This document shows, in pieces, positions 1 through 64,000 of a DNA stretch of 64,000 nucleotides. Where the stretch lies: NCBI GenBank assembly GCA_006384855.1, contig VCJN01001970.1, positions 248,001 to 312,000 on the forward strand, read 5' to 3'. The DNA is from Tetraselmis striata. Taxonomy: Eukaryota; Chlorophyta; Chlorodendrophyceae; Chlorodendrales; Chlorodendraceae. Position numbers and translations under genes: made by a program. Positions within the stretch are counted from its first letter, which is position 1. Every line of letters starts with the position of its first letter. Under the pieces are notes generated by a model that was given only the letters and a program-made list of their open reading frames with translations, searched no databases and was not told the origin of the DNA.

Positions 1-303
1 GTAACACAAAAGAAAAACATTTAACGATCAGCGAACTGTAGTCGTTACCAGTACATGTACTCGTTGGGTCAGGCGCCAGTCGTTATTAATTAATTACTAT
101 AGGCATGCACGTGGGGTCATTACGATGACTGAAGCCGTGGCGGTGGGCGGGCAGGCAGTTGGCCAGGCAGATTTGGGTTTTGTCAGTGCCGGGGCGGGGT
201 GCAGTCGCATCCGCAACATTTTTGGACAGCAGCATGTTTCGCTATTGCGGATAACATGTGGCAGCTGTTGTGTCAGCTGGGATGGCAAAGCGGGCAGATG
301 CTA

Positions 304-1414
304 GCAGGAACCGACGCAGCTCGCGCGAAGGCAACGAGTGCGCCGACTCGACAGGCAACGGGCCTGACGAGGAGCCCCGTCATGCGCAGACACCGGCCCG
401 AGGGGCTCGGCCGCACTCTCAGGAGTTAACTCGCTCACTGGGGCAGGGCAATTGGCATAGTCTCGGGAATGGGGAACAATACGGCCAGTAAGACAAATTG
501 TCGATTGGTTTTCAATTCGAAATCAAATCTTGGCTGGCCCTAGACCGTCGTTAACCGGCAAGGCGGTGCGAGTTCAGCTAGGTAATTCCCTTAGCTGCCT
601 TCTGGCAGCCAATGTCTGGTGCCACTGTGGTGCCTTGCTCGTCGACGAGCATTTCTTGACGGAGTTGCCCGTTCGGCGACATCCATCGCATATGCCGTTA
701 TATTCGGTCATTTGCCGAGGGTTAGTGGCGGTGGGATGCGTGGTGGCGTGGGGGAGCGTGCGGCCGGGGGGGGGGGGGGGGGGGGAGCGAAGTGACGTCC
801 ATTGGTGATGTGCGGATGATGTCCGTGGCTAGGGCGCGGGTCGTGGGCGTGGCCAGCTCGGCCCAGATTACACGTGCGGTATCGGTCAGTACTTCGATGG
901 TTATCGGCGGCGGCGGCGGCGGCGGCGGCAGTGATAGGCTGGTCGTTCACGATGGCAAGTGCGGGGGGGGGGGGGGGGGGGGCGATCATATGCGGTGGAA
1001 GCACGGCGAGGATCTTTAACCAGAGCTCGAACGAAACCAATGTAAGCTTTAGGCGAGGGACTTCAGCACAGGCAAGGAAGAGGTTTGCTGCAAAGGGAAT
1101 TTTTACAGTGTACCGGGGTGTACATGGCTTTTATACAACTATCGGCTCAGCAGTCGGTCGCATGCGCAGGCATTAGGCTTGGGTATGCAATCTAGGCTTG
1201 GAGTCACCAGGGAGTCATCGGAACGTAATGGCTGACGAGGGCATGATCACGTGGGCGTGATCACGTGTAACATGTGCGCAGTCTACATGTATGGGCGGAT
1301 GAGCAGTATGTATGTAGGCGTGCTAGTATATAAGTGAGTGGACAGTATGGGTATGGGTGTACACATGAATGCGGGTATAGGTATGCAGGTAGGGTTATGG
1401 TGGTAACCCTAACA
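304..1414 (-). repeat. R1 copy a, probable long terminal repeat of a retroelement
   Basis: This segment is repeated with scattered differences at 39997-41098, and a 290-base piece recurs at 17021-17310. Read on the minus strand it begins TGTTAGGG at 1414, contains a TATA-like TTATATACTA near 1325, and is preceded by G-rich sequence, all as expected of an LTR. The other end is not defined: copy b is cut at 39997 by a transposon end, and 1-303 here matches nothing else in the window. It holds G runs near 768-785 and 962-982 and a GGC triplet array at 905-930. No protein is supported in it. LTR identity is inferred from the terminus and position, not from a pair of LTRs. Confidence 0.5.
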
Positions 1415-2690
1415 CCGCCCATACCCAACTTCGCAGTGATAGCGTCAAAGACAGGGCCAACGGCGAGACAAGAAAAGAAGGTGGCGAGGGGGCAACCTTG
1501 GTGAATGCCGCGCAGCTGTGTAAGCACAACTGTCGGCGCGTCACCGTCGGACTCGTGGTCGTCACAACCAGTTCTCCGAGGCGCCAACGTATAGCATGTC
1601 GAAGAGGGGTAGCAAGGAATGCAGGGCTGGGTCGGCGACCAGGCGCCTCCGTATGGCGCGCCGGTCGGTCATACCGTAGGCGTTGGAGGCGTCGATGGAT
1701 GACGCAGCGAGCCGGTCGTCCATCTCCATGGCGACATGTATTACCCGTTGGATCATGTCCGTGCCGGCCGGAGTGCTCAACGCAAATTGCGATGGGCCGA
1801 CAGCAGGGGCTATGTGGTCGCGGATAGTCCACCTGGCTGCCGAGGAGGCCACTCTAGTTAGAGCGGAGCTGAAGCCGATGGGCCGAATCGGTGGGCGACA
1901 GGGGCTGTTCTGCGCCTCAGCTTGCCCTCGCAGATCGCCTCGCGCCTCTTCGTCCTTCTTCCACAAGGGAATGAGGGTCGAGGAGGACAGCATCTGCTCA
2001 ACGCGGTCGGAGACGTTAACAGAGCACACATCGGTCATAAAGCGAGCCATGGACTGCATGGTATCATAGTCGTCAGACAGGTCACGTAGGTGGTCGACTC
2101 GCCAACCATCACGATGGCAAGCCGAGTCGGCTGGCGCTCGTTGGAGCTCGCCGTGCAAGTCATCGGGGCAGACGGTAATAGGGGGTATGTCTTTTGGCTC
2201 GGGCGGGGGCAGCAGGCCGGATGGGTCGTCGGCAGCAGGGGGCATGTTCGGTGCCTCCGCGCGTGGGGAGGGATGACGGTTGACTGAGTGCTGGAGGGAT
2301 TTGGCCTGAATGCACGCTGGGCATATGGCCTCCGGTGCCGATCCGAGTTTCGGGATGCAGATGGCATGTTGTTGGGTGAGCTCCATGTGGCGCGCGCAGC
2401 GATGACCAAGTCGAAGATGCCACAGGGAGTAGGAGGCCGTTGGAGATGGCAGTGCCATGACCCCATTAGACGGATCGCGGATGGGAAGGAGTTTGATGAT
2501 GTACATGCCTGTGGTGCCGGAGTAGGGCTGAAGGTGGATGACTGCGCCATGTCGGGTGATCATGTTGTTGAGGAGGCGGCTGAAGTAGAAAGAGTAGCCA
2601 TGCTTGCTGACTTGATGGGTGCAGAGGGGGCGGCTGATGTTGGTGAGACCGACACTGGAGGTGATGTCGTGTGAGGTACAGTAATGCCCT
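1415..2690 (-). pseudogene. Retroelement ORF fragment: Copia-type GAG-pre-integrase joined to LINE-type reverse transcriptase
   Basis: Reading leftwards from 2690, the frame shows a Copia GAG-pre-integrase segment with HLRLGH and a following CPAC-IQAK zinc-type motif at about 2250-2420. The same open frame then runs into a non-LTR-type reverse transcriptase with RPIGF, a QFALSTPAG segment and SIDASNAYG (about 1600-1900). After a frameshift near 1565 a further RT motif follows, GIHQGCPL, near 1480. Copia integrase core and Copia RT are absent between them. The right end is cut by transposon E1 at 2691 and the left end by R1 at 1414, so it is a remnant. Alternatively, two elements may have been joined by deletion. 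Confidence 0.6.
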
Positions 2691-2693
2691 AAT

Positions 2694-3213
2694 CACTGTG
2701 AGATTCAGATGTGACATACGGGTGACGAAGCACTACTGCTAGCGACTATTATTTATCCGTGAAGGCTGCTGCTGGTGGCGGCACGTCCATCCAGTTAAGT
2801 GCGAGTACATCCGGCGTTATTGCCGGCGGGCGATAAATCCTTTTTGTAATCATTGTGGTAGTCGTACCTGCCCGGGGCCGTGTTACATGGCACTGACGTA
2901 CAAGGTACAAGGTTGTCCGCGTAGTACCGGGTAGTACGCGATATATTTATTAAGCCGGTACCGGGTATCTGGTACGAGCCCGGGCGCGATGACGAGTCGT
3001 TCTGTGGATAGCTACGACTATTAGTACATGGGAGCGCAAATCGCATCCGTACGTATTTGGTAACATTGGGGAATTTTGTGTACATTATAGCTAGTACTGC
3101 TGAACGGACCTGCCAGCCGTCCGATCAAAGGTCATCAGAGGGGCGGTTTGGCTGCCATGTTTTGCCAAAGAGTGCTCACGTTACATAGATATTCGCGAGG
3201 GGGAGGGCGGGGG
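2694..3213 (+). repeat. Left terminal and subterminal region of E1
   Basis: This stretch recurs at the left ends of E3 (26282-26790, plus strand) and E2 (35436-35955, minus strand). It starts with the terminal inverted repeat, then GTGACATACGGGTGACGAAG. It also includes a short hairpin, CCGGCG-TTATTG-CCGGCGG, near 2811-2828. No coding potential is evident. Terminal similarity between left and right ends is confined to roughly the first 25 bases. Confidence 0.75.
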
Positions 3214-3565
3214 CAGGCATCGGCTACTACTATTTATATGCACGTATTGTCAAGAGCTAGTCGGTGCGGCATCGTGTCGGGGTAATTTCGCAATGTTTAT
3301 TGTTGAAGTAGCACGGCGTAATGAATACGTGGTTTCACCGAGTGAATCCGGGATAATATATGCGGTAGGGCGCGCGTGTATATGTGCGCGACGAATGTGC
3401 GCGGATGTGCGCACCGGTGTGCAGCAGCGGTGTGCACGAAGATGTGCACGACATGTAGGGGCGGAGCGGGTGAGTGTCCGCCGCTCCACCCAGCGCCGCA
3501 AATCCCCATGCGTGGGCACACCTCCCCCCCCCCCCCCCCATCAAACCTGCCGCCATGTCAAACAA

Positions 3566-4885
3566 TGTTAAATCCCCGAGCTCCTCGCTGATAAAGATGC
3601 GACGACGAGGTTGCAAGCCTACCTCGAGCGGTGGCTACAGGATGGTGGTACCTATGACCCCGTACACCGGGAGCTGTGGAGGCTTCTCGGACAAGACGCC
3701 GCGCATGCCTTGCTGAGAAGGTTCCCTAATGAGGTCCCGACGCCATACCCGGATCTGAACGCTCCCAGGCTGCTAGAGGTGGGTTTGTTGTCGCACATCG
3801 CACAAGACCTGGTTGGTTTCAGCGAAGGACGCGGCGGAGCGGAAGGGAGTACAAACGTCGTGGTTATGAGCATGGTGTTGAGCATGGTGTGTGTGCCCCT
3901 GTCACCAACATGTCATCCTGCCCCCGGAAGACCTGGACGTTGCAGACCACACGCAGGTGAAGCCGTATGACGGGGAAAAGGAGGGCAAAGTCGACCCGTG
4001 GAAGCTCTGGCATTGGGCAAGGAGTGCGCTTGAGATCAGGGTCGGCAAAAAGCAGAGGCAGATGAAGAGGTGCCCCCCCCCCCCCCCCCCGCCCCCTTCA
4101 ACCCCTGACTCGTGCGTCGCTTATTCTGAGCGTGTGCCTTGCAGGAAGGCTTTGTTTGCCGCCTTGCTGGAAGTGCGGCGTACTTTCGTGGCTGGTGCCG
4201 AGAAGGCCGGCGAGCTAGCACCAGGGTTTTGGTCGTGGCCGGTGATCGCGTTGTTGTTCACCCCGGCGGATGCCCCCGCTCAGATCACCTACATTGATGG
4301 GCTGGCTCCAAATCTGCAGGCCATCCTTGCATGCACGTGCCACTGCCGCCCCACTGAGGTGTACCGCGGGCCAAAAGTGAGCTTCACAGATGCCGTGAAG
4401 CACATTCGGTACCCGGTGCGCACCCCCCCCCCCCCCCCCGCCCCCAGGCCGGTGGCGGGGGGCGGGGGCCGGGGCGGGGGCGGGGACTGAGTGCCATCCA
4501 TGTGTTGAGTGATATGAAAAGGGCCACGAGCATCACTGCCTTACGGAGAGGACGCTGGCGGAGACCCTACCCAGTACACGCCGCTCCTGGCAGCCTACAA
4601 CGAGGCACTCTACCCACACATCACTGAACCCCCCGCAGTGATGCTGCGGAGAAACGCAATCACGACTTGGCGGCGCAGTATGTGGCCCACTTTGGGGATC
4701 ATGCTGTGTTGCCAAACCATTTGTACAGTGACGAGGACTACGCCAGCATCCATGCCAGAGCGAAGGAGCTGCGGCTTGTTGTTGAGGCTGCGGCTCCTGC
4801 TGCTGCCGCTGCCGCCTCCATCCCGCCGTAGACGATCGGGTCTGGCAGCACCGCCCGTGCTTGTAAATAAGCGACCATGGATCAC
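3566..4885 (+). pseudogene. Gene B of E1, internally deleted transposon protein
   Basis: The frame shows an N-terminal region with AYLERWLQDGG near 3615 and LLSHIAQDLVGFSEGR near 3790, shared with E2 (minus strand) and E3 (37.1-37.5 kb). In E3 this leads into an Ulp1-like protease domain, but here the sequence diverges after about 3870, so that domain is lacking. Further segments (WPVIALLFTPAD, then YTPLLAAYN) recur in E2 at 33.3-33.8 and 32.4-32.7 kb. Poly-C tracts at 4073 and 4424 interrupt the frame and may lie in introns. Compared with E2, E1 lacks about 600 bases at 4574, including a segment with CPKCHGRGN. It is probably non-functional; the original role is unknown. Confidence 0.5.
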
Positions 4886-4928
4886 GTCATGCTCCGGTTG
4901 TACTCCTACACTTCCTCCACTTTGGCGG

Positions 4929-4959
<31 letters not shown>

Positions 4960-5259
4960 GGGGGGGTCCTGTCCTTATTACTTGCTTCGGTGGACGTGCT
5001 GGATATGGAGGTCACCGGGCACATCGCGTGGTTTCGCAGCGGTCCATTCGCGCCTCCTCGTCTTGTTTGCAATCGTCGCCCCAATCCAATGCAGGGTGAG
5101 TAGCGGGACACTGTGCCCCCCCCCCCCCCCCGGTTTATGTAAACAAATATCTAGCCGTGCATGCGCCGCAATCGGTACCCAATGAGCGGGGTATGTGACA
5201 GTGGTTTCGGAGCAGTGTTAGCATTCCGTGCGTGTGCACAGGCACGTATGACTGGGAAT

Positions 5260-5512
5260 GAGGCGGGGATTGCGGATGGAGTGCATTGGCGGTGCATAGA
5301 ATAGCGTGTTCTTGGGGTTTTGGTTGCATCAGACGCCGTATTCCCATCAATCCGGCACGGAATGTCCGGTTTTCACACATTTGTGTGTGAATATAGTGTG
5401 AATATTACACGTCTTTTCCGCCGGGTGGATGGGCATCCGGCGTCCGATGCACCCCAAGTATTTGCAGCACGCTACTCTACGCACCGCCAATGCACTCCGC
5501 AAGCCCCGCCTC
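5260..5512. repeat. Foldback MITE-like repeat, first copy in E1
   Basis: The segment starts GAGGCGGGG and ends GCCCCGCCTC. Its two halves are inverted repeats: GGAGTGCATTGGCGGTGCAT on the left pairs with its complement near 5485-5500. The centre carries ACACATTTGTGTGTGAATAT and related AT-rich sequence. A related unit follows at 5632-5888, and both have counterparts in E2. No target-site duplication was recognised. It is non-coding. Confidence 0.65.
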
Positions 5513-5631
5513 CATCCGCGTGGGAACCGGTAGTAAGTGTTGTTGTGTGCGCACATCGTGACAACATTACACGGTGGCAATTGCAATTAGCGGTGGATTA
5601 TGTGAAGGCGTTTTCGAAATCGACAGAGAAT

Positions 5632-5888
5632 GAGGCGGTGCTGGCGGAGTGCATTGGCGGTGCATAGAATAGCGTGTTGCTGGGGTTTTAACTGCATCGG
5701 ACGCCGTATTCCCACCCATCCGGCACGGAATGTCCGGTTTTCACACATTTGCGTGTGAATATATATAGTGTGAATATTACGTACGCGTGTTTTACGCTGG
5801 GTGGATGGGCATCCGGCGTCCGATGCACCCCGAATCTCACCAACACGCTACTCTACGCACCCCCAATGCACTCCGCCAGCCCCGCCTC
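5632..5888. repeat. Foldback MITE-like repeat, second copy in E1
   Basis: This has the same architecture as 5260-5512: GAGGCGG start, inverted halves around an AT-rich centre with a TATATATAG stretch, and a CCCGCCTC end. The pair is separated by about 120 bases, and the same pair with the same spacer occurs in E2 (31375-31647 and 31771-32022). The insertions therefore predate the split of E1 and E2. Confidence 0.65.
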
Positions 5889-5984
5889 ATTCCGCGCAGG
5901 TCCTACGTTCCATTGTATGTATATACATACGTACATGTACTGCTCCGAAACCAGCCCAAACTTAATGAGTGCACAAGTGTAAAT

Positions 5985-6015
<31 letters not shown>

Positions 6016-6249
6016 TGTGGCGGCGGGGCATCCACTCACACATACCCCGGCGATGCATGACATATATTACATGCCGTGGCGGGCCGACCCGGCGGGGGTT
6101 TTGGGGGGGGGGGGGGGGGGTTCTAGTCAACTACACGTGCGACAGTGTCGTTTCGTGGAGCAGTTTATGTGCCCGGCCTCATTTATACCGCCCCCTACCT
6201 GCGCTGCATGGTCCACCCCTACGAATTACTTAGCACAAACCGCCATTAC

Positions 6250-6552
6250 TTAATAGGAACCTAGCACAGCCAGGCTTATATGCCCGCTTTGCCGATCAAC
6301 TTCTACGCACTGTCCGTCCCTCAACCGCCGGACATGGGGGTTAAGCCGCCAGCCTCGGCAGTTGCTTAGCCAGACTTGGCATCCCGTACCGTGTCCATGG
6401 CCTCGCAGCTCTGCCGCCGGCACACGCCGAGTCCGGCGCTTGCTGCCGCCGGGTTGCGCACGCATGCACGCACGGTAATACGCCGCCGACGCCGCTACGC
6501 TTACTTCCACCACCTTCGCCAGCCGCAGCTTCGCACGCCGTTCCGCCGACAT
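6250..6552 (-). CDS. Small basic transposon ORF of E1, unrecognised
   Basis: The predicted protein is 100 residues, starts MSAERRAKLRLAKVVEVS and is rich in Arg, Lys and Ala. An equivalent ORF starts at 30702 in E2 on the opposite strand and keeps the frame over nearly all of its length, which suggests past coding function. It lies antisense to genes B and D. A poly-C run (6569-6592) sits just upstream of its start. No domain was recognised. Confidence 0.35.
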   Translation of the reverse strand: MSAERRAKLRLAKVVEVSVAASAAYYRACMRAQPGGSKRRTRRVPAAELRGHGHGTGCQVWLSNCRGWRLNPHVRRLRDGQCVEVDRQSGHISLAVLGSY

Positions 6553-6987
6553 ACGAAACCCACGAATTCCCCCCCCCCCCCCCCCCCCCCCGTCCCCGCG
6601 TCATGTATAATATATTCGAGGCGACTATGCGGGGCGCAGCACACGCCGCGGCGTGGGTCGGCGGAGCGGCGGGCGGCGGGCGGCGGGAGCCCTAATGGCC
6701 GGGCAGTATCCACACCCACACCGGCACCGCCGCTCACCTCCGACGCGGATGAACCGCCTCCCAAAGAAAACATGCCGGTTGGTGGTAAGCGCAGGAGGCG
6801 TGGGGTGCCGGCGCCGGTACCTGTGCGACGGAGCTGTCGCGTCAGGAACCGTGCCGCATGTGGAGCAACACATGGCGGTGCCGGCCCCACCTATGTCTAG
6901 GGCCACCTCCTCACAGCACCCCGCCACGACGGCCTCGGCCACCGCCGACGGCACCGTTGCGGGGGGGGGACGCCCTGCTAGGCGACG

Positions 6988-7506
6988 ATGATGCACCTGA
7001 TGCGCCGCATCAGGAGGCGGAGGAGGTCGTGCGTGGTCGAGGCGACTGATAGGGCTGAGGGGGTTGTCGAGGCGAGCGAGGCTGCGCTCGCGCCACCCGC
7101 CCCGCAGCCACCTGCGGGACATGCCGACTTGCTCGTCGCCATGTTGACCGGAGCACTACGAGCAGTGGCGGGAGGCGGCCACATGCACTACCATGTGCGT
7201 CTCCTGGCCGGACGCCCGTCATGCGTGTACTGCGGCCAACGGACGGACTGTGAGTGTTGCTGCGACGGTACCCCGGCTTTGTGCGGCCCCAAGTACCCAT
7301 GCATGGCGACCCATCAGCGGGCAGTCCCCTGCCCGACCACGGCCGCGGTGAGGGCGGAGTTCCGCCATGTCAGGGACGTGTTCCACGACGCGACTCGCGC
7401 CGCCGTGTGTGAGGCTTCCGAGAAGGCACGCGCGGCTGGTAGGGTGCGCAGGGTGAGGCGGCGGACGGCCCGGGAGATGACGGAGAGCGAGACATGCCGT
7501 CAGTGA
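6988..7506 (+). CDS. Gene D of E1, C-terminal zinc-ribbon-like transposon protein
   Basis: The last 150 residues include a cysteine-histidine cluster, CVYCGQRTDCECC followed by LCGPKYPCMATH. The spacing resembles the Cys-rich C-terminal ribbons found on several transposase families. The tail is strongly basic (RRVRRRTAREM). The same segment occurs in E2 (29740-30330, minus strand) with the cysteines kept apart from one position beside the CC pair. In E2 the upstream frame is acidic and Ala/Glu-rich; in E1 a few inserted bases near 7030 put that part out of frame. No catalytic domain could be found upstream. Confidence 0.45.
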   Translation: MMHLMRRIRRRRRSCVVEATDRAEGVVEASEAALAPPAPQPPAGHADLLVAMLTGALRAVAGGGHMHYHVRLLAGRPSCVYCGQRTDCECCCDGTPALCGPKYPCMATHQRAVPCPTTAAVRAEFRHVRDVFHDATRAAVCEASEKARAAGRVRRVRRRTAREMTESETCRQ

Positions 7507-7643
7507 GGTCGGGCGCAATGTTATTGGGTGGGGCTCACGGGCGTGTAACACTTGCACTTTGCGCGTACTGCTGGGTTACATCCAGGTGGCGTCACACTAT
7601 GCAACCGGAAAGGCTGAGTTGCTATTGCAAACGATGCTAAGCC

Positions 7644-9455
7644 TCACTCGGTAGCAACCGCTGCCCCGCCTATCCCACAGCCGCTGCCCCCCCCCCCCCC
7701 CCCCCCCCGCACCGTCATGCGACCTCGCGTGGTTCCCCGCCACCAGCAGCTCCCCGGCGTCGACGCCCAAGTCGGCAGCCTTCGCGGAGGACATGTCGGC
7801 ATGTCTTGCGGATGCCTGGACCATCTAGTAGGACAAGGGCCTCCTCCCCGCCGGAACCACCGCCGCCGCCCGGCACACTCCACAAGTCCAAGCCCACGGC
7901 AGTGTGGGCTCGTTCCGGCGTCCACACCGTGACACAATGCAGCCCGAATGGGCCGCGCGCTGGCACGGCTGTCGTCCGAGTCAGCCCCTGGCGGGGGCGG
8001 TGGCGTGGCAAGGTAGAAGTGTTGAGCTCGCGCGACCATGGTGGTGTACTTGGCGTCTTCGCGCTCCGCCAACAGGTTTCTTGGCAGCTCCTCCTCGCTC
8101 TCCAGCTCCTCGGTGGTGTAGGGGGGTGGGTCGGCGTCGGGGACTTGCTTCAACATCTTGTACACAAAGAAGGAGTTGTCTCTCGACGTCTCCCCGTCTC
8201 CCCCCCCCCATCCCCCCCGGTGAAGCCGGGGCTTGTCGCCGTTGCGAAGCGACGCCGCCTTGTAGGCCAGGAGCCCCCCAGCGCCACCGCTGGGGGTCCA
8301 GCCCGGCAGGACCGCACCCCACCCCGCGAGTATGGGTGCATACGAGTGCGAGCAATGCACCGTACGTCGGACGTCGTCCAGCAGCTTCTCCAAATGGTCC
8401 TTGAAGTCCACCGCGTCCTCCCACGCAGCGGATGCGCTCCCAACCAACCGGATGGGCGTCTCCACGGCGCCGGGGCCAGCGTCCTCTGAGGCCATGTACC
8501 CCTGTGTGTGTGGGTGGGTCGCTGTGAGTGCGAGGGTGAGTGTGTGTGTGTGTGTGGGTGGGTGGGTGGGTATGGGTGTACGTGGCGGAGGAGGAAGCAA
8601 GAGGGGGGGGGGACCTTCTTGTTGGGGTTGGGTGCCCTGTAGAGGCGATGCGCCTTCATGCGGTTGATCTGCTGCGCGAAAAGGTCATCGCCTTCAGGGA
8701 CGGTTACCAAGCGAGCCTCCCCGTCCGCATCCACAGGGGGGTGCTCTTGGGCAGCCGCCATAGCCTCCACAACCTGCCACGCCGACCGGGCGGGTGCGTG
8801 TGATTCCATACAACCGCAGGTGAGTGGTGCCACCAGCACACAGGCCGGGCCCACTCACCTCTGAACGCAGAAGGTCCACAGTGTCACCGTCCTCGAAAAC
8901 AGCGCGCCATTGCGTCGCCCCGCCGTAGTCCTCCAACACCCACTCGGTAACGACGCCGGTTATCACGCCGTAGTGCCATACTCCCCGGAACTGCTTGGCG
9001 ATGACCTTCATGTAGAAGTCACCGGGATCGCCTTCCCTTATCACGCCCTCATCGGCGGCTTCCACGCCCGCCGGCGGCCACGCAGGCGCGTCGATGTCCA
9101 TACCGTCTTCGCCAACGGGGTCCTCCCCCGCACCCATCACATCGTCCTCCTTCGAGCGACCGTCGTCCGAGACCGGCGCCGGCGGGCCGTTTCCGACGGC
9201 TGCAGCTACTCCTGCTGCCGCCCCTGCCGCTGTTGCTGTTGCTGCTGCTGCCGCCCCTGCTGCTGTTGCTTGTACTAAGGCGGCCTTGCGGCGCAACTTA
9301 CCCGCACGCTTCAACGAGTGCCTACAGTTCGGGAATTTTAGGAAGTGCCGCTCTCGCGCCGTTCTTTCACTACTGCCCGTCACGATGCCATGGCAGTGCT
9401 TGCATGTGTACACGCCATCCTTTGACACACTCGATATCCATCCCTCTCCCGGCAT
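7644..9455 (-). CDS. Gene E of E1, BED-like zinc finger plus Tudor-like domain protein, spliced
   Basis: The start is ATG at 9455. Exon 1 (8859-9455) ends at a GTGAGT donor, exon 2 is 8615-8764, and exon 3 starts at 8501 after a CACACACAG acceptor and runs on to about 7644. The N-terminus holds a putative zinc finger (YTCKHCHG then RHFLKFPNCRH, residues about 15-50), similar to BED or hAT-type DNA-binding fingers. An Ala-rich linker follows, then a segment ending VFEDGDTVDL (residues about 175-190), typical of Tudor/chromatin-reader barrels. It runs opposite to gene D. The E2 copy is frameshifted; this copy keeps frame across the G-rich stretch near 8205-8219. The reading of the last exon is uncertain. 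The role, probably DNA or chromatin binding in transposition, is inferred. Confidence 0.55.
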
Positions 9456-9603
9456 GCCTGCTGCCGCGCGCGAGCCGGGGGGGGGGGGGGGGGGTGAGAG
9501 TTGGGGTGGATGTAGCCCACCACCGGCAGGGAGCACAGATGCTAGTGCGCGGCTGTCCGCGCTTGGTTCAGCGGTGAGCGGCGGTGACCGCCAGGCTACC
9601 CCG

Positions 9604-10145
9604 TACTTCATGCGCGTGCATGGATGTGCAGCGTTGTATGTGCATGGATGTGCAGCGGATGTGCAGCGATGTGCGGCGATGTGCAGCGAGTACGTGCAGC
9701 CGCCTGTACTTAGCCCAGGTGCTCCGCGTCGGCGCGCGACACGCGAGCCCGCGTGCGCATATCAATTTGATGAAATTATCGAAACGAATAATTCATACAG
9801 TACTTTACAGGTCGCGCGAGATAGTCGTCGCTACTCGGTATGAAATCTCACAGCAGCGATGTGCAGCGATGTGCATCGATGTGCGGCGATGTGGAGTGTG
9901 TACGTGCAGCCGCATGTACTTAGCCCGGGTGCTCCGCGTCGGCGGGCGACACGCGAGCTCGCGTGCGCATATCAATTTGATGAAATTATGGAAACGAGTA
10001 ATTCATATAGTACTTTACAGGTCGCGCGCGATAGTCGTCGCTACTCGGTATGAAATCCACGTCCCTCGTCCGTCCCGTATCGTCCCCGTATGTCGTCGTT
10101 CGTCACCAGTAGGGCACACTTGCGTCACATCTGAATCTCGCAGTG
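9604..10145 (+). repeat. Right terminal region of E1 with a tandem duplication
   Basis: A unit of about 200 bases, running from GATGTGCAGCG repeats through ACTTAGCCC to TACTCGGTATGAAATC, is present twice (about 9660-9848 and 9855-10058). E2 and E3 carry it once. The region ends in CGTCACCAGTAGGGCACAC and the terminal inverted repeat. Short GATGTGCAGC and GATGTGCGGC motifs repeat several times, as subterminal transposase-binding motifs do in CACTA elements; that role is inferred. Confidence 0.7.
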
Positions 10146-10148
10146 AAT

Positions 10149-10991
10149 GCAATTTAAGGCAAGAAGGCTGTTATGTACTCTACACTGTTGTACTTTGTAC
10201 TGCGGGAGCCGACGAAGGAGCGAAGAACTGGCGACTGAGACGGACGAGAACGAGTACAAGCCAAGCGAAGTACATGTATGAGCATTGCGAGTGCGAGTAC
10301 AAGTGAAGGCGAAGTACTGGTACGAGGACGACGAGGCGTCAGTACGAGCGACTACCATGCGACTAGTAGTGCAGGACAGTATTACGAGTACCCACATGGG
10401 GTGCGAGTAACCTGTACTTACGCATGCGTACCATCAGGAGCGCGATTGTCGTACGCTATGGTGTCCCCTGCTAGAGGATGATGACACCAAGCGTTAGATG
10501 GAGCGCTGCCTTAGTGGAGTATTAGTAGTAGGTACTAGAACCTACTAAAACCATCTAGAACGCTATAGCATTTGCTATAGCAATAATATATAAATATTAT
10601 ATCACTGTGCTGCGGACAGACGAAGGTGCTAGCAACCGTGTCTGTACTTAGTAGTATATGACTAAAACAGCGACGGGCCGTGGGTAAGAACCGCACACGT
10701 CGATTTTAGTATCAGTCTAGTAGTTAGACGCAGCACAGGTGGCGGAAATTGGATCGGTACACAGCGCACGGAATGACGGAAACCAGCGACTAAAAATAGG
10801 CCGGCAAAACCACCGCCGGGCCAGTCACCCCGGTTACCGGCATTCCGGTACTGTTAGAATCCCTTTTCCCAAATCTCCGCTCATTATTCCTGGCCGTGTG
10901 GAATAACGATCCAGCAATGGGCCCTCGACTCAGCTCCCGCTTTAGGACTATCTATGGCTAGACGACTATTCGGCCTAAGTCCTAAGGGGGC
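10149..10991. other. No gene; retroelement debris between E1 and Gypsy-1
   Basis: The first 25 bases resemble 17334-17350 and are the other side of the Copia-like sequence that E1 interrupted. The remainder has no convincing ORF. It contains AT-rich sequence near 10580-10605 and frequent TACTAG/TAGTAC motifs. I see no RNA gene. Confidence 0.5.
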
Positions 10992-11348
10992 TGTAACAAA
11001 GGCAAAGGTTGTGAGGGAACATTATCGAATGTTACAGGATCATCAGTTGGTTCAGCTATTTATCGGCAGAGGCAGAGCAGCGGCATAGCAATTCAGCGGT
11101 CAGTCTTGGGCATTGCGGAAATAAAGCATCGGGGAATGTCAGTAGCAGTATCGGGGAATGTCAGTAGCATCATTGGGGACTGTTAATAGTAGCATCGGTG
11201 ATTGGGATTTATAATGACAAATGGTATGCGTACATGTTACAGTACGAGTTACATAAGTACGGTAGGTAGTGATATGATATAGGAAATGATAATACTATGA
11301 GATAAGTGGTTATGTGGGTATAGTGCAGCGTTAGGTGTAGTCCTAACA
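10992..11348 (-). repeat. 3' LTR of Gypsy-1
   Basis: On the minus strand the LTR starts TGTTAGGACTACACC and ends CTTTGTTACA, the TG...CA ends of LTRs. A second copy, lacking one edge and with an extra unit of an internal 22-base repeat (CGGGGAATGTCAGTAGCAG type), is at 17351-17732. The five bases outside each copy do not match, so no target duplication is visible. Confidence 0.75.
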
Positions 11349-11362
11349 TTCCTTCCCCTCAC
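11349..11362 (-). promoter_or_regulatory. Polypurine tract of Gypsy-1
   Basis: The minus strand reads GTGAGGGGAAGGAA directly before the LTR start TGTTAGG. This purine run in this position is the standard plus-strand primer site of LTR retrotransposons. Confidence 0.75.
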
Positions 11363-11374
11363 GGAGAATAATAG

Positions 11375-14350
11375 CTACGGTATTTTCAAGGGGAAGCGGG
11401 CCGTATATTTGAAATGCAAGTTGCGGTAGTGTGATGTGTGGAATATTTCACGCAGCGGCTGAGATTTGTCTGCATATAGGTGTAGCATATCAACACGACG
11501 AAGATTTTGATATGGTTCCCATGAGTCATGGGATCCGTCATAGCCTTGCCAACGGACTAGGAACAGCAGCGCAAGGCCGCAGGAGTAGTCAAGGTCATCG
11601 TTGTTATATTCGATACGGTGGTTGAGGATTTGATCTATGATAAATTCATCTGCTGGCAGAGCCGTTCGATCAGGGACAGTGTCGGGTGGAACATCAGGGG
11701 AGTGACAACGACGAAGGCGGGAAATGTGAAACACAGGGTGGCATTCCATTGTGGGGGTAAACGTATGTGGTAAGCTTGAGGTGAAAGTTTACGAACAATG
11801 GGATAAGGACCAATTAAACATTGGCGGAATTTTTTTGTTGGTTGATTTCGTAATAGGAGGTGTTCAGTGGACAACAACACCTTATCACCCTCAAAAAAAT
11901 CTTCTGGTCGGGTACGGTTGTTTGCATAAACTTTTTGGTATTCGTCGGCTGATTTCAGCTGTTCGGTTATAAGGGCATGAGTATCATGTATGGTATGTAA
12001 GAGGTCAAGGTGTGGGTGGTTAGTATTCGGGGTTTTGGTGCAAGAGACTGGCAGGGGTTAACGGATTTAGGCCGTACACGGCTTCAAAGGGAGTGTGATT
12101 TGTGGCGTACTGGTTGGAGTTATTATATGAGAATTTAGCAAGAGATAGGGCATTCAACCAGTCATCATGATTTTTATGCACAAAAGCGTGAAGTATTTGT
12201 TCAACAGTGCGGTGGGTACGTTCAGTTTGGCCGTCAGTTTCAGGGTGGTATGAAGATGATATGTTTAACTTTGTTTTGAAAGAGCGGAATAAGGATTGCC
12301 AAAATGCGGAGGTAAAACGGGGATAGCGGTCGGAAATGATAGTGCGGCACAGGCCGTGATGACGGTAGATGTTATTTATAAATAAACAGTTTGGCCAATT
12401 GGGGAGCGTCAATAGACATGTGGCAGGGAATAAAGTGGGCTTGTTTAGAAAAGGTCCAGACAAAGGTTGCAATAGCATCATAGCCGTCTTGCAAAGGGAG
12501 GCCTGTTATAAAATAATCCATTGAAATGATCTCCCAGGGTCGAGATAGAGGCTTTTGGTAACGGAAATAATATACCGGGTGGGTTTTGGGTAGAAGCCTT
12601 AATGCGTTGACATGTGGAGCAAAGTTTGCAGTATTTTTTATGTCTTTGTTCATGCGTGGCCACCAGAACGTTTTTGGAAATATTGAGTAAAGCGCGTCGG
12701 GTGTCCGGGTGTCCAGCGGTATCATGATATTCGAGTATTATAGAGTGCATGATTTGTTTATCGGCAGCAGGTATGCAGGTTTTATCAGCCATCCAATAAA
12801 GGTTATCGTTAGAGTCAAAGTTGACATCGACATGTATACATGGGGCCTGAATAATTTGCATCAATGCTATAGCCGTGGCGAATACATACGGTTAAGCAGT
12901 GAGGAGTCAACATGCAGGTGCCACATAGACGAGAGAAAAATCATGCATATCCTCTAGTTCGGAGTCAAGTATTTTTTCCTCAGCGGCGAGGACATCATGT
13001 TTGAGATTAGGTCGGCGGGATAGGGCGTCAGCTTCATTTTGGCTACCTTTGCGGTAAAGTATTGACAGAATAGGTTTTTTGAGTGCGGGTTGAGATGGCA
13101 AGATCAGGTAAAATGTCAGAGAGCCAGAGGGCGTGGCGGCGGCCGAGGGCATCTTGAGTTGGTAAATGACGTAAGGTGGCATGATAAGTGATTACTGTAA
13201 TGCTAGCGGCACCTTCGACATAGCAGCGCCATCCTTTAAGCGTGTAGACAACACCCAATAGATAATTTGTGTGAGCAGGTTGTATTATTTTGGCAAAGTA
13301 AGCGCACGGGCGTAATCTGTTGGAATCGTCTTTATGTAAAAGAACGGCGCCTAAAGCGTATTTACTGGCATCCGTGGATATGACGAATTATGCGTCAGGA
13401 CCGGCCTTAGGACTCATTCATTAGTACATGGGCAGAGCAGAGCAGCGCGTGTTTCAGTGCATTAAACGCAGTGTGTTGACGTACGCCCCACTCGAAAATT
13501 TTCTTTTTGCGAGTAATGTCGTAAAGGGGTGCAGCTAAGTGAGAATATTTGTGTATGTACCGGTGGTACAAATTGCAAGAGCCCAGGAACTACAGGACCT
13601 GCTGAACAGACTGTGGCGGGGACCAGTTTTTAACAGCGGAGACTTTATCTGCAGAGGGACGTAGGCCAACTTTGCTGACCATGTGCTTTAAGTATTCGAG
13701 CTCGTGTTTAACCGAAAAAAGCATTTTAGGTAACCGTAGTCGTATATCATTCTGCACCAGTAAGCCGAGTGTGATGTGAAGATAGTTGAGGTGTTCGTCG
13801 AGAGAGTTGCTGAAAATTAAAACGTTGTCAAGGGAAACGAGGATCAAAGTGTTTTTGTGAGGCTGTAGAACATGGTTCATCCAGCGTTGGAAGGCAGAGG
13901 GGCGTTTGCGAGGCCAAAGGGCATTACTAATAGCCTCATATTCTTTTATAATTGCTCAGAAAATACAGTATTCGGATCTTTTCGTTTTATCTCACCAGCC
14001 ATACCAGTAGCGTGAACGATATCGACGTTAGATTCGCGGGACTAAGTAGGGCAGATTATTTCACTGCCATCGGGGAAAGTTAATTGACCGGTTGGCCAAT
14101 GAATATCGGGGTTGTGCGTTTTTCGGAAGGACATGCCCAGTACACAGTTGAACGAGTTTTGTAATGTAGTAATGATAAATTGAACTGTAGCCGTATAACC
14201 GTTTATATTCAACTTGAGGGTGCGTGATTTAGCCGTGAAAGACAGGCGGTCATCAGCCATGACGACCCGTATTTTATTATTTAGAGGTCGAGTGGGTAAT
14301 TTGTTTAGGCGGACATACCTATCAAAATAAATACAGCTAAGGGTAGCGCC
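11375..14350 (-). pseudogene. Gypsy-1 protease-RT-RNase H-integrase-chromodomain remnants
   Basis: Recognisable pieces run from right to left. Retropepsin, with SGAT just before MADDRLSF near 14330, has its catalytic Asp frame broken. RT carries SLDNVLIFS near 13830 where YLDD-type motifs occur, so the active site is degenerate. RNase H has GWRCYVEGA near 13225. Integrase includes an HDTAGH and CSTC-type zinc region (12720-12640) and a core with ISDRYPRF and HPETDGQTER (12350-12200). At the C-terminus a chromodomain reads FLVRWQGY-DGSHDSWEPYQNL (about 11530-11470). Several stops and frame changes separate the pieces, so no full polyprotein is made. Confidence 0.8.
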
Positions 14351-15720
14351 GCTTATCGAGTATCATACACCCATGCACATAAGTTTGGGGTCCCTTTTCG
14401 GCAGTCTCAAGACTTCAGAAGTCTAGGGTACCTGAACGTAGGGTACATGAGGTGAAACCCTGGAATCTCAGAGGGTTTTATAAAATCTGCGTGACGAGTG
14501 GCTCAAACCGAAGCTTAAAGACCTTTGACTAGGGTGTCACGCTGCACTTGGTGCGTGGATGGGCGTCGCCTGCAACTGCACAAAAACCAGAGTCGGTATC
14601 ACGCACACGCCGACGCGCGTGCATAGGCAACCAAACGGCGGGATGGCCATGAACGCGTGAGGAAACACATTGGCGAGGGGCTCGGGTGCATTTGGTTGGG
14701 GTGCAGCCGTGTGGGCGGCGGCTAGTACATGTCGCGTTGCGATACTGGCATGGCATCAGTGTCGGCCACGCTCAGCAACACCCCCTTGGCTTCAAAACGC
14801 TATAACTTCTCAGGGTTTGCTCAGAAAATTGTTTTAAAAATACCACGCAAATGCTCGTTCAAATCTGCGTCGAAATCAATCTTTCAAAATCGATTTTTTG
14901 GGGCCCCGGAAAATTCCCCAAAGATGATCATCCAAGTTGCCCCTAATTGCCTCATGTGCCCACCCATGTCGGGCGCGTGGCTTTGCGCCAAGTGCGTGTC
15001 TAAGCCCCATACTCGGCTGTGCGAGAGCGTTATGTATGTGGATGACCACGGACCACCAACACTTGGCATGTGCCGCCTCCTAGCGATACACACATCTACC
15101 AGCCAAAATGCCATTTTCCACAGCATTTTTCAAGGAATTTCATATTAATTAAAGTCCACGCCCCTACCGCGCCACCCCGCCCACGAAACGGTGCAACTGG
15201 CATTCCACCACGCGCCCCCATAGTAGAGCATCGCCCTACGCCAAGGGGCCCATCGAGCGCCTCTCCTACGTGCGTTCGCCACAGAAACAACAACATTTTC
15301 ACCCCAAAACTGCTTCCCACAGTGGCCAACTTGTCGTTGGGGTGTCACGTCGTGCCTGTAGCGACATGCTTTCAGTGGCCTACACGCACGGTGTGTGCAA
15401 CTTGTGCCAAGGGGCGTATTCACCGAGTTTGGTGCGACGAGTGCCGCTTTTTCCATAGGTTTGGACGGTTGTCGCAACCCACAATTTTCCGGCGCCAACG
15501 CATCATGCAATGATTTCGCGGTTTTAAAGGGCGCCCACAAATGGTCGTGTTGTCGCGCGGGTGGGTATAAAGCGCGCGATAGGCGTTCACCCGAACTATT
15601 CCACTGTAGTTAGCATGTATGCACATGCAGCCGGCGTTATCCTCGCCCATGCATGCGCTTTGCGATCGAAAATGCAAAACCCGGACTTATGTGGAGGGGT
15701 GTAGTAGCGGGCGGTAAAGC
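14351..15720. other. Unidentified insertion within Gypsy-1
   Basis: Gypsy homology stops at the protease and resumes with gag-like sequence near 15732. The intervening 1.37 kb has no LTR, no recognisable domain and no long convincing ORF. It includes AT-rich stretches (14800-14900, 15130-15160) and a TATAAA at about 15567. Its ends show no obvious inverted repeats, so its class is unknown. Confidence 0.4.
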
Positions 15721-15731
15721 AGGGTGTTCAG

Positions 15732-16765
15732 TTAGGGTCGGTTGCGTAATAGCAGATTGTTGTCGTTCATAGACGTTATAAAGGGCTTTTCTGTTTTAAA
15801 GCGGGGTTGGTGCGACTTGACCCGGGCACGCGGGATGTATGTCTTATCTTGAGATTCGTAGTTGGGGGCTTTGTAGTCCTCAGTGGCCATGACATAATTT
15901 ATGGCAGCAGCATCACGTTCTTCGATGGTGCTATCTGCGAGGTATACGTCAACTATCCACTGTGTGGGTGGCATTGGCAAGTTCTCAGTGGCAGATGTGG
16001 CAGTGTGGAATAGGTAGGTACCCGCAGGGTAGGAATGAAGTCGGTCGTACTTTTCCTATATATGGGTCCAAGATTCCCCTAAATCAGAAGACCAACGGGG
16101 CAAAATGATTATAGCACGGGTGTTATAAGGTGATTCCTGGCGTTAAGTATCAAAATGTTCGAGAATTGGTAATACTGATTCGTCGTACGGTGGAGTTATT
16201 TGTACAGTATGACAATTGCTGAAGTGGAGGTAAAGGGTTTATTTCTAGAGCAGTACTCAGGGCAAACAACGTCAAACGCAGAGGCACAAGCGTTCAGAGT
16301 TACATGACCATATTCAGAGTTTAGTCGAAACATTTCAGTTTTATCAAAACGAGTAGAGTAAGTGGGCAGGCAGTTGGTCGTTTTATATTCTTTTTAGCCT
16401 GCCGTTGTTTAGCGTACTGGCTTGACGGAACCGGCGAATAGCATAACGTTTCTCAGTACGAGACAAGCCCTCGGTTGGATTATCCGCAGGGATGGCAAAG
16501 TCAGCGGCAGACAGGGACCTACGAACCTGCTCGTTGGTGAGCGCCACTGGGTCGTACAACTCGGTGGGCAATACCGAGGAGGCCTCAGCGTGCGCATCAG
16601 CCACAAGGGCGGCGGTAGCTGGGCTATTCTCGTCCGGATGCAGTGCCATTGGAGATCCCCCGGCCTCAGAGGTCGGGGGATAACACGGCGGAGCTGGGAC
16701 AATTTCGATTGAATTACAATTCGAACGTCTGACAACAAACTCCGCCCCAACCCGTCATTGGTCAT
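15732..16765 (-). pseudogene. Gypsy-1 gag-region remnants
   Basis: Two coding-like stretches occur on the minus strand: 16649-16383, Ala/Glu-rich with LPTELYDPVALTNEQVRRSL, and 15980-15732, with WIVDVYLADSTIEERDAAA. Position upstream of protease on the same strand suggests gag or the gag-protease linker. No zinc knuckle was seen. Assignment rests on position only. Confidence 0.4.
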
Positions 16766-17020
16766 TCAGGTTCATGGCCTTAAGACCCTTAGAGGTTTTG
16801 GTGGCAGCCACTTTAGCTTGCCAAGCCTTTGTCAACGAGGTTAGGCTCAGGGCAGACTACAACAGGATGGCCTACTTTACTATAGCCATAGCAGGTTTCA
16901 GTATAACGGCAATATCCGGCCAAGCCATAGCGGCGAACTCAGCGTCGACAGTTTCGAAGGGGCAACGAAGGGTGTCCAGGGTAGCAGCTGGAAGGCTCGG
17001 ATGGCGTCGATCGGTAGGGA

Positions 17021-17310
17021 TGTCGTTGGCAGGGGAAGCGTGCGGATGCGGGCGGGGGGGGGGGGGGGGGGTGCGAAGTGACGTCCATTGGCGATGCGTG
17101 GATGCTATCCGTGGCTAGGGCGCGGGTTGTTGGTTCGGCCAGCTAGGCCCGGATTACACGGGCCACTGGGCGGTGTCAATCTGTACTTCGATGGTTAGCG
17201 GCAGCGGCGGCGGCAGTGACAGGCTGGTCGTTCACGATGGCAGGTAGGGGGGTGGTGACACGCGGTGGAAGCGCGGCGGGGATCTTTCACCAGAGCTCGA
17301 ACGAAACTAA
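17021..17310 (-). repeat. R1 fragment c
   Basis: This matches the R1 interior at about 735-1045 and 40440-40715, including the G run (17047-17070) and GAGCTCGAACGAAAC near 17294. It abuts a Copia fragment at 17313. It lacks both termini of R1. Confidence 0.7.
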
Positions 17311-17350
17311 TCCGTGTACAGTAATGCCCTAATGCAATTAGAGGCAAGAA

Positions 17351-17732
17351 GGCAAAGGTTGTGAGGAAACAGTATCGAATGTTACAGGATCATCAGCTGG
17401 TTCCGCTATTTATCGGCAGTCAGCAGCACAGAGGCAGAGCAGCGGCAGAGCAGTTCAACGGTCAGTCTTGGGCATTGCGGAAATATAGCATCGGGGAATG
17501 TCAGTAGCAGCATCGGGGAATGTCAGTAGCAGTATCGGGGAATGTCAGTAGCAGCATTGGGGACTGTTAGTAGTAGCATTGGTTCTTGGGATTGATAATG
17601 ATAAATGGTATGCGTGCATGTTACAATACGAGTTACATAAGTACGGCAGGTAGTGATATGATATAGGAAATGATAATAATATGAGATAAGTGGTTGTGTG
17701 GGTATAGTGCAGGGTTAGGTGTAGTCCTAACA
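17351..17732 (-). repeat. Gypsy-1 family LTR lying inside a Copia protease
   Basis: On the minus strand it starts TGTTAGGACTACACCTAACC at 17732, immediately after Copia protease sequence, and loses similarity at 17351 before the expected terminal TTACA. It is followed by a Copia-derived stretch that matches the E1 flanks. This is a solo or truncated LTR rather than the 5' LTR of the adjoining Gypsy-1 body. Confidence 0.65.
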
Positions 17733-17939
17733 TGTCGGGAGTATGTAACAGTCTCGTGCCACAATGGTATGTGGCCTGCCTGTGATGTCTAGTGTTGGCG
17801 CCGGCGTGGTGCCGATGCCGACTGCCGGTTGCCCGAAACCGCCCACCAGAAATTGCTCCGCCGCAGGAATGTCCATGTAGTTGATGTAGTCGGTGCGGTG
17901 GGCGTTGACGTGAGAGGATGCTCCCGAGTCGATGAGCAC
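17733..17939 (-). pseudogene. Copia retropepsin, truncated
   Basis: The frame opens VLIDSGASSHVNAHRTDY, a Copia aspartic protease active site (D-S-G-A) with the usual following His. It continues to a DCYILPT segment cut by the LTR at 17732. A TGA at 17940-17942 sits just before the motif, where Copia proteins usually have Trp (W-x-LDSGAS). The protease would cleave the Gag-Pol polyprotein. About 70 residues remain. Confidence 0.8.
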
Positions 17940-18990
17940 TCATGCCTCGCCATCGCTGGTGATGAAGGTGCCGTATGACGTGTGGCAGACAGTGATGACG
18001 GCTGGGGAAGGGGCGGCGCCCGAGACATCCTTGATGTAGTTGCACATGACGTTGAGGTCGATGACCCCGCCGAGAAGTTTTCGCAGTGTCGCCTCAGAAA
18101 GGTGACATGTGGGCAGATCATCCAAGGTGAAGCCTATGGCGCGAGCGCGTAGAACTGAAGGGGGTTCGCACCATCTGCCGCTGTATGCCCAGGACCAGGG
18201 GCCATCATGTTCGTAGACCATGCCAGTGCCCGGCTGACCGTTGGTTTGCATGCGAAAAGCGTATGAGGCGGGGCGGGCGACGAACTTCGGAAAGTAGTCA
18301 GTTGTCACCACCGGAGTAAAGTGGGGGAACACAAAGGTCCCACGCGCAGGGGCCGGGGTCGGTGAGCTCGATGGCGTTGATGTTGTCGATGTAGTCCTGG
18401 ACGTCGGTTTGCGAAGCGATATTGGTCCACATGAGGGTGTCGCGGGGAGCCGCCGAGCCGCAGGCGGTCGCACGCATGATGTTGCCGGTGCCAAGTCAGG
18501 AGAGTATCCCAGGGAAGTCCAGCGCACCTGGAACATTCTCCACAATGTAGCGCACCGGTGTGGGCTGTGTAGTCGGGTAGAAACGGATGAAACTGGTGAC
18601 GGAAGCAAAGGCCCGAGAGCGATGGTCCTGCCAGCCAAGGCGCGAGCCAGCGCGCGACCATGGTTGACACAGTGGGCATGACACGATGAGGGTGACCGGG
18701 CGCAGGGTCTCTAGCTCCGCGATGGTGATGTTGTTGACGTCCATGGGGGTCCTGGCATGACAGTCCTGAAATGTTGAAGGGGGCAGACGGTCCGGGTACT
18801 TGTCGCTGATGACATGTAGGCGATGCGTCCACATAGTACGAGCCTCGGGCGACGGGTCGGCGCCGGTGATCTTGTGGATAGTGATGCCGTATTCTACCAG
18901 GGCCTCTACTTCAGATACCGATGGGCCATGGCAGGGTGAAAAGAGATGGTCGATGACCACAGAGGTCGGCAGCGGGAGGATTGGCGCAGC
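17940..18990 (-). pseudogene. Cytosine-5 DNA methyltransferase domain within Copia polyprotein
   Basis: Motif I-like sequence is HLFSPCHGPSVSEVEALVEYG (two halves, near 18960-18900), with the acidic GADPSPEA following. Motif IV reads CPLCQPWSRAG near 18645-18685: the catalytic Cys and the Q-x-x-S context are kept, while the usual PPC is PLC. Motif VI ENV is present in RYIVENVPG near 18540. The C-terminus has GFTLDDLP and LLGGVIDLNV (about 18130-18045), matching motifs IX-X. These features define the C5-methyltransferase fold, which transfers methyl from SAM to cytosine. An in-frame TGA (18496-18498) and a frameshift near 18300 break it. It lies between gag and protease. Methyltransferases captured by retrotransposons are known from some algae and dinoflagellates; this copy is inactive as it stands. 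Confidence 0.75.
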
Positions 18991-19225
18991 GGTGAGGAGC
19001 GGTAGTGTTGGTGGCGGGTCGCCACGCAGGGCGCCTTGCTCCGCATGAAAAATGTGGGATGCCAACGCCGATGAGGCGGGGAATGTGGGTGAAGTGAGGC
19101 ATGGGGTTGGGCTGGGGTGGGGACGGGGTGGGGACGTTGCCAATTGATGTCGAATAGGTGGATGGGGGGATCGAGGGGGTAGAGATGGGAGTAAACGTTC
19201 CAGCGGGGGGGGGGGGGGGGGGGGG

Positions 19226-20744
19226 TATCGAAGATCGGGAAGGCGTCGGGGTGAGAGCGGGAGCGGTGAACATGCCATGAGTGTGAGAACGGGGACTCGA
19301 AGTCGGCATAAGAGTAGGAGTAGGGGACGTGCCATGGGTCATGTAAGTCATCCTCCGCGCTGTCCTCGCCCTCCCCCTCCTGTGCTCCGGTGTCCGCCCC
19401 TCCTGGGGCGGCGGTGTTGCAGATGAGCATGATGGGCAGGCTGCTGTGATGTTGTGCTGATGGGGACACTCCCACGAACGGGTAGGCCTCCTGATGTCCC
19501 GTCAGCCGCGGGTTGAAGGTGTCGCTAGCCTGCTGATGACCCGGGTGCTGACGTCCGGCCGGGGAGACGAAGCCGACCGGCTGCTGATGCCGCTGCATGC
19601 CGTCGTTGCCGCCCTGGTTTGTCCAACGTTGCTGCCGCTGGGGCCTGTCCTGATTGTTGCGGTTGTCGTTCTAGAAATGCTGGCCTGGCGGCGCCTGATG
19701 GCGGTAGTTGTCGCGCGGGTGGTGGCCATAGTTGGTGTTGACGCGACGCTCCGCAGGCGCGCGCTGATGGCGGTCATAGCGAGGGTTGGTCATGGTGCTG
19801 GTCGGCGTGGTGTCATGCAGGATACGCAGGCCGTTGGCATGGCGCATGGCCACACACTGCTGCTGGGTATGGCCCGGACGGTCACACCGTCTGCAGACAA
19901 CGATGGGCCCGGTGGTGTGCTGCGGGTCCCTGGGGCTGCTGGAATTGAGGTTGGGTGGGCACGCGCGGACGCGCTGCTGACGCTGACGCTTGCGCGCCTC
20001 CATGTTCTGTCCAGCGCTGATGATGGTTGCCAACTTCTCGTTGACAGTGGCCGCCGAGGTGGTGGTGTCGACGATATGATCGTAGTATGGGTGAAGGCAT
20101 GGGATGAGGTAGTTGGCAGCCACGTACTTGAAGGTCCATTGGCCATGTGCCTTGTTCAGCAGATTCCAAAGGTTCTGGTAGCGCCGAACATACACCTGAA
20201 CCGGCTCATTCGGGAGCCGGCCCGTTGTGATCTCCTCCTCCAAGCGCTTACGCTCCTCCATAGCTGAGCCTTGGAGCTCAGTAAGAAGAGCCTTCCATGC
20301 TGTATATCCACACTTCCTGGAATCCATGCTGATGCTGTTGCCGATGGCCGGTGCCATGGGATAATGCGCTGTTGCGTGGCGTAGGGCTGCCAGAAGGATC
20401 ATTTGCTCCTGACGGGTGCCTTTGCCCTTGGTGGTGTCCAAGTAGCCAGCGCTGCCGAGAGCGATCTTGATGGCTTGAGCGTTGTCCCGTGTAGAGATGG
20501 TGCTGTCCCAGATGGGGACGTTCTTGAGGTCGAGTGTCGGCTTCACTGCAGCTGGCTTGATATGTTGGATGTCCTCTGAGTCATTGTCTGACGCCCCGGC
20601 CATGCTGAAGGCGTCGTCATAATTGGTATCATCATGGAAGTCAGGAGGTGGCGGGGCGTGGCCAGGGTCGGTCTTGATCGCACTCTGCCGAGCAAGATTG
20701 GCCAGGGGGGTGTTCATCATGCCGGTGTTGACGCTGGTAGACAT
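19226..20744 (-). pseudogene. Copia gag with CCHC zinc knuckle
   Basis: Starting from ATG at 20744, the protein has an acidic N-terminus and then a Copia capsid region (KNVPIWDSTIS, ending with KFVAANYLIPCLHPYY, about residues 65-220). A CCHC knuckle, CRRCDRPGHTQQQC, follows near 19850-19896. An in-frame TAG at 19671-19673 is followed by a further 140 codons in the same frame, rich in Gln, His, Pro and acidic residues. A poly-C tract (about 19205-19225 on this strand) shifts the frame into the methyltransferase region. Gag packages RNA. I chose 20744 because the upstream sequence lacks capsid similarity. Confidence 0.7.
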
Positions 20745-22388
20745 TGCGAAGGGATGGCGCACTTGTGCTTGAGGATGTATAACTGTGGGGGTGGGCGGGT
20801 GGGAAGAAAATCTCGTCGTACTACGTCGCCGTGCGTTGATCGTCGAAAGTTGTCGAGGGTCGAGGTACACGCAGGTTGAAGCCTTTGGCAGGCGTCGAGC
20901 ACGGGGCAAGACGTCGAACCAAAGGAGAGGGCCCAAAAACCTGTCGGAGGGAGATTGTCGAAGTGATGGTTGAGTGGCACCGTCACTGATGAAAGGAGAG
21001 TCGGCGAGGATCGGCGTGCACGCGTCGAATCACGTCGAGTGCCCGCAAGCGAGATGCAAACTGGGAAGGCAAAGGGCTGCTATGAGCCGTGGGCGATGGA
21101 CGAAAGGTAGTCGCTGTCGCCGTGGTGATGGCTGAGTGGCACTGTCACAAGAGAGAAAGGGTGAGTCGGATTTTTTATGGAAAAAGAAATTGACTGAATT
21201 ACAAGGAGCCGAGGCTTGCAATTTATACCAGCCGGCTAGGTGTCAATCAGGAAGGACACCTCTCCGTCTAAGAAGGCTAACTGGCAAAGATGCCTTGGTG
21301 CCGTACTTCTGCCATACGGTCCACATTAGGCACATGTACGGCAGCCAGAAAAATGCGGATTTCACAGAGAGAAAAGCGGATTCAGGGTACCGGGGTACCA
21401 TGGGTCCAACACTCGCGTCTCTACGACCAGTATTTGCGGCGCTTGCGGTACTTAGAGATAGTTCTTGTAATCAGTACTTTTCCACTGCACAACCTCAAGG
21501 TGAACCGGGTTCATCATGAACCTACAGTAGTACCCGCCGCGTACATATATAGACCCACCGCGCGACTGGACAGCAGCAGGCGGCGGCTTGATCCGCGGGC
21601 TTTGTCGACGTGGCGCAGGCCGCGCAGCACGGTTGGGCAGGCGCAGCAGGCAGACGCTGACGATCTGCATCTTGCCACCAACACGGCGCGCGGGGGGGGG
21701 GGGGGGGGGGGGGGGAGCACCATATCGGGACGTCGTTAAGCGTCGTAGCTTCTTACAGATCGCCTTAATAGTGGTAGATCGCTGCCGGCTGCGTTGTGTG
21801 CTCAACGCAGTCCGTAGTCGTCACTTACCCGCCTGGGTGCTAAGTCTCCCACACGGGTGCTTCTCAGGAGAACTCAGCACTGCTGCGAGGTCTTTCTCGG
21901 TTCGGGCACTTGTGCACAGGTACTTCTGCGGCCCGCAGCAAGTCGTGTACCTCCCATCAGGAAGGCCCGCCTGCGCTGCTACGCGCACCAGTATCATATT
22001 CGGCCTGCGGTGCTGTCCCTGGCCCTGACCCTGCGCCCTCTACCGCCTCAGCGCTCGCTACTCTATTCACACCCGATCACAGAACGGGTCAAGTGTACAT
22101 GGATTTCTCCCATCGCACCCCGCCTATACCGGGGTACCGCCTGTACCGACAAGCTAGGCTCAGCGCATCTCCTACAGCGCCCCGCCGGTACCTGTTGTGT
22201 CGGGAGGAGGGTGTGTGCCCACGTGAAGGGGTGGGACAGGCTGCTAGTTCGCGAGCATGGGTGTTCTGCTGCCCAACTTCATTTAGCTGTCGAAAGCTAC
22301 CAGGTCCTAGGGTAATAAAAATCTTGCCATTATGTTCTAAGGGTTGCTTCCCCTGGGCCCTTGCCAATGCCCACTTTTAGCTGCCGTG
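20745..22388. other. Copia leader and gene-free upstream region of ETF-beta
   Basis: Two related stretches, near 20961-20990 and 21126-21150, share GTGATGGTTGAGTGGCAC-type sequence. They may belong to the Copia 5' leader. A G run occupies about 21690-21714. The remainder up to 22388 has only short incidental ORFs and should contain the ETF-beta promoter; I see no clear TATA box. Confidence 0.4.
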
Positions 22389-23881
22389 ATGAAGGTTCTA
22401 GTTGCCATCAAACGATGTGTGGACTACAATGCCCGGATCAGAATCAAGCCTGATAAGGTAGGCGCATGGAGTGTCCCACTCTGGCGGGGATGTCTCATTT
22501 ACTTTCACCCTGCCCTCACCGTCTGGATGATGCATTTGACTCCGTGGCTAGACATATGAGCAGCATGTGATCGTCATGTCTACAGACTGGAATAGATTTG
22601 TCCGGTGTAAAATTCAGCATGAACCCTTTCTGCGAGATAGCTGTTGAGGTGCGGGCCACGTGCTACGAGTTTTACTACAGTGACCCATGTTTGTCAGGGT
22701 GGGTGAACTTCGGTCTAAGTCCATGGTATGCAGGAGGCACTGCGACTTAAAGAGAAGAAGATTGCCACAGAGGTTGTGGCGGTGTCAATTGGCCCAAAGG
22801 CTTCGCAGGTACCAGCAAATCCGTCACCTGCGCCGTACACACAATCATGCCGTGCAGGCCGTCTGTCTGTTCAATAGTTATGCCACTGGCCGGCTCGCAG
22901 GAGACCCTCAGGACTGCCCTAGCTATGGGGGCGGACCGTGCCACACATGTTCAGGTAGATTATGATCTACAGCCACTGGGAGTCGCGAAACTATTGCAGA
23001 CAATCGCCATGAAGGAATCTCCACAGATGGTCCTAATGGGAAAACAGGCGATTGACGATGATTGCAACCAGACAGTACGTGCCTGGTGCTCGCCAGAGTC
23101 ACACTGACGCGGCAGTACCTGATTGGCAAATGTTCCGTCATGATGTACGCCTGGTCTGTGTCTAGGGCCAAATGCTGGCAGGCTTGATGCGATGGCCTCA
23201 GGCCACTTTCGCGTCGAGTGTAGCGCTTGATTCCGGGGCATCTGAGGTGAACGTCAGCAGAGAGGTGCGCCCACTTCATAAATGCATGTCGTACCATGAA
23301 GCGATTTATGCTCCTTATCCATGCAAATGTGCTGCGGTGCAGGTGGACGGTGGCTCCGATGTGTTGAGAATGAAGCTGCCTGCAGTTCTGACAAGTGAGC
23401 GGACCTCCCTCCGCTTTTACTTGATGGCAAAAGTATATTGCAAGCATGCTGCACAACCTTGTATCTCTACATGGCAGTGTCACGATGTTAACAACCTGTT
23501 CCGCATCCCGCTTATTCAGCGGATCTTCGACTGAATGAGCCACGGTATGCTACACTGCCAAATATAATGAAGGCTAAGAAAAAGCCACTGGAAATTATCA
23601 ATGCAGAGGTCCTCCCCCTCCCCCCTCCTCTGTATTCAGTGTCCCGCCAGACCGTGGTCTGGATATGATCAGAAACTATATGGCCCCTTATCCACACTCT
23701 GCCTGCCCTGCCTATCTTAACTCGTTGTTTCTGCGCATTACAGGACCTGGGTGTGGACTTTCAACCAAGGCTGGCCGAGGCTCAGATTGAAGAGCCCAAG
23801 AAGCGCACTGGGGGTGCGATTGTAGGGTCTGTCGAAGACCTAGTAAAGATGATTAAGGAGGATGGCAGGATTGTCATGTGA
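22389..23881 (+). CDS. ETFB: Electron transfer flavoprotein beta subunit, 8 exons, 252 aa
   Basis: Exons are 22389-22457, 22586-22648, 22734-22808, 22901-23074, 23166-23264, 23343-23394, 23520-23608 and 23744-23881. All introns are GT-AG and the spliced frame is open to TGA. The protein begins [17 protein letters not shown], the family's conserved start. It retains [16 protein letters not shown], the NQTGQM segment preceding WPQATFAS, and [10 protein letters not shown]. Length matches ETF-beta (about 250 residues). With ETF-alpha it forms the mitochondrial FAD/AMP-binding dimer that passes electrons from acyl-CoA and other dehydrogenases to ETF:ubiquinone oxidoreductase. No separate presequence is evident, as is usual for this subunit. 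It converges with the next gene, 166 bases away. It appears intact and is the best-supported host gene here. Confidence 0.95.
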
Positions 23882-23925
23882 ATGCCTGACAGTGAAGACA
23901 CAACCCCGCCAAAATGTGGTGCACA

Positions 23926-23930
23926 TGTAA
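23926..23930 (+). terminator. TGTAA poly(A) signal of ETF-beta
   Basis: TGTAA lies 45 bases after the ETF-beta stop codon. In chlorophyte algae this pentamer is the common polyadenylation signal. Confidence 0.6.
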
Positions 23931-24003
23931 CCGCAGAGTCTATCACCAGTCATCATTCCCCGCGTGATGTACCACCGATGCACATGATAGGTGGTCACTG
24001 ATG

Positions 24004-24008
24004 TTACA
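24004..24008 (-). terminator. TGTAA poly(A) signal of the plastid-protein gene
   Basis: The minus strand reads TGTAACATCAG about 40 bases after the TAG at 24048. It supports a convergent gene pair with very short 3' regions. Confidence 0.55.
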
Positions 24009-24047
24009 TCATAGCGAGCATAAGTGCGTGAATAGTCCCAGGAAAAT

Positions 24048-24929
24048 CTAGAAAAAACCCTTCTTCTTCTTGGCACCTGCCTTGCTCTTTGCATTGCCCC
24101 TTGGTGGGCCAGCATCAGACTTCAGATCAGGCTCATAACCTGCATACATGGAGGAATCCTTCTGCAAACCGATATCCATGAACTTGCCACCATCCATCTT
24201 GCCGAAAAAAGCAGCAAACGCACCCAGGGCAGCAATCGAGCCTGAGCATTAACATAGATCACGTTAGCGTAGTCTAAAACACAGCATTACATTACGCTGA
24301 AATGGCAATACCATCATCACTTCCAAATGTGGGTACATGCACTTACCGGGCACAGCTAGCTGGGGGACGCTCGGACCACCGCCCATAGTAGAAGGAGCGG
24401 GAACAGACTTGGTCTTCGCGGCCGTAGGTGCGGCCGATTTCTTGGTTGCAGTCGCGTCAGCCTGGAATACCTGCGGAGGAAAAATACCAGACCAGGTGAG
24501 GCATGCCTATGAAATATGCTGGCAGGTTGCAATCAGCATGAATCTCGCTGTCCCACCTTCTTCGTTTCTGGCTTGACCATCTGAACCCCAGCCTCGGCTG
24601 CACCGACGTGCATGAGCAGGCCAGCAGCAACGCCAGTCACGGCGATCCTCAGGCCCTGCATAGGGGCTAGCAGATGCGGCGATGGCCATAACGGTGAGCG
24701 GTGCCGCCGCATTGGCACTGTCGTTGAAACAAAGTGACACATGCCAGCGCAGCGTGCTCTGAGGAGCGGGCATGGAGAGGGAGATGGAGAGGAAGAGGGC
24801 ACCTGACTCCTGCCGGCGGCCGGCCACAGCCATCACCGGAGTCGCGCGAAGCGGACGCAATGCCGTCCGGCGCGCGGTGCACACGGGGGTTGCCGCGAGT
24901 GCCCGTGTCGAAGACATAGAGTTTGCCAT
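24048..24929 (-). CDS. Predicted plastid/thylakoid-targeted small protein, 4 exons
   Basis: The start is ATG at 24929. Exon 1 runs to about 24837, with an ambiguous donor. Exon 2 is 24557-24655, exon 3 is 24347-24470 (donor GTAAGT) and exon 4 is 24048-24241. The N-terminus (MANSMSSTRALAATPVC, then RRTALRPLRATP) is Ala/Ser/Arg-rich and lacks acids, like a chloroplast transit peptide. A second hydrophobic stretch ending GLLMHVGAAEA resembles a lumen-targeting signal with an A-x-A site. The mature part has a Lys/Ala/Pro-rich region, a short hydrophobic segment (SIAALGAFAAFFG) and a Lys-rich tail ending KKKKGFF. I do not recognise the family. For exon 1, a phase-0 donor at 24836 keeps the frame, while the better-looking CAG-GTGCCC site does not. 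Confidence 0.65.
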
Positions 24930-25430
24930 AGCGTTATCAAAGTTTGGCGTGTCCGACCGGGAGGAAGGGTGGGGTAGACCCAAAGTCGCAGACAGGGGCC
25001 TTTTCAGCTTCGCTGAGACGATAGGTGATGTCCGGAGGCACAGGTGATGCAAGCCGGGACAGGGAGGCATGGACCTGGTGTGTACCGCTGCCGCGCGCTA
25101 GGGAGATGGAGTAAATCGGCCCGCCGCCTTGATGGAGTCGAGTCATACGTAATCGACACGCTGGCATCGAGATTCTCATCCTGCATATATGTAGGTCTCA
25201 ATTCGGGACGAAGTACATCCGCAAACATATGACCTCGTACTCCATTTGTATCATACATTAGCGGTATGCATCGAAGCAGGGTTTCATGTCCTGGAAACGC
25301 CGTGGTGCAATGCCGATCGTCAGATCAGAGATGCGTGGTTGGATATGCCGGGCTGTCGGTGCGCTGGCGGCGGGACGGCTGCTGGAAACCACTGTTGCGC
25401 GAGTATACCTGTAGTCGCTAATCCTTACCC
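24930..25430. other. Gene-free region upstream of the plastid-protein gene
   Basis: This is the probable promoter region of the minus-strand gene. No long ORF with recognisable content is present, and no repeat shared with the rest of the window was seen. Confidence 0.4.
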
Positions 25431-25737
25431 GTTTCAAAGTTGAGTTTGGTGCTGCCAAAACATTGAGAAGGCAGATTTACAAACACAAGAACCGAAATTG
25501 GCAGGAAGGTGTAGTGAAAGGAAAACGGAGTCAGGGCGGCGCTGCGTGTAACGCAGCGAAACTGGAAGATGGCAGGCTCAGCTGTTATGGCTGCTTTTAT
25601 GTCTACTCGTGCTGCACCCAAAAAGGGCGCAACGACAGATTTCTAGTAACCCGTACCACTGAGCAGCACGGTAGCTGGAAAAGCGGTTCAGGGAAAGGAA
25701 ACCCCATATACAAGTTTAGAACGTTTCAAAGTTGAGT
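25431..25737. repeat. R2 copy a, short hairpin-bearing repeat
   Basis: The core (about 25530-25726) recurs at 43783-43975 and inverted at 44184-44362. It contains a 7-bp-stem hairpin, CGCTGCG-TGTAA-CGCAGCG. Here the unit is bracketed by two imperfect direct repeats, GTTTCAAAGTTGAGT, at 25431-25445 and 25723-25737. No coding function is supported. Confidence 0.6.
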
Positions 25738-26281
25738 CTGGTTTTGCCAGTCATGAGCGAATGCAGAGAGCGGTAGATTGCGGAGAAGGGGTAGCGCCAT
25801 GTCATGCATGGGGCACCGGGAAGGCCACCGCTGCGGAGTCTTTTTGGACTTGGAAGTGGCGGAGAGGTGCGATGTGGCCAAAGAAGAACCATGTGCCATG
25901 CAAAAAGAAGGACGTTGGGGTCGATGTAGTCCAGAACGACATCGGAGTTAGTGGCCCAGCCGCCTTGGTAGCGACGATGGGACAGTGGAGCTCCGATGGC
26001 GTTAGCGGCAGACGCTGTCCCCCTTACGAAGGTTGTGTGAGCTCCAGGAAGTGCCGGCGGGGGTGGGGGTGGGGGGGCGGGGGGGGGGGGGGGGGGGGGG
26101 GCATCGACAAGACGAATGGCCGTAGAGAGCCAGTCCGACATTGTAGCGGCAGTCCAAGACTTGGACTGCTCGCTCGGGGTGACCGCCCTGTTTCGGCCAA
26201 GGCAACGGGGGCCAAGGGGGCAGACTGTACGTGGTCGATGAAGTGGTGCAGGAGATGCGCTATGCGGGGGTGCTCCGACAT
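25738..26281. other. Left flank of E3, no recognised gene
   Basis: One minus-strand frame is open for about 200 codons but includes a poly-Pro/poly-G section (26064-26101) and shows no recognisable domain. This flank does not match the sequence to the right of E3, so E3's two ends may not derive from a single insertion. Confidence 0.35.
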
Positions 26282-26790
26282 CACTGTGAGAATGAGATGT
26301 GACATACGGGTGACGAAGCACTACTACTAGCGACTATTATTTATCCGTGAAGGCTGCTGCTGGTGGCGGCACGTCCATCCAGTTACGTGCGAGTACATCC
26401 GGCGTTATTGCCGGCGGGCGATAGATCCTTTTTGTAATCATTGTGGTAGTCGTACTAGCGCGGTGACGTGTTACATGGCACTGACGTATAAGGTACGAGG
26501 TTGTCCGTGTAGTACCGGGTAGTACGCGATATATTTATTAAGCCGGTACCGGGTATCTAGTACGAACCCGGGCGCAATGACGAATCGTCCTGTGGATAAC
26601 TACGACTAGTAGTACATGGGAGCGCGAATCGCAGCCGTACCGTATTTGGTAACAATGGGGAATTTTGTGTACATTATAGCTTAATGTTGAACGTGCCTCC
26701 CAGCCGACCGATCAAAGGCCATAAGACGGGAGGTTTGGCTGCCATGTTTTGCCAAAGAGTGCTCACGTTACATAAATATTCGCGAGGGGA
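26282..26790 (+). repeat. Left terminal and subterminal region of E3
   Basis: It is colinear with 2694-3213 and with the reverse complement of 35436-35955. The terminal repeat differs from E1 by two bases (AATGAG versus ATTCAG) but is identical in kind to the E2 left end, placing E3 and E2 closer to each other. Confidence 0.75.
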
Positions 26791-26942
26791 GGCAGCGGTT
26801 TGCTGAAGAATGATTGAATTACAATATTCGCGACAGCTGCCATCGGGGAATGTGGCCGGCCCCCCCCCCCCCCCCCCCCCCGCCCCCCCTCCCCCCCCCC
26901 CAGGGTGGGGGGGGGGGGGGGGGGGGGGGGCGCTTAGGGGGG

Positions 26943-27331
26943 CTACTGCTTGTTCTTGCGTGCCCGGGGGACCCGCCACTTCGACGACCTCGCTGCCTCC
27001 GCCTCCGCCTCCGACTCCGACTTTGCCTCCGACTCCGCGACCGTCAGTTTCTCACCTCGTCGCTTCTTCACTGGCCTCTTCCGCTTCTTGTCGGCGTCCG
27101 ACTGCTTCTTGTCGGCGGCGTTCATCCAGCACAACTCCTTCTCAGTTAGGGGTGGGCGGGGCAGCGGCGCGTCCGGAGGGAGAACGGCGGCCGTCAGTGT
27201 CTTCACCACCCCGGGAGGCTGTGCCGTCGACGACGCCGCCATGAGCTTCCTTGCCTTGGCGTCGGGACGCCCTTTGTGCCCAGACGCCCACAACAAGCCA
27301 CAATCGTTTCGCCTCCAAGCGGCCGAGGCTG
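26943..27331 (-). pseudogene. Gene A of E3, 3' part
   Basis: This is the C-terminal coding section of gene A, separated from its 5' part (35956-36717) by the E2 insertion. It reads ASSTAQPPGVVKTL, then a highly charged Lys/Arg/Glu tail (KKRKRPVKKRRGEKL, then ESEAEAEAARSS) ending KNKQ. The tail resembles a nuclear-localisation and disordered basic/acidic region. E2 carries its own shorter version at 34975-35226. Tandem C and G runs lie just beyond the stop (26861-26931). Confidence 0.55.
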
Positions 27332-27334
27332 CGG

Positions 27335-27630
27335 CACTGTGAGATTCAGATGTGACGTAAATGTCCTCTACTAGTGACGAACGACGACATACGGGGACGA
27401 TACGGGACGGACGAGGGACGTGGATTTCAAACCGAGTAGCGACGACTATCACGCGCGACGTGTAAAGTACTATATGAATTTCTCGTTTCCATAATTTCAT
27501 CAAATTGATATGCGCACGCGGAGCACCCGGGGTAAGTACAGGCGGCTGCACGTACTCGCTGCACATCGCCGCACATCCATGCACATCCATGCACATACAA
27601 CGCTGCACATCCCTGCACGCGCATGAAGTA
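27335..27630 (-). repeat. Right terminal region of E2
   Basis: It is the counterpart of the last about 500 bases of E1, but with the subterminal unit present once. GATGTGCAGCG and TGCATGGATGTG motifs repeat near 27560-27620. Confidence 0.75.
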
Positions 27631-27785
27631 CGGGGTAGCCTGGCGGTCACCGCCGCTCACCGCTGAACCAAGCGCGGACAGCCGCGCACTAGCATCTGTG
27701 CTCCCTGCCGGTGGTGGGCTACATCCACCCCAACTCCCAGCCCCCCCCCCCCCCCCCCCCACCGCGCGCGCGCGCGGCAGCAGGC

Positions 27786-28660
27786 ATGCCGGGAGAGGGA
27801 TGGATATCGAGTGTGTCGAAGGATGGCGTGTACACATGCAAGCACTGCCAGGGTTGGGTGACGGGCAGTAGTGAAAGGACGGCGCGAGAGCGGCACTTCC
27901 TAAAATTCCCGAACTGTAGGCACTCGTTGAAGCGTGCGGGTAAGTTGCGCCGCAAGGCCGCCTTAGTACAAGCAGCAGCTCCAGCGGCGGCAGGGGCGGC
28001 AGCAGGAGTAGCTGCAGCCGTCGGAAACGGCCCGCCGGCGCCGGTCTCGGACGACGGCGGCTCGAAGGAGGACGATGTGGTGGGCGTGGGGGAGGACCCC
28101 GTTGGCGAAGACGGTATGGACATCGACGCGCCTGCGTGGCCGCCGGCGGGCGTGGAAGCCGCCGATGAGGGCGTGATAAGGGAAGGCGATCCCGGTGACT
28201 TCTACATGAAGGTCATCGCCAAGAAGTTCCGGGGAGTATGGCACTACGGCGTGATAACCGGCGTCGTTACCGAGTGGGTGTTGGAGGACTACGGCGGGGC
28301 GACCCAATGGCGCGCTGTTTTCGAGGACGGTGACACTGTGGACCTTCTGCGTTCGGAGGTGAGTGGGCCCGGCCTGTGTGCTTGTGGCACCACTCACCTG
28401 CGGTTGTATGGAATCACACGCACCCGCCCGGTCGGCGTGACATGTTGTGGAGGCTATGGCGGCTGCCCAGGAGCACCCCCCTGTGGATGCGGACGGGGAG
28501 GCTCGCTTGGTAACCGTCCCTGAAGGCGATGACCTTTTCGCGCAGCAGATCAACCGCATGAAGGCGCATCGCCTCTACAGGGAACGCAACCCCAACAAGA
28601 AGGCCCCCCTCTCCCCCCCCCCCCCCTCTTGCTTCCTCCTCCGCCACGTACACCCATACC

Positions 28661-28691
<31 letters not shown>

Positions 28692-29394
28692 TCACCCTCG
28701 CACTCACAGCGACCCACCCACACACACAGGGGTACATGGCCTCAGAGGACGCTGGCCCCGGCGCCGTGGAGACGCCCATCCGGTTGGTTGGGAGCGCATC
28801 CGCTGCGTGGGAGGACGCGGTGGACTTCAAGGACCATTTGGAGAAGCTGTTGGACGACGTCCGACGTACGGTGCAGGGCTCGCACTCGTATGCACCCATA
28901 CTCGCGGGGTGGGGTGCGGTCCTGCCGGGCTGGACCCCCAGCGGTGGCGCTGGGGGGCTCCTGGCCTACAAGGCGGCGTCGCTTCGCAACGGCGACAAGC
29001 CCCGGCTTCACCGGGGGGGGAAGACGGGGAGACGTCGAGAGACAACTCCTTCTTTGTGTACAAGATGTTGAAGCAAGTCCCCGACGCCGACCCACCCCCC
29101 TACACCACCGAGGAGCTGGAGAGCGAGGAGGAGCTGCCAAGAAACCTGTTGGCGGAGCGCGAAGACGCCAAGTACACCACCATGGTCGCGCGAGCTCAAC
29201 ACTTCTACCTTGCCACGCCACCGCCCCCGCCAGGGGCTGACTCGGACGACAGCCGTGCAAGCGCGCGGCCCATTCGGGCTGCATTGTGTACGGTGTGGCA
29301 AGGTAGAAGTGTTGAACACTGCCGTGGGCTTGGACCTGTGGAGTGCCGGGCGGCGGCGGTGGTTCCGGCGAGGAGGAGGCCCTTGTCCTACTAG
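27786..29394 (+). pseudogene. Gene E of E2, BED-like finger plus Tudor-like domain
   Basis: Exons are 27786-28358 (donor GTGAGT), 28453-28602 and from 28730. The zinc finger (CKHCQGWV followed by HFLKFPNCRH) and the Tudor-like end (VFEDGDTVDL) match the E1 copy. Two lesions appear. The exon 2 donor reads GC where E1 has GT (28603-28604). A shortened G run near 29013-29020 shifts the frame, so the VYKMLKQVPDADPP part is reached only in another frame. It converges on gene D. It is probably inactive. Confidence 0.6.
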
Positions 29395-29739
29395 ATGGTC
29401 CGGGCATCCGCACGACATGCCGACATGTCCTCCGCGAAGGCTGCCGACTTGGGCGTCGACGCCGGGGAGATGCTGGTGGCGGGGATCCACGCGAGGTCGC
29501 AGGACGGTGCGCGAGGGGGGGTGGGGGTGGGGGGGGGGGGGGGGGGGGGGGGGGGAGGGCAGCGGCTGTGGGATAGGCGGGGCAGCGGTTGCTACCGAGT
29601 GAGGCTTAGCATCGTTTGCAATAGCAACGCAGCCTTTCCGGTTGCATAGTGTGACGCCGCTTGTATGTAACCCAACAATACGCGCAAAGTGCAAGTGTTA
29701 CACGCCCGTGTGCCCCACCCAATAACATTGCGCCCGACC

Positions 29740-30330
29740 TCACTGACGGCATGTCTCGCTCTCCTTCATCTCCCGGGCCGTCCGCCGCCTCACCCTGCGC
29801 ACCTTACCAGCCGCGCGTGCCTTCTCGGAAGCCTCACACACGGCGGCGCGAGTCGCGTCGTGGAACGCGTCCCTGACATGGCGGAACTCCGCCCTCACCG
29901 CGGCCGTGGTCGGGCAGGGGACTGCCCGCTGATGGGTCGCCATGCATGGGTACTTGGGGCCGCACAAAGCCGGGGTGCCGTCGCAGCAACACTCCCAGTC
30001 CGTCCGTTGGCCGCAGTACACGCATGACGGGCGTCCGGCCAGGACACGCACATGATAGTGCATGTGGCCGCCTCCCGCCACTGCTCGTAGTGCTCCGGTC
30101 AACATGGCGACGAGCAACTCCGCATGTCCCGCAGGTGGCTGCGGGGCGGGTGGCGCGAGCGCAGCCTCGCTCGCCTCGGCAACCCCCTCAGCCCTATCAG
30201 TCGCCTCGACCACGGCCTCCTCCGCCTCCTGACGCGGCGCATCAGGCGCATCATCGTCGCCCGGCAGGGCGTCCCCCCCCGCAACGGCGCCGTCGTGGCG
30301 GGGTGCTGTGAGGAGGTGGCCCTAGACATA
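29740..30330 (-). CDS. Gene D of E2, C-terminal Cys-rich segment
   Basis: The frame is continuous from an acidic Ala/Glu/Asp-rich stretch (near 30200-30270) through CVYCGQRTDWECCC and LCGPKYPCMATH to a basic end at 29740. It is better preserved than in E1, where the acidic part is out of frame. An upstream GC-rich hexamer array (GGTTGC type, near 30370-30400) is found only in this copy. The start codon is not determined, and no catalytic domain was seen. Confidence 0.45.
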
Positions 30331-30701
30331 GGTAGGGCCGGCACCGCCATGTGTTGCTCCACATGCGGTGCGGTTGCGGTTGCGGTTGCGGTTGCGGTGC
30401 GGTTCCTGACGCGACAGCTCCGTCGCACAGGTACCGGCGCCGGCACCCCACGCCTGCTGCGCTTACCACCAACCGGCATGTTTCCTTTGAGAGGCGGTTC
30501 ATCCGCGTCGGAGGTGAGCGGCGGTGCCGGTGTGGGTGTGGATACTGCCCGGCCATTAGGGCTCCCGCCGCCCGCCGCTCCGCCGACCCACGCCGCGGCG
30601 TGTGCTGCGCCCCGCATAGTCGCCTCGAATGTATTATACATGACACGGGGACGGGGGGTGGGGGGGGGGGGGGGGGGGGGGGGGGATTTCGTGCGTTTCG
30701 T

Positions 30702-31028
30702 ATGTCGGCGGAACGGCGTGCGAAGCTGCGGCTGGCGAAGGTGGTGGAAATAAGCGTGGCGGCGTCGGCGGCGTATTACCGTGCGTGCATGCGTGCGCAA
30801 CCCGGCGGCAGCAAGCGCCGGACTCGGCGTGTGCCGGCGGCAGAGCTGCGAAGCCATGGACACGGTACGGGATGCCAAGTCTGGCTAAGCAACTGCCGAG
30901 GCTGGCGGCTTAACCCCCATGTCCGGCGGCTGAGGGACGGGAAGTGCGTAGAAGTTGATCGGCAAAGCGGGCATATAAGCCCGGCTGTGCTAGGTTCCTA
31001 TCAAGTAATGGCGGTTTGTGCTAAGTAA
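30702..31028 (+). CDS. Small basic transposon ORF of E2, unrecognised
   Basis: The predicted protein is 108 residues, beginning MSAERRAKLRLAKVVEIS and homologous to the E1 ORF at 6250-6552. It follows directly after a 27-base G run. The preserved frame in two copies suggests a real product once existed, but no motif supports a function. Confidence 0.35.
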   Translation: MSAERRAKLRLAKVVEISVAASAAYYRACMRAQPGGSKRRTRRVPAAELRSHGHGTGCQVWLSNCRGWRLNPHVRRLRDGKCVEVDRQSGHISPAVLGSYQVMAVCAK

Positions 31029-31374
31029 TTCGTAGGGGTGGACCATGCAGCGCAGGTAGGGGGCGGTATAAATGAGGCCGGGCACATATACTGCTCCACG
31101 AAACGACACTGTCGCACGTGTAGTTGAATATACCCCCCCTCCCCCCCCCCCCCCCCCGCGCCGGGTCGGCCCGCCGGGTCGGCCCACCGACCCGCCACGG
31201 CATGTAATATCTGTCATGCATCGCCGGGGTATGTGTGAGTGGATGCCCCGCTTCCACCCCCCCCCCCCCCCCCCCCCCATTTACACTTGTGCACTCATTA
31301 AGTTTGGGCTGGTTTCGGAGCAGTACATGTGCGTATGTATATACATACAATGGAACGTAGGACTTGCGCGGAAA

Positions 31375-31647
31375 GAGGCGGGGCTAGCGGAGTGCACTGG
31401 CGGTGCGTAGAGTAGCGTGTTGGGGAGATTCGGGGTGCATTGGACGCCGGATGCCCATCCACCCGGCGTGAAAGACGCGTACGTAATATTCACACTATAT
31501 ATATATATATATATATTCACACGCAAATAAATGTGTGAAAACCGGACATTCCGTGCCGGATGGGTGGGAATACGGCGTCCGATGCAGCCAAAACCCCAGC
31601 AACACGCTATTCTATGCACCGCCAATGCACTCCGCCAGCACCGCCTC
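31375..31647. repeat. Foldback MITE-like repeat in E2 (matches E1 second copy)
   Basis: It runs from GAGGCGGGG to CCGCCTC with inverted halves around an expanded TATATATA centre (about 31494-31515). The AT dinucleotide run is longer than in E1, consistent with microsatellite growth. Confidence 0.6.
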
Positions 31648-31770
31648 ATTCTCTGTCGATTTCGAAAACGCCTTCACATTATCCACCGCTAATTGCAATT
31701 GCCACCGTGTAATGTTAGTTGTCACGATGTGGGCACACAACAACACTTACTACCGGTTCCGACGCGGATG

Positions 31771-32022
31771 GAGGCGGGGCTGGCGGAATGCACTGGCGGT
31801 GCATAGACTAGCGTGCTGCAAATAATTGGGGTGCATCGGACGCCGGATGCCCATCCACCCGGCGTGAAAGGCGCGTAATATTCACACTATATTCACACAC
31901 AAATGTGTGAAACCGGACATTCCGTGCCGGATGAATGGGAATACGGCGACTGATGCAGCCACAACCCCAAGAACACGCTATTCTATGCACCGCCAATGCA
32001 CTCCATCCGCAACCCCCGCCTT
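31771..32022. repeat. Foldback MITE-like repeat in E2 (matches E1 first copy)
   Basis: Inverted halves are centred on TTCACACACAAATGTGTGAA near 31890-31910. It has the same order and spacing to its partner as in E1. Confidence 0.6.
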
Positions 32023-32435
32023 ATTTCCAGTTGTACGTGCTTGTGCACACGCACGGAATGCTTGCACTGCTCCGAAACCACTGTCCCATACCCCGCTCAT
32101 TGGGTACCGATTGCGGCGCATGCACGGCTAGATACTTGTTTACATCAATTGGGGGGGGGGGGGGGGGGGGGGGGCACAGTGTCCCGCTACTCACCCTGCA
32201 TTGGATTAGGGCGACGATTGCAAACAAGACGAGGAGGCGCGAATGAACTGCTCCGAAACCACGCGATGTGCCCGGTGACCTCCATATCCAGCACGTCCAC
32301 CGATGCAAGTAATAAGGACAGGACCCCCCCCCCCCCCCCCGCCAAAGTGGAGGAAGTGTAGGAGTACAACCGGAGCATGACGTAATCCATTGTCGCTTAT
32401 TCACAAGCACGGGCGGTGCTGCCAGATCCGATCGT

Positions 32436-34200
32436 CTACGGCGGGATGGACGCGGCAGCGGCAGCAGCAGGAGCCGCAGCCTCAACAACAAGCCGCAGCT
32501 CCTTCGCTCTGGCATGGATGCTGGCGTAGTCCTCGTCACTGTACAAATGGTTTGGCAACACAGCATGATCCCCAAAGTGGGCCACATACTGCGCCGCCAA
32601 GTCGTGATTGCGTTTCTCCGCAGCATCACTGCGGGGGGTGATGTGTGGGTAGAGTGCCTCGTTGTAGGCTGCCAGGAGCGGCGTGTACTGGGTAGGGTCG
32701 TCCGCACGGCCGCGGCCATGCAGTCCCAGAAGGTGCCCCTGCCCGTACAAGCGGAAATTGCCACGCCCGTGACACTTGGGACACGGGTTACCGCTGGGCA
32801 ACTCAACTTGGGCGTCCACGGGCCCGCGGTGTGTCGTGTCCGACCCAAACATGTACCCATGGTGTCACTGTGAGATTCAGATGTGACGTAAATGTGCCCT
32901 ACTGGTGACGAACGACGACATACGGGGACGATACGGGACGGACGAGGGACGTGGATTTCATACCCAGTAGCGACGACTATCGCGCGCGACCTGTAAAGTA
33001 CTATATGAATTTCTCGTTTCCATAATTTCATCAAATTGATATGCGCACGCGGGCTCGCGTGTCGCCCGCCGACGCGGAGCACCCGGGCTAAGTACCGACG
33101 GATGTATTGTTCCATGTAGGGCCTGTCCTCCTCGGGGACACCCATGCCACGCTCCAAGTCCTCCAGGGGCTGCATCAAGTTCTTGTGGCTCATGATGAAG
33201 TCGCATCTCCCGGATCTGTCTCCGCCAGCGTCCTCTCCGTAAGGCAGTGATGCTCGTGGCCCTTTTCATGTCAACACATGGATGGCACTCAATCCCCGCC
33301 TAGGTGGGTGGGGGGGGGGGGGGGGGGGGCGCACCGGGTACCGAATGTGCTTCACGGCATCTGTGAAGCTCACTTCTGGCCCGCGGTACACCTCAGTGGG
33401 GCGGCAGTGGCACGTGCATGCAAGGATGGCCTGCAGATTTGGAGCATGCCCATCAATGTAGGTGATCTGAGCGGGGGCATCCGCCGGGGTGAACAGCAAC
33501 GCGATCACCGGCCACGACCAAAAGCCTGGTGCTAGCTCGCCGGCCTTCTCGGCACCAGCCACGAAAGTACGCCGCAATTCCAACAAGGCGGCAAACAAGG
33601 CCTTTCTGCAAGGCACACGCTCAGAATAAGCGACGCACGAGTCAGGGGTTGAAGGGGGCGGGGGGGGGGGGGGGGGGGGCACCTCATCATCTGCCCCTGC
33701 TTTTTGCCGACCCAGGTCTCAAGCGCACTCCTTGCCCAATGCGACAGCTTCCACGGGTCGACTTTGCCCTCCTTTTCCCCGTCATACGGCTTCACCTGCG
33801 TGTGGTCTGCAACGTCCCGGTCTTCCGGGGGCAGGATGACCTGTTGGTGTCAGGGGCACACACATCATGCTCAACACCATGCTCATAACCACGACGTTTG
33901 TACTCCCTTCCGCTCCGCCGCGTCCTTCGCTGAAACCAACCATGTCTTGTGCGATGTGCGACAACAAACCCACCTCTAGCAGCCTGGGAGCGTTCAGATC
34001 CGGGTATGGCGTCGGGACCTCATTAGGGAACCTTCTCAGCAAGGCATGCGCAGCGTCTTGTCCGAGAAGCCTCCACAGCTCCAGGTGTACGGGGTCATAG
34101 GTACCACCATCATGTAGCCACCGCTCGAGGTAGGCTTGCAACCTCGTCGTCGCATCTTTATCAACGAGGAGATCGGGGATTTAACAGTGTTTGACATGGC
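32436..34200 (-). pseudogene. Gene B of E2, disrupted transposon protein
   Basis: Reading leftwards, the segments are AYLERWLHDGG and LLSHIAQDMVGF (near 34120-33930), WPVIALLFTPAD (near 33490), and KNLMQPLEDLERGMG with RPYMEQYIRR (near 33150-33110). After a 229-base right-end fragment come CPKCHGRGNFRLYG and YTPLLAAYNEALYPHI (about 32800-32640). The last segment is Ala-rich at its end. The Ulp1-like domain of E3 is missing at about 33870. The C-x2-C motif could be half of a zinc site. G runs at 33307 and 33658 fall at segment boundaries. The function is unknown. Confidence 0.5.
32866..33094 (-). repeat. Solo right-end fragment of the CACTA family inside gene B
   Basis: On the minus strand it runs from GTACTTAGCCCGGGTGCTCC to the terminal CTCACAGTG, the last 229 bases of the element family, embedded in coding sequence of E2. 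No left end or target duplication accompanies it. E1 lacks it, though E1 is deleted around the same point. Confidence 0.7.
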
Positions 34201-34671
34201 GGCAGGTTTAATGGGGGGGGGGGGGGGGTGCCCACGCACGGGGATTTGCGGCGCTGGGTGGAGCGACGGACACTCACCCGCTCCGCCCCTACATGTCGTG
34301 CACGTCTTCGTGCACATCGGTGCACACCGCCGCACACCGCCGCACAACGCTGCGCACATCCGCGCACATTCGTCGCGCACATATACGCGCGCCCTACCGC
34401 ATATATTATCCCGGATTCACTCGGTGAAACCGCGTATTCATTACGCCGTGCTACTTCAACAATAAACATTGCGATATTACGCCGACACAATGCCGCACCG
34501 ACTAGCTCTTGACAATACGTGCATATAAATAGTAGTGGCGCGCTGCTCCTCGCCTCCGCTGTGTCGTTGACTGCTGCGGAAGGCGGGTCGACTGGGTGCT
34601 AGTTTCTCCACCTCGGCCGCCCCCCTTCCCCCCCCCCCCCCCCCCCCCCCCTTCACCGCTCACAGCGCCAT

Positions 34672-35226
34672 GGCAGACCTCGTCTCCCGGGCAAAAGTGG
34701 GCGGCGAGCCTTGTTGTCTCGCGTGTCCGCGCCGCCGGCATCGAGGAGGACGAGAAAGACATGAGGAAACGCGTGAAAGGTGGGTGCGCAACAAAACACT
34801 CCACCCTCCACATTAGCACGGACCCACTCGTGGCTAATTTGTGCCGCGCGTAGGCTCGTCCGGGGCCGCCGTATGGCCCACCTCAACGCCAAGGCTTCCA
34901 CAATGCCAGCGGCGCAACTCGTGGTGGCCGAGGAGGCCGCATCCTCAGCCGCTTAAAGGCGAAACGATTGTGGCTTGTTGTGGGCGTCTGGGCACAGGGG
35001 GCGTCCCGACGCCAAGGTAAGGAAGTTCATGGCGGCGTCGTCGACGGCACAGCCTCCCGGGGTGGTGAAGACACTGACGGATGACAAGAAGCGGAAGAGG
35101 CCAGTGAAGAAGCGCCGAGGTAAGAAACTGACGGTCGCGGAGTCGGAGGCGGAGGCGGAGGCGGAGGCAGCGAGATCGTCGAAGCGGAGGGTCCCCCAGG
35201 CACGCAAGAACAAGAACAAGCAGTAG
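34672..35226 (+). pseudogene. Gene A of E2, internally deleted
   Basis: It starts MADLVSRAK like the E3 copy, then jumps past about 150 residues to a segment near GIEEDEKDMRKRV (frame shifted). A probable intron lies at about 34780-34853. The 3' exon ends KKRKRPVKKRRGKKL and KNKNKQ. C/G-rich homopolymers flank both ends (34629-34651 and 35289-35365). Confidence 0.45.
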
Positions 35227-35331
35227 CCCCCGCCCCCTTACCCCCCTCCCCTCACTCCTCCGGCGGGAGCGGCGGCGGGCGAGGGCGGCGGGGGGGGGGG
35301 GGGGGGGGGGGCGGCGGGCGTGGTCCCCCCG

Positions 35332-35365
<34 letters not shown>

Positions 35366-35435
35366 CCCCCCGCCACATGCCCTGACGGCAGCTGTCGAAT
35401 ATTGTAATTTAAACATTCTTCGGCAAACCGCTGCC

Positions 35436-35955
35436 TGCCCCCCCCTCCCCCTCGCAAATATTTATGTAACGTGAGCACTCTTTGGCAAAACATGGCAGCC
35501 AAACCGCCCGTCTGATAACCTTTGATCGGACGGATGGCAGGCCCGTTCAGCAGTAATAGCTATAATGTACACAAAATTCCCCACTGTTACCAAATACGTA
35601 CGGCTGCGATTCGCGCTCCCATGTACTACTAGTCGTAGTTATCCACAGGACGATTCGTCATTGCGCCCGGGTTCGTACAAGGTACCCGTACCGGCTTAAT
35701 AAATATATCGCGTACTACCCGGTACTGCACGGACAACCTCGTACCTTATACGTCAGTGCCATGTAACGCGTCACCGTGCTAGTACGACTACCACAATGAT
35801 TACAAAAAGGATTTATCGCCCGCCGGCAATAACGCCGGATGTACTCGCACGTAACTGGATGGACATGCCGCCACCAGCAGCAGCCTTCACGGATAAATAA
35901 TAGTCGCTAGTAGTAGTGCTTCGTCACCCGTATGTCACATCTCATTCTCACAATG
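35436..35955 (-). repeat. Left terminal and subterminal region of E2
   Basis: It is the reverse complement of the E1 and E3 left regions, ending at 35955 followed by the CGG target duplication. Confidence 0.75.
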
Positions 35956-36717
35956 CGGCCTCCTCGGCCACAACGAGTTGCGCCGCTGGCACTGTGGAAG
36001 CTTTGGCGTTAAGGTGGGCCTTACGGCGCTCCCGGACGATCCTGCGCGCGGCACAAGTGAGCCACGAGTGTGGGTGCGTGCTTATGTGGAGGGTGGAATG
36101 CTTTGTTGCGTGCTTTGTTGCGTGCTTGTCACGCGTTTCCTCATGTCTTTCTCGTCCTCCTCGATGCCGGCGGCGCGGACACGCGAGACAACAAGGCCCG
36201 CCGCCCACTCAGGGGCAACAACCTCGCCCAACGCACCTTGCACTGGCAAGTACACGTCGTCATCATCTTGTGGCCATACGGCCTGGATCTCTGCACGCAT
36301 GACAGTGATGGTGTCGGTGCTAGCGCGCGACCTTGTTGAGGAGGACGAGGCAGCCCCAGCAGCGCTGGAGGGGTCCGTGATGCCGGTGCGATCTGCGGGC
36401 GTGACATAGAAGGCCAGCACCCCCTCTGGCAGCGTGTACTGCGCGGCCTCGAGTTGTTGTCGCAGCGCCCCCCCCCCCCCCCCCCCGCCGGATTGGTTCC
36501 TGAGCCGGGCTGCAAACTCATGCATAGGTGCGCCCTAGGAACCCTTCCTGGCGTCGTCTTCTGAGGGGTAGACCCGCAAATCGGCTGGTCGCGACTTTGC
36601 CGCGCGGGCAACCATGGTCTCCACGGACTGCGCCGCGAACACCAGGCATAAGGGCACCTCTGCACGGGTTTTCTTTGTGATGACGATGGCTTTTGCCCGG
36701 GAGACGAGGTCTGCCAT
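35956..36717 (-). pseudogene. Gene A of E3, 5' part
   Basis: From ATG at 36717 it reads MADLVSRAKAIVITKKT and PLCLVFAAQSVETMVARA, with a frame break or intron near 36535. A second segment follows (LRQQLEAAQYTLPEGV, then VPTG-free acidic WPQDDDDVYLPV), ending in GIEEDEKDMRKRV near 36140. A probable short intron and the exon ARRIVRERRKAHL are then cut by E2 at 35958. The protein is charged and Ala-rich with no recognised domain. It points toward the left end of the element, opposite to gene B. Confidence 0.45.
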
Positions 36718-37139
36718 GGCGCTGTGAGCGGTGAAGGGGGGGGGGGGGGGGGAGTGGAGAAACAAACACCAAGTCGACGACCGCCCGCGCTTCCAGAGCA
36801 GTCAACGACACGGCGGGGTCGAAGAGCAGCGCGCCTCTACTATTTATAGGCACGTATTGTGAAGGGCTAATCGGTGCGGCATTGTGTCGGCGTAATATCG
36901 CAATGTTTATTGCTGAAGTAGCATGGCGTAATGAACACGTGGTCTCGCTGAGTTAATCCGGGATAATATATGCGGCATGGCGCGCGTATATGTGCGCGAC
37001 GAATGTGCGCGGATGTGCAGCAGCGTAGTGCGGCGGTGTGCACGAGGATGTGCACCAATGTGCACGAAGATGTGCACGACATGTAGGGGCGGCGCGGGTG
37101 AGTGTGCGCCGCAAATCCCCGTGCGTGGCACCCAGCCCC

Positions 37140-38655
37140 ACCCCCCCCCTTTAAACCTGCTGCCCTGTCAAACAATGATGAATCCCCCGAGCTCCTCGCT
37201 GAGGAAGATGCGACGACGAGGTTGCAAGCCTACCTCGAGCGGTGGCTACAGCTAATGGTACCTCTGATCCCGTACTACACCTGAAGCTGTGGGGGCTTCT
37301 CGGACACGACGCCGCGCAGGACTTGCTGAGGAAGTTCCCTAATGCGGTCCCGCATCTGAACGCTCCCGGGCTGCTAGAGGTGGGTTTGTTGTCGCACATC
37401 GCACAAGACCTAGTTGGTTTCAGCGAAGGACGCAGCGGAGCGGAAGGGAGTACAAACGTCGTGGTTCTGAGCATGGTGCCCTATCTGCGCAGCAAGCTGT
37501 TGGGAGTGGGCGATAGCATTGGGCAGTGGGAGATGGACGTGCGAGCACAACAGGCAGCCTTCCGGCGGGCCCATTGCTATCATGACCCTCCCCCGGCGGC
37601 CCAGCCCATATCGGACGTGCGCACCTTCGTGATTTCGGTCTGTGTCGCCATTCACTTCACTGCCTTGGTGGTGGACGCGGAGGTTTTGGAGCCCCTAGTC
37701 TTCGACTCGATGAGGAAAGCAACCAACTCGCAGCACACACTGATCCTGTCCATGTTGAGTGAGTTCGTGACCCGGATGATGATGAAGTCGTCTGCTCCGG
37801 AGGTGCGTGTCGGCTTGTGCTGGGAGAACGTGAACCGCCGCCTAGACGTAGCGGGCGCGAAGGCTCGCACTATCCCCGTGGCGGAGGAGCAGCTACATGA
37901 TGACATTTGGACCTGCGGGTGGCGGGTGCTGTTCTTCATCTACTGCTTGCTGAAGTTGGAGCCCAAGGAAGTGCGTCGCTTTGAACTGTTGAGCGCGGGG
38001 ACGTGCAGGGAATTCAGCACGAAAGCCCTGGAAAGCTTTCGCAACAACGTTGTGCAACAACGGAGTGCCCATGACGGCGTCATCGAGGCTCCTACTGACA
38101 CGGACATGGGCACCAAGGTCCTAGGTCGTGGCAGTGGTGGTGCTATCTGCAACCTGATCGAGAAGAAAAACCTACGACGCCTTCTGTGGGTAATGATACA
38201 GGTAGGTCTAACAAAGGAGGAGCAGCTGGAGTCGACGCCCATCATGAAAAGAAAGCTATCAGCCTTCGCATCCGACCCCCATCTCGCGAAAGTAATCCGA
38301 TCATTTGTGCTTGGCTTTCAAGAACTATCGAGACCAATAAAGTACGTGCCATACTAATACACCCTCATGATATGCATATCGAGTGGTATGATACCGTTCT
38401 CATCGAACTTCTCCCGACTGCAGGCTCCCAAAGAACAAGACCATGCTGAAGCATCTATCCGGTCTAAAAGTGCAAGGTTCGAAGACTAAGACCCACGAAT
38501 TCAACGACCCTCTGCAGATCGCTGCGGTGGAAGCGTGGCAGGAGTTCTTGGCCCAAACAGGGCGCAAGAGGGCGACCGTTATTCCCAAAGGATACAAGCG
38601 GCTGGGCAATTGCGATGATATCATGTACATGTTTATGAGCGGCAAGTTCCATTGA
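37140..38655 (+). CDS. Gene B of E3, Ulp1-like (C48) cysteine protease region
   Basis: The N-terminal part matches gene B of E1/E2 (LLSHIAQDLVGFSEGR near 37400), with one frameshift near 37250. The long open frame from 37242 then continues through FVISVCVAIHFTALVVD (about 37630-37675), VFDSM (37700) and WTCGWRVLFFIYCLL (about 37907-37950). The order His, Asp, Cys, with Cys-Gly in the last motif, is that of Ulp1/SENP deSUMOylating proteases, which several DNA transposons carry. A GTACGTGCC donor follows at 38340, and an acceptor CTGCAG precedes the next exon (38424-38655), which has GYKRLGNCDDIMYMFM. The protease identity rests on motif spacing only. Confidence 0.5.
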
Positions 38656-38709
38656 TATTGTGCCTTTTCGCCAGTGCGATTGCTTTCGGTGGAATGTAGG
38701 TGACCCTGG

Positions 38710-39327
38710 TTCGCGTGATGACCCCAAGAAGAGTTCCGAGATGCCATGGACGAGATCACAAAGAATGCTCCCGGGGACATCTCACTCGTGGTCGCATACA
38801 CGAAGTACGGAGCGGCAAAACCGCCTTCGGGAAAGCAAGCGACTGTTGCGGAAGCACGAGCCCTCGATTTTGATAGAGACCCGTGGAGGAAAAGTGAGTT
38901 CGCCGCCATGCTGGAGTTGGCAGAGTCGAGCGGGGACGGATTCTCGACACCGGTGGTATGGTTTTTATCAGACCAACAGTTTGTAACCGCCAGCTCTGTG
39001 TTGCATCACGCGTGTTGGAGGTTCAAGGCAATATACTGGAGCAAGGGCCCCTCTCAGCCAGGAATTGGAAATAGGTGGATCCACCAGGGGGGGCACATGT
39101 GGTTCTGCTGGCGCGAGAAGGCCGGCGACTCGACACCCGCGATATTCATCAAGCCCGAGACCAAAGACCCGCAACGATATTTCACCAATTTCATCCACGC
39201 GCTTGTGCCGGGAAGGCTGCAGTTTCTCCACAATGGGGCGCCTCTGAACAAGTACCAAAAACCAGTGTCTGTCATGAGAAGAATTCTGGACTGGGCTCCT
39301 GCGCGCGGCACAATTGTGGGAAGTTCC
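38710..39327 (+). CDS. Methyltransferase-like exon of E3 (possible N6-adenine type), truncated
   Basis: The frame from about 38725 (EEFRDAMDEITKN) reads through ISLVVAYTKYG, FSTPVVWFLSDQQF and ACWRFKAIYWSKG. It ends LNKYQKPVSVMRRIL-DWAPARGTIVGS. The last part resembles the C-terminal KP...L..IL...P.G..V segment of beta-class N6/N4 DNA methyltransferases, and YWSKG resembles their W-x-K strand. The expected DPPY-type motif IV is not seen (AYTKYG at its place). Homology ends at 39330, where an inverted gene E fragment begins. It may be an exon of gene B or a separate gene. Function is uncertain; the enzyme is probably incomplete. Confidence 0.35.
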
Positions 39328-39329
39328 AA

Positions 39330-39454
39330 TCGCCAAGAAGTTCCGGGGAGTATGGCACTACGGCGTGATAACCAGCGTCGTTACCGAGTGGGTGTTGGAG
39401 ATATACGGCGGGGCGACCCAGTGGCGCGCTGTTTTCGAGGACGGTGACATTGTA
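39330..39454 (+). pseudogene. Inverted gene E fragment in E3
   Basis: These 125 bases match the Tudor-like coding part of gene E (FRGVWHYGVIT to VFEDGD) but lie on the strand opposite to its normal orientation relative to the right end. They show that E3 suffered an inversion/deletion that removed genes D and E. Confidence 0.7.
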
Positions 39455-39996
39455 GAGTTGGGGTGGATGTAGCCCACCACCGGCAGGCAGCACAGATGCG
39501 AGTGCGCGGCTGTCCGCGCTTGGTTCAGCGGTGAGCGGCAGTGACCGCCAGGCGACCCCGTACTTCATGCGCGTGCTGTGGCGTTACACAATCATCAGTT
39601 GTTAGGGCGGATGCATTTAAAACGCGCACCTAAGAACACCACCTACCGCCTACCACCTACCGTACCACCTACATCCGCCCACACCTCCGCCCGTCGTGCC
39701 GCACATCGCCGCACACCGCGGGGTCAGCGATGTGCAGCGATGTGCAGCGAGTACGTGCAGCCGCCTGTACTTAGCCCGGTTACTCCGTGTCGGCGCGCGA
39801 CACGCGAGCCCGCGTGGGCATATCAATTTGATGAAATTATCGAAACGAGAATTTCATATAGTACTTTACAGGTCGCGCGCGATAGTCGTCGCTACTCGGT
39901 GTGAAATCCACGTCCCTCGTCCGTCCCATATCGTCCCCGTATGTCGTCGTTCGTCACCAGTAGGGCACACTTGCGTCACATCTGAATCTCACAGTG
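39455..39996 (+). repeat. Right terminal region of E3
   Basis: It is colinear with the E1 right end, with one copy of the subterminal unit. A stretch of CACCTAC/CCGCAC short repeats (39640-39725) is peculiar to this copy. The terminal inverted repeat ends at 39996. Confidence 0.75.
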
Positions 39997-41098
39997 CAGG
40001 AACCGACGCATCTCGCGCGAAGGTAACGAGTGCGCCGACTCGACAGGCAACGGGCCTGACGAGGAGGCCCCGTCATGCGCAGACACCGGCCCGAGGGGCT
40101 CGGCCGCGCTCTCATGAGTTAACTCGCTCAATAGGGCAGGGCAACAGCCATAGTCTCGGGAATGGGGAACAATACAGCCAGTAAGACAGATTGTCGATTG
40201 TTTTCAATTCGACATCAAATATCAGGCTGGCCCCAAACCGTCGTTAACCGGCAAGGCGGTGCGAGTTCAGCTAGGTAATTCCCTTAGCTGCCTTCTGGCA
40301 ACCATTATCTGGTGCCACTGTGGTGCCTTACTCGTCGACGAGGATTTCTTGACGGAGTTGCCCGTTCGGTGACATCTATCGCATATACCGTCATATTCGG
40401 TCATTTGCTGAGGGTTCGTGGCAGTGCTGGGATGCGTTGCGGCGTAGGGTAGCGTACGGCCGGGGGGGGGGGGGGGGGTGAAATGACGTCCATTGGCGAT
40501 GCGTGGATGATGTCCGTGGCTAGGGCGCGGGTCGTGGGTTTGGCCAGCTCGGCCCGGATTCCACGGGCCACCGGGCGGTGTCGATATGCACTTCGATGGT
40601 TAGCGGCGGCGGCGGCAGTGATAGGATGGCCATTCACGATGGCAAAGGGGGAGGGCGGTCATACGCTGTGGAAGCGCGGCGAGGACCTTTTACCACAGCT
40701 CGAACGAAACCAATGTAAGCTTTAGGCGAGTATAGGGTTTAGCGTAGGCAAGGAAAAGGTTTGCATCGAAGGAATTGTTACAGTGTACCGAGACGTACAC
40801 GGATTTATACAGCTATTGGCATGCCAGTCGGTTGCAAGCATGTGCTAGGCTTGAAGATGCGATCTAGCCTTGAAGGCATCGGGGATTGTTGCAGACAGCC
40901 TCGGGCATTGGTAGAAGCATGCGAGCGTAATGTGGCCGTACGTCGGTAAGACATGTAACATGTACGGTCGCATGCGGGCACTGAGCCGATGAGTAGTACA
41001 TGTATGAGTATATATAGATACACGAGCATACATGTGTTTACGAGTATGATGGGTGTGAGTATGAGTATGCAGGTAGGGTTATAGTGGTATCCCTAACA
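39997..41098 (-). repeat. R1 copy b, probable LTR
   Basis: It matches 304-1414 throughout, with a shorter GGC array. On the minus strand it starts TGTTAGGGATACC at 41098, preceded by a purine-rich AAGGCGGGGCGGGCG that would suit a polypurine tract. It is truncated at 39997 by E3. Confidence 0.55.
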
Positions 41099-41999
41099 CG
41101 AACGCCCGCCCCGCCTTAAATTAAGTGCCGGGCTCCTGTCTCCTCGCGCTCGCCGCCCTCGCCCGTTCTCACGGGACGGCTGAGGGTTTCCCGGGTGTTC
41201 CGAACGGGTCGGCCGCAGGGCGCCGCCGAACACTCCGCTGTACTAGGCCGGGATTCGAGTTATTCACAAGTGGAACACATACGGGTGGGGAGTACGCCTG
41301 ATCTTCTGCATGTCGGTCGCGGGCCGTACCGAGGTACGAGAGCACGATTCTATTTCGAACTGCCCTCGCGAGTAGGCTGCCCCCGTCCGAGTCGTACAGA
41401 CCCCCCTCCCCACCCGTAGGCGGATCTCGGAGGGGCCGACGCAAGGCCGAGGTTGTACAAGAATTATTTTTAGCAGCCCCCCGTACATGGTTGCTGCCCG
41501 GCGCGCGGCGCCAACAGGCGCTACCAAGACTACGTGTATTATTCAAAAAGCCGTAGGGCTCCCGGGTCGTCGCAGGATCCAAGGACCCGCCACAACCGGC
41601 CACTTCGCTCAGCCCCCTGCCGCACCCAGCCGGGTATGGGTCTTAGGGGTTACCAACGCCCACCACGTGGAGGTGGGGGTGGTGCCGCCGGGACTGCGGC
41701 ACCCAAGATCCTCCGCTCATGGTGGGCCGATGCTTGGCGGCGGGCGCCACAAAACTGCGAGAGTCTGCCGGCGTAGCTCTGGAGCGTTTGAGCGGAGAGG
41801 GAGTTGGAGAGGAGGTCGAGGGTCCGTTGTCCTAGCCCGTTTGAACCGAACGCCTCATGTAAGCGAGACCGGAGTGAGGCAGCCCAAGGGGCGACGGCCT
41901 CTTGCTCGTCAATTATCTAAGTACGGCGCTTGGCCGACGGAGTAACATGGGGGCGGTTTATCTAAGCAACATATTCAGCGGCAGCGGTTAGGTTTTTAG
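41099..41999. other. GC-rich stretch without a recognised gene
   Basis: Several overlapping frames are open for 80-150 codons on both strands, as expected of GC-rich DNA, but none shows a domain or a preferred frame. If R1b is a 3' LTR, this would be internal retroelement sequence on the minus strand. Confidence 0.35.
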
Positions 42000-42345
42000 C
42001 AGGGTTGGGCTGGAGTATCTACTGCACTGCAATCTGCAAAAACTGATGCCTGCAGTAAAGCCACTGCACTGCAGCCTGCAGTACTTCCAGAAAAGGGGCT
42101 GGAGTACAGTTACCCAAAGTGCCCCTAATATATGCCCTTCACTGTCCCGCCCTTCCATATAATCAGCAGTTTCAGTGCTACTGCAGCATGCACTGCAGCA
42201 TGCCTACATCATGCAACACTGCAGCATGTTGACCGCAGCCTGCATTGCAACCTGCATTGCAGCCTGCCTGCAGCCTGCAGTATTGCAGCATGTAGGACTG
42301 CAATGCAGCCTGTAGTACTGGAAAGTGGACTGCAGCCCAACCCTA
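42000..42345. repeat. CTGCAG-rich degenerate repeat
   Basis: ACTGCAGCATG and GCAGCCTGCAG motifs recur irregularly about every 8-20 bases throughout this interval. The pattern resembles a degenerate short satellite. It is non-coding. Confidence 0.6.
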
Positions 42346-42686
42346 GTTTCTAGTGGTAGTGGGCCGGTAGTTGTTGGACGGGTTTGCAACAGCATCGGTA
42401 CGGGTTTGCGGGGCCAAGAGGGCTGCCCCGCGCGTCCTTCGCGCTCGTGGCGCATGTCACGCGCGTTACGTGCACGCGCAAAGATTGGTCGTTGCAAATC
42501 AGTTGTAACACGCAGTCCGACAACCGACGGACGCAGCGATATGGTTCGAGAGGCGGATTGTTGAGCCGCCATGTGCATGTGGGCGGATGGTTGAGCCGCA
42601 CTCGGCTGTAGTTGAAAGAAGCGCCGCACCGAGGAAGGCCTAAATGAAGTTTGTAAGGTGTGTGTGGGGGGGGGGGGGGGGGGGGG

Positions 42687-43975
42687 TCCGGTTTGGACAC
42701 ATGGCGCTCATCCCACCGTTGAGCTGCCAAGGTTCGCCGTGCGGCGGTCACCTAAGAGGGTGGCCTCGCAAAGCGCATGCAACTCCGACGAAAGGCGCCG
42801 GCCCCACACCGTCATTCGTGCTCACCCTCGCGGCCACGCCCGCGACCGCCGCCACGCCCACGTCCACGCCCGCGTCATGTGGCCGCTGCCGCCACTCGAG
42901 CAGTATCGATAGCTTTCGCGCTGCTATCGCGCTGCCGCGACCGTCGCCTCGAAGACTCGACGCTCGTAGTCCTTCACCATGCCCCCAAAAATCGCCCATA
43001 TGCTCAACATCATATGCTGGAAATGCTGAGCTCGCAGCACGTCCAAAACACCTTGGTCACCATGCACACGTTTGACCTCGTTAAGCCCCCGCATGAAGGC
43101 TAGAAGAAAGCGAAACGCCTTATCGATAGCCTCGGCATGGTTCCGAGCGCGCGCGAAGTAGGGGGCGAAGTCTTGATTGGTAGCATGAACGTAGGGCAGC
43201 AGATCATCGAGAGCTACGAAGAGTGCAGCCCTATGAGCTCCGAAACACATCCAAAGATGCTCCTCATGGGCCGGCTGACGCCGATCATCATGCTTGAGGT
43301 ACTCGTTCGTCCGGTCTGTGCTCAGGGGAAAGAGCCCATGCACTCGGCTCACCGGCCGAACGGCGGCCTCGTAACCAGATTTTGCTTGCTGCAGCAGCTC
43401 TGGCACCGCGAGGTAGTCGTCCTCGTCACTCACGGATTTTGCTCCGACACGGCCGCCATGGGCTAGCTCTAGCGAGTCGGGGCGGTTTGCGCCCCCCCCC
43501 CCCGCTGCCTGGATCCAAAGCCATGTACTCCGTCTCCGACAACACGGTCACGAGCCGTCAATTGCGCCAAGCTGTTCCAGGCTCGCGCAGCAATGTAGAT
43601 TGGGGCATTCACGTCTGCGTGTAGCGATTCGAGCGTCGGCGCGGCTCAACGATGGGTTCTTCTCCATCTGACATGGTAACGCACGGACGTACGGATGATA
43701 ATATCACACACGGATGGTGAGCCCGGTGTGGTCTTGAAAAACCTAGGGTAACCTTGCTTGCAATAGGCTACGAGACAGTTTTAACGTCGCTGCGTGTAAC
43801 GCAGCGAAAACTGGAAGATGGTAGGCTCAACTGTTATGGCTGCTTTTATGTCTACTCGTGTTGCACCAAAAAAGGGCGCAACGATAGGTGTCTAGTAACC
43901 CGTCCCACCGAGCAGCACGGTAGCTGGAAAAGCTGTTCAAGAAAAGTAGGAAAAAATAAACAAGTTTTGAACAGT
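42687..43975 (-). repeat. Left arm of a 2.8-kb inverted duplication
   Basis: The arm is the imperfect reverse complement of 44184-45475, with an unpaired centre of about 200 bases. It contains gene F on the minus strand and the R2 repeat at its inner end. A G run (42666-42687) marks the outer boundary. The arms differ by many substitutions and small indels, so the duplication is not recent. Confidence 0.7.
42924..43433 (-). CDS. Gene F, left copy, unrecognised protein
   Basis: About 169 residues, opening with SDEDDYLAVPELLQQ from a GTG codon, so the true start is probably upstream or in another exon. Features are HEEHLWMCFGAHRAALFVALDD (in two halves), FARARNHAEAIDKAFRFLLAF and LNEVKRVHGDQGVLDVLRA. 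The His-Ala helix-rich composition suggests an all-alpha domain. The right-arm copy keeps the same frame over 136 codons, supporting past selection. No family was recognised; a retroelement gag-like protein is one possibility. Confidence 0.45.
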   Translation of the reverse strand: MSDEDDYLAVPELLQQAKSGYEAAVRPVSRVHGLFPLSTDRTNEYLKHDDRRQPAHEEHLWMCFGAHRAALFVALDDLLPYVHATNQDFAPYFARARNHAEAIDKAFRFLLAFMRGLNEVKRVHGDQGVLDVLRAQHFQHMMLSIWAIFGGMVKDYERRVFEATVAAAR

Positions 43976-44183
43976 TCTGGCAAGGGGGTACCCCAGACAT
44001 CGTCGTACGGGTACATGTAGGCTGTAGATAGCTCGACCGTCGAGCGTATTACGATAATAATCGGTTATCTACAGGGACAAGCGGGCCCCCACGAGTACCC
44101 AGTGATGGCCGTTACGAGAACCACTGCCAAATGCCACGTCAGGTGTACGGGTTTCTATGAATGCACACGGTAATGATCTAAAC

Positions 44184-45475
44184 TAGTTTATGGGGTTTCC
44201 TCCCTTTACCTAACCGCTTTTCGGCTACAAGTGTTGCTCAGTGGTACGGATTACTAGGCACCTGCCGTTGCGCCCTTTTTGGGTGCAACACGGGTAGACA
44301 TAAAAGCATCCATAACAGTTGAGCCTGCCATCTTCCAGTTTTCGCTGCGTTACACGCAGCGATGTTAAAACTGTCTCGTAGCCTATTGCGAGCAAGGTTA
44401 CCCTAGGTTGTTCAAGACCATACCGGGCTCACCATCCGTGTGTGATATTATCATCCGTACGTCCGTGCGTTACCATGTCAGATGGAGAAGAACCCATCGT
44501 TGAGCCGCGCCGACGCTCGAATCGCTACACGCAGACGTGAAGGCCCCATCTACATTGTTGCGCGAGCTTGCAACAACGTTGACCCAATTGACGGCCCGTG
44601 ATCGTGTTGTTGGTGGAGACGGGGCACATGGTTCCGGTTCCGGGCAGCGCGTTGCGGGACAGCCGACATGCAGCGGGGGAGCCGCAGTGCGCCCCGACTT
44701 GCTATAGCTAGCCTAGAGCGGCCGTATCGGAGCACAATCCGTGAGTGACGAGGACGACTACCTCGCGGTGCCAGAGATAATGCAACGAGCAGAGTCTAGT
44801 TACGAGGCCGTTCGACCGGTCAGCCGAGTGCCTGGACTCTTCCCCCTGAGCACCGACCTAACGAACGACTACCTCAAGCATGATGACCGGCGTCTGCCGG
44901 CACATGAGGAGTGTCTTTGGGTTTCGTATTTCGGCGCCCACATGGCCGCACTTTTCGTAGCTCTCGACGAGCTGCTGATGCCCTACGTCCGTGCTGCAAA
45001 TCAAGACCTCATCCCCTCCTTCGCACGAGCTCGGAATCACGCCGAAGCCATCGACAAGGCGTTTCGCTTTCGCTTGGCCTTCCTACGGAGGTTTAATGAG
45101 GTCAAGCGTGTGCACGGTGACCAAGGTGTTCTGGACGTGCTGCGAGCCTAGCATTTCCAACCTGCTGCTGAGCATCTTGGTTCTGCGATTTTTGGGGACC
45201 TCGTGAGGTGACAATTGCCAGTAGCGCAAAAGCAACTGCACTGCTCGTGTAGTGACATCGGTTGTATGGCGCGATCGTGGACGTGGACGTGATGGTGGAC
45301 GCATGAGTGGCCGCAAAAGGTGAGCACGACGAGTGACGGTGTGGGGCGCCTTTCGTCGGAGCTGCTGGACCTTTGCGAAGTCACCTTTCGGTGACCGCCG
45401 CAAGGCGAGCCCAGGCAGCCCAGCGATGGGATCAGCGCACTGTATATGGACATCACTCGTCGAAACGGGGTCCGC
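44184..45475 (+). repeat. Right arm of the 2.8-kb inverted duplication
   Basis: It pairs with 42687-43975. From the centre outward it carries inverted R2, a stretch starting CATCCGTGTGTGATATT near 44437, gene F on the plus strand, then sequence matching the outer left arm up to about 45475. Confidence 0.7.
44741..45151 (+). CDS. Gene F, right copy, shortened
   Basis: 136 codons from GTG at 44741. It shares SDEDDYLAVPE, LFPLSTDLTNDYLKHDD and FARARNHAEAIDKAFRF with the left copy and ends early at a TAG (45149-45151), where the left copy reads Gln. The C-terminal 33 residues of the left copy are therefore lost. Confidence 0.4.
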   Translation: MSDEDDYLAVPEIMQRAESSYEAVRPVSRVPGLFPLSTDLTNDYLKHDDRRLPAHEECLWVSYFGAHMAALFVALDELLMPYVRAANQDLIPSFARARNHAEAIDKAFRFRLAFLRRFNEVKRVHGDQGVLDVLRA

Positions 45476-46381
45476 CTAACCGCGCCTAACGACATATAGG
45501 CACGAGTAGTCGCCTATATATATAAACCTATATAAACCAAACCCTATATATATATAGCGCCTAATTCCCGCCTAACGTTAGGCGTCAAAAAACTTTAAAA
45601 ATCCCGGGAAGGATGAGTACGGCAGCGGAGCCCATGCATCAAAGTACTATAGCGAGTAGCGGGCACTCGGTAGTCACGAGTGCACAAAGTACGACACTAG
45701 TACACGAGTCACTGTACTTTACGGGCATTGCCGCCCTTCATATATAGCATATATAGGCGCACGCCTATCACGAGCAGGCGCGGAAGATACATGGACCCGC
45801 GTGATTATGACGAGCAGGCGGGGCATTATGGTACTGGTCGATACACAACAAATGTTGCAAAAATGTGTTGCACGGTAGTCGCGGTTGGTTTGGTGATTTG
45901 ATAAAGCGGAGGTGCCAGGCTGGATCAGCGGCCAATCAGCGTCGACCTTCGGGGTGTGGTTTGGCGGACATAGGCGCGCCTACTCCTAGCTGTCAAATTT
46001 GGCGTCAGTCCAAGGCACCGGGCACTTTCGGATTTGTGGCGGAGAGGTCGGCAACTGCATAAAGTATTAGGGAAATACTAGAAATTTAATTACAATGGGT
46101 CTACTACCGCCCCCCCCCTGGCCTGCGGCCGGCTGGCTCCGCTGCCGCCGGCCTCATCATGGCTGGCATGATGCCGCCTCGCGCTCCCGTTGCGCTTGAA
46201 CAGTAATGTAACCTATTTTGCCCCGAGGCACGCGGTGCATTGTGGTTAGGTCTAAATTAGGGTTTGGGGGCAGCTGTGGGATTGAAAGCTAATATGAATG
46301 CCGGTTGGTTCATTTTGTGCCAAGTCGGGAAACCAATTCCGTCCAAACATGGACAAATCAAAAGAGTGAAGGAAACGGGAT
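45476..46381. other. AT-rich and GC-rich gene-free stretch
   Basis: It contains TATATA runs (45515-45560), an exact 16-base palindrome CGCCTAACGTTAGGCG (45569-45584), a duplicated GACGAGCAGGCG-type stretch near 45775-45820, and a short C run near 46109. No gene or RNA was recognised. Confidence 0.45.
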
Positions 46382-46520
46382 GATTACAAGAAGTTTGCGC
46401 CGTCGGGGGCTGAAACTCTGTCCAAACTGGGACAAAAATAAGGGCGGGGGGGGGGGGGGGGGGGGGCGTGATGGCTACAAGTAGTTTGTGCCGTTGGGGG
46501 CTGAAACTCCGTCAAAGCCG
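46382..46520. repeat. Tandem pair around a G run, ending GGGACAAAA
   Basis: Two related units (46380-46440 and 46470-46528) share GTCGGGGGCTGAAACTC-type sequence and end in CTGGGACAAAA or CCGGGACAAAA. They are separated by a 22-base G run. GGGACAAAA also recurs in the 52.5-kb intron and, as its complement, in the 48.8-kb minisatellite. Confidence 0.55.
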
Positions 46521-46558
46521 GGACAAAACATATGAGCGGCTATTTTTGCGGAATTGTA

Positions 46559-46864
46559 CTACATATCATCATCTTCGATCACATAATAATCCCCTTGACG
46601 CTCTGCCGCCTCGAGTCTCCTCTTCTCCGCCGCTGCACGCTCTCCCCTCTCCTCTTCCTCGGTCATTGGAAGGGGTAGACCCGGCCACTTCTCGAAGTCA
46701 TTTGGACGCAGTCTTTGAGTCTCGTCCCATGGCTTCTCTTTGAACCATGAGGTCATCCTGGACTTCATCCCAACGATTTGCGTCTTGTTGTTGTTGATAA
46801 GGACCGTCTTCAAGTTCCTCTGTGTAAACGAGTGGGTCGGATGAATTATATATCGTCCCACCAT
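46559..46864 (-). CDS. Unrecognised ORF with a charged C-terminus
   Basis: 101 codons. The middle reads MTSWFKEKPWDETQRL and PNDFEKWPGLPLPM; the end is a Glu/Arg/Ala helix (RGERAAAEKRRLEAAE) and a very acidic tip. The composition is unlike the surrounding frames and suggests a terminal exon of a real gene whose upstream exons are not evident. No family was recognised. Confidence 0.4.
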   Translation of the reverse strand: MVGRYIIHPTHSFTQRNLKTVLINNNKTQIVGMKSRMTSWFKEKPWDETQRLRPNDFEKWPGLPLPMTEEEERGERAAAEKRRLEAAERQGDYYVIEDDDM

Positions 46865-48030
46865 ACACCGAAGTCATGCAGCAGGGACCTGAATGCGTGG
46901 CAAACCGACGAGGCGATATTTTTTATGTTGATCGCATTGCTATGTTATGTCACCCGGGATGCTTTCGGTACTTTTGATACGCCGTAACTCACATATTATA
47001 CAATAGCGACAAAATACGGCAACATAGTAATAATATACGAATATAATGCAGGAATTGTATAAATACTCAGCACCAACGCGGTGTGAGCAGGCACCTTGGG
47101 GTGGTTCCGCCACATGTAGGCGGAGGAGGGTCTCACTAGTTGACCAGCGACGTTGTCGTCAAGACATGGCACGCAGCGGGTGGGGTTACGGGGACACTGG
47201 AATAATTTACTTGTATGATCCCGCGGATGATGTATCCCGCAGAGATATCATGTATTTGCCTGCGTACTGCACGAGTTGTATCTCGGAAACTTCGCTGATG
47301 GCAACACACACGATCAGCCGTCGCCGGCATCTACCGGTTATTGTTCCGTCTGGGGATTTATTTTGTCAGACGCGTCCCCTAGGGGTCCTTTGGCTACATG
47401 GCACCTTGTCTTGGACGGCTACATGAATATTTGAATATTTGAAGGCCCGTCCTCCCAGTGTCCCTCGTCCGAGGGCCGTTAGTGCACTTCAGTTGCAACT
47501 CTCTCAAAATGGACGATGACTAAAGAAGTAGTGGACCATATTATTCAGCACTGCGCTTGCTGCTCATCATATATCGTCGATCGTCGTCGCGGTAATATAT
47601 GCACGAGTACAGGTAGTGGCTAATGGGTACATGTGGTAGTAGAGTCGGACTACGAGTATAATTAGCTGGCCCAGATTAAATTATCATTCTACTATGGACC
47701 TAGCATAGGTCGTTACCGCAGTCGTAGGGCTGGATCACGGGCCGTGCTCCGATCTGAATGGTGAAGCTCATGCCCTCCAACCCGACCGCCAAGACATCAT
47801 CCCTCACCTGACCTGCCGCTGCCTCAAGACGTACGCACAAATTAGACGTGGGCAAAAATAAGAGTGCACCCATTGGGTGCCAATGACACTACCACCCTTT
47901 TATTATGATATTATTTTAAATATAAATTAGATTTATATGTTATTTCCAAGCGAATATTTCCGCCGCCTATTACTGGTACCTCTACAGCAGGATGTTGTAT
48001 ATCGCTACTACAGGTACCAGATGCTGTGCT
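46865..48030. other. No gene recognised
   Basis: One plus-strand frame (47046-47426) is open for 126 codons without a domain. The rest is AT-richer sequence with TATATATCG and TACGAG-type motifs and no shared repeat apart from the edge of the large palindrome at 48031. Confidence 0.4.
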
Positions 48031-49615
48031 GATATGCTCGTCGCAATCCTTAGTGCTATTATACACCAATCCTTGGCGGTAGCGCCTGGAACCCTTCTTC
48101 TACTTGCTGCACATGGGTACCTGAGTCGCTACTCGCTACTGCGACTCGCTACGACCAGAGGCTAATCGCTCTTGTGGTCGCTTCATTTTACCGCCTAGCA
48201 GTCGCGCCATTGTAGGAGCCGTATTTTACATAGCGAGCGATCCTTATTATACGCTGATTAGCGCCATTAGTAGCTGATTCGTACGTGCAGTCGCGCTACG
48301 ACAGTATCTAGCTACGGCGACTGTACTACTACCAGGGGCGGTAGTGGTACGGTAACCATAGTGACTAATAATATAAATTCCGCCGACAGGTACAGGTACG
48401 CGCACCTGCTACTAAGGGATAAGGATCACCACACATGAAGATTTTTCGTACGTCGTCGCGCGGTGCTACATATATAGTGGCTATTATCCCCTTATACACG
48501 ACTCCCGGTATGTATAGTGGCTATTATACCCCTATACGCGACTGCCTGTAGCGACTCCGGGTATGGGCAGTGGACTACTGGTATGGGTACTGCTATGGGC
48601 CTTACGCGACTACCCGTACCAGGTATCGCTCGTAGATATTTGCCAATACCCCGTCCCGTACTGGTACCAGAAAGAGAATATTGTGGGCGGGTTAGGGAAT
48701 CCAAGTAGGGAATCTTCCTACTCGCTGTAGTAACTGTAGTGCGTCTGTGTGTGTACTCGCTACCAGTAAAGCAGGTACTACTCGATACACCTACTAGCGA
48801 CTACACCTCGCTACACCTACTGCTGGCTGTACTCGCTACGTGCAGCGACTGTTTTCGTCCCACTGATGACAGACCGTTTCGTCCCACTGAGGACAAACCG
48901 TTTCGTCCCACTGATGACAGACCGTTTTGTCCCACTGATGACAAACCGTTTCGTCCCACTGATGACAGACCGTTTTGTCCCACTGAGGACAAACCGTTTC
49001 GTCCCACTGATGACAGACCGTTTTGTCCCACTGATGACAAACCGTTTTGTCCCACTGATGACAAACCGTTTCGTCCCACTGATGACAAACCGTTTTGTCC
49101 CACTGATGACAAACCGTTTCGTCCCACTGATGACAAACCGTTTCGTCCCACTGATGACAGACCGTTTTGTCCCACTGATGACAAACCGTTTCGTCCCGCT
49201 GATGACAAACCGTTTCGTCCCACTGATGACAGACCTATTTCCCTTGCAAGACCTTAAGTACTGCGGTTTAATTATGTTGTGTGCTTAACTACTGCGCTTG
49301 ATCAAAATGCTAAATAACCACTCATGACGGTCGATGTGTATAGGGGAGTCGCCCCCCCCCCCCCCCCTAGTCCACCACCAGGAATCCTCACTAGTCCCGC
49401 CGCGGCGACGAGACAGATCTGGCCACATCACACGTCGAGCAGGCAGGCAGCTACTGTACGCGCAACTCACCTGGGGTGGCGTCATCCTTGTCTTATTTCC
49501 CGTGGGCAGGCTCGTTCTTGTGCTGCGCCATCCTGGCGGTAGCTGGGTCCGGCGCGGCAGATCAGCGGCGGGTTCTGGGTCGGGAGCGGTGAGGGTGAGG
49601 TGGAAATGACCTGAT
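48031..49615. repeat. Left arm of a 3.65-kb palindrome
   Basis: It begins GATATGCTCGTCGCAATCC and ends TGGAAATGACCTGAT. The arm is the near-identical reverse complement of 50162-51682. Both arms carry the 24-bp minisatellite, a G/C run (49351-49369 here) and a GGTACGGTAA-type unique section. The left arm has an extra duplication of about 55 bases near 48505-48565. Foldback DNA transposons and palindromic amplicons both look like this. Confidence 0.85.
48853..49236 (+). repeat. 24-bp minisatellite, 16 units, left arm
   Basis: The unit is GACAGACCGTTTCGTCCCACTGAT with variants (AAACCG for AGACCG, TTTTGTCC for TTTCGTCC, GAGGAC for GATGAC). Because 24 is a multiple of three, three frames stay open, encoding RPFRPTDD, FVPLMTDR and GLSSVGRN octapeptides. 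A 172-codon frame covers the array from 48739, but nothing else supports translation. Confidence 0.9.
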
Positions 49616-50161
49616 TTCCGTTTGCCGCCGCTCTAACCCCTGCCAGACCAACCGCGCGCGCGCGCACTATAGTGCACCTCGTTGTGGTCATCAGGTGCCT
49701 CCGTACATGTACTTTGCACTGCGTCGAATATAAAGGGCAAACTACTGCGAATATAAATTGCGATTACTGGTTCTCCCGTATGGGATTATATATTCTCTAC
49801 TCGAGAGTCATACCGGTACGAGAGTATATAGTAGCGTGGCAATAATATTCCCGTATGGGATGATATATTCCTTGGATTGGATTTCGGTATACGTACTAGT
49901 ACAAAACTATCGGCAGCTCGGTCAATTATTTTTACCCATAGTTTGAGATTATGCCGCCCAGTCAACGGCCCGTCCGAGAACGGTCATCATCCGCCGCCTC
50001 TTCCTCACCACAGATCACCGTCCTCCACCGCCCCCACCACTCGCCCAACGCTGCAGCATTGCGACGGTCGAAAGCACGGCCTCTTCTCTATCTAGGATCG
50101 GGCGCGTCACACACCACAAGTACAGTACCGCCGCGTTCGTGCCGCAGCGACTACTCGTGTG
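49616..50161. other. Unique centre of the 3.65-kb palindrome
   Basis: This is 546 bases not shared by the arms. It has a GCGCGCGCGC stretch (49650s), two TATTCCCGTATGGGAT-like inverted motifs (49780 and 49850), and a plus-strand frame (49951 onward) with YLGSGASHTTST, which recalls a Copia protease motif with the catalytic Asp replaced by Gly. That resemblance is weak. No other gene is evident. Confidence 0.5.
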
Positions 50162-51682
50162 ATCAGGTCATTTCCACCTCACCCTCACCGCTCCCGACCC
50201 AGAACCCGCCGCTGATCTGCCGCGCCGGACCCAGCTACCGCCAGGATGGCGCAGCACAAGAACGAGCCTGCCAACGGGAAATAAGACAAGGAGGACGCCA
50301 CCCCAGGTGAGTTGCGCGTACAGTAGCTGCCTGCCTGCTCGACGTGTGATGTGGCCAGATCTGTCTCGTCGCCGCGGCGGGACTAGTGAGGATTCCTGGT
50401 GGTGGACTAGGGGGGGGGGGGGGGGCGACTCCCCTATACACATCGACCGTCATGAGTGGTTATTTAGCATTTTGATCAAGCGCAGTAGTTAAGCACACAA
50501 CATAATTAAACCGCAGTACTTAAGGTCTTGCAAGGGAAATAGGTCTGTCATCAGTGGGACGAAACGGTTTGTCATCAGCGGGACGAAACGGTTTGTCATC
50601 AGTGGGACAAAACGGTCTGTCATCAGTGGGACGAAACGGTTTGTCATCAGTGGGACGAAACGGTTTGTCATCAGTGGGACAAAACGGTTTGTCATCAGTG
50701 GGACGAAACGGTTTGTCATCAGTGGGACAAAACGGTTTGTCATCAGTGGGACAAAACGGTCTGTCATCAGTGGGACGAAACGGTTTGTCCTCAGTGGGAC
50801 AAAACGGTCTGTCATCAGTGGGACGAAACGGTTTGTCATCAGTGGGACAAAACGGTATGTCATCAGTGGGACGAAACGGTTTGTCCTCAGTGGGACGAAA
50901 CGGTCTGTCATCAGTGGGACGAAAACAGTCGCTGCACGTAGCGAGTACAGCCAGCAGTAGGTGTAGCGAGGTGTAGTCGCTAGTAGGTGTATCGAGTAGT
51001 ACCTGCTTTACTGGTAGCGAGTACACACACAGGCGCACTACAGTTACTACAGCGAGTAGGAAGATTCCCTAATTGGATTCACTAACCCGCCCACAATATT
51101 CTCTTTCTGGTACCAGTACGGGACGGGGTATTGGCAAATATCTACGAGCGATACCTGGTACGGGTAGTCGCGTAAGGCCCATAGCAGTACCCATACCAGT
51201 AGTCCACTGCCCATACCCGGAGTCGTGTATAAGGGGATAATAGCCACTATATATGTAGCACCGCGCGACGACGTACGAAAAATCTTCACGTGTGGTGATC
51301 CTTATCCCTTAGTAGCAGGTGCGCGTACCTGTACCTGTCGGCGGAATTTTTATTATTAGTTACCGTACCACTACCGCCCCTGGTAGTAGTACAGTCGCCG
51401 TAGCTAGCAGATACTGTCGTAGCGCGACTGCACGTACGAATCAGCTACTAATGGTGCTAATCAGCGTATAATAAGGATCGCTCGCTATATAAAATACGGC
51501 TCCTACAATGGCGCGACTGCCAGGCGGTAAAATAAAGCGACCACAAGAGCGATAAGCCTCTGGTAGCGAGTCGCAGTAGCGAGTAGCGACTCGGGTACCC
51601 ATGTGCAGCAAGTAGAAGAAGGGTTCCAGGCGCTACCGCCAAGGATTAGTGTGATAGCGCTAAGGATTGCGACGAGCATATC
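50162..51682. repeat. Right arm of the 3.65-kb palindrome
   Basis: It is the reverse complement of 48031-49615, starting ATCAGGTCATTTCCA and ending GACGAGCATATC. The G run at 50410-50426 mirrors the C run in the left arm. Confidence 0.85.
50542..50927 (-). repeat. 24-bp minisatellite, 16 units, right arm
   Basis: Sixteen units occur in exactly the same order of variants as the left arm, with one visible base difference in a unit (giving Ile for Arg in the RPFCPTDD frame). The shared variant order shows that the whole array was copied, not independently amplified. Confidence 0.9.
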
Positions 51683-52200
51683 ACGACAGTAATATCACGA
51701 CAGCCGGCTATTTATTATTAATGGCGCGACTAAAAGGATTGCTCAGCATGTAAAATACAGCTCGTATTGCGCGACTGCTAGCGACTAAACCCTGAAGTAC
51801 CCGCAGCGGTATGCCCGCAACTGTTCTGTAGAGTTCTTACCACAGGTGGGCGTTTCCTAGTGCCATTTTGGGTGGTTTTGCGGATAGCCCATATAGCGAC
51901 TAATGATTTTTCTTATTTTTTTTACGCGGGTAGCAATCCCCAGTCCATAATATGGGACTACTAGTCGCTGCCACACTACGCGAGAACTACAGGCACGAGG
52001 ACTACTAGTCGCACTACAGTACTACACTACCTCGTTGTCTGTCCGCCCGGTATAAAGCGGTGATGTCCTACTCCGGAGGTCCCCGGTTCGATTCGTCCCG
52101 GCTCTGTTATTTCAGGGCATTCCAATATCGTCCAGACCCGTATGTGTCCCGGGTTTACCCGGTGGATGCATTAGCCCCTTGGAGTTCGAACGAGGCAACG
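51683..52200. other. Gene-free stretch between palindrome and gene H
   Basis: It contains a T-rich run (51918-51931) and a tRNA-like T-arm sequence, GGTTCGATTC, at 52085-52094, without a foldable complete tRNA. TACTAGTCGC motifs repeat. No gene was recognised. Confidence 0.4.
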
Positions 52201-52221
52201 GTCTAATAGTATGATGGCTAC

Positions 52222-53188
52222 ATGCAAAACCTACATGCAGCTTTCTCCGGGTTCTGGCCGCAACGGAAAGAGGAAGTTGACGACTTCTTGCGCGAGCACG
52301 GGCAGACCGCGCCCGCCGAGGCACGTCAAACGATGGCTACCAACGCAGACCTCAACAATGCCGAAGCCGCTCGCGTTGAAGCCGAGGTTCGTGCTCAAGT
52401 GCTTCAAGATGACAGCGCCTTCCGGGGAGTTCACGCCGGCGCCAAGGAGAGGCTTCATGACAACACATCGCCCAGCGATGCAAAGGGCTCGAACCTCGTT
52501 GTCATCGACGTCTCCGATGTGAGTCCCATTGTTTGTCATTTTTGTCCTTTACGGGACAAAACAATTTGGTTCATCTACCTTGCTTGTTATTTTGTCCCAA
52601 CTGGGACAAAAATGGCGTGGTGTCTCGCTCGGGACTAACATAGCTCGCGGTCTTGGCCATCGTCAGGTGCATGAGGAAGACAAGTGTCCCGAAACTCTTG
52701 GTGATTGGGAGTCGAGATTCGTCATCGGGCTTGTGAAGTCGCGCGAGACTACCGAAGACACGTTGACCGTGGCCGTATACGAGCCCTTCCATGCCGATGC
52801 AAAGGGCAAACCCCTCATGCCCCTATGGTTGTACGCGCAGACAAAAGGAGGGAAGAAGCCAGTTGACACAAGCTGGGAGAAGTGCCTGACGCTTCCTTTG
52901 AAGCTTGTTGAAGCCGTCCCCCTATCGTACGCGAAGGCCATCCACGACGCGTCGGGAAGTCGAGAGGTGTTCAACGAGAACGGCACCATGGTCAGAAAGA
53001 AGTGGTACGGTGAAAGCGTTCAAGTCGTGAAGACATATGCGCAAACTGGGTGGCAAATCAGCCAGCCACGAAACAACTGCGTCCACATTATGTCAACCAC
53101 CCCAGCGCAACGCAAACCCGGCGGAGTCGTCAAGTTTAACGCAGCCACGAAGAAGGACTTGCTTGAGTTGGGGATGCTCAACGAATAA
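52222..53188 (+). CDS. Gene H, two-exon unrecognised protein, 272 aa
   Basis: Exon 1 is 52222-52518 with a GTGAGT donor, and exon 2 is 52667-53188 after a CATCGTCAG acceptor. The join is in phase and open to TAA. The start is the first Met after an in-frame stop. Exon 1 encodes a charged helical region (EEVDDFLREHGQ, AARVEAEVRAQVLQ). Exon 2 encodes a well-mixed globular sequence (LGDWESRFVIGLVKSRETTE, LTVAVYEPFHADAKG, KKWYGESVQVVKTYAQTGW). No family was recognised. The intron contains a perfect GGGACAAAA hairpin. A TGTAA signal follows 38 bases after the stop. Confidence 0.6.
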
Positions 53189-53225
53189 ACTATTAGCAAC
53201 GTCTTGTGGCTAGCTAGCCGCTGGA

Positions 53226-53230
53226 TGTAA
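53226..53230 (+). terminator. TGTAA poly(A) signal of gene H
   Basis: TGTAA occurs 38 bases after the TAA of gene H, in the same position as at the two host genes near 24 kb. Confidence 0.5.
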
Positions 53231-53473
53231 TAATCATAATAAATATTGATATCATTGCCTCATCTTGTCCCATTTTGGACAAAATGCTCCAAAACCAACA
53301 TTGGATATGCGTCGCGGCTGGCCTTCATGCTAATGAATGCTGCACTGCACCCAAGGTCTACAAACCCAAGCTACATCACCAGTGAGTCTTAAGTACTGAT
53401 AGTAAACCCGGGAACTAGGGTATAAACAAACCCTACGGTGCAAAATGAATTCCACGGTGCAAAATAGGTTAAA

Positions 53474-54032
53474 TTACTGTTCTTGCTTCTTCTGGCGTCC
53501 AGCCTGCATCCTCGCAGTAGCGTCCTGAAGCGCCGGGGATCTAGCCGCACGGGGAACATGAGCTCGTCGAGCGAGCGGGGGAGGGGGGCTGTAGCCGGTA
53601 GACAGGTCTTGCACCGGAGCGCCGTTCTGGTCGACTCCGGACCTGCGGTACTGATGAAAGAAAAAACACTTGGTCGCCGACACCCGTGCAGCGACAACAT
53701 CAGCAGCTACACGATGAGCAGGTAAACCGGCCGGCAAGCGAACCTTTGCACTGGGGATGCAAAGAACCCTTGCTGCATACGTCGGCTTCATCGATTTTAG
53801 CAATGCAGCTTGCTCCTCCTTCACGGTAAATTAGGGTGGGCAGACGGGCCGTTCCGCTTGACCAGTCAAAAACGCTCGACGAGTCATCGGCGCTGACTGC
53901 CGTGAGGTAGTAGCGCAGGGGCGGGCCGCGCGGGCCAGTCGGGGGCTCGTGTGGTCCTCTCGGCAGCATGTTATCTTCCCACGAGGCGTCATCCGACCCG
54001 GCAGCGGCATGGAAGGTGCTGACGGAGGCCAT
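53474..54032 (-). pseudogene. Gene I, unrecognised, frameshifted
   Basis: From ATG at 54032 the frame reads MASVSTFHAAAGSDDASW, then a Pro/Gly-rich part and LRYYLTAVSADDSSSVFDW. Near 53830 the plausible frame switches to VKEEQAALLKSMKPTYAARV, which continues to 53474. A single indel or an unrecognised short intron separates them. A TATATTTA lies about 60 bases upstream of the start on the minus strand. No domain was recognised. Confidence 0.4.
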
Positions 54033-54343
54033 AGTGGCACGGGGGGGCGAACAGGGCGATCTGCTCTTCATGCGAAGCGGTCAGCATAAATATAGGCGAA
54101 GCAGCGAGCAGCGAGGAAGTGCCGAAGAGTGAAAGTGCGCGCGCGGCTGGTGGCTAATCACGTACTTTATATCATTGCATCAGTCTCGAGGAGTAATGGT
54201 ACCTCGGTACCCGGGGCGTCACAATAACATTATCAATTACAGCACTACGATGCATATGTTGTTCTAGATCAGGTTCCACAGCGTAAGCTGCGGGAGTGTC
54301 GGAGGTTAGGTATGTGACGCTCCCTTGGCCAGACTGGGACAGT

Positions 54344-54839
54344 TGTGACAGTTATACTTTTGTGTAACTTGTCCTGCACTATCTTTGGCATAATACTGTA
54401 CGAGTACCTGTACCGCAGAGTGGCGTAACATTCTAGGGGTACGACAGGTACTAGTACGAGGGCGCGCACGACGCGCGCACTAATACTCGTACCGGGTATC
54501 GATTACCCAAGGTCCGTATATGTCTGCTTGGGACTTGTCAGTACCAGGCAATATACTAAGCAATGCCATGCCAAAACGAGGCAGACGCTTGGACTTCTGT
54601 TCGTCTCTCCAAAGGTGACGCTCTTCGCAGTGGGCGTGCTGCTATAGGTCGGCATGGTCTCATGACCACTGCCGACACTAGCCTTAGTATATATAGCAGC
54701 GGGTGGTGACAACCTTGTAACCAATTATTGTTGTATTCTCCTCTCGGGAAGTCTCTCGCCTTTGCACCGCCACCACCACCACTGCACCCCACCTTTGTTT
54801 GTTTGTCCCTACAGTCTCTATCTTGTTGAGACTGTCGCA
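54344..54839 (+). repeat. 5' LTR of Gypsy-2
   Basis: It starts TGTGACAGTTATAC and ends GAGACTGTCGCA. It shares CTATCTTTGGCATAATAC, GCAGTGGGCGTGCTGCTA and the CTCTCGCCTTTGCA section with the 3' LTR. Confidence 0.85.
54688..54696 (+). promoter_or_regulatory. TATA box in the 5' LTR of Gypsy-2
   Basis: TATATATAG lies in the downstream half of the LTR, before GCAGCGGGTGGTGACA, where the U3-R boundary is expected. The 3' LTR has TTATTTGTAG here, so the box is lost in that copy. Confidence 0.5.
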
Positions 54840-54840
54840 C

Positions 54841-54852
54841 TGGTTTCGGAGC
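54841..54852 (+). promoter_or_regulatory. Primer-binding site of Gypsy-2
   Basis: TGGTTTCGGAGC, one base after the LTR end, matches the initiator-Met tRNA site TGGTATCAGAGC at 10 of 12 positions. Confidence 0.7.
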
Positions 54853-54907
54853 TAACCAAGCTCTACATTCGTCAAGTCTTCCACTGCTATATATACTCGT
54901 TTGTTGT

Positions 54908-55923
54908 ATGATGAGTGCTGCTATGAGGCGCAACAAGTACACCCGTGCGCAACTGGCGGCTATTGAAAAGGACGCCGATACCAAGCTACCATTCGACAGC
55001 GGAGTGTCTGCGGCTGTCATCGTCACTTCAGGCACCGGAGTGGGTGCTGAGCGTGATATCGTACTGACAATCGAACCGAATCATAATAATACAGCATTCG
55101 TGCCATGTGGAGTTCCAACGCTTATAGACCTGTCAGTACGCGAGGTCGCAGTTCGTATGCTGCAAGCGGAAACAGGAATCACTATAAATCCAGCTGACTT
55201 GATTCTCTTCGACTGCGTACCGATTGATGGCATGGATTGTTTCCTTTATGAAGCGCACCTGAACTTCTATGAGCTGAAAAATGATACCCGTTGGCCGTAC
55301 CGTGCGGAGCAGCTCGTCAATGAAAACTTAATACCGTTTGTTGGACCACTAACGCCAGCGACAGCGGCAGCTCCACCAGTATATATCGGTCCGCGTTTTC
55401 CTGATCGTATAACAATTGAACCGGGCAACAGTCGTCCGTCGTACACTACCGAGATAGCTAAACACCTGCGGGGGCAATGGTGTCGTGCCAAGCCCTATGT
55501 CGCAGCGAATGCTATTCACTCGGCAGTCGTTGACAAATGGTCTAATGTATATAAGGCCGCGTCGACGTCTGGAATTTGGACTAGTAGGGCCTACCCAGGC
55601 ATTCCTGTTACAGTCCCATTTCGTTTTGGATATGATGAGTCGCCATTGTGGGAGGTAGTTCATGAGTATATGACTATCGACCTGGCGGCCGAGTTGGATA
55701 AAATGGAAATTAATGGTACCCTGGCGTACGTGTTACTGTACCGTTTCGTTATGGCCTCGACGAGTCACCTCTGTGGGAGGTCGTCGACGACTACATGGCT
55801 GTCGACATAGCGACCGAGTTCTACCGTATGGAGCTGAAAAAGGACGACTACTACGCTGGTGGCAGTCGTACGCAAATACATCTGCCGATCAACGACCTGC
55901 TACTGCGACCGAGTTCGTCATAG
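54908..55923 (+). pseudogene. Gypsy-2 ORF1 (gag position), Nudix-like segment and duplicated module
   Basis: The open frame starts MMSAAMRRNKYTRAQLA and includes TLIDLSVREVAVRML followed by QAETGI at about residues 80-100. The latter resembles a Nudix helix (A-x-R-x-L-x-x-E-T-G) with some catalytic Glu positions missing. The module FGYDESPLWEVVHEYM near 55630-55680 is repeated near 55750-55800 as YGLDESPLWEVVDDYM, but in another frame, after which the ORF would end at 55923. It sits where gag normally does, yet no capsid or zinc knuckle was seen. Confidence 0.5.
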
Positions 55924-55929
55924 CCGTTC

Positions 55930-56400
55930 GTATATCGTCTCAAGCACATGACCTTCAACGAGAAGACTGCATCTGCATCTATAGTCTCATATGCATATGA
56001 ATGGATGCATCTATAGTCTCATATGCACATGCATCGATGCATCTATAGGCGCATATGCATCTGCATCTGCATCTATAGCTTGCAGGTGGTGATCGCATGG
56101 CGTGCTGGAGCAACCGCGACTTCTGCCGAGTACGCGCCAAGAATATTGCGAAATACTGGCGATAGCTCGGCAGGAGCTGAGCAACGAGCCGACGACCGTC
56201 GAGTGTACGGCGGGCCTTTGTCATCCGGAGCAGCGGAGCTCGGCGCATCGCATGTTTGCTAACCGAGGAGAGGCGCGGAGGAGTCGACGTGTCGACGCGC
56301 TGATCGACGACCTTTGTTATGGTCTTTTCAGTGGCGGTCATTCTCTCGGCAAGTTGCCTCATCGGCACATCCAATGTCAGTACGCACTTTACGCACTTTA
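55930..56400. other. Gypsy-2 inter-ORF stretch with short repeats
   Basis: Variants of GCATCTATAG-TCTCATATGCAT repeat about four times between 55968 and 56085. The rest is degraded, with a possible coiled-coil trace (AERMTATEKTI on the minus strand is incidental). No gene is supported. Confidence 0.5.
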
Positions 56401-56403
56401 GAT

Positions 56404-57468
56404 GATGATGATGATATACCGTCAGATTCTACTCGTGCCCCTGTAGATGCACCTACTGATACGTGTACTGGTAGTAAAGCATCTGATATAGATACGAAAA
56501 GCATACTCGTTACATCAACTCGAAAATTATCGGGTCGTCGTCGAGTGAAAGCTATCCGTCATAAAAATGTTCAGAATGCTAGTACACATACTGGTGTTAC
56601 CTGGAGACTGATGGATCGTATCTTTGACCCTCTCTTTGATAAGTATAAGTTTACTCTAGAGGGATGTGCAGATTATGAGGGATTGAATACCCATAAAGAT
56701 CTGCCCTTTTGTTCAGACAATGACTCAATTCTAAATGTTCACCAAAGTACTTTTGACTCAGAACACGTTGATAAACCAGCTGATGATGTTGATAATGTGT
56801 CAAAACCTGCAACTGTGGCTTTACTGTCTAATTGGAACGACCCTAAGCCACTCTTAAAGGTTAAAATCAGCTTAAATATTGGTGCTAATGTTGAAGCATT
56901 AATAGATAATGCAGCATCACTGAATTTCATTTCTGAGGACTTTGTTCGTAGAAATAATATTCAGATTGAGAAACTTTCTAAGAGAATGCCGGTCCGTCTT
57001 GCTAATGGTCAACGTGTGAGTTGTACACAAGTTGTTACCATTAATTTTGAATTAGCGGGACACTGTTTTAAAGACCAGGTATTTCATGTTCTAAGAGAGC
57101 TCAATGTGTCTGATGTTGTGTTGGGATTGCCATGGCTTGATGATAGTCAAGTTGCTGTACAATATGGGGAACATCGTGTGATAACCCTCGTAAATGGTAC
57201 AGATATCCCTTGTGATGCAATAGAACGCCGTCCGGAGTGTTGTTCAATTTCCAGTCATAAACTAATGAAGTTAATGAGGAAAACGGCACGGGGAGGGAAG
57301 GCAAAGCCTCGTGTGGCTGAGTTCTATTCAGTCCATATAAATGTGATTAGGGATGATCCTGATTTGCATATGGACGATTCGATGCTATATGAATATAAGG
57401 AGACTATTCGTAAAATTCTATATGAAGAGTTTCCGGATGTGTTAAAACCGGTTGATAGTGCTCCTTAG
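56404..57468 (+). pseudogene. Gypsy-2 Dam-like vestige and retropepsin
   Basis: The frame carries WRLMDRIFDPLFDKYKFTLE and CADYEGLNTHKDLPFCS (about 56600-56720). This resembles the N-terminus of the Dam-like domain found in DIRS and some algal retroelements (F...FTLDACAD..G.N), but the NPPF catalytic part is missing. Further on is a retropepsin with ALIDNAASLNFIS (about 56890-56930), DNAA replacing the usual DSGA, and the closing DVVLGLPWLDD (near 57110-57145). The frame ends at TAG 57466-57468 inside the protease-RT linker, with homology continuing in phase. Confidence 0.6.
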
Positions 57469-58970
57469 CATCGTCCATGGGACCATAAGATTGATCTTAC
57501 TGGGACTATGAAGAAACAACGTCTCAATCGGTTGTCTCCGGCAGAGCGAGCTGAGTTAGATCGCCAATTGAAATCAGCTATTGATGCCGGACTTGTACGT
57601 CCTAGTCAGTCTGAGTTTGGCTCGCCTATTCTTTTTGTTAGGAAGGCGGATGGATCTCTCCGGCTATGTGAAGACTATCGTGGTCTTAATGATGTCACCC
57701 GGAAGGATGCGTATCCCTTGCCGCGTATTGATGAAACTCTTGATGAGTTGAGGAAAGCTCGATGCTATACTCATCTAGACCTAGCGTCTGGTTATTGGCA
57801 AGTAGCCGTTGCAGAAGAAGATATTCATAAAACTGCATTTCAGACACCTGATGGATTACTAGAATGGACTGCAATGCCTTTTGGTTTATGCAATGCCCCT
57901 GCTACTTTCCAACGCATGATGAACGACATCTTACGTCCGTACTTACGCAAATTTGTTGTTGTATACCTTGATGACATTTGTATTTATTCAGAAAATTATG
58001 CTGATCATATGGAACACATTCGTTTGGTTCTAGCAAATTATCTGAACACAACTTACGTTTGCAACTAAAGAAATGTTTCTTTGGCATGACTTCCATGGAG
58101 TATTTGGGATACACTGTATCTGATGGTAAGTTACAGGTGAGTGAGTCAAAAATTTCTGCCGTAAAAGATTGGCCTGTGCCAAACACTCAAGGTGAAGTGC
58201 GAAGTTTTGTACAATTTTGCAATTTTTACTCAAAGTTTATTCACCATTTCAGTGATCTAACAACTCCGTTGACAGATTTGTTACGTAAAACAAAACCAGT
58301 TGTTGTAGACTGGAGTCCTGCCTGTCAGGAAGCCTTTGAGACTCTTCGTCTGCGTTTGATTTCCGCTCCTTGTCTTATCATACCTGACATAGGCATTGAT
58401 GCGACGTTCACCGTAGCGACAGATGCGTCCAACGTAGGGATTGCTGCAGTTTTACTGCAGGACCAGGGAGGAGGCGTTCAACCAGTGGCATATTGGGCGC
58501 GGAAGCTGAATACAGCTGAGCGTGGCAACACTTACTCTGCTTATGACTTAGAGGCCTTGGCCATTTGTGAGTCTATTAAGCATTGGAGGTGTTACCTTGA
58601 AGGGTGCTGTCGATTCCTTGTTGTTTCAGATCATGACACCCTACGGCATTTGCTCAGGCAACCTGCAGAAAGGATGAATAGGCGCCAAGCTCGCTATGTA
58701 CGCGACTTGCAGCCCTATGTTGGTTCAATGTCCCTTGCTTACAGGAAAGGCAAATGGAATGAGGCGGATCCGCTGTCTCGAAGACCGGATTTTAATCCTA
58801 TTGGTTTCGGAGGCCTACATTGGACGGGGATGTGCCGGACGCGGTTGAGACACTTGAAGGTGTACACTCCCCACCGTTCTCTGCCATAGCTTCTATGAGT
58901 GTGAGTGCTCTAAAGCTAAGTGACGATATCCTCGATATGATCAAAGAAGGGTATAAGGCGGACGGCTTCT
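57469..58970 (+). pseudogene. Gypsy-2 reverse transcriptase and RNase H
   Basis: RT motifs include SPILFVRKADGSLRLCEDYR, LDLASGYWQV and PFGLCNAPATFQ, and the catalytic VVYLDDICIYS at about 57958-57990. A one-base loss near 58040 shifts frame just before the LQLKKCFFG segment. RNase H follows, with TVATDASNVGIAAVL (about 58410), YDLEALAI and KGKWNEADPLSRRPD (about 58745-58790). Another shift occurs near 58800. RT copies the element RNA and RNase H removes it. The active-site Asp pair is intact. Confidence 0.85.
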
Positions 58971-58977
58971 ATTCCTT

Positions 58978-60435
58978 ATGGGGGGGTGGTTGAAGTCGGG
59001 ACATGTGTCCGAACACGACGGATTTTTTTGGAGACATAAGTACCTATGTATCCCTAATAACCGTCAGCTCATTAACAAAATATTGTATGAGCTACATGAT
59101 ACTACTGGGCACCGTGCTGTTCAGAGTACCTTGGCACGTGCCTTGGAACGTTTTTGGTGGACACGCATTCGTCACGACGTGAAAGCCTATTGTGATAAAT
59201 GTCCAACATGTAGGCGGGTACGTTCTCGACCACAGCCGGCAGCACCGACGCAGCCGTTACCAGTGCCACCACGTCCATGGCATTCTGTTGGTTTGGACTT
59301 CATTACCGATTTACCTGTGAGTAAAGGTTTTGATACAATGTTGGTTGTCGTATGCCATTTGACTCGTCAAGCACATTTTATTCCGACGATTAAAACTGTG
59401 ACCGGTGAAACCTCAGCTGAGTTATTCTTAAAAGAAGTATATAGGCTGCATGGTTTACCACGAGTCTTAATTTCGGACCGTGATCCGAGATTTATGTCTT
59501 CTTTTTGGCAGACTTTGTGGCGTCGCCTAGGCACTAAGTTAAATATGTCTAGTGGCCAACATCCTGAGACTGATGGTCTGACCGAAAGAATTAATGCTAT
59601 TGTCTGTGAATTAGCAAGAGCATTCTGTTGCTTTGATGGCACAGATTGGGTTGATCAATTGCCGTTGATGGAATTTTCGTATAATTCTAATCGTGCACTT
59701 GGTATTGAGCATACACCGTTTGAGGTTAATTACGGATTTAATCCTGAAACACCTCCTGACTTATTGTTTGCCATGAGGCCCACAATACCTGTGTCAGTCA
59801 GTGCTCAACAGAAAATCCAGAATATGAAAGACATCCATGACTTAGTCAAATCGATTTTGGCAATTCATAAGGATGAGTTGACTGTTCGTCCTACGGAAAG
59901 GCAACAGAGGGATGTTCCCGTTTTCAATATTGGAGATAAAGTGAGTATTGTAACTCGCTTTCTGAAAATCAAAGGCCAACCTAACCAGAAGTTAATGGAT
60001 AGGCAGTTAGGCCCTTTTCCGATTATTGAGAAGATTGGCAATTATAGTTTCCGGTTGCAGTTGCCTCCGGGGATGAAGTTGCATCCGGTTTTCCATGTGA
60101 ATAGTTTGCGGCCTTGTCCGACTGCACCTATTCGACCGGTTGTGCCATTGGTCACGGGTTCTGAGGAGGATCCTGATAGCCAAGAGTTTGAGATTGAGAA
60201 AATATCTGCTGTCAAAGTTGGCTTGATGCCAGGACGCAAGGGTACTCAATTGCAATTTTTGGTGCACTTTGCAGATAAAACTATTGCACCTGTTTGGCAT
60301 CGTTTGTTTGATGTAAAACGAACTGTTGCTTTGCAAGGTTTTCTGGATACGCCGATGTGGCTGCAATTTGCTGAGTCAGATGAATTTCTGCAACATGCGG
60401 CTAAATATCCGGCTAGGATTCCAACTGCAAATTGA
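58978..60435 (+). CDS. Gypsy-2 integrase with chromodomain-like C-terminus
   Basis: A long open frame (485 codons). The zinc region has HDTTGH and CDKCPTC (about 59095-59210). The DDE core has GLDFITD, LISDRDPRF and HPETDGLTERIN (about 59290-59600). A GPFPIIEKIGNYSFRL GPY/F-type module follows (about 60010-60050). The C-terminus (EFEIEKISAVKVG, FLVHFADKTIAPVWHRLFDV) is chromodomain-like but lacks the aromatic cage pattern. A 7-base G run at 58981 puts the beginning out of frame with RNase H. The integrase part itself appears undamaged. Confidence 0.85.
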   Translation: MGGWLKSGHVSEHDGFFWRHKYLCIPNNRQLINKILYELHDTTGHRAVQSTLARALERFWWTRIRHDVKAYCDKCPTCRRVRSRPQPAAPTQPLPVPPRPWHSVGLDFITDLPVSKGFDTMLVVVCHLTRQAHFIPTIKTVTGETSAELFLKEVYRLHGLPRVLISDRDPRFMSSFWQTLWRRLGTKLNMSSGQHPETDGLTERINAIVCELARAFCCFDGTDWVDQLPLMEFSYNSNRALGIEHTPFEVNYGFNPETPPDLLFAMRPTIPVSVSAQQKIQNMKDIHDLVKSILAIHKDELTVRPTERQQRDVPVFNIGDKVSIVTRFLKIKGQPNQKLMDRQLGPFPIIEKIGNYSFRLQLPPGMKLHPVFHVNSLRPCPTAPIRPVVPLVTGSEEDPDSQEFEIEKISAVKVGLMPGRKGTQLQFLVHFADKTIAPVWHRLFDVKRTVALQGFLDTPMWLQFAESDEFLQHAAKYPARIPTAN

Positions 60436-60453
60436 ATACTGCTTTAGTTGTCC

Positions 60454-60467
60454 AAGGGGGGAGAGAT
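60454..60467 (+). promoter_or_regulatory. Polypurine tract of Gypsy-2
   Basis: AAGGGGGGAGAGA, a purine-only run ending a few bases before the 3' LTR, is the plus-strand priming site. Confidence 0.7.
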
Positions 60468-60471
60468 GTAG

Positions 60472-60957
60472 TGTGACAGTTATACTGTATTGTGACTTGT
60501 CATGCGCTATCTTTGGCATAATACAGTACGAGAGCCGGTACCACTGAATGATGTACATTCTACGGGTACTAGAGTACGAGTGCGCGCATGTCACGCGCAC
60601 GAGTACTCGTATATCGGCCTGCTGTATTATATATAATTATGTCTGCCTGTCTGTCAGATATATTCTATCCTTGACAGTGCAGGGGATATGTTATGTATTG
60701 CCGTACAATGACGGGGCTGACGTTCTGCCTACTGTCTGATTCTCCATGGTGACGCCCTTGGCAGTGGGCGTGCTGCTAGTGGTCGGCATGGCCTGATGGC
60801 CAGTGCCGACGATAGCTAGATTATTTGTAGCAGCGGGTGGTGACAACTTGTAACAATGATTGTATTCCAAAAACACAGTAGCCTCTCGCCTTTGCATCAC
60901 CACTGCACACCCACCTTTGTTTGTCCCTGCGGTCTCTATCCTGTTGAGACTGTCGCA
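60472..60957 (+). repeat. 3' LTR of Gypsy-2
   Basis: It starts TGTGACAGTTATACTG and ends GAGACTGTCGCA. It contains a TATATATAAT stretch (60627-60640) not found at that place in the 5' LTR. Confidence 0.85.
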
Positions 60958-61445
60958 TCGACCCCCGTCACACGGTTGCGGGTCACCACATCGCTGAATA
61001 GCATGGCGACTTGTGTGGCACCGTCAGCACCATGGGGGAGATCGATTAGGGGCTGGCGGGATTGGCGGATCACAATCCGGAAGAGATGGCGAGCAACATG
61101 TGGGAGTCGGGTGCCTGCGAAGTTTTTTGCAGCGATGGTTGTTCGGATCTTGCTTGGGGGGTTGGGTCATGCAGCCGCACGGCGCATCGAGAGTGGCGCC
61201 GACCGATCAGATTGCTCATCGGGTCTGTTGATGTCCATGGTGGTTGTAGTGATGGTCTCCTATGGAGCCTGCTCTTCACGCCTATGTGGGCGTTGGCCGG
61301 CAGTTGGCCTGGTGGGGGTCGTCCGGTCGTCGATATGTCCACCGTTTCACAGGAGTATACTATCATCACCAGTAGAGCCGCGCCGGCTCGCCCGGATTTA
61401 GTACATACGCATTACTTCGCCCGGTGTTAGGGGCCTGCTGGAAAG
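60958..61445. other. No gene recognised right of Gypsy-2
   Basis: Frames up to 180 codons are open on the plus strand without a domain. Nothing here matches other parts of the window. Confidence 0.35.
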
Positions 61446-62198
61446 TTAGTGAGGAACGGGTAGTGTCCTCATTCTCCACCGGGACTGCGAAAGCCTGACC
61501 CCGTCCTCACGGCCTTCCTCGCAATCGGCTTCGTCCGCGTGCTTTAACGGTGTTGTTGCCGCTTGCGCCCCCCGTCGGCGCTTCCGGCGTTGAGTGGAGG
61601 TGTTGATGGTGATGGGGTTGTACGTCAAGAGCCGAAGCTCCTCTTGAAGGTAGGCGTACCAGCGCGCCATGCCTTGGCATGTTTGGTCCAACCTAGGGAG
61701 GGAACGCATACGAAGTGCCAACATGGGACCATATCGGCGTCAAGACATCCGCAAGTATCAAGGCGGCTAGCCAAATGTCACGCTCCGTGGTAGACTCGGG
61801 CCAAAACGCCGGGAAGGGAGAGCGATCCCTCGTCACCAATTTAAGGTGCGAAGCAAATTCCTCCTCCCATTCTCGCTTCTCATCCGGGGAGAAGTGCCAC
61901 CTGTCTGCAGCCTTCCAAATCGCTTTCTCCATCTCAACAAAAGCCTTGCCCGGGTCAGCCTTGAAGTGAGAGAGGGGGCGAGAAGCAAGCTACGCCGGGG
62001 TGCCGTCGGGGACGCCGCGAAGGATGAACTCCATGCTCCGCGGTATCTATCGGACCAACGACTGTAAAACAATGCGTTGCGTACATCTCCGACCACTGCA
62101 TCCGACTGCATGATGACGAACTGGTTAGAAGCCACCGTGTCCAGCATTTGAAATTGAAATTGAAATTGAAATTGACTACAACTGCTAGTCTGCTGCAT
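61446..62198 (-). CDS. Coding-like segments of an unrecognised minus-strand gene
   Basis: From right to left: a segment with QFQFQFQF (encoded by an AATTTC-type hexamer array near 62145-62175); a well-composed segment, WKAADRWHFSPDEKREWEEE with ERDIWLAALILADVLTPIW (61932-61700); and one with CQGMARWYAYLQEELRLL (61680-61630) that ends basic (RRKRRRGAQ). They lie in different frames, and CCCTAG-GTT near 61696 could be a splice acceptor. No family was recognised. Confidence 0.4.
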
Positions 62199-62772
62199 CC
62201 ACTGGCCCAGACTGAGTTGTTCTTAGGACCTGCTATCTCTGACCATGATAGGGAGCACTATGTGTAATTACAGCTCAAGCTAACGGCCTTCCTCCCGTGT
62301 GCCCAAGCCCCTCCTCCTTCCAGCTTCAGCATTTGACCTTGTCACGGAAGACAATTGCCAAGCCTAGTCTTGATGTCGAGCACTCCCTCAAGCTCCATGA
62401 AGTTGCAAGTCGGTGTGAAGGCTTGACGAAGCTCGTGCAAAAGGTGAGCCTCGTGAATAATGCGGCGTGGTCGTCAAGCCTCACGGAGAATTTCGAGAAG
62501 ACATGGTCCACGCGTCCGTGGGTGTGCCTGGAAATTTTTCGTGCAATATAGGAAGAAAACACCCACATGGCAACTCGTGGACACGTCAACATAGTGTTTA
62601 GTTTGGGGGCCGGTGGGGGGGGGGGGGGGGGGCTTACCCTACATGAAGGCAAGAAAGACGGACTTCTTTGCAAATCCCATGCGCACCATCCGTTGGCAAA
62701 AGCAAATTACATACTTGTTCTGCTTATTGTTCTCCCGGCATGTGTTTTCGAGCTGGAACCACACAGTGATGT

Positions 62773-63108
62773 TCAATGCGTCGCCACGCGCCTCTCGATC
62801 CCCTTCTCGACAGTCTTATACATGACGGTGATGCCGTTGCTACAGTCATGAGGGAAGCAGTTGGAAAAGTAATACACATCATCCGGCTGGCTCCCGATGT
62901 ACTTGACGCGTGTCAAAAGACATTTCAGGAGGTTATCCTTCTCCACATCCTTGTCCCATGGCACAAGATGAAGGAAACGGGTTTCGTCTTGATCCATGCC
63001 ATCGATCTCGCGAATAAAGAGGTCTCTGTTTTGGCGGAAGTATTGCAAGGCCACTACTTCGAGGAAACGCCCCTCGTGCATGACCCTTTCCAAGTGTTGC
63101 TCTTGCAC
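62773..63108 (-). CDS. Unrecognised minus-strand coding segment
   Basis: The 111-codon frame reads QEQHLERVMHEGRFLEVVAL, FRQNRDLFIREIDGMDQDE, PWDKDVEKDNLLKCLLTRV and VYYFSNCFPHDCSNGITV. The balanced composition of helices and aromatic residues indicates real protein. The frame continues upstream past 63108 without Met for a few codons, so it is likely an internal or terminal exon. It lies on the same strand as 61446-62198 and 63518-63772. Confidence 0.5.
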   Translation of the reverse strand: MQEQHLERVMHEGRFLEVVALQYFRQNRDLFIREIDGMDQDETRFLHLVPWDKDVEKDNLLKCLLTRVKYIGSQPDDVYYFSNCFPHDCSNGITVMYKTVEKGIERRVATH

Positions 63109-63517
63109 GAGCTCAGCGACGGCTCTATCGACGGTTGCGACATCGATCCCATATAGGTTAGTGACCGCATTTCGAGCTAGAACGTTTGCTTAACCAGCCA
63201 ACACACATGGAATGAGGATTGTCGCCGTCCCACACAAAATCTTGGCGGAAGTGGCAGACACGCTGCATTTGGTGAAACGCTTGGTCTTCGGAACCTTCAC
63301 ATGCGGAACGAACTGAAGCCACGCTCGGCAGAAGGATAAAATTGATGCGGGCTTCCCTAAATCAAATCGGTGCTAGCGTGCAATGTTAGTCGGTTGCCGA
63401 CGGAAGCAAAATGCCCACTGCAAGTTACGGGCCCAATGAGAGAGGGAAATGAAGCACTCACTATTTTGCTCCTGCTTGCAGTCGGCAACATACAATCTGT
63501 ACTCGGTACCCCCTCAT

Positions 63518-63772
63518 CTAGCATGGAAAATGGCATTGCACTTGTCCGCCATACGGGTTAGGAACATGCTCACGCTTGCCAATAGCGTCGGACAAGTAGA
63601 GGTGAATCCATGCCCTTGCATGGCTGCGAGGATAAATCTTGGGAGCCTTGGCCCGCTCGAATGGAAGTGTATCATCCATGTATTTGCGTTGAATCTCTGA
63701 GAGCCTACGCTCGCAAACGTGATGAATGAACCTCCACGCCTCACGGCAAGTCTGGAAAAGGATACAAATCAA
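63518..63772 (-). CDS. Unrecognised minus-strand coding segment near the window end
   Basis: An 84-codon frame with CREAWRFIHHVCERRL, KYMDDTLPFERAKAPKIYP and HARAWIHLYLSDAIGKREHV. A polypyrimidine-CAG lies upstream near 63752, consistent with an exon. It may belong to the same gene as the two segments to the left. No domain was recognised. Confidence 0.45.
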   Translation of the reverse strand: MICILFQTCREAWRFIHHVCERRLSEIQRKYMDDTLPFERAKAPKIYPRSHARAWIHLYLSDAIGKREHVPNPYGGQVQCHFPC

Positions 63773-63928
63773 TGCAAATATGTCGTCGGCATCTAAATAC
63801 GATTTCTGAGGATATTATATGGCATAGGTGGTGTGGTGTGCAACACGCCATGAGTCCATCCACAGGATGGGCGTATCTCGATTGCGCGCGAAATCTTCAT
63901 TGGTGAGAAAAACATTGCGAATTAATAG

Positions 63929-64000
63929 GACAAGGCGGCGCGCGAGAGGCAGGAGCAGGAACGCCGCGAGGCGGACGCCAAGAACCGCGACACGAACGGC
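63929..64000 (+). CDS. Partial exon encoding a charged coiled coil
   Basis: After TTAATAG, a possible splice acceptor and also an in-frame stop, the frame encodes DKAARERQEQERREADAKNR to the window edge. This is a dense Glu/Arg/Ala heptad-like sequence. It is the only evidence of a plus-strand gene here and is cut by the window. Confidence 0.3.

Follow-up and report, generated by a model that had tools for sequence, protein, structure and literature searches.

A putative DNMT3-like C5 methyltransferase domain between gag and protease in Ty1/copia elements of Tetraselmis striata

DNA methyltransferases (DNMTs) carried by retrotransposons have been described for LINE, DIRS and Gypsy elements, and the copia elements of Symbiodinium were stated to be without any DNMT domain (de Mendoza et al., 2018, PMC5890265). 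For example, KnitGypsy-Dnmt3 of Klebsormidium nitens retains the key residues and has a Ka/Ks under 0.2. KnitGypsy-Dnmt3 resembles the elements reported here in being an LTR retrotransposon with a DNMT3-related methyltransferase (MTase) in the element ORF under purifying selection; however, it is a Ty3/Gypsy element with DIRS-like repeats and its MTase lies in Pol (PMC5890265). The elements here are Ty1/copia with ordinary LTRs, and the MTase is located between gag and protease in several families. SymbioLINE-Dnmt and SymbioDIRS-Dnmt3 of Symbiodinium are also similar, with many intronless copies, several element classes in one genome and purifying selection, whereas in SymbioLINE the MTase is upstream in ORF1 and CpG depletion was reported (PMC5890265). 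The LINE found here has its MTase between RT and RNase H, and the copia families are without MTase-linked CpG depletion. A 2025 paper mentions in passing DNMT3 members in 'LTR Copia and DIRS families' (PMC12344493). Section 5 of that paper names no element or structure, and the paper cites the 2018 work, which describes Gypsy, so the mention could be either a slip or a real case. Apart from it, no copia element with a C5 MTase was described in the literature searched, whose coverage mostly leaves out subscription papers and preprints.

In the window (the whole stretch of 64,000 nucleotides of T. striata DNA that was analysed), an MTase sits between gag and protease of a decayed Ty1/copia copy on the minus strand, which belongs to a family designated A (17732-21411; Table 1). 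This part of the window was 94.2% identical to the intact element L011 by blastn. An earlier note had marked the interval from the insertion break to the gag start, and the motifs that it named (CCHC gag, MTase motifs and LIDSGAS) were all present on the minus strand where it had placed them. The element halts at 17732 and resumes at 2242-2668 with ATGTC on both sides, indicating that 15 kb were inserted in the protease. The far piece was 94.6% identical to L011:4276-4702 and abuts the break with a 5-base overlap. The integrase-core and RT part was not found in the window by blastn with L011.

Table 1. Features of the family A copy and its nested insertion (positions in the window).
Feature	Position	Strand	Remark
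5' LTR, family A copy	20942..21411	-	89.5% identity with the L011 LTR over its full 481 bp (1-481)
gag	19671..20744	-	start MSTSVNTG at 20721-20744; homologous to gag part of the intact L011 ORF
CCHC zinc knuckle within gag	19854-19895	-	motif reading
C5 MTase domain, putatively DNMT3-like	18009..18975	-	lower boundary approximate; at least one frame change inside
MTase motif I-like, DHLFSPCHGPS	18919-18951	-	motif reading
MTase motif IV, SCPLCQPWS	18655-18681	-	PLC here, PPC in intact copies
MTase motif VI, YIVENVPGA	18523-18549	-	motif reading
MTase C-terminal motifs, AIGFT and LLGGVIDLNV	18126-18140 and 18048-18077	-	motif reading
TGA ahead of protease motif	17940-17942	-	
Copia protease start	17732..17939	-	VLIDSGASS at 17913-17939; cut by nested insertion; intact relatives share order
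Nested insertion inside protease, 15 kb	2669..17731	.	flanked by 5-bp repeat ATGTC (2664-2668, 17732-17736)
Same family A copy, far side of insertion	2242..2668	-	protease end to gag_pre-integrs region

The window copy is a dead, incomplete element, damaged by a premature stop in the gag frame, frame changes, the TGA, PLC at motif IV and the 15-kb insertion. The MTase and protease had been read as one frame split by a single TGA. This held for the C-terminal part of the MTase, which shares the protease frame with the TGA between them, but motifs I-VI lie in a different frame. The change of PPC to PLC had also been proposed as the mark of a distinct lineage. PPCQP was present in 20/20 fetched loci, a set biased to intact motifs since it was chosen from PF00145 matches, and we rejected PLC as a lineage mark, as damage peculiar to the window copy; the lineage is distinct instead through its copia host superfamily and the gag/protease position of the MTase. 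The proposed check with the DNA_methylase-family HMM was positive: PF00145 matched the window at 18496-19338(-) with 28.5 bits (E 1.3e-6), above the curated cut-off of 22. The zinc knuckle (13.2 vs 20.8 bits) and gag (12.1 vs 24.1 bits) of this copy were below their Pfam cut-offs, and the zinc knuckle exceeded its cut-off in the family B relatives L010 (27.4 bits) and L017 (24.2 bits). Furthermore, a genome search with an intact MTase recovered the window copy (C1590:266325-266975, window 18325-18975) at 93% identity, indicating that the MTase in the window is not a chance resemblance. The nested insertion itself has an LTR-like repeat pair (10999-11349 and 17349-17733, 86%) and, judged by eye, gypsy-like pol frames at ~12.9-14.4 kb.

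Several intact copies with an open single ORF and near-identical LTRs were found in the same genome (224 Mb, 2,903 contigs), and their domain order matches that of the window copy, which upholds the earlier reading that a C5 MTase lies between the gag and protease parts of a copia element. The genome has 63 matches to chlorophyll a/b-binding proteins, and contigs C617, C397, C261 and C1482 bear both such matches and MTase-bearing elements, indicating that these elements reside in the genome of a photosynthetic eukaryote. Twenty regions were fetched out of 123 PF00145 matches in the genome; 18 were copia-type and 2 (L009, L019) were LINE. A gag knuckle was located upstream of the MTase in all 18 copia-type loci, and a protease motif was seen downstream by the DSGA pattern in 15 of them; family C (L020) reads DTGA, and no protease motif was seen in L026 by the DSGA pattern. 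Where an LTR pair was seen (14/20 loci), its members were 97.5-100% identical, indicating that the elements moved recently.

Intact members of family A have an ORF of 2,037-2,162 codons encoding gag, MTase, protease, integrase and RT, between LTRs that are 99.6-100% identical. In families B (2,299 codons) and C (2,483 codons), a single ORF contains zinc knuckle, MTase, Pol_BBD, gag_pre-integrs, rve, SH3 and RVT_2 by Pfam, some of them below cut-off; the 2,162-codon ORF of family A gave the same order, but with zinc knuckle and Pol_BBD absent at E 0.01. The succession of rve, SH3_retrovirus and RVT_2 was observed in L011, L010, L020 and L032 (rve below cut-off in L011 and L010). Families D (L029) and E (L032) were reached through MTase and RT queries and were not among the 123 PF00145 matches; the readings cover a single D locus and two E loci (L032, L033), and further members were assigned by similarity. 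In D, the MTase-to-RT ORF (1,849 codons) has SH3 and RVT_2 but lacks an rve match at E 0.01, and a gag-like stretch of 437 codons lies upstream in a different frame. The ORF of E (L032) is 2,147 codons long. PF00145 gave 29.5 bits for D and 18.5 for E (cut-off 22). LTR identity was 98.8% in D, 100% in E and 99.8% in A', a relative with a degraded MTase, and 5-bp target duplications were found at L011 (GACAT) and L032 (GTCAA). Among the matches listed for the family A MTase query, 21/126 were full-length at 96% identity or more, and 19 of these 21 were stop-free; for family E, 22/125 of the matches listed were full-length at 97% or more, and all 22 were stop-free. Many family A RT matches break into two frames at a C-rich run encoding YVYPPPG, the length of which varies (10 C in L011, L012 and L013, longer in L018 and L025), through slippage or assembly error.

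Not every copia copy in this genome bears the enzyme. Family F (L031) is a very abundant copia family without an MTase, and 18/65 family A RT places (at least 80% identity), fragments and contig ends included, were without an MTase within 6 kb among the matches listed, the other 47/65 having one. It could be argued from this that the MTase is a neutral passenger or chance neighbour of copia. Such a reading seems very improbable to us, as it is contradicted by the open single-ORF copies in several families: in five families the MTase is part of the pol or gag-pol ORF, the trees match and the domain appears to be under purifying selection. Judged by sequence, the same MTase lineage is common to five copia families (A-E) and one LINE.

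Seven MTases (A, B, B2, C, D, E and LINE) were aligned, and the C-x-G of motif I, the Cys of motif IV, ENV, the Arg of motif VIII and C-terminal positions were invariant in 7/7. The usual motif I of C5 MTases is F-x-G. Motif I of family A is unusual, and family D, in the one locus read, has PCC instead of PPC at motif IV. A four-sequence profile aligned with DNMT3A (PDB 2qrv, 6w89 and others) in three collinear segments, namely motif I, motifs IV-VIII and motif X, of which only the middle one was strong and the outer ones were weak alone (1.2 and 6.5 bits). The seven-sequence profile matched HaeIII (2.2e-10, motif IV-VI), DNMT3A (3.1e-8) and DNMT2 (7.4e-8), and there was no DNMT1 chain among the matches listed. 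DNMT3A was the best eukaryotic DNA MTase in both profile searches, with HaeIII higher and DNMT2 close, and by these profile matches we class the enzyme as DNMT3-like with moderate confidence. The similarity to DNMT3A is low (profile E about 3e-8), and the ADD and PWWP domains, which animal DNMT3 has (PMC12344493), were not found in the element ORFs by Pfam scans. A search with PF12047 for a host DNMT1 gave no match, but the control genomes were equally blank.

DNMT2 methylates tRNA, and the enzyme might likewise be an RNA cytosine methyltransferase that modifies the genomic RNA or the tRNA primer in the particle. The seven-sequence profile rates DNMT2 near DNMT3A, CpG decay is hardly raised (see below), and a GGTTATGG site was found immediately 3' of the 5' LTR in B, C and E. 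We take this site to be the half-tRNA-iMet priming site of copia, so that a tRNA would be at hand for the enzyme. However, DNMT3A aligns through motif VIII (SAAHR..FWGNL) besides IV-VI, whereas in DNMT2 nothing beyond motif VI matches except a weak segment at motif X (4.2 bits), and we consider activity on RNA unlikely.

Selection on the domain was estimated as dN/dS by Nei-Gojobori, with the caution that frame breaks inflate some of the values and that synonymous sites are near saturation between families. The clearer pairs gave 0.17 for the MTase against 0.50 for the linker (L011/L025), 0.18 against 0.34 (L011/L022), 0.185 against 0.60 (L011/L018), 0.19 against 0.72 (L010/L017), 0.21 against 0.63 (L010/L028) and 0.245 against 0.72 (L010/L023); the linker ranged within families from 0.45 to 0.98, except for the 0.34 of L011/L022. 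Higher MTase values were obtained for L010/L015 (0.42), for L010/L016 and L011/L021 (0.33 each) and for an 81-codon piece of L022 (0.39). Family C had too few changes for an estimate, and three B2-type copies, L028 being provisionally counted among them, gave 0.39-0.75 from few changes. These values point to purifying selection on the MTase in several pairs (0.17-0.25 in the clearer ones), and the inactive domain of A' appears to drift. Synonymous divergence between L010 (B) and L017 (B2) was 0.19 in the MTase, 0.064 in gag and 0.077 in protease-integrase, a difference of about 3-fold, such as might result from an exchange of the MTase through recombination.

In A' (L030), an open frame of 1,235 codons comprises gag and a truncated MTase; the matches assigned to A' are 60-74% identical to the family A query and mostly end at residue 211 of 325, before motifs IX-X. 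The MTase was read in 11 copies (L030, L064-L073). The Glu of ENV is changed to Gln in 10/10 copies readable at motif VI, and the catalytic Cys is changed to Leu in 7/11. The pooled dN/dS of this dead MTase was 0.97 (10 copies; pairs non-independent, range 0.32-3.65), and that of A' vs A was 0.43-0.51. In B2 (L017, L027), the MTases retain PPC and ENV; no YVDD motif was found in either locus, and L017 had no RVT_2 match. The abundance of F and the spread of A' with a dead MTase indicate that the enzyme is not needed in cis. The domain might also be kept for DNA or RNA binding as a structural extension of Gag, with catalysis incidental. The altered motif IV of D, whose open frame runs to 1,849 codons, would suit such a role; against it, the A' domain drifts once the active site is lost, and none of the 7 aligned open-frame MTases departs from the catalytic Cys or from ENV. 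A structural role of this kind is, in our estimation, rather improbable.

The RT tree of six rows was (A,D),(F,(E,(B,C))), in which the long branches of A and D meet, a warning for the reading of that pair. The MTase tree gave (A,D) with 86/87 and (E,(C,B)) with 92/87, plus the LINE at the base, and the two trees agree. If F is the outgroup, a single gain of the domain would suffice; otherwise F would have lost it. With 13 viral and other MTases in the tree, the seven retroelement MTases grouped together as a single clade (100/99). A viral origin was considered and rejected: an IMG/VR scan with the A2 profile gave 22 loci with 27-44% identity over parts only, and the 11/22 that were treed fell outside the retroelement clade. 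The LINE L009 (G000:C2687:13500-23400) has an ORF of more than 3,000 codons in C2687, and shorter frames occur in C653, C2172 and C596. It encodes endonuclease, RT, a PCIF1-type domain, the C5 MTase and RNase H, and both methyltransferase-type domains were present in 4/4 copies. PCIF1 is the family to which the mRNA cap m6Am methyltransferase belongs; in the PCIF1-type domain of the LINE, the NPPF motif reads NPEY.

In the earlier note, methylation of the element's copies or of host DNA had been suggested as a role, and for the putative enzyme this is plausible. A CpG scar of self-methylation was considered and rejected, as there was hardly any excess of CpG decay. The MTase-bearing copia families had CpG observed/expected values of 0.74-0.95, compared with 0.98 for the window; the LINE locus gave 0.82 and the F ORF 0.80. 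Whether or not they have an MTase, the elements read thus fall below the window, and in the copia families there was no MTase-linked depletion compared with the MTase-less F. Private transitions in family A numbered 46 on 522 CpG sites and 111 on 1438 other C/G sites (1.14x), and those in family B 24 on 500 and 53 on 1383 (1.25x). Between the window copy and L011, there were 20 transitions on 566 CpG sites and 45 on 1652 other C/G sites (1.3x). Since the excess is slight, it is unlikely that integrated copies bear a lasting CG mark, and durable CG self-methylation is not supported by these counts. A transient mark, another sequence context, RNA as substrate or good repair are possible alternatives. 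The enzyme might also target host DNA or rival elements, silencing them in trans or changing chromatin to protect a niche, and MTase-less and dead-MTase relatives do coexist as potential targets. Nevertheless, the CpG value of the window is 0.98 and family-specific depletion is absent, so that we regard such targeting as quite unlikely.

The explanation that we favour, though we put its chances at only about even, is a clade of Ty1/copia elements with a DNMT3-like C5 MTase between gag and protease that acts on the element's own new cDNA or on the insertion site. Sequence comparison shows the position of the MTase, the domain order, the catalytic motifs, the purifying selection in several pairs, the recent transposition and the agreement of the trees. 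The domain would have been gained once in the copia clade, and the enzyme would be produced within the polyprotein, from which the protease may free it, or it may remain tethered to Gag in the particle. Cytosines of the new cDNA or of the insertion site could be modified ahead of integration or in the course of it, in line with proposals made for other retrotransposon DNMTs. The element would benefit only for a time, e.g., through masking of the cDNA from nucleases or silencing, with no lasting CG mark. More tentatively, and with less than an even chance of being right, a retroelement-specific MTase lineage may have passed between the copia clade and the LINE; the enzyme would be particle-borne and would modify cDNA or RNA transiently without a CG scar, and parasitic families that lost it, such as A', would borrow it in trans.

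The MTase lies inside the element ORF, is multicopy and appears to be under purifying selection, as for a retrotransposon-encoded DNMT. With these elements, the range of retrotransposon-borne DNA methyltransferases appears to widen to the copia superfamily and to include a position in the polyprotein that is new, beside Gag. Furthermore, several states of the MTase occur side by side in one genome: the motifs are canonical in A, B, C and E, motif IV is altered in D, the MTase is dead in A', B2 has an MTase but no RT, and F has no MTase. Owing to this contrast, the role of the enzyme for the element is directly testable by comparing methylation and insertion among the families.

Other C5 MTases were also observed in this genome. 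A second multi-copy ORF of ~325 aa (L001-L006, L008, L040) falls outside the retroelement clade, and in L002 PF00145 covers almost the entire ORF. L034 (G000:C2009:28700-30900) has an MTase ORF of 630 aa with a bacterial or phage look by eye, and its contig is possibly a contaminant. At L007 (G000:C2385:454794-458405), a C5 MTase of 327 aa has an RPB1-like open frame and a DDE transposase as neighbours, and this locus is perhaps an endogenised large DNA virus.
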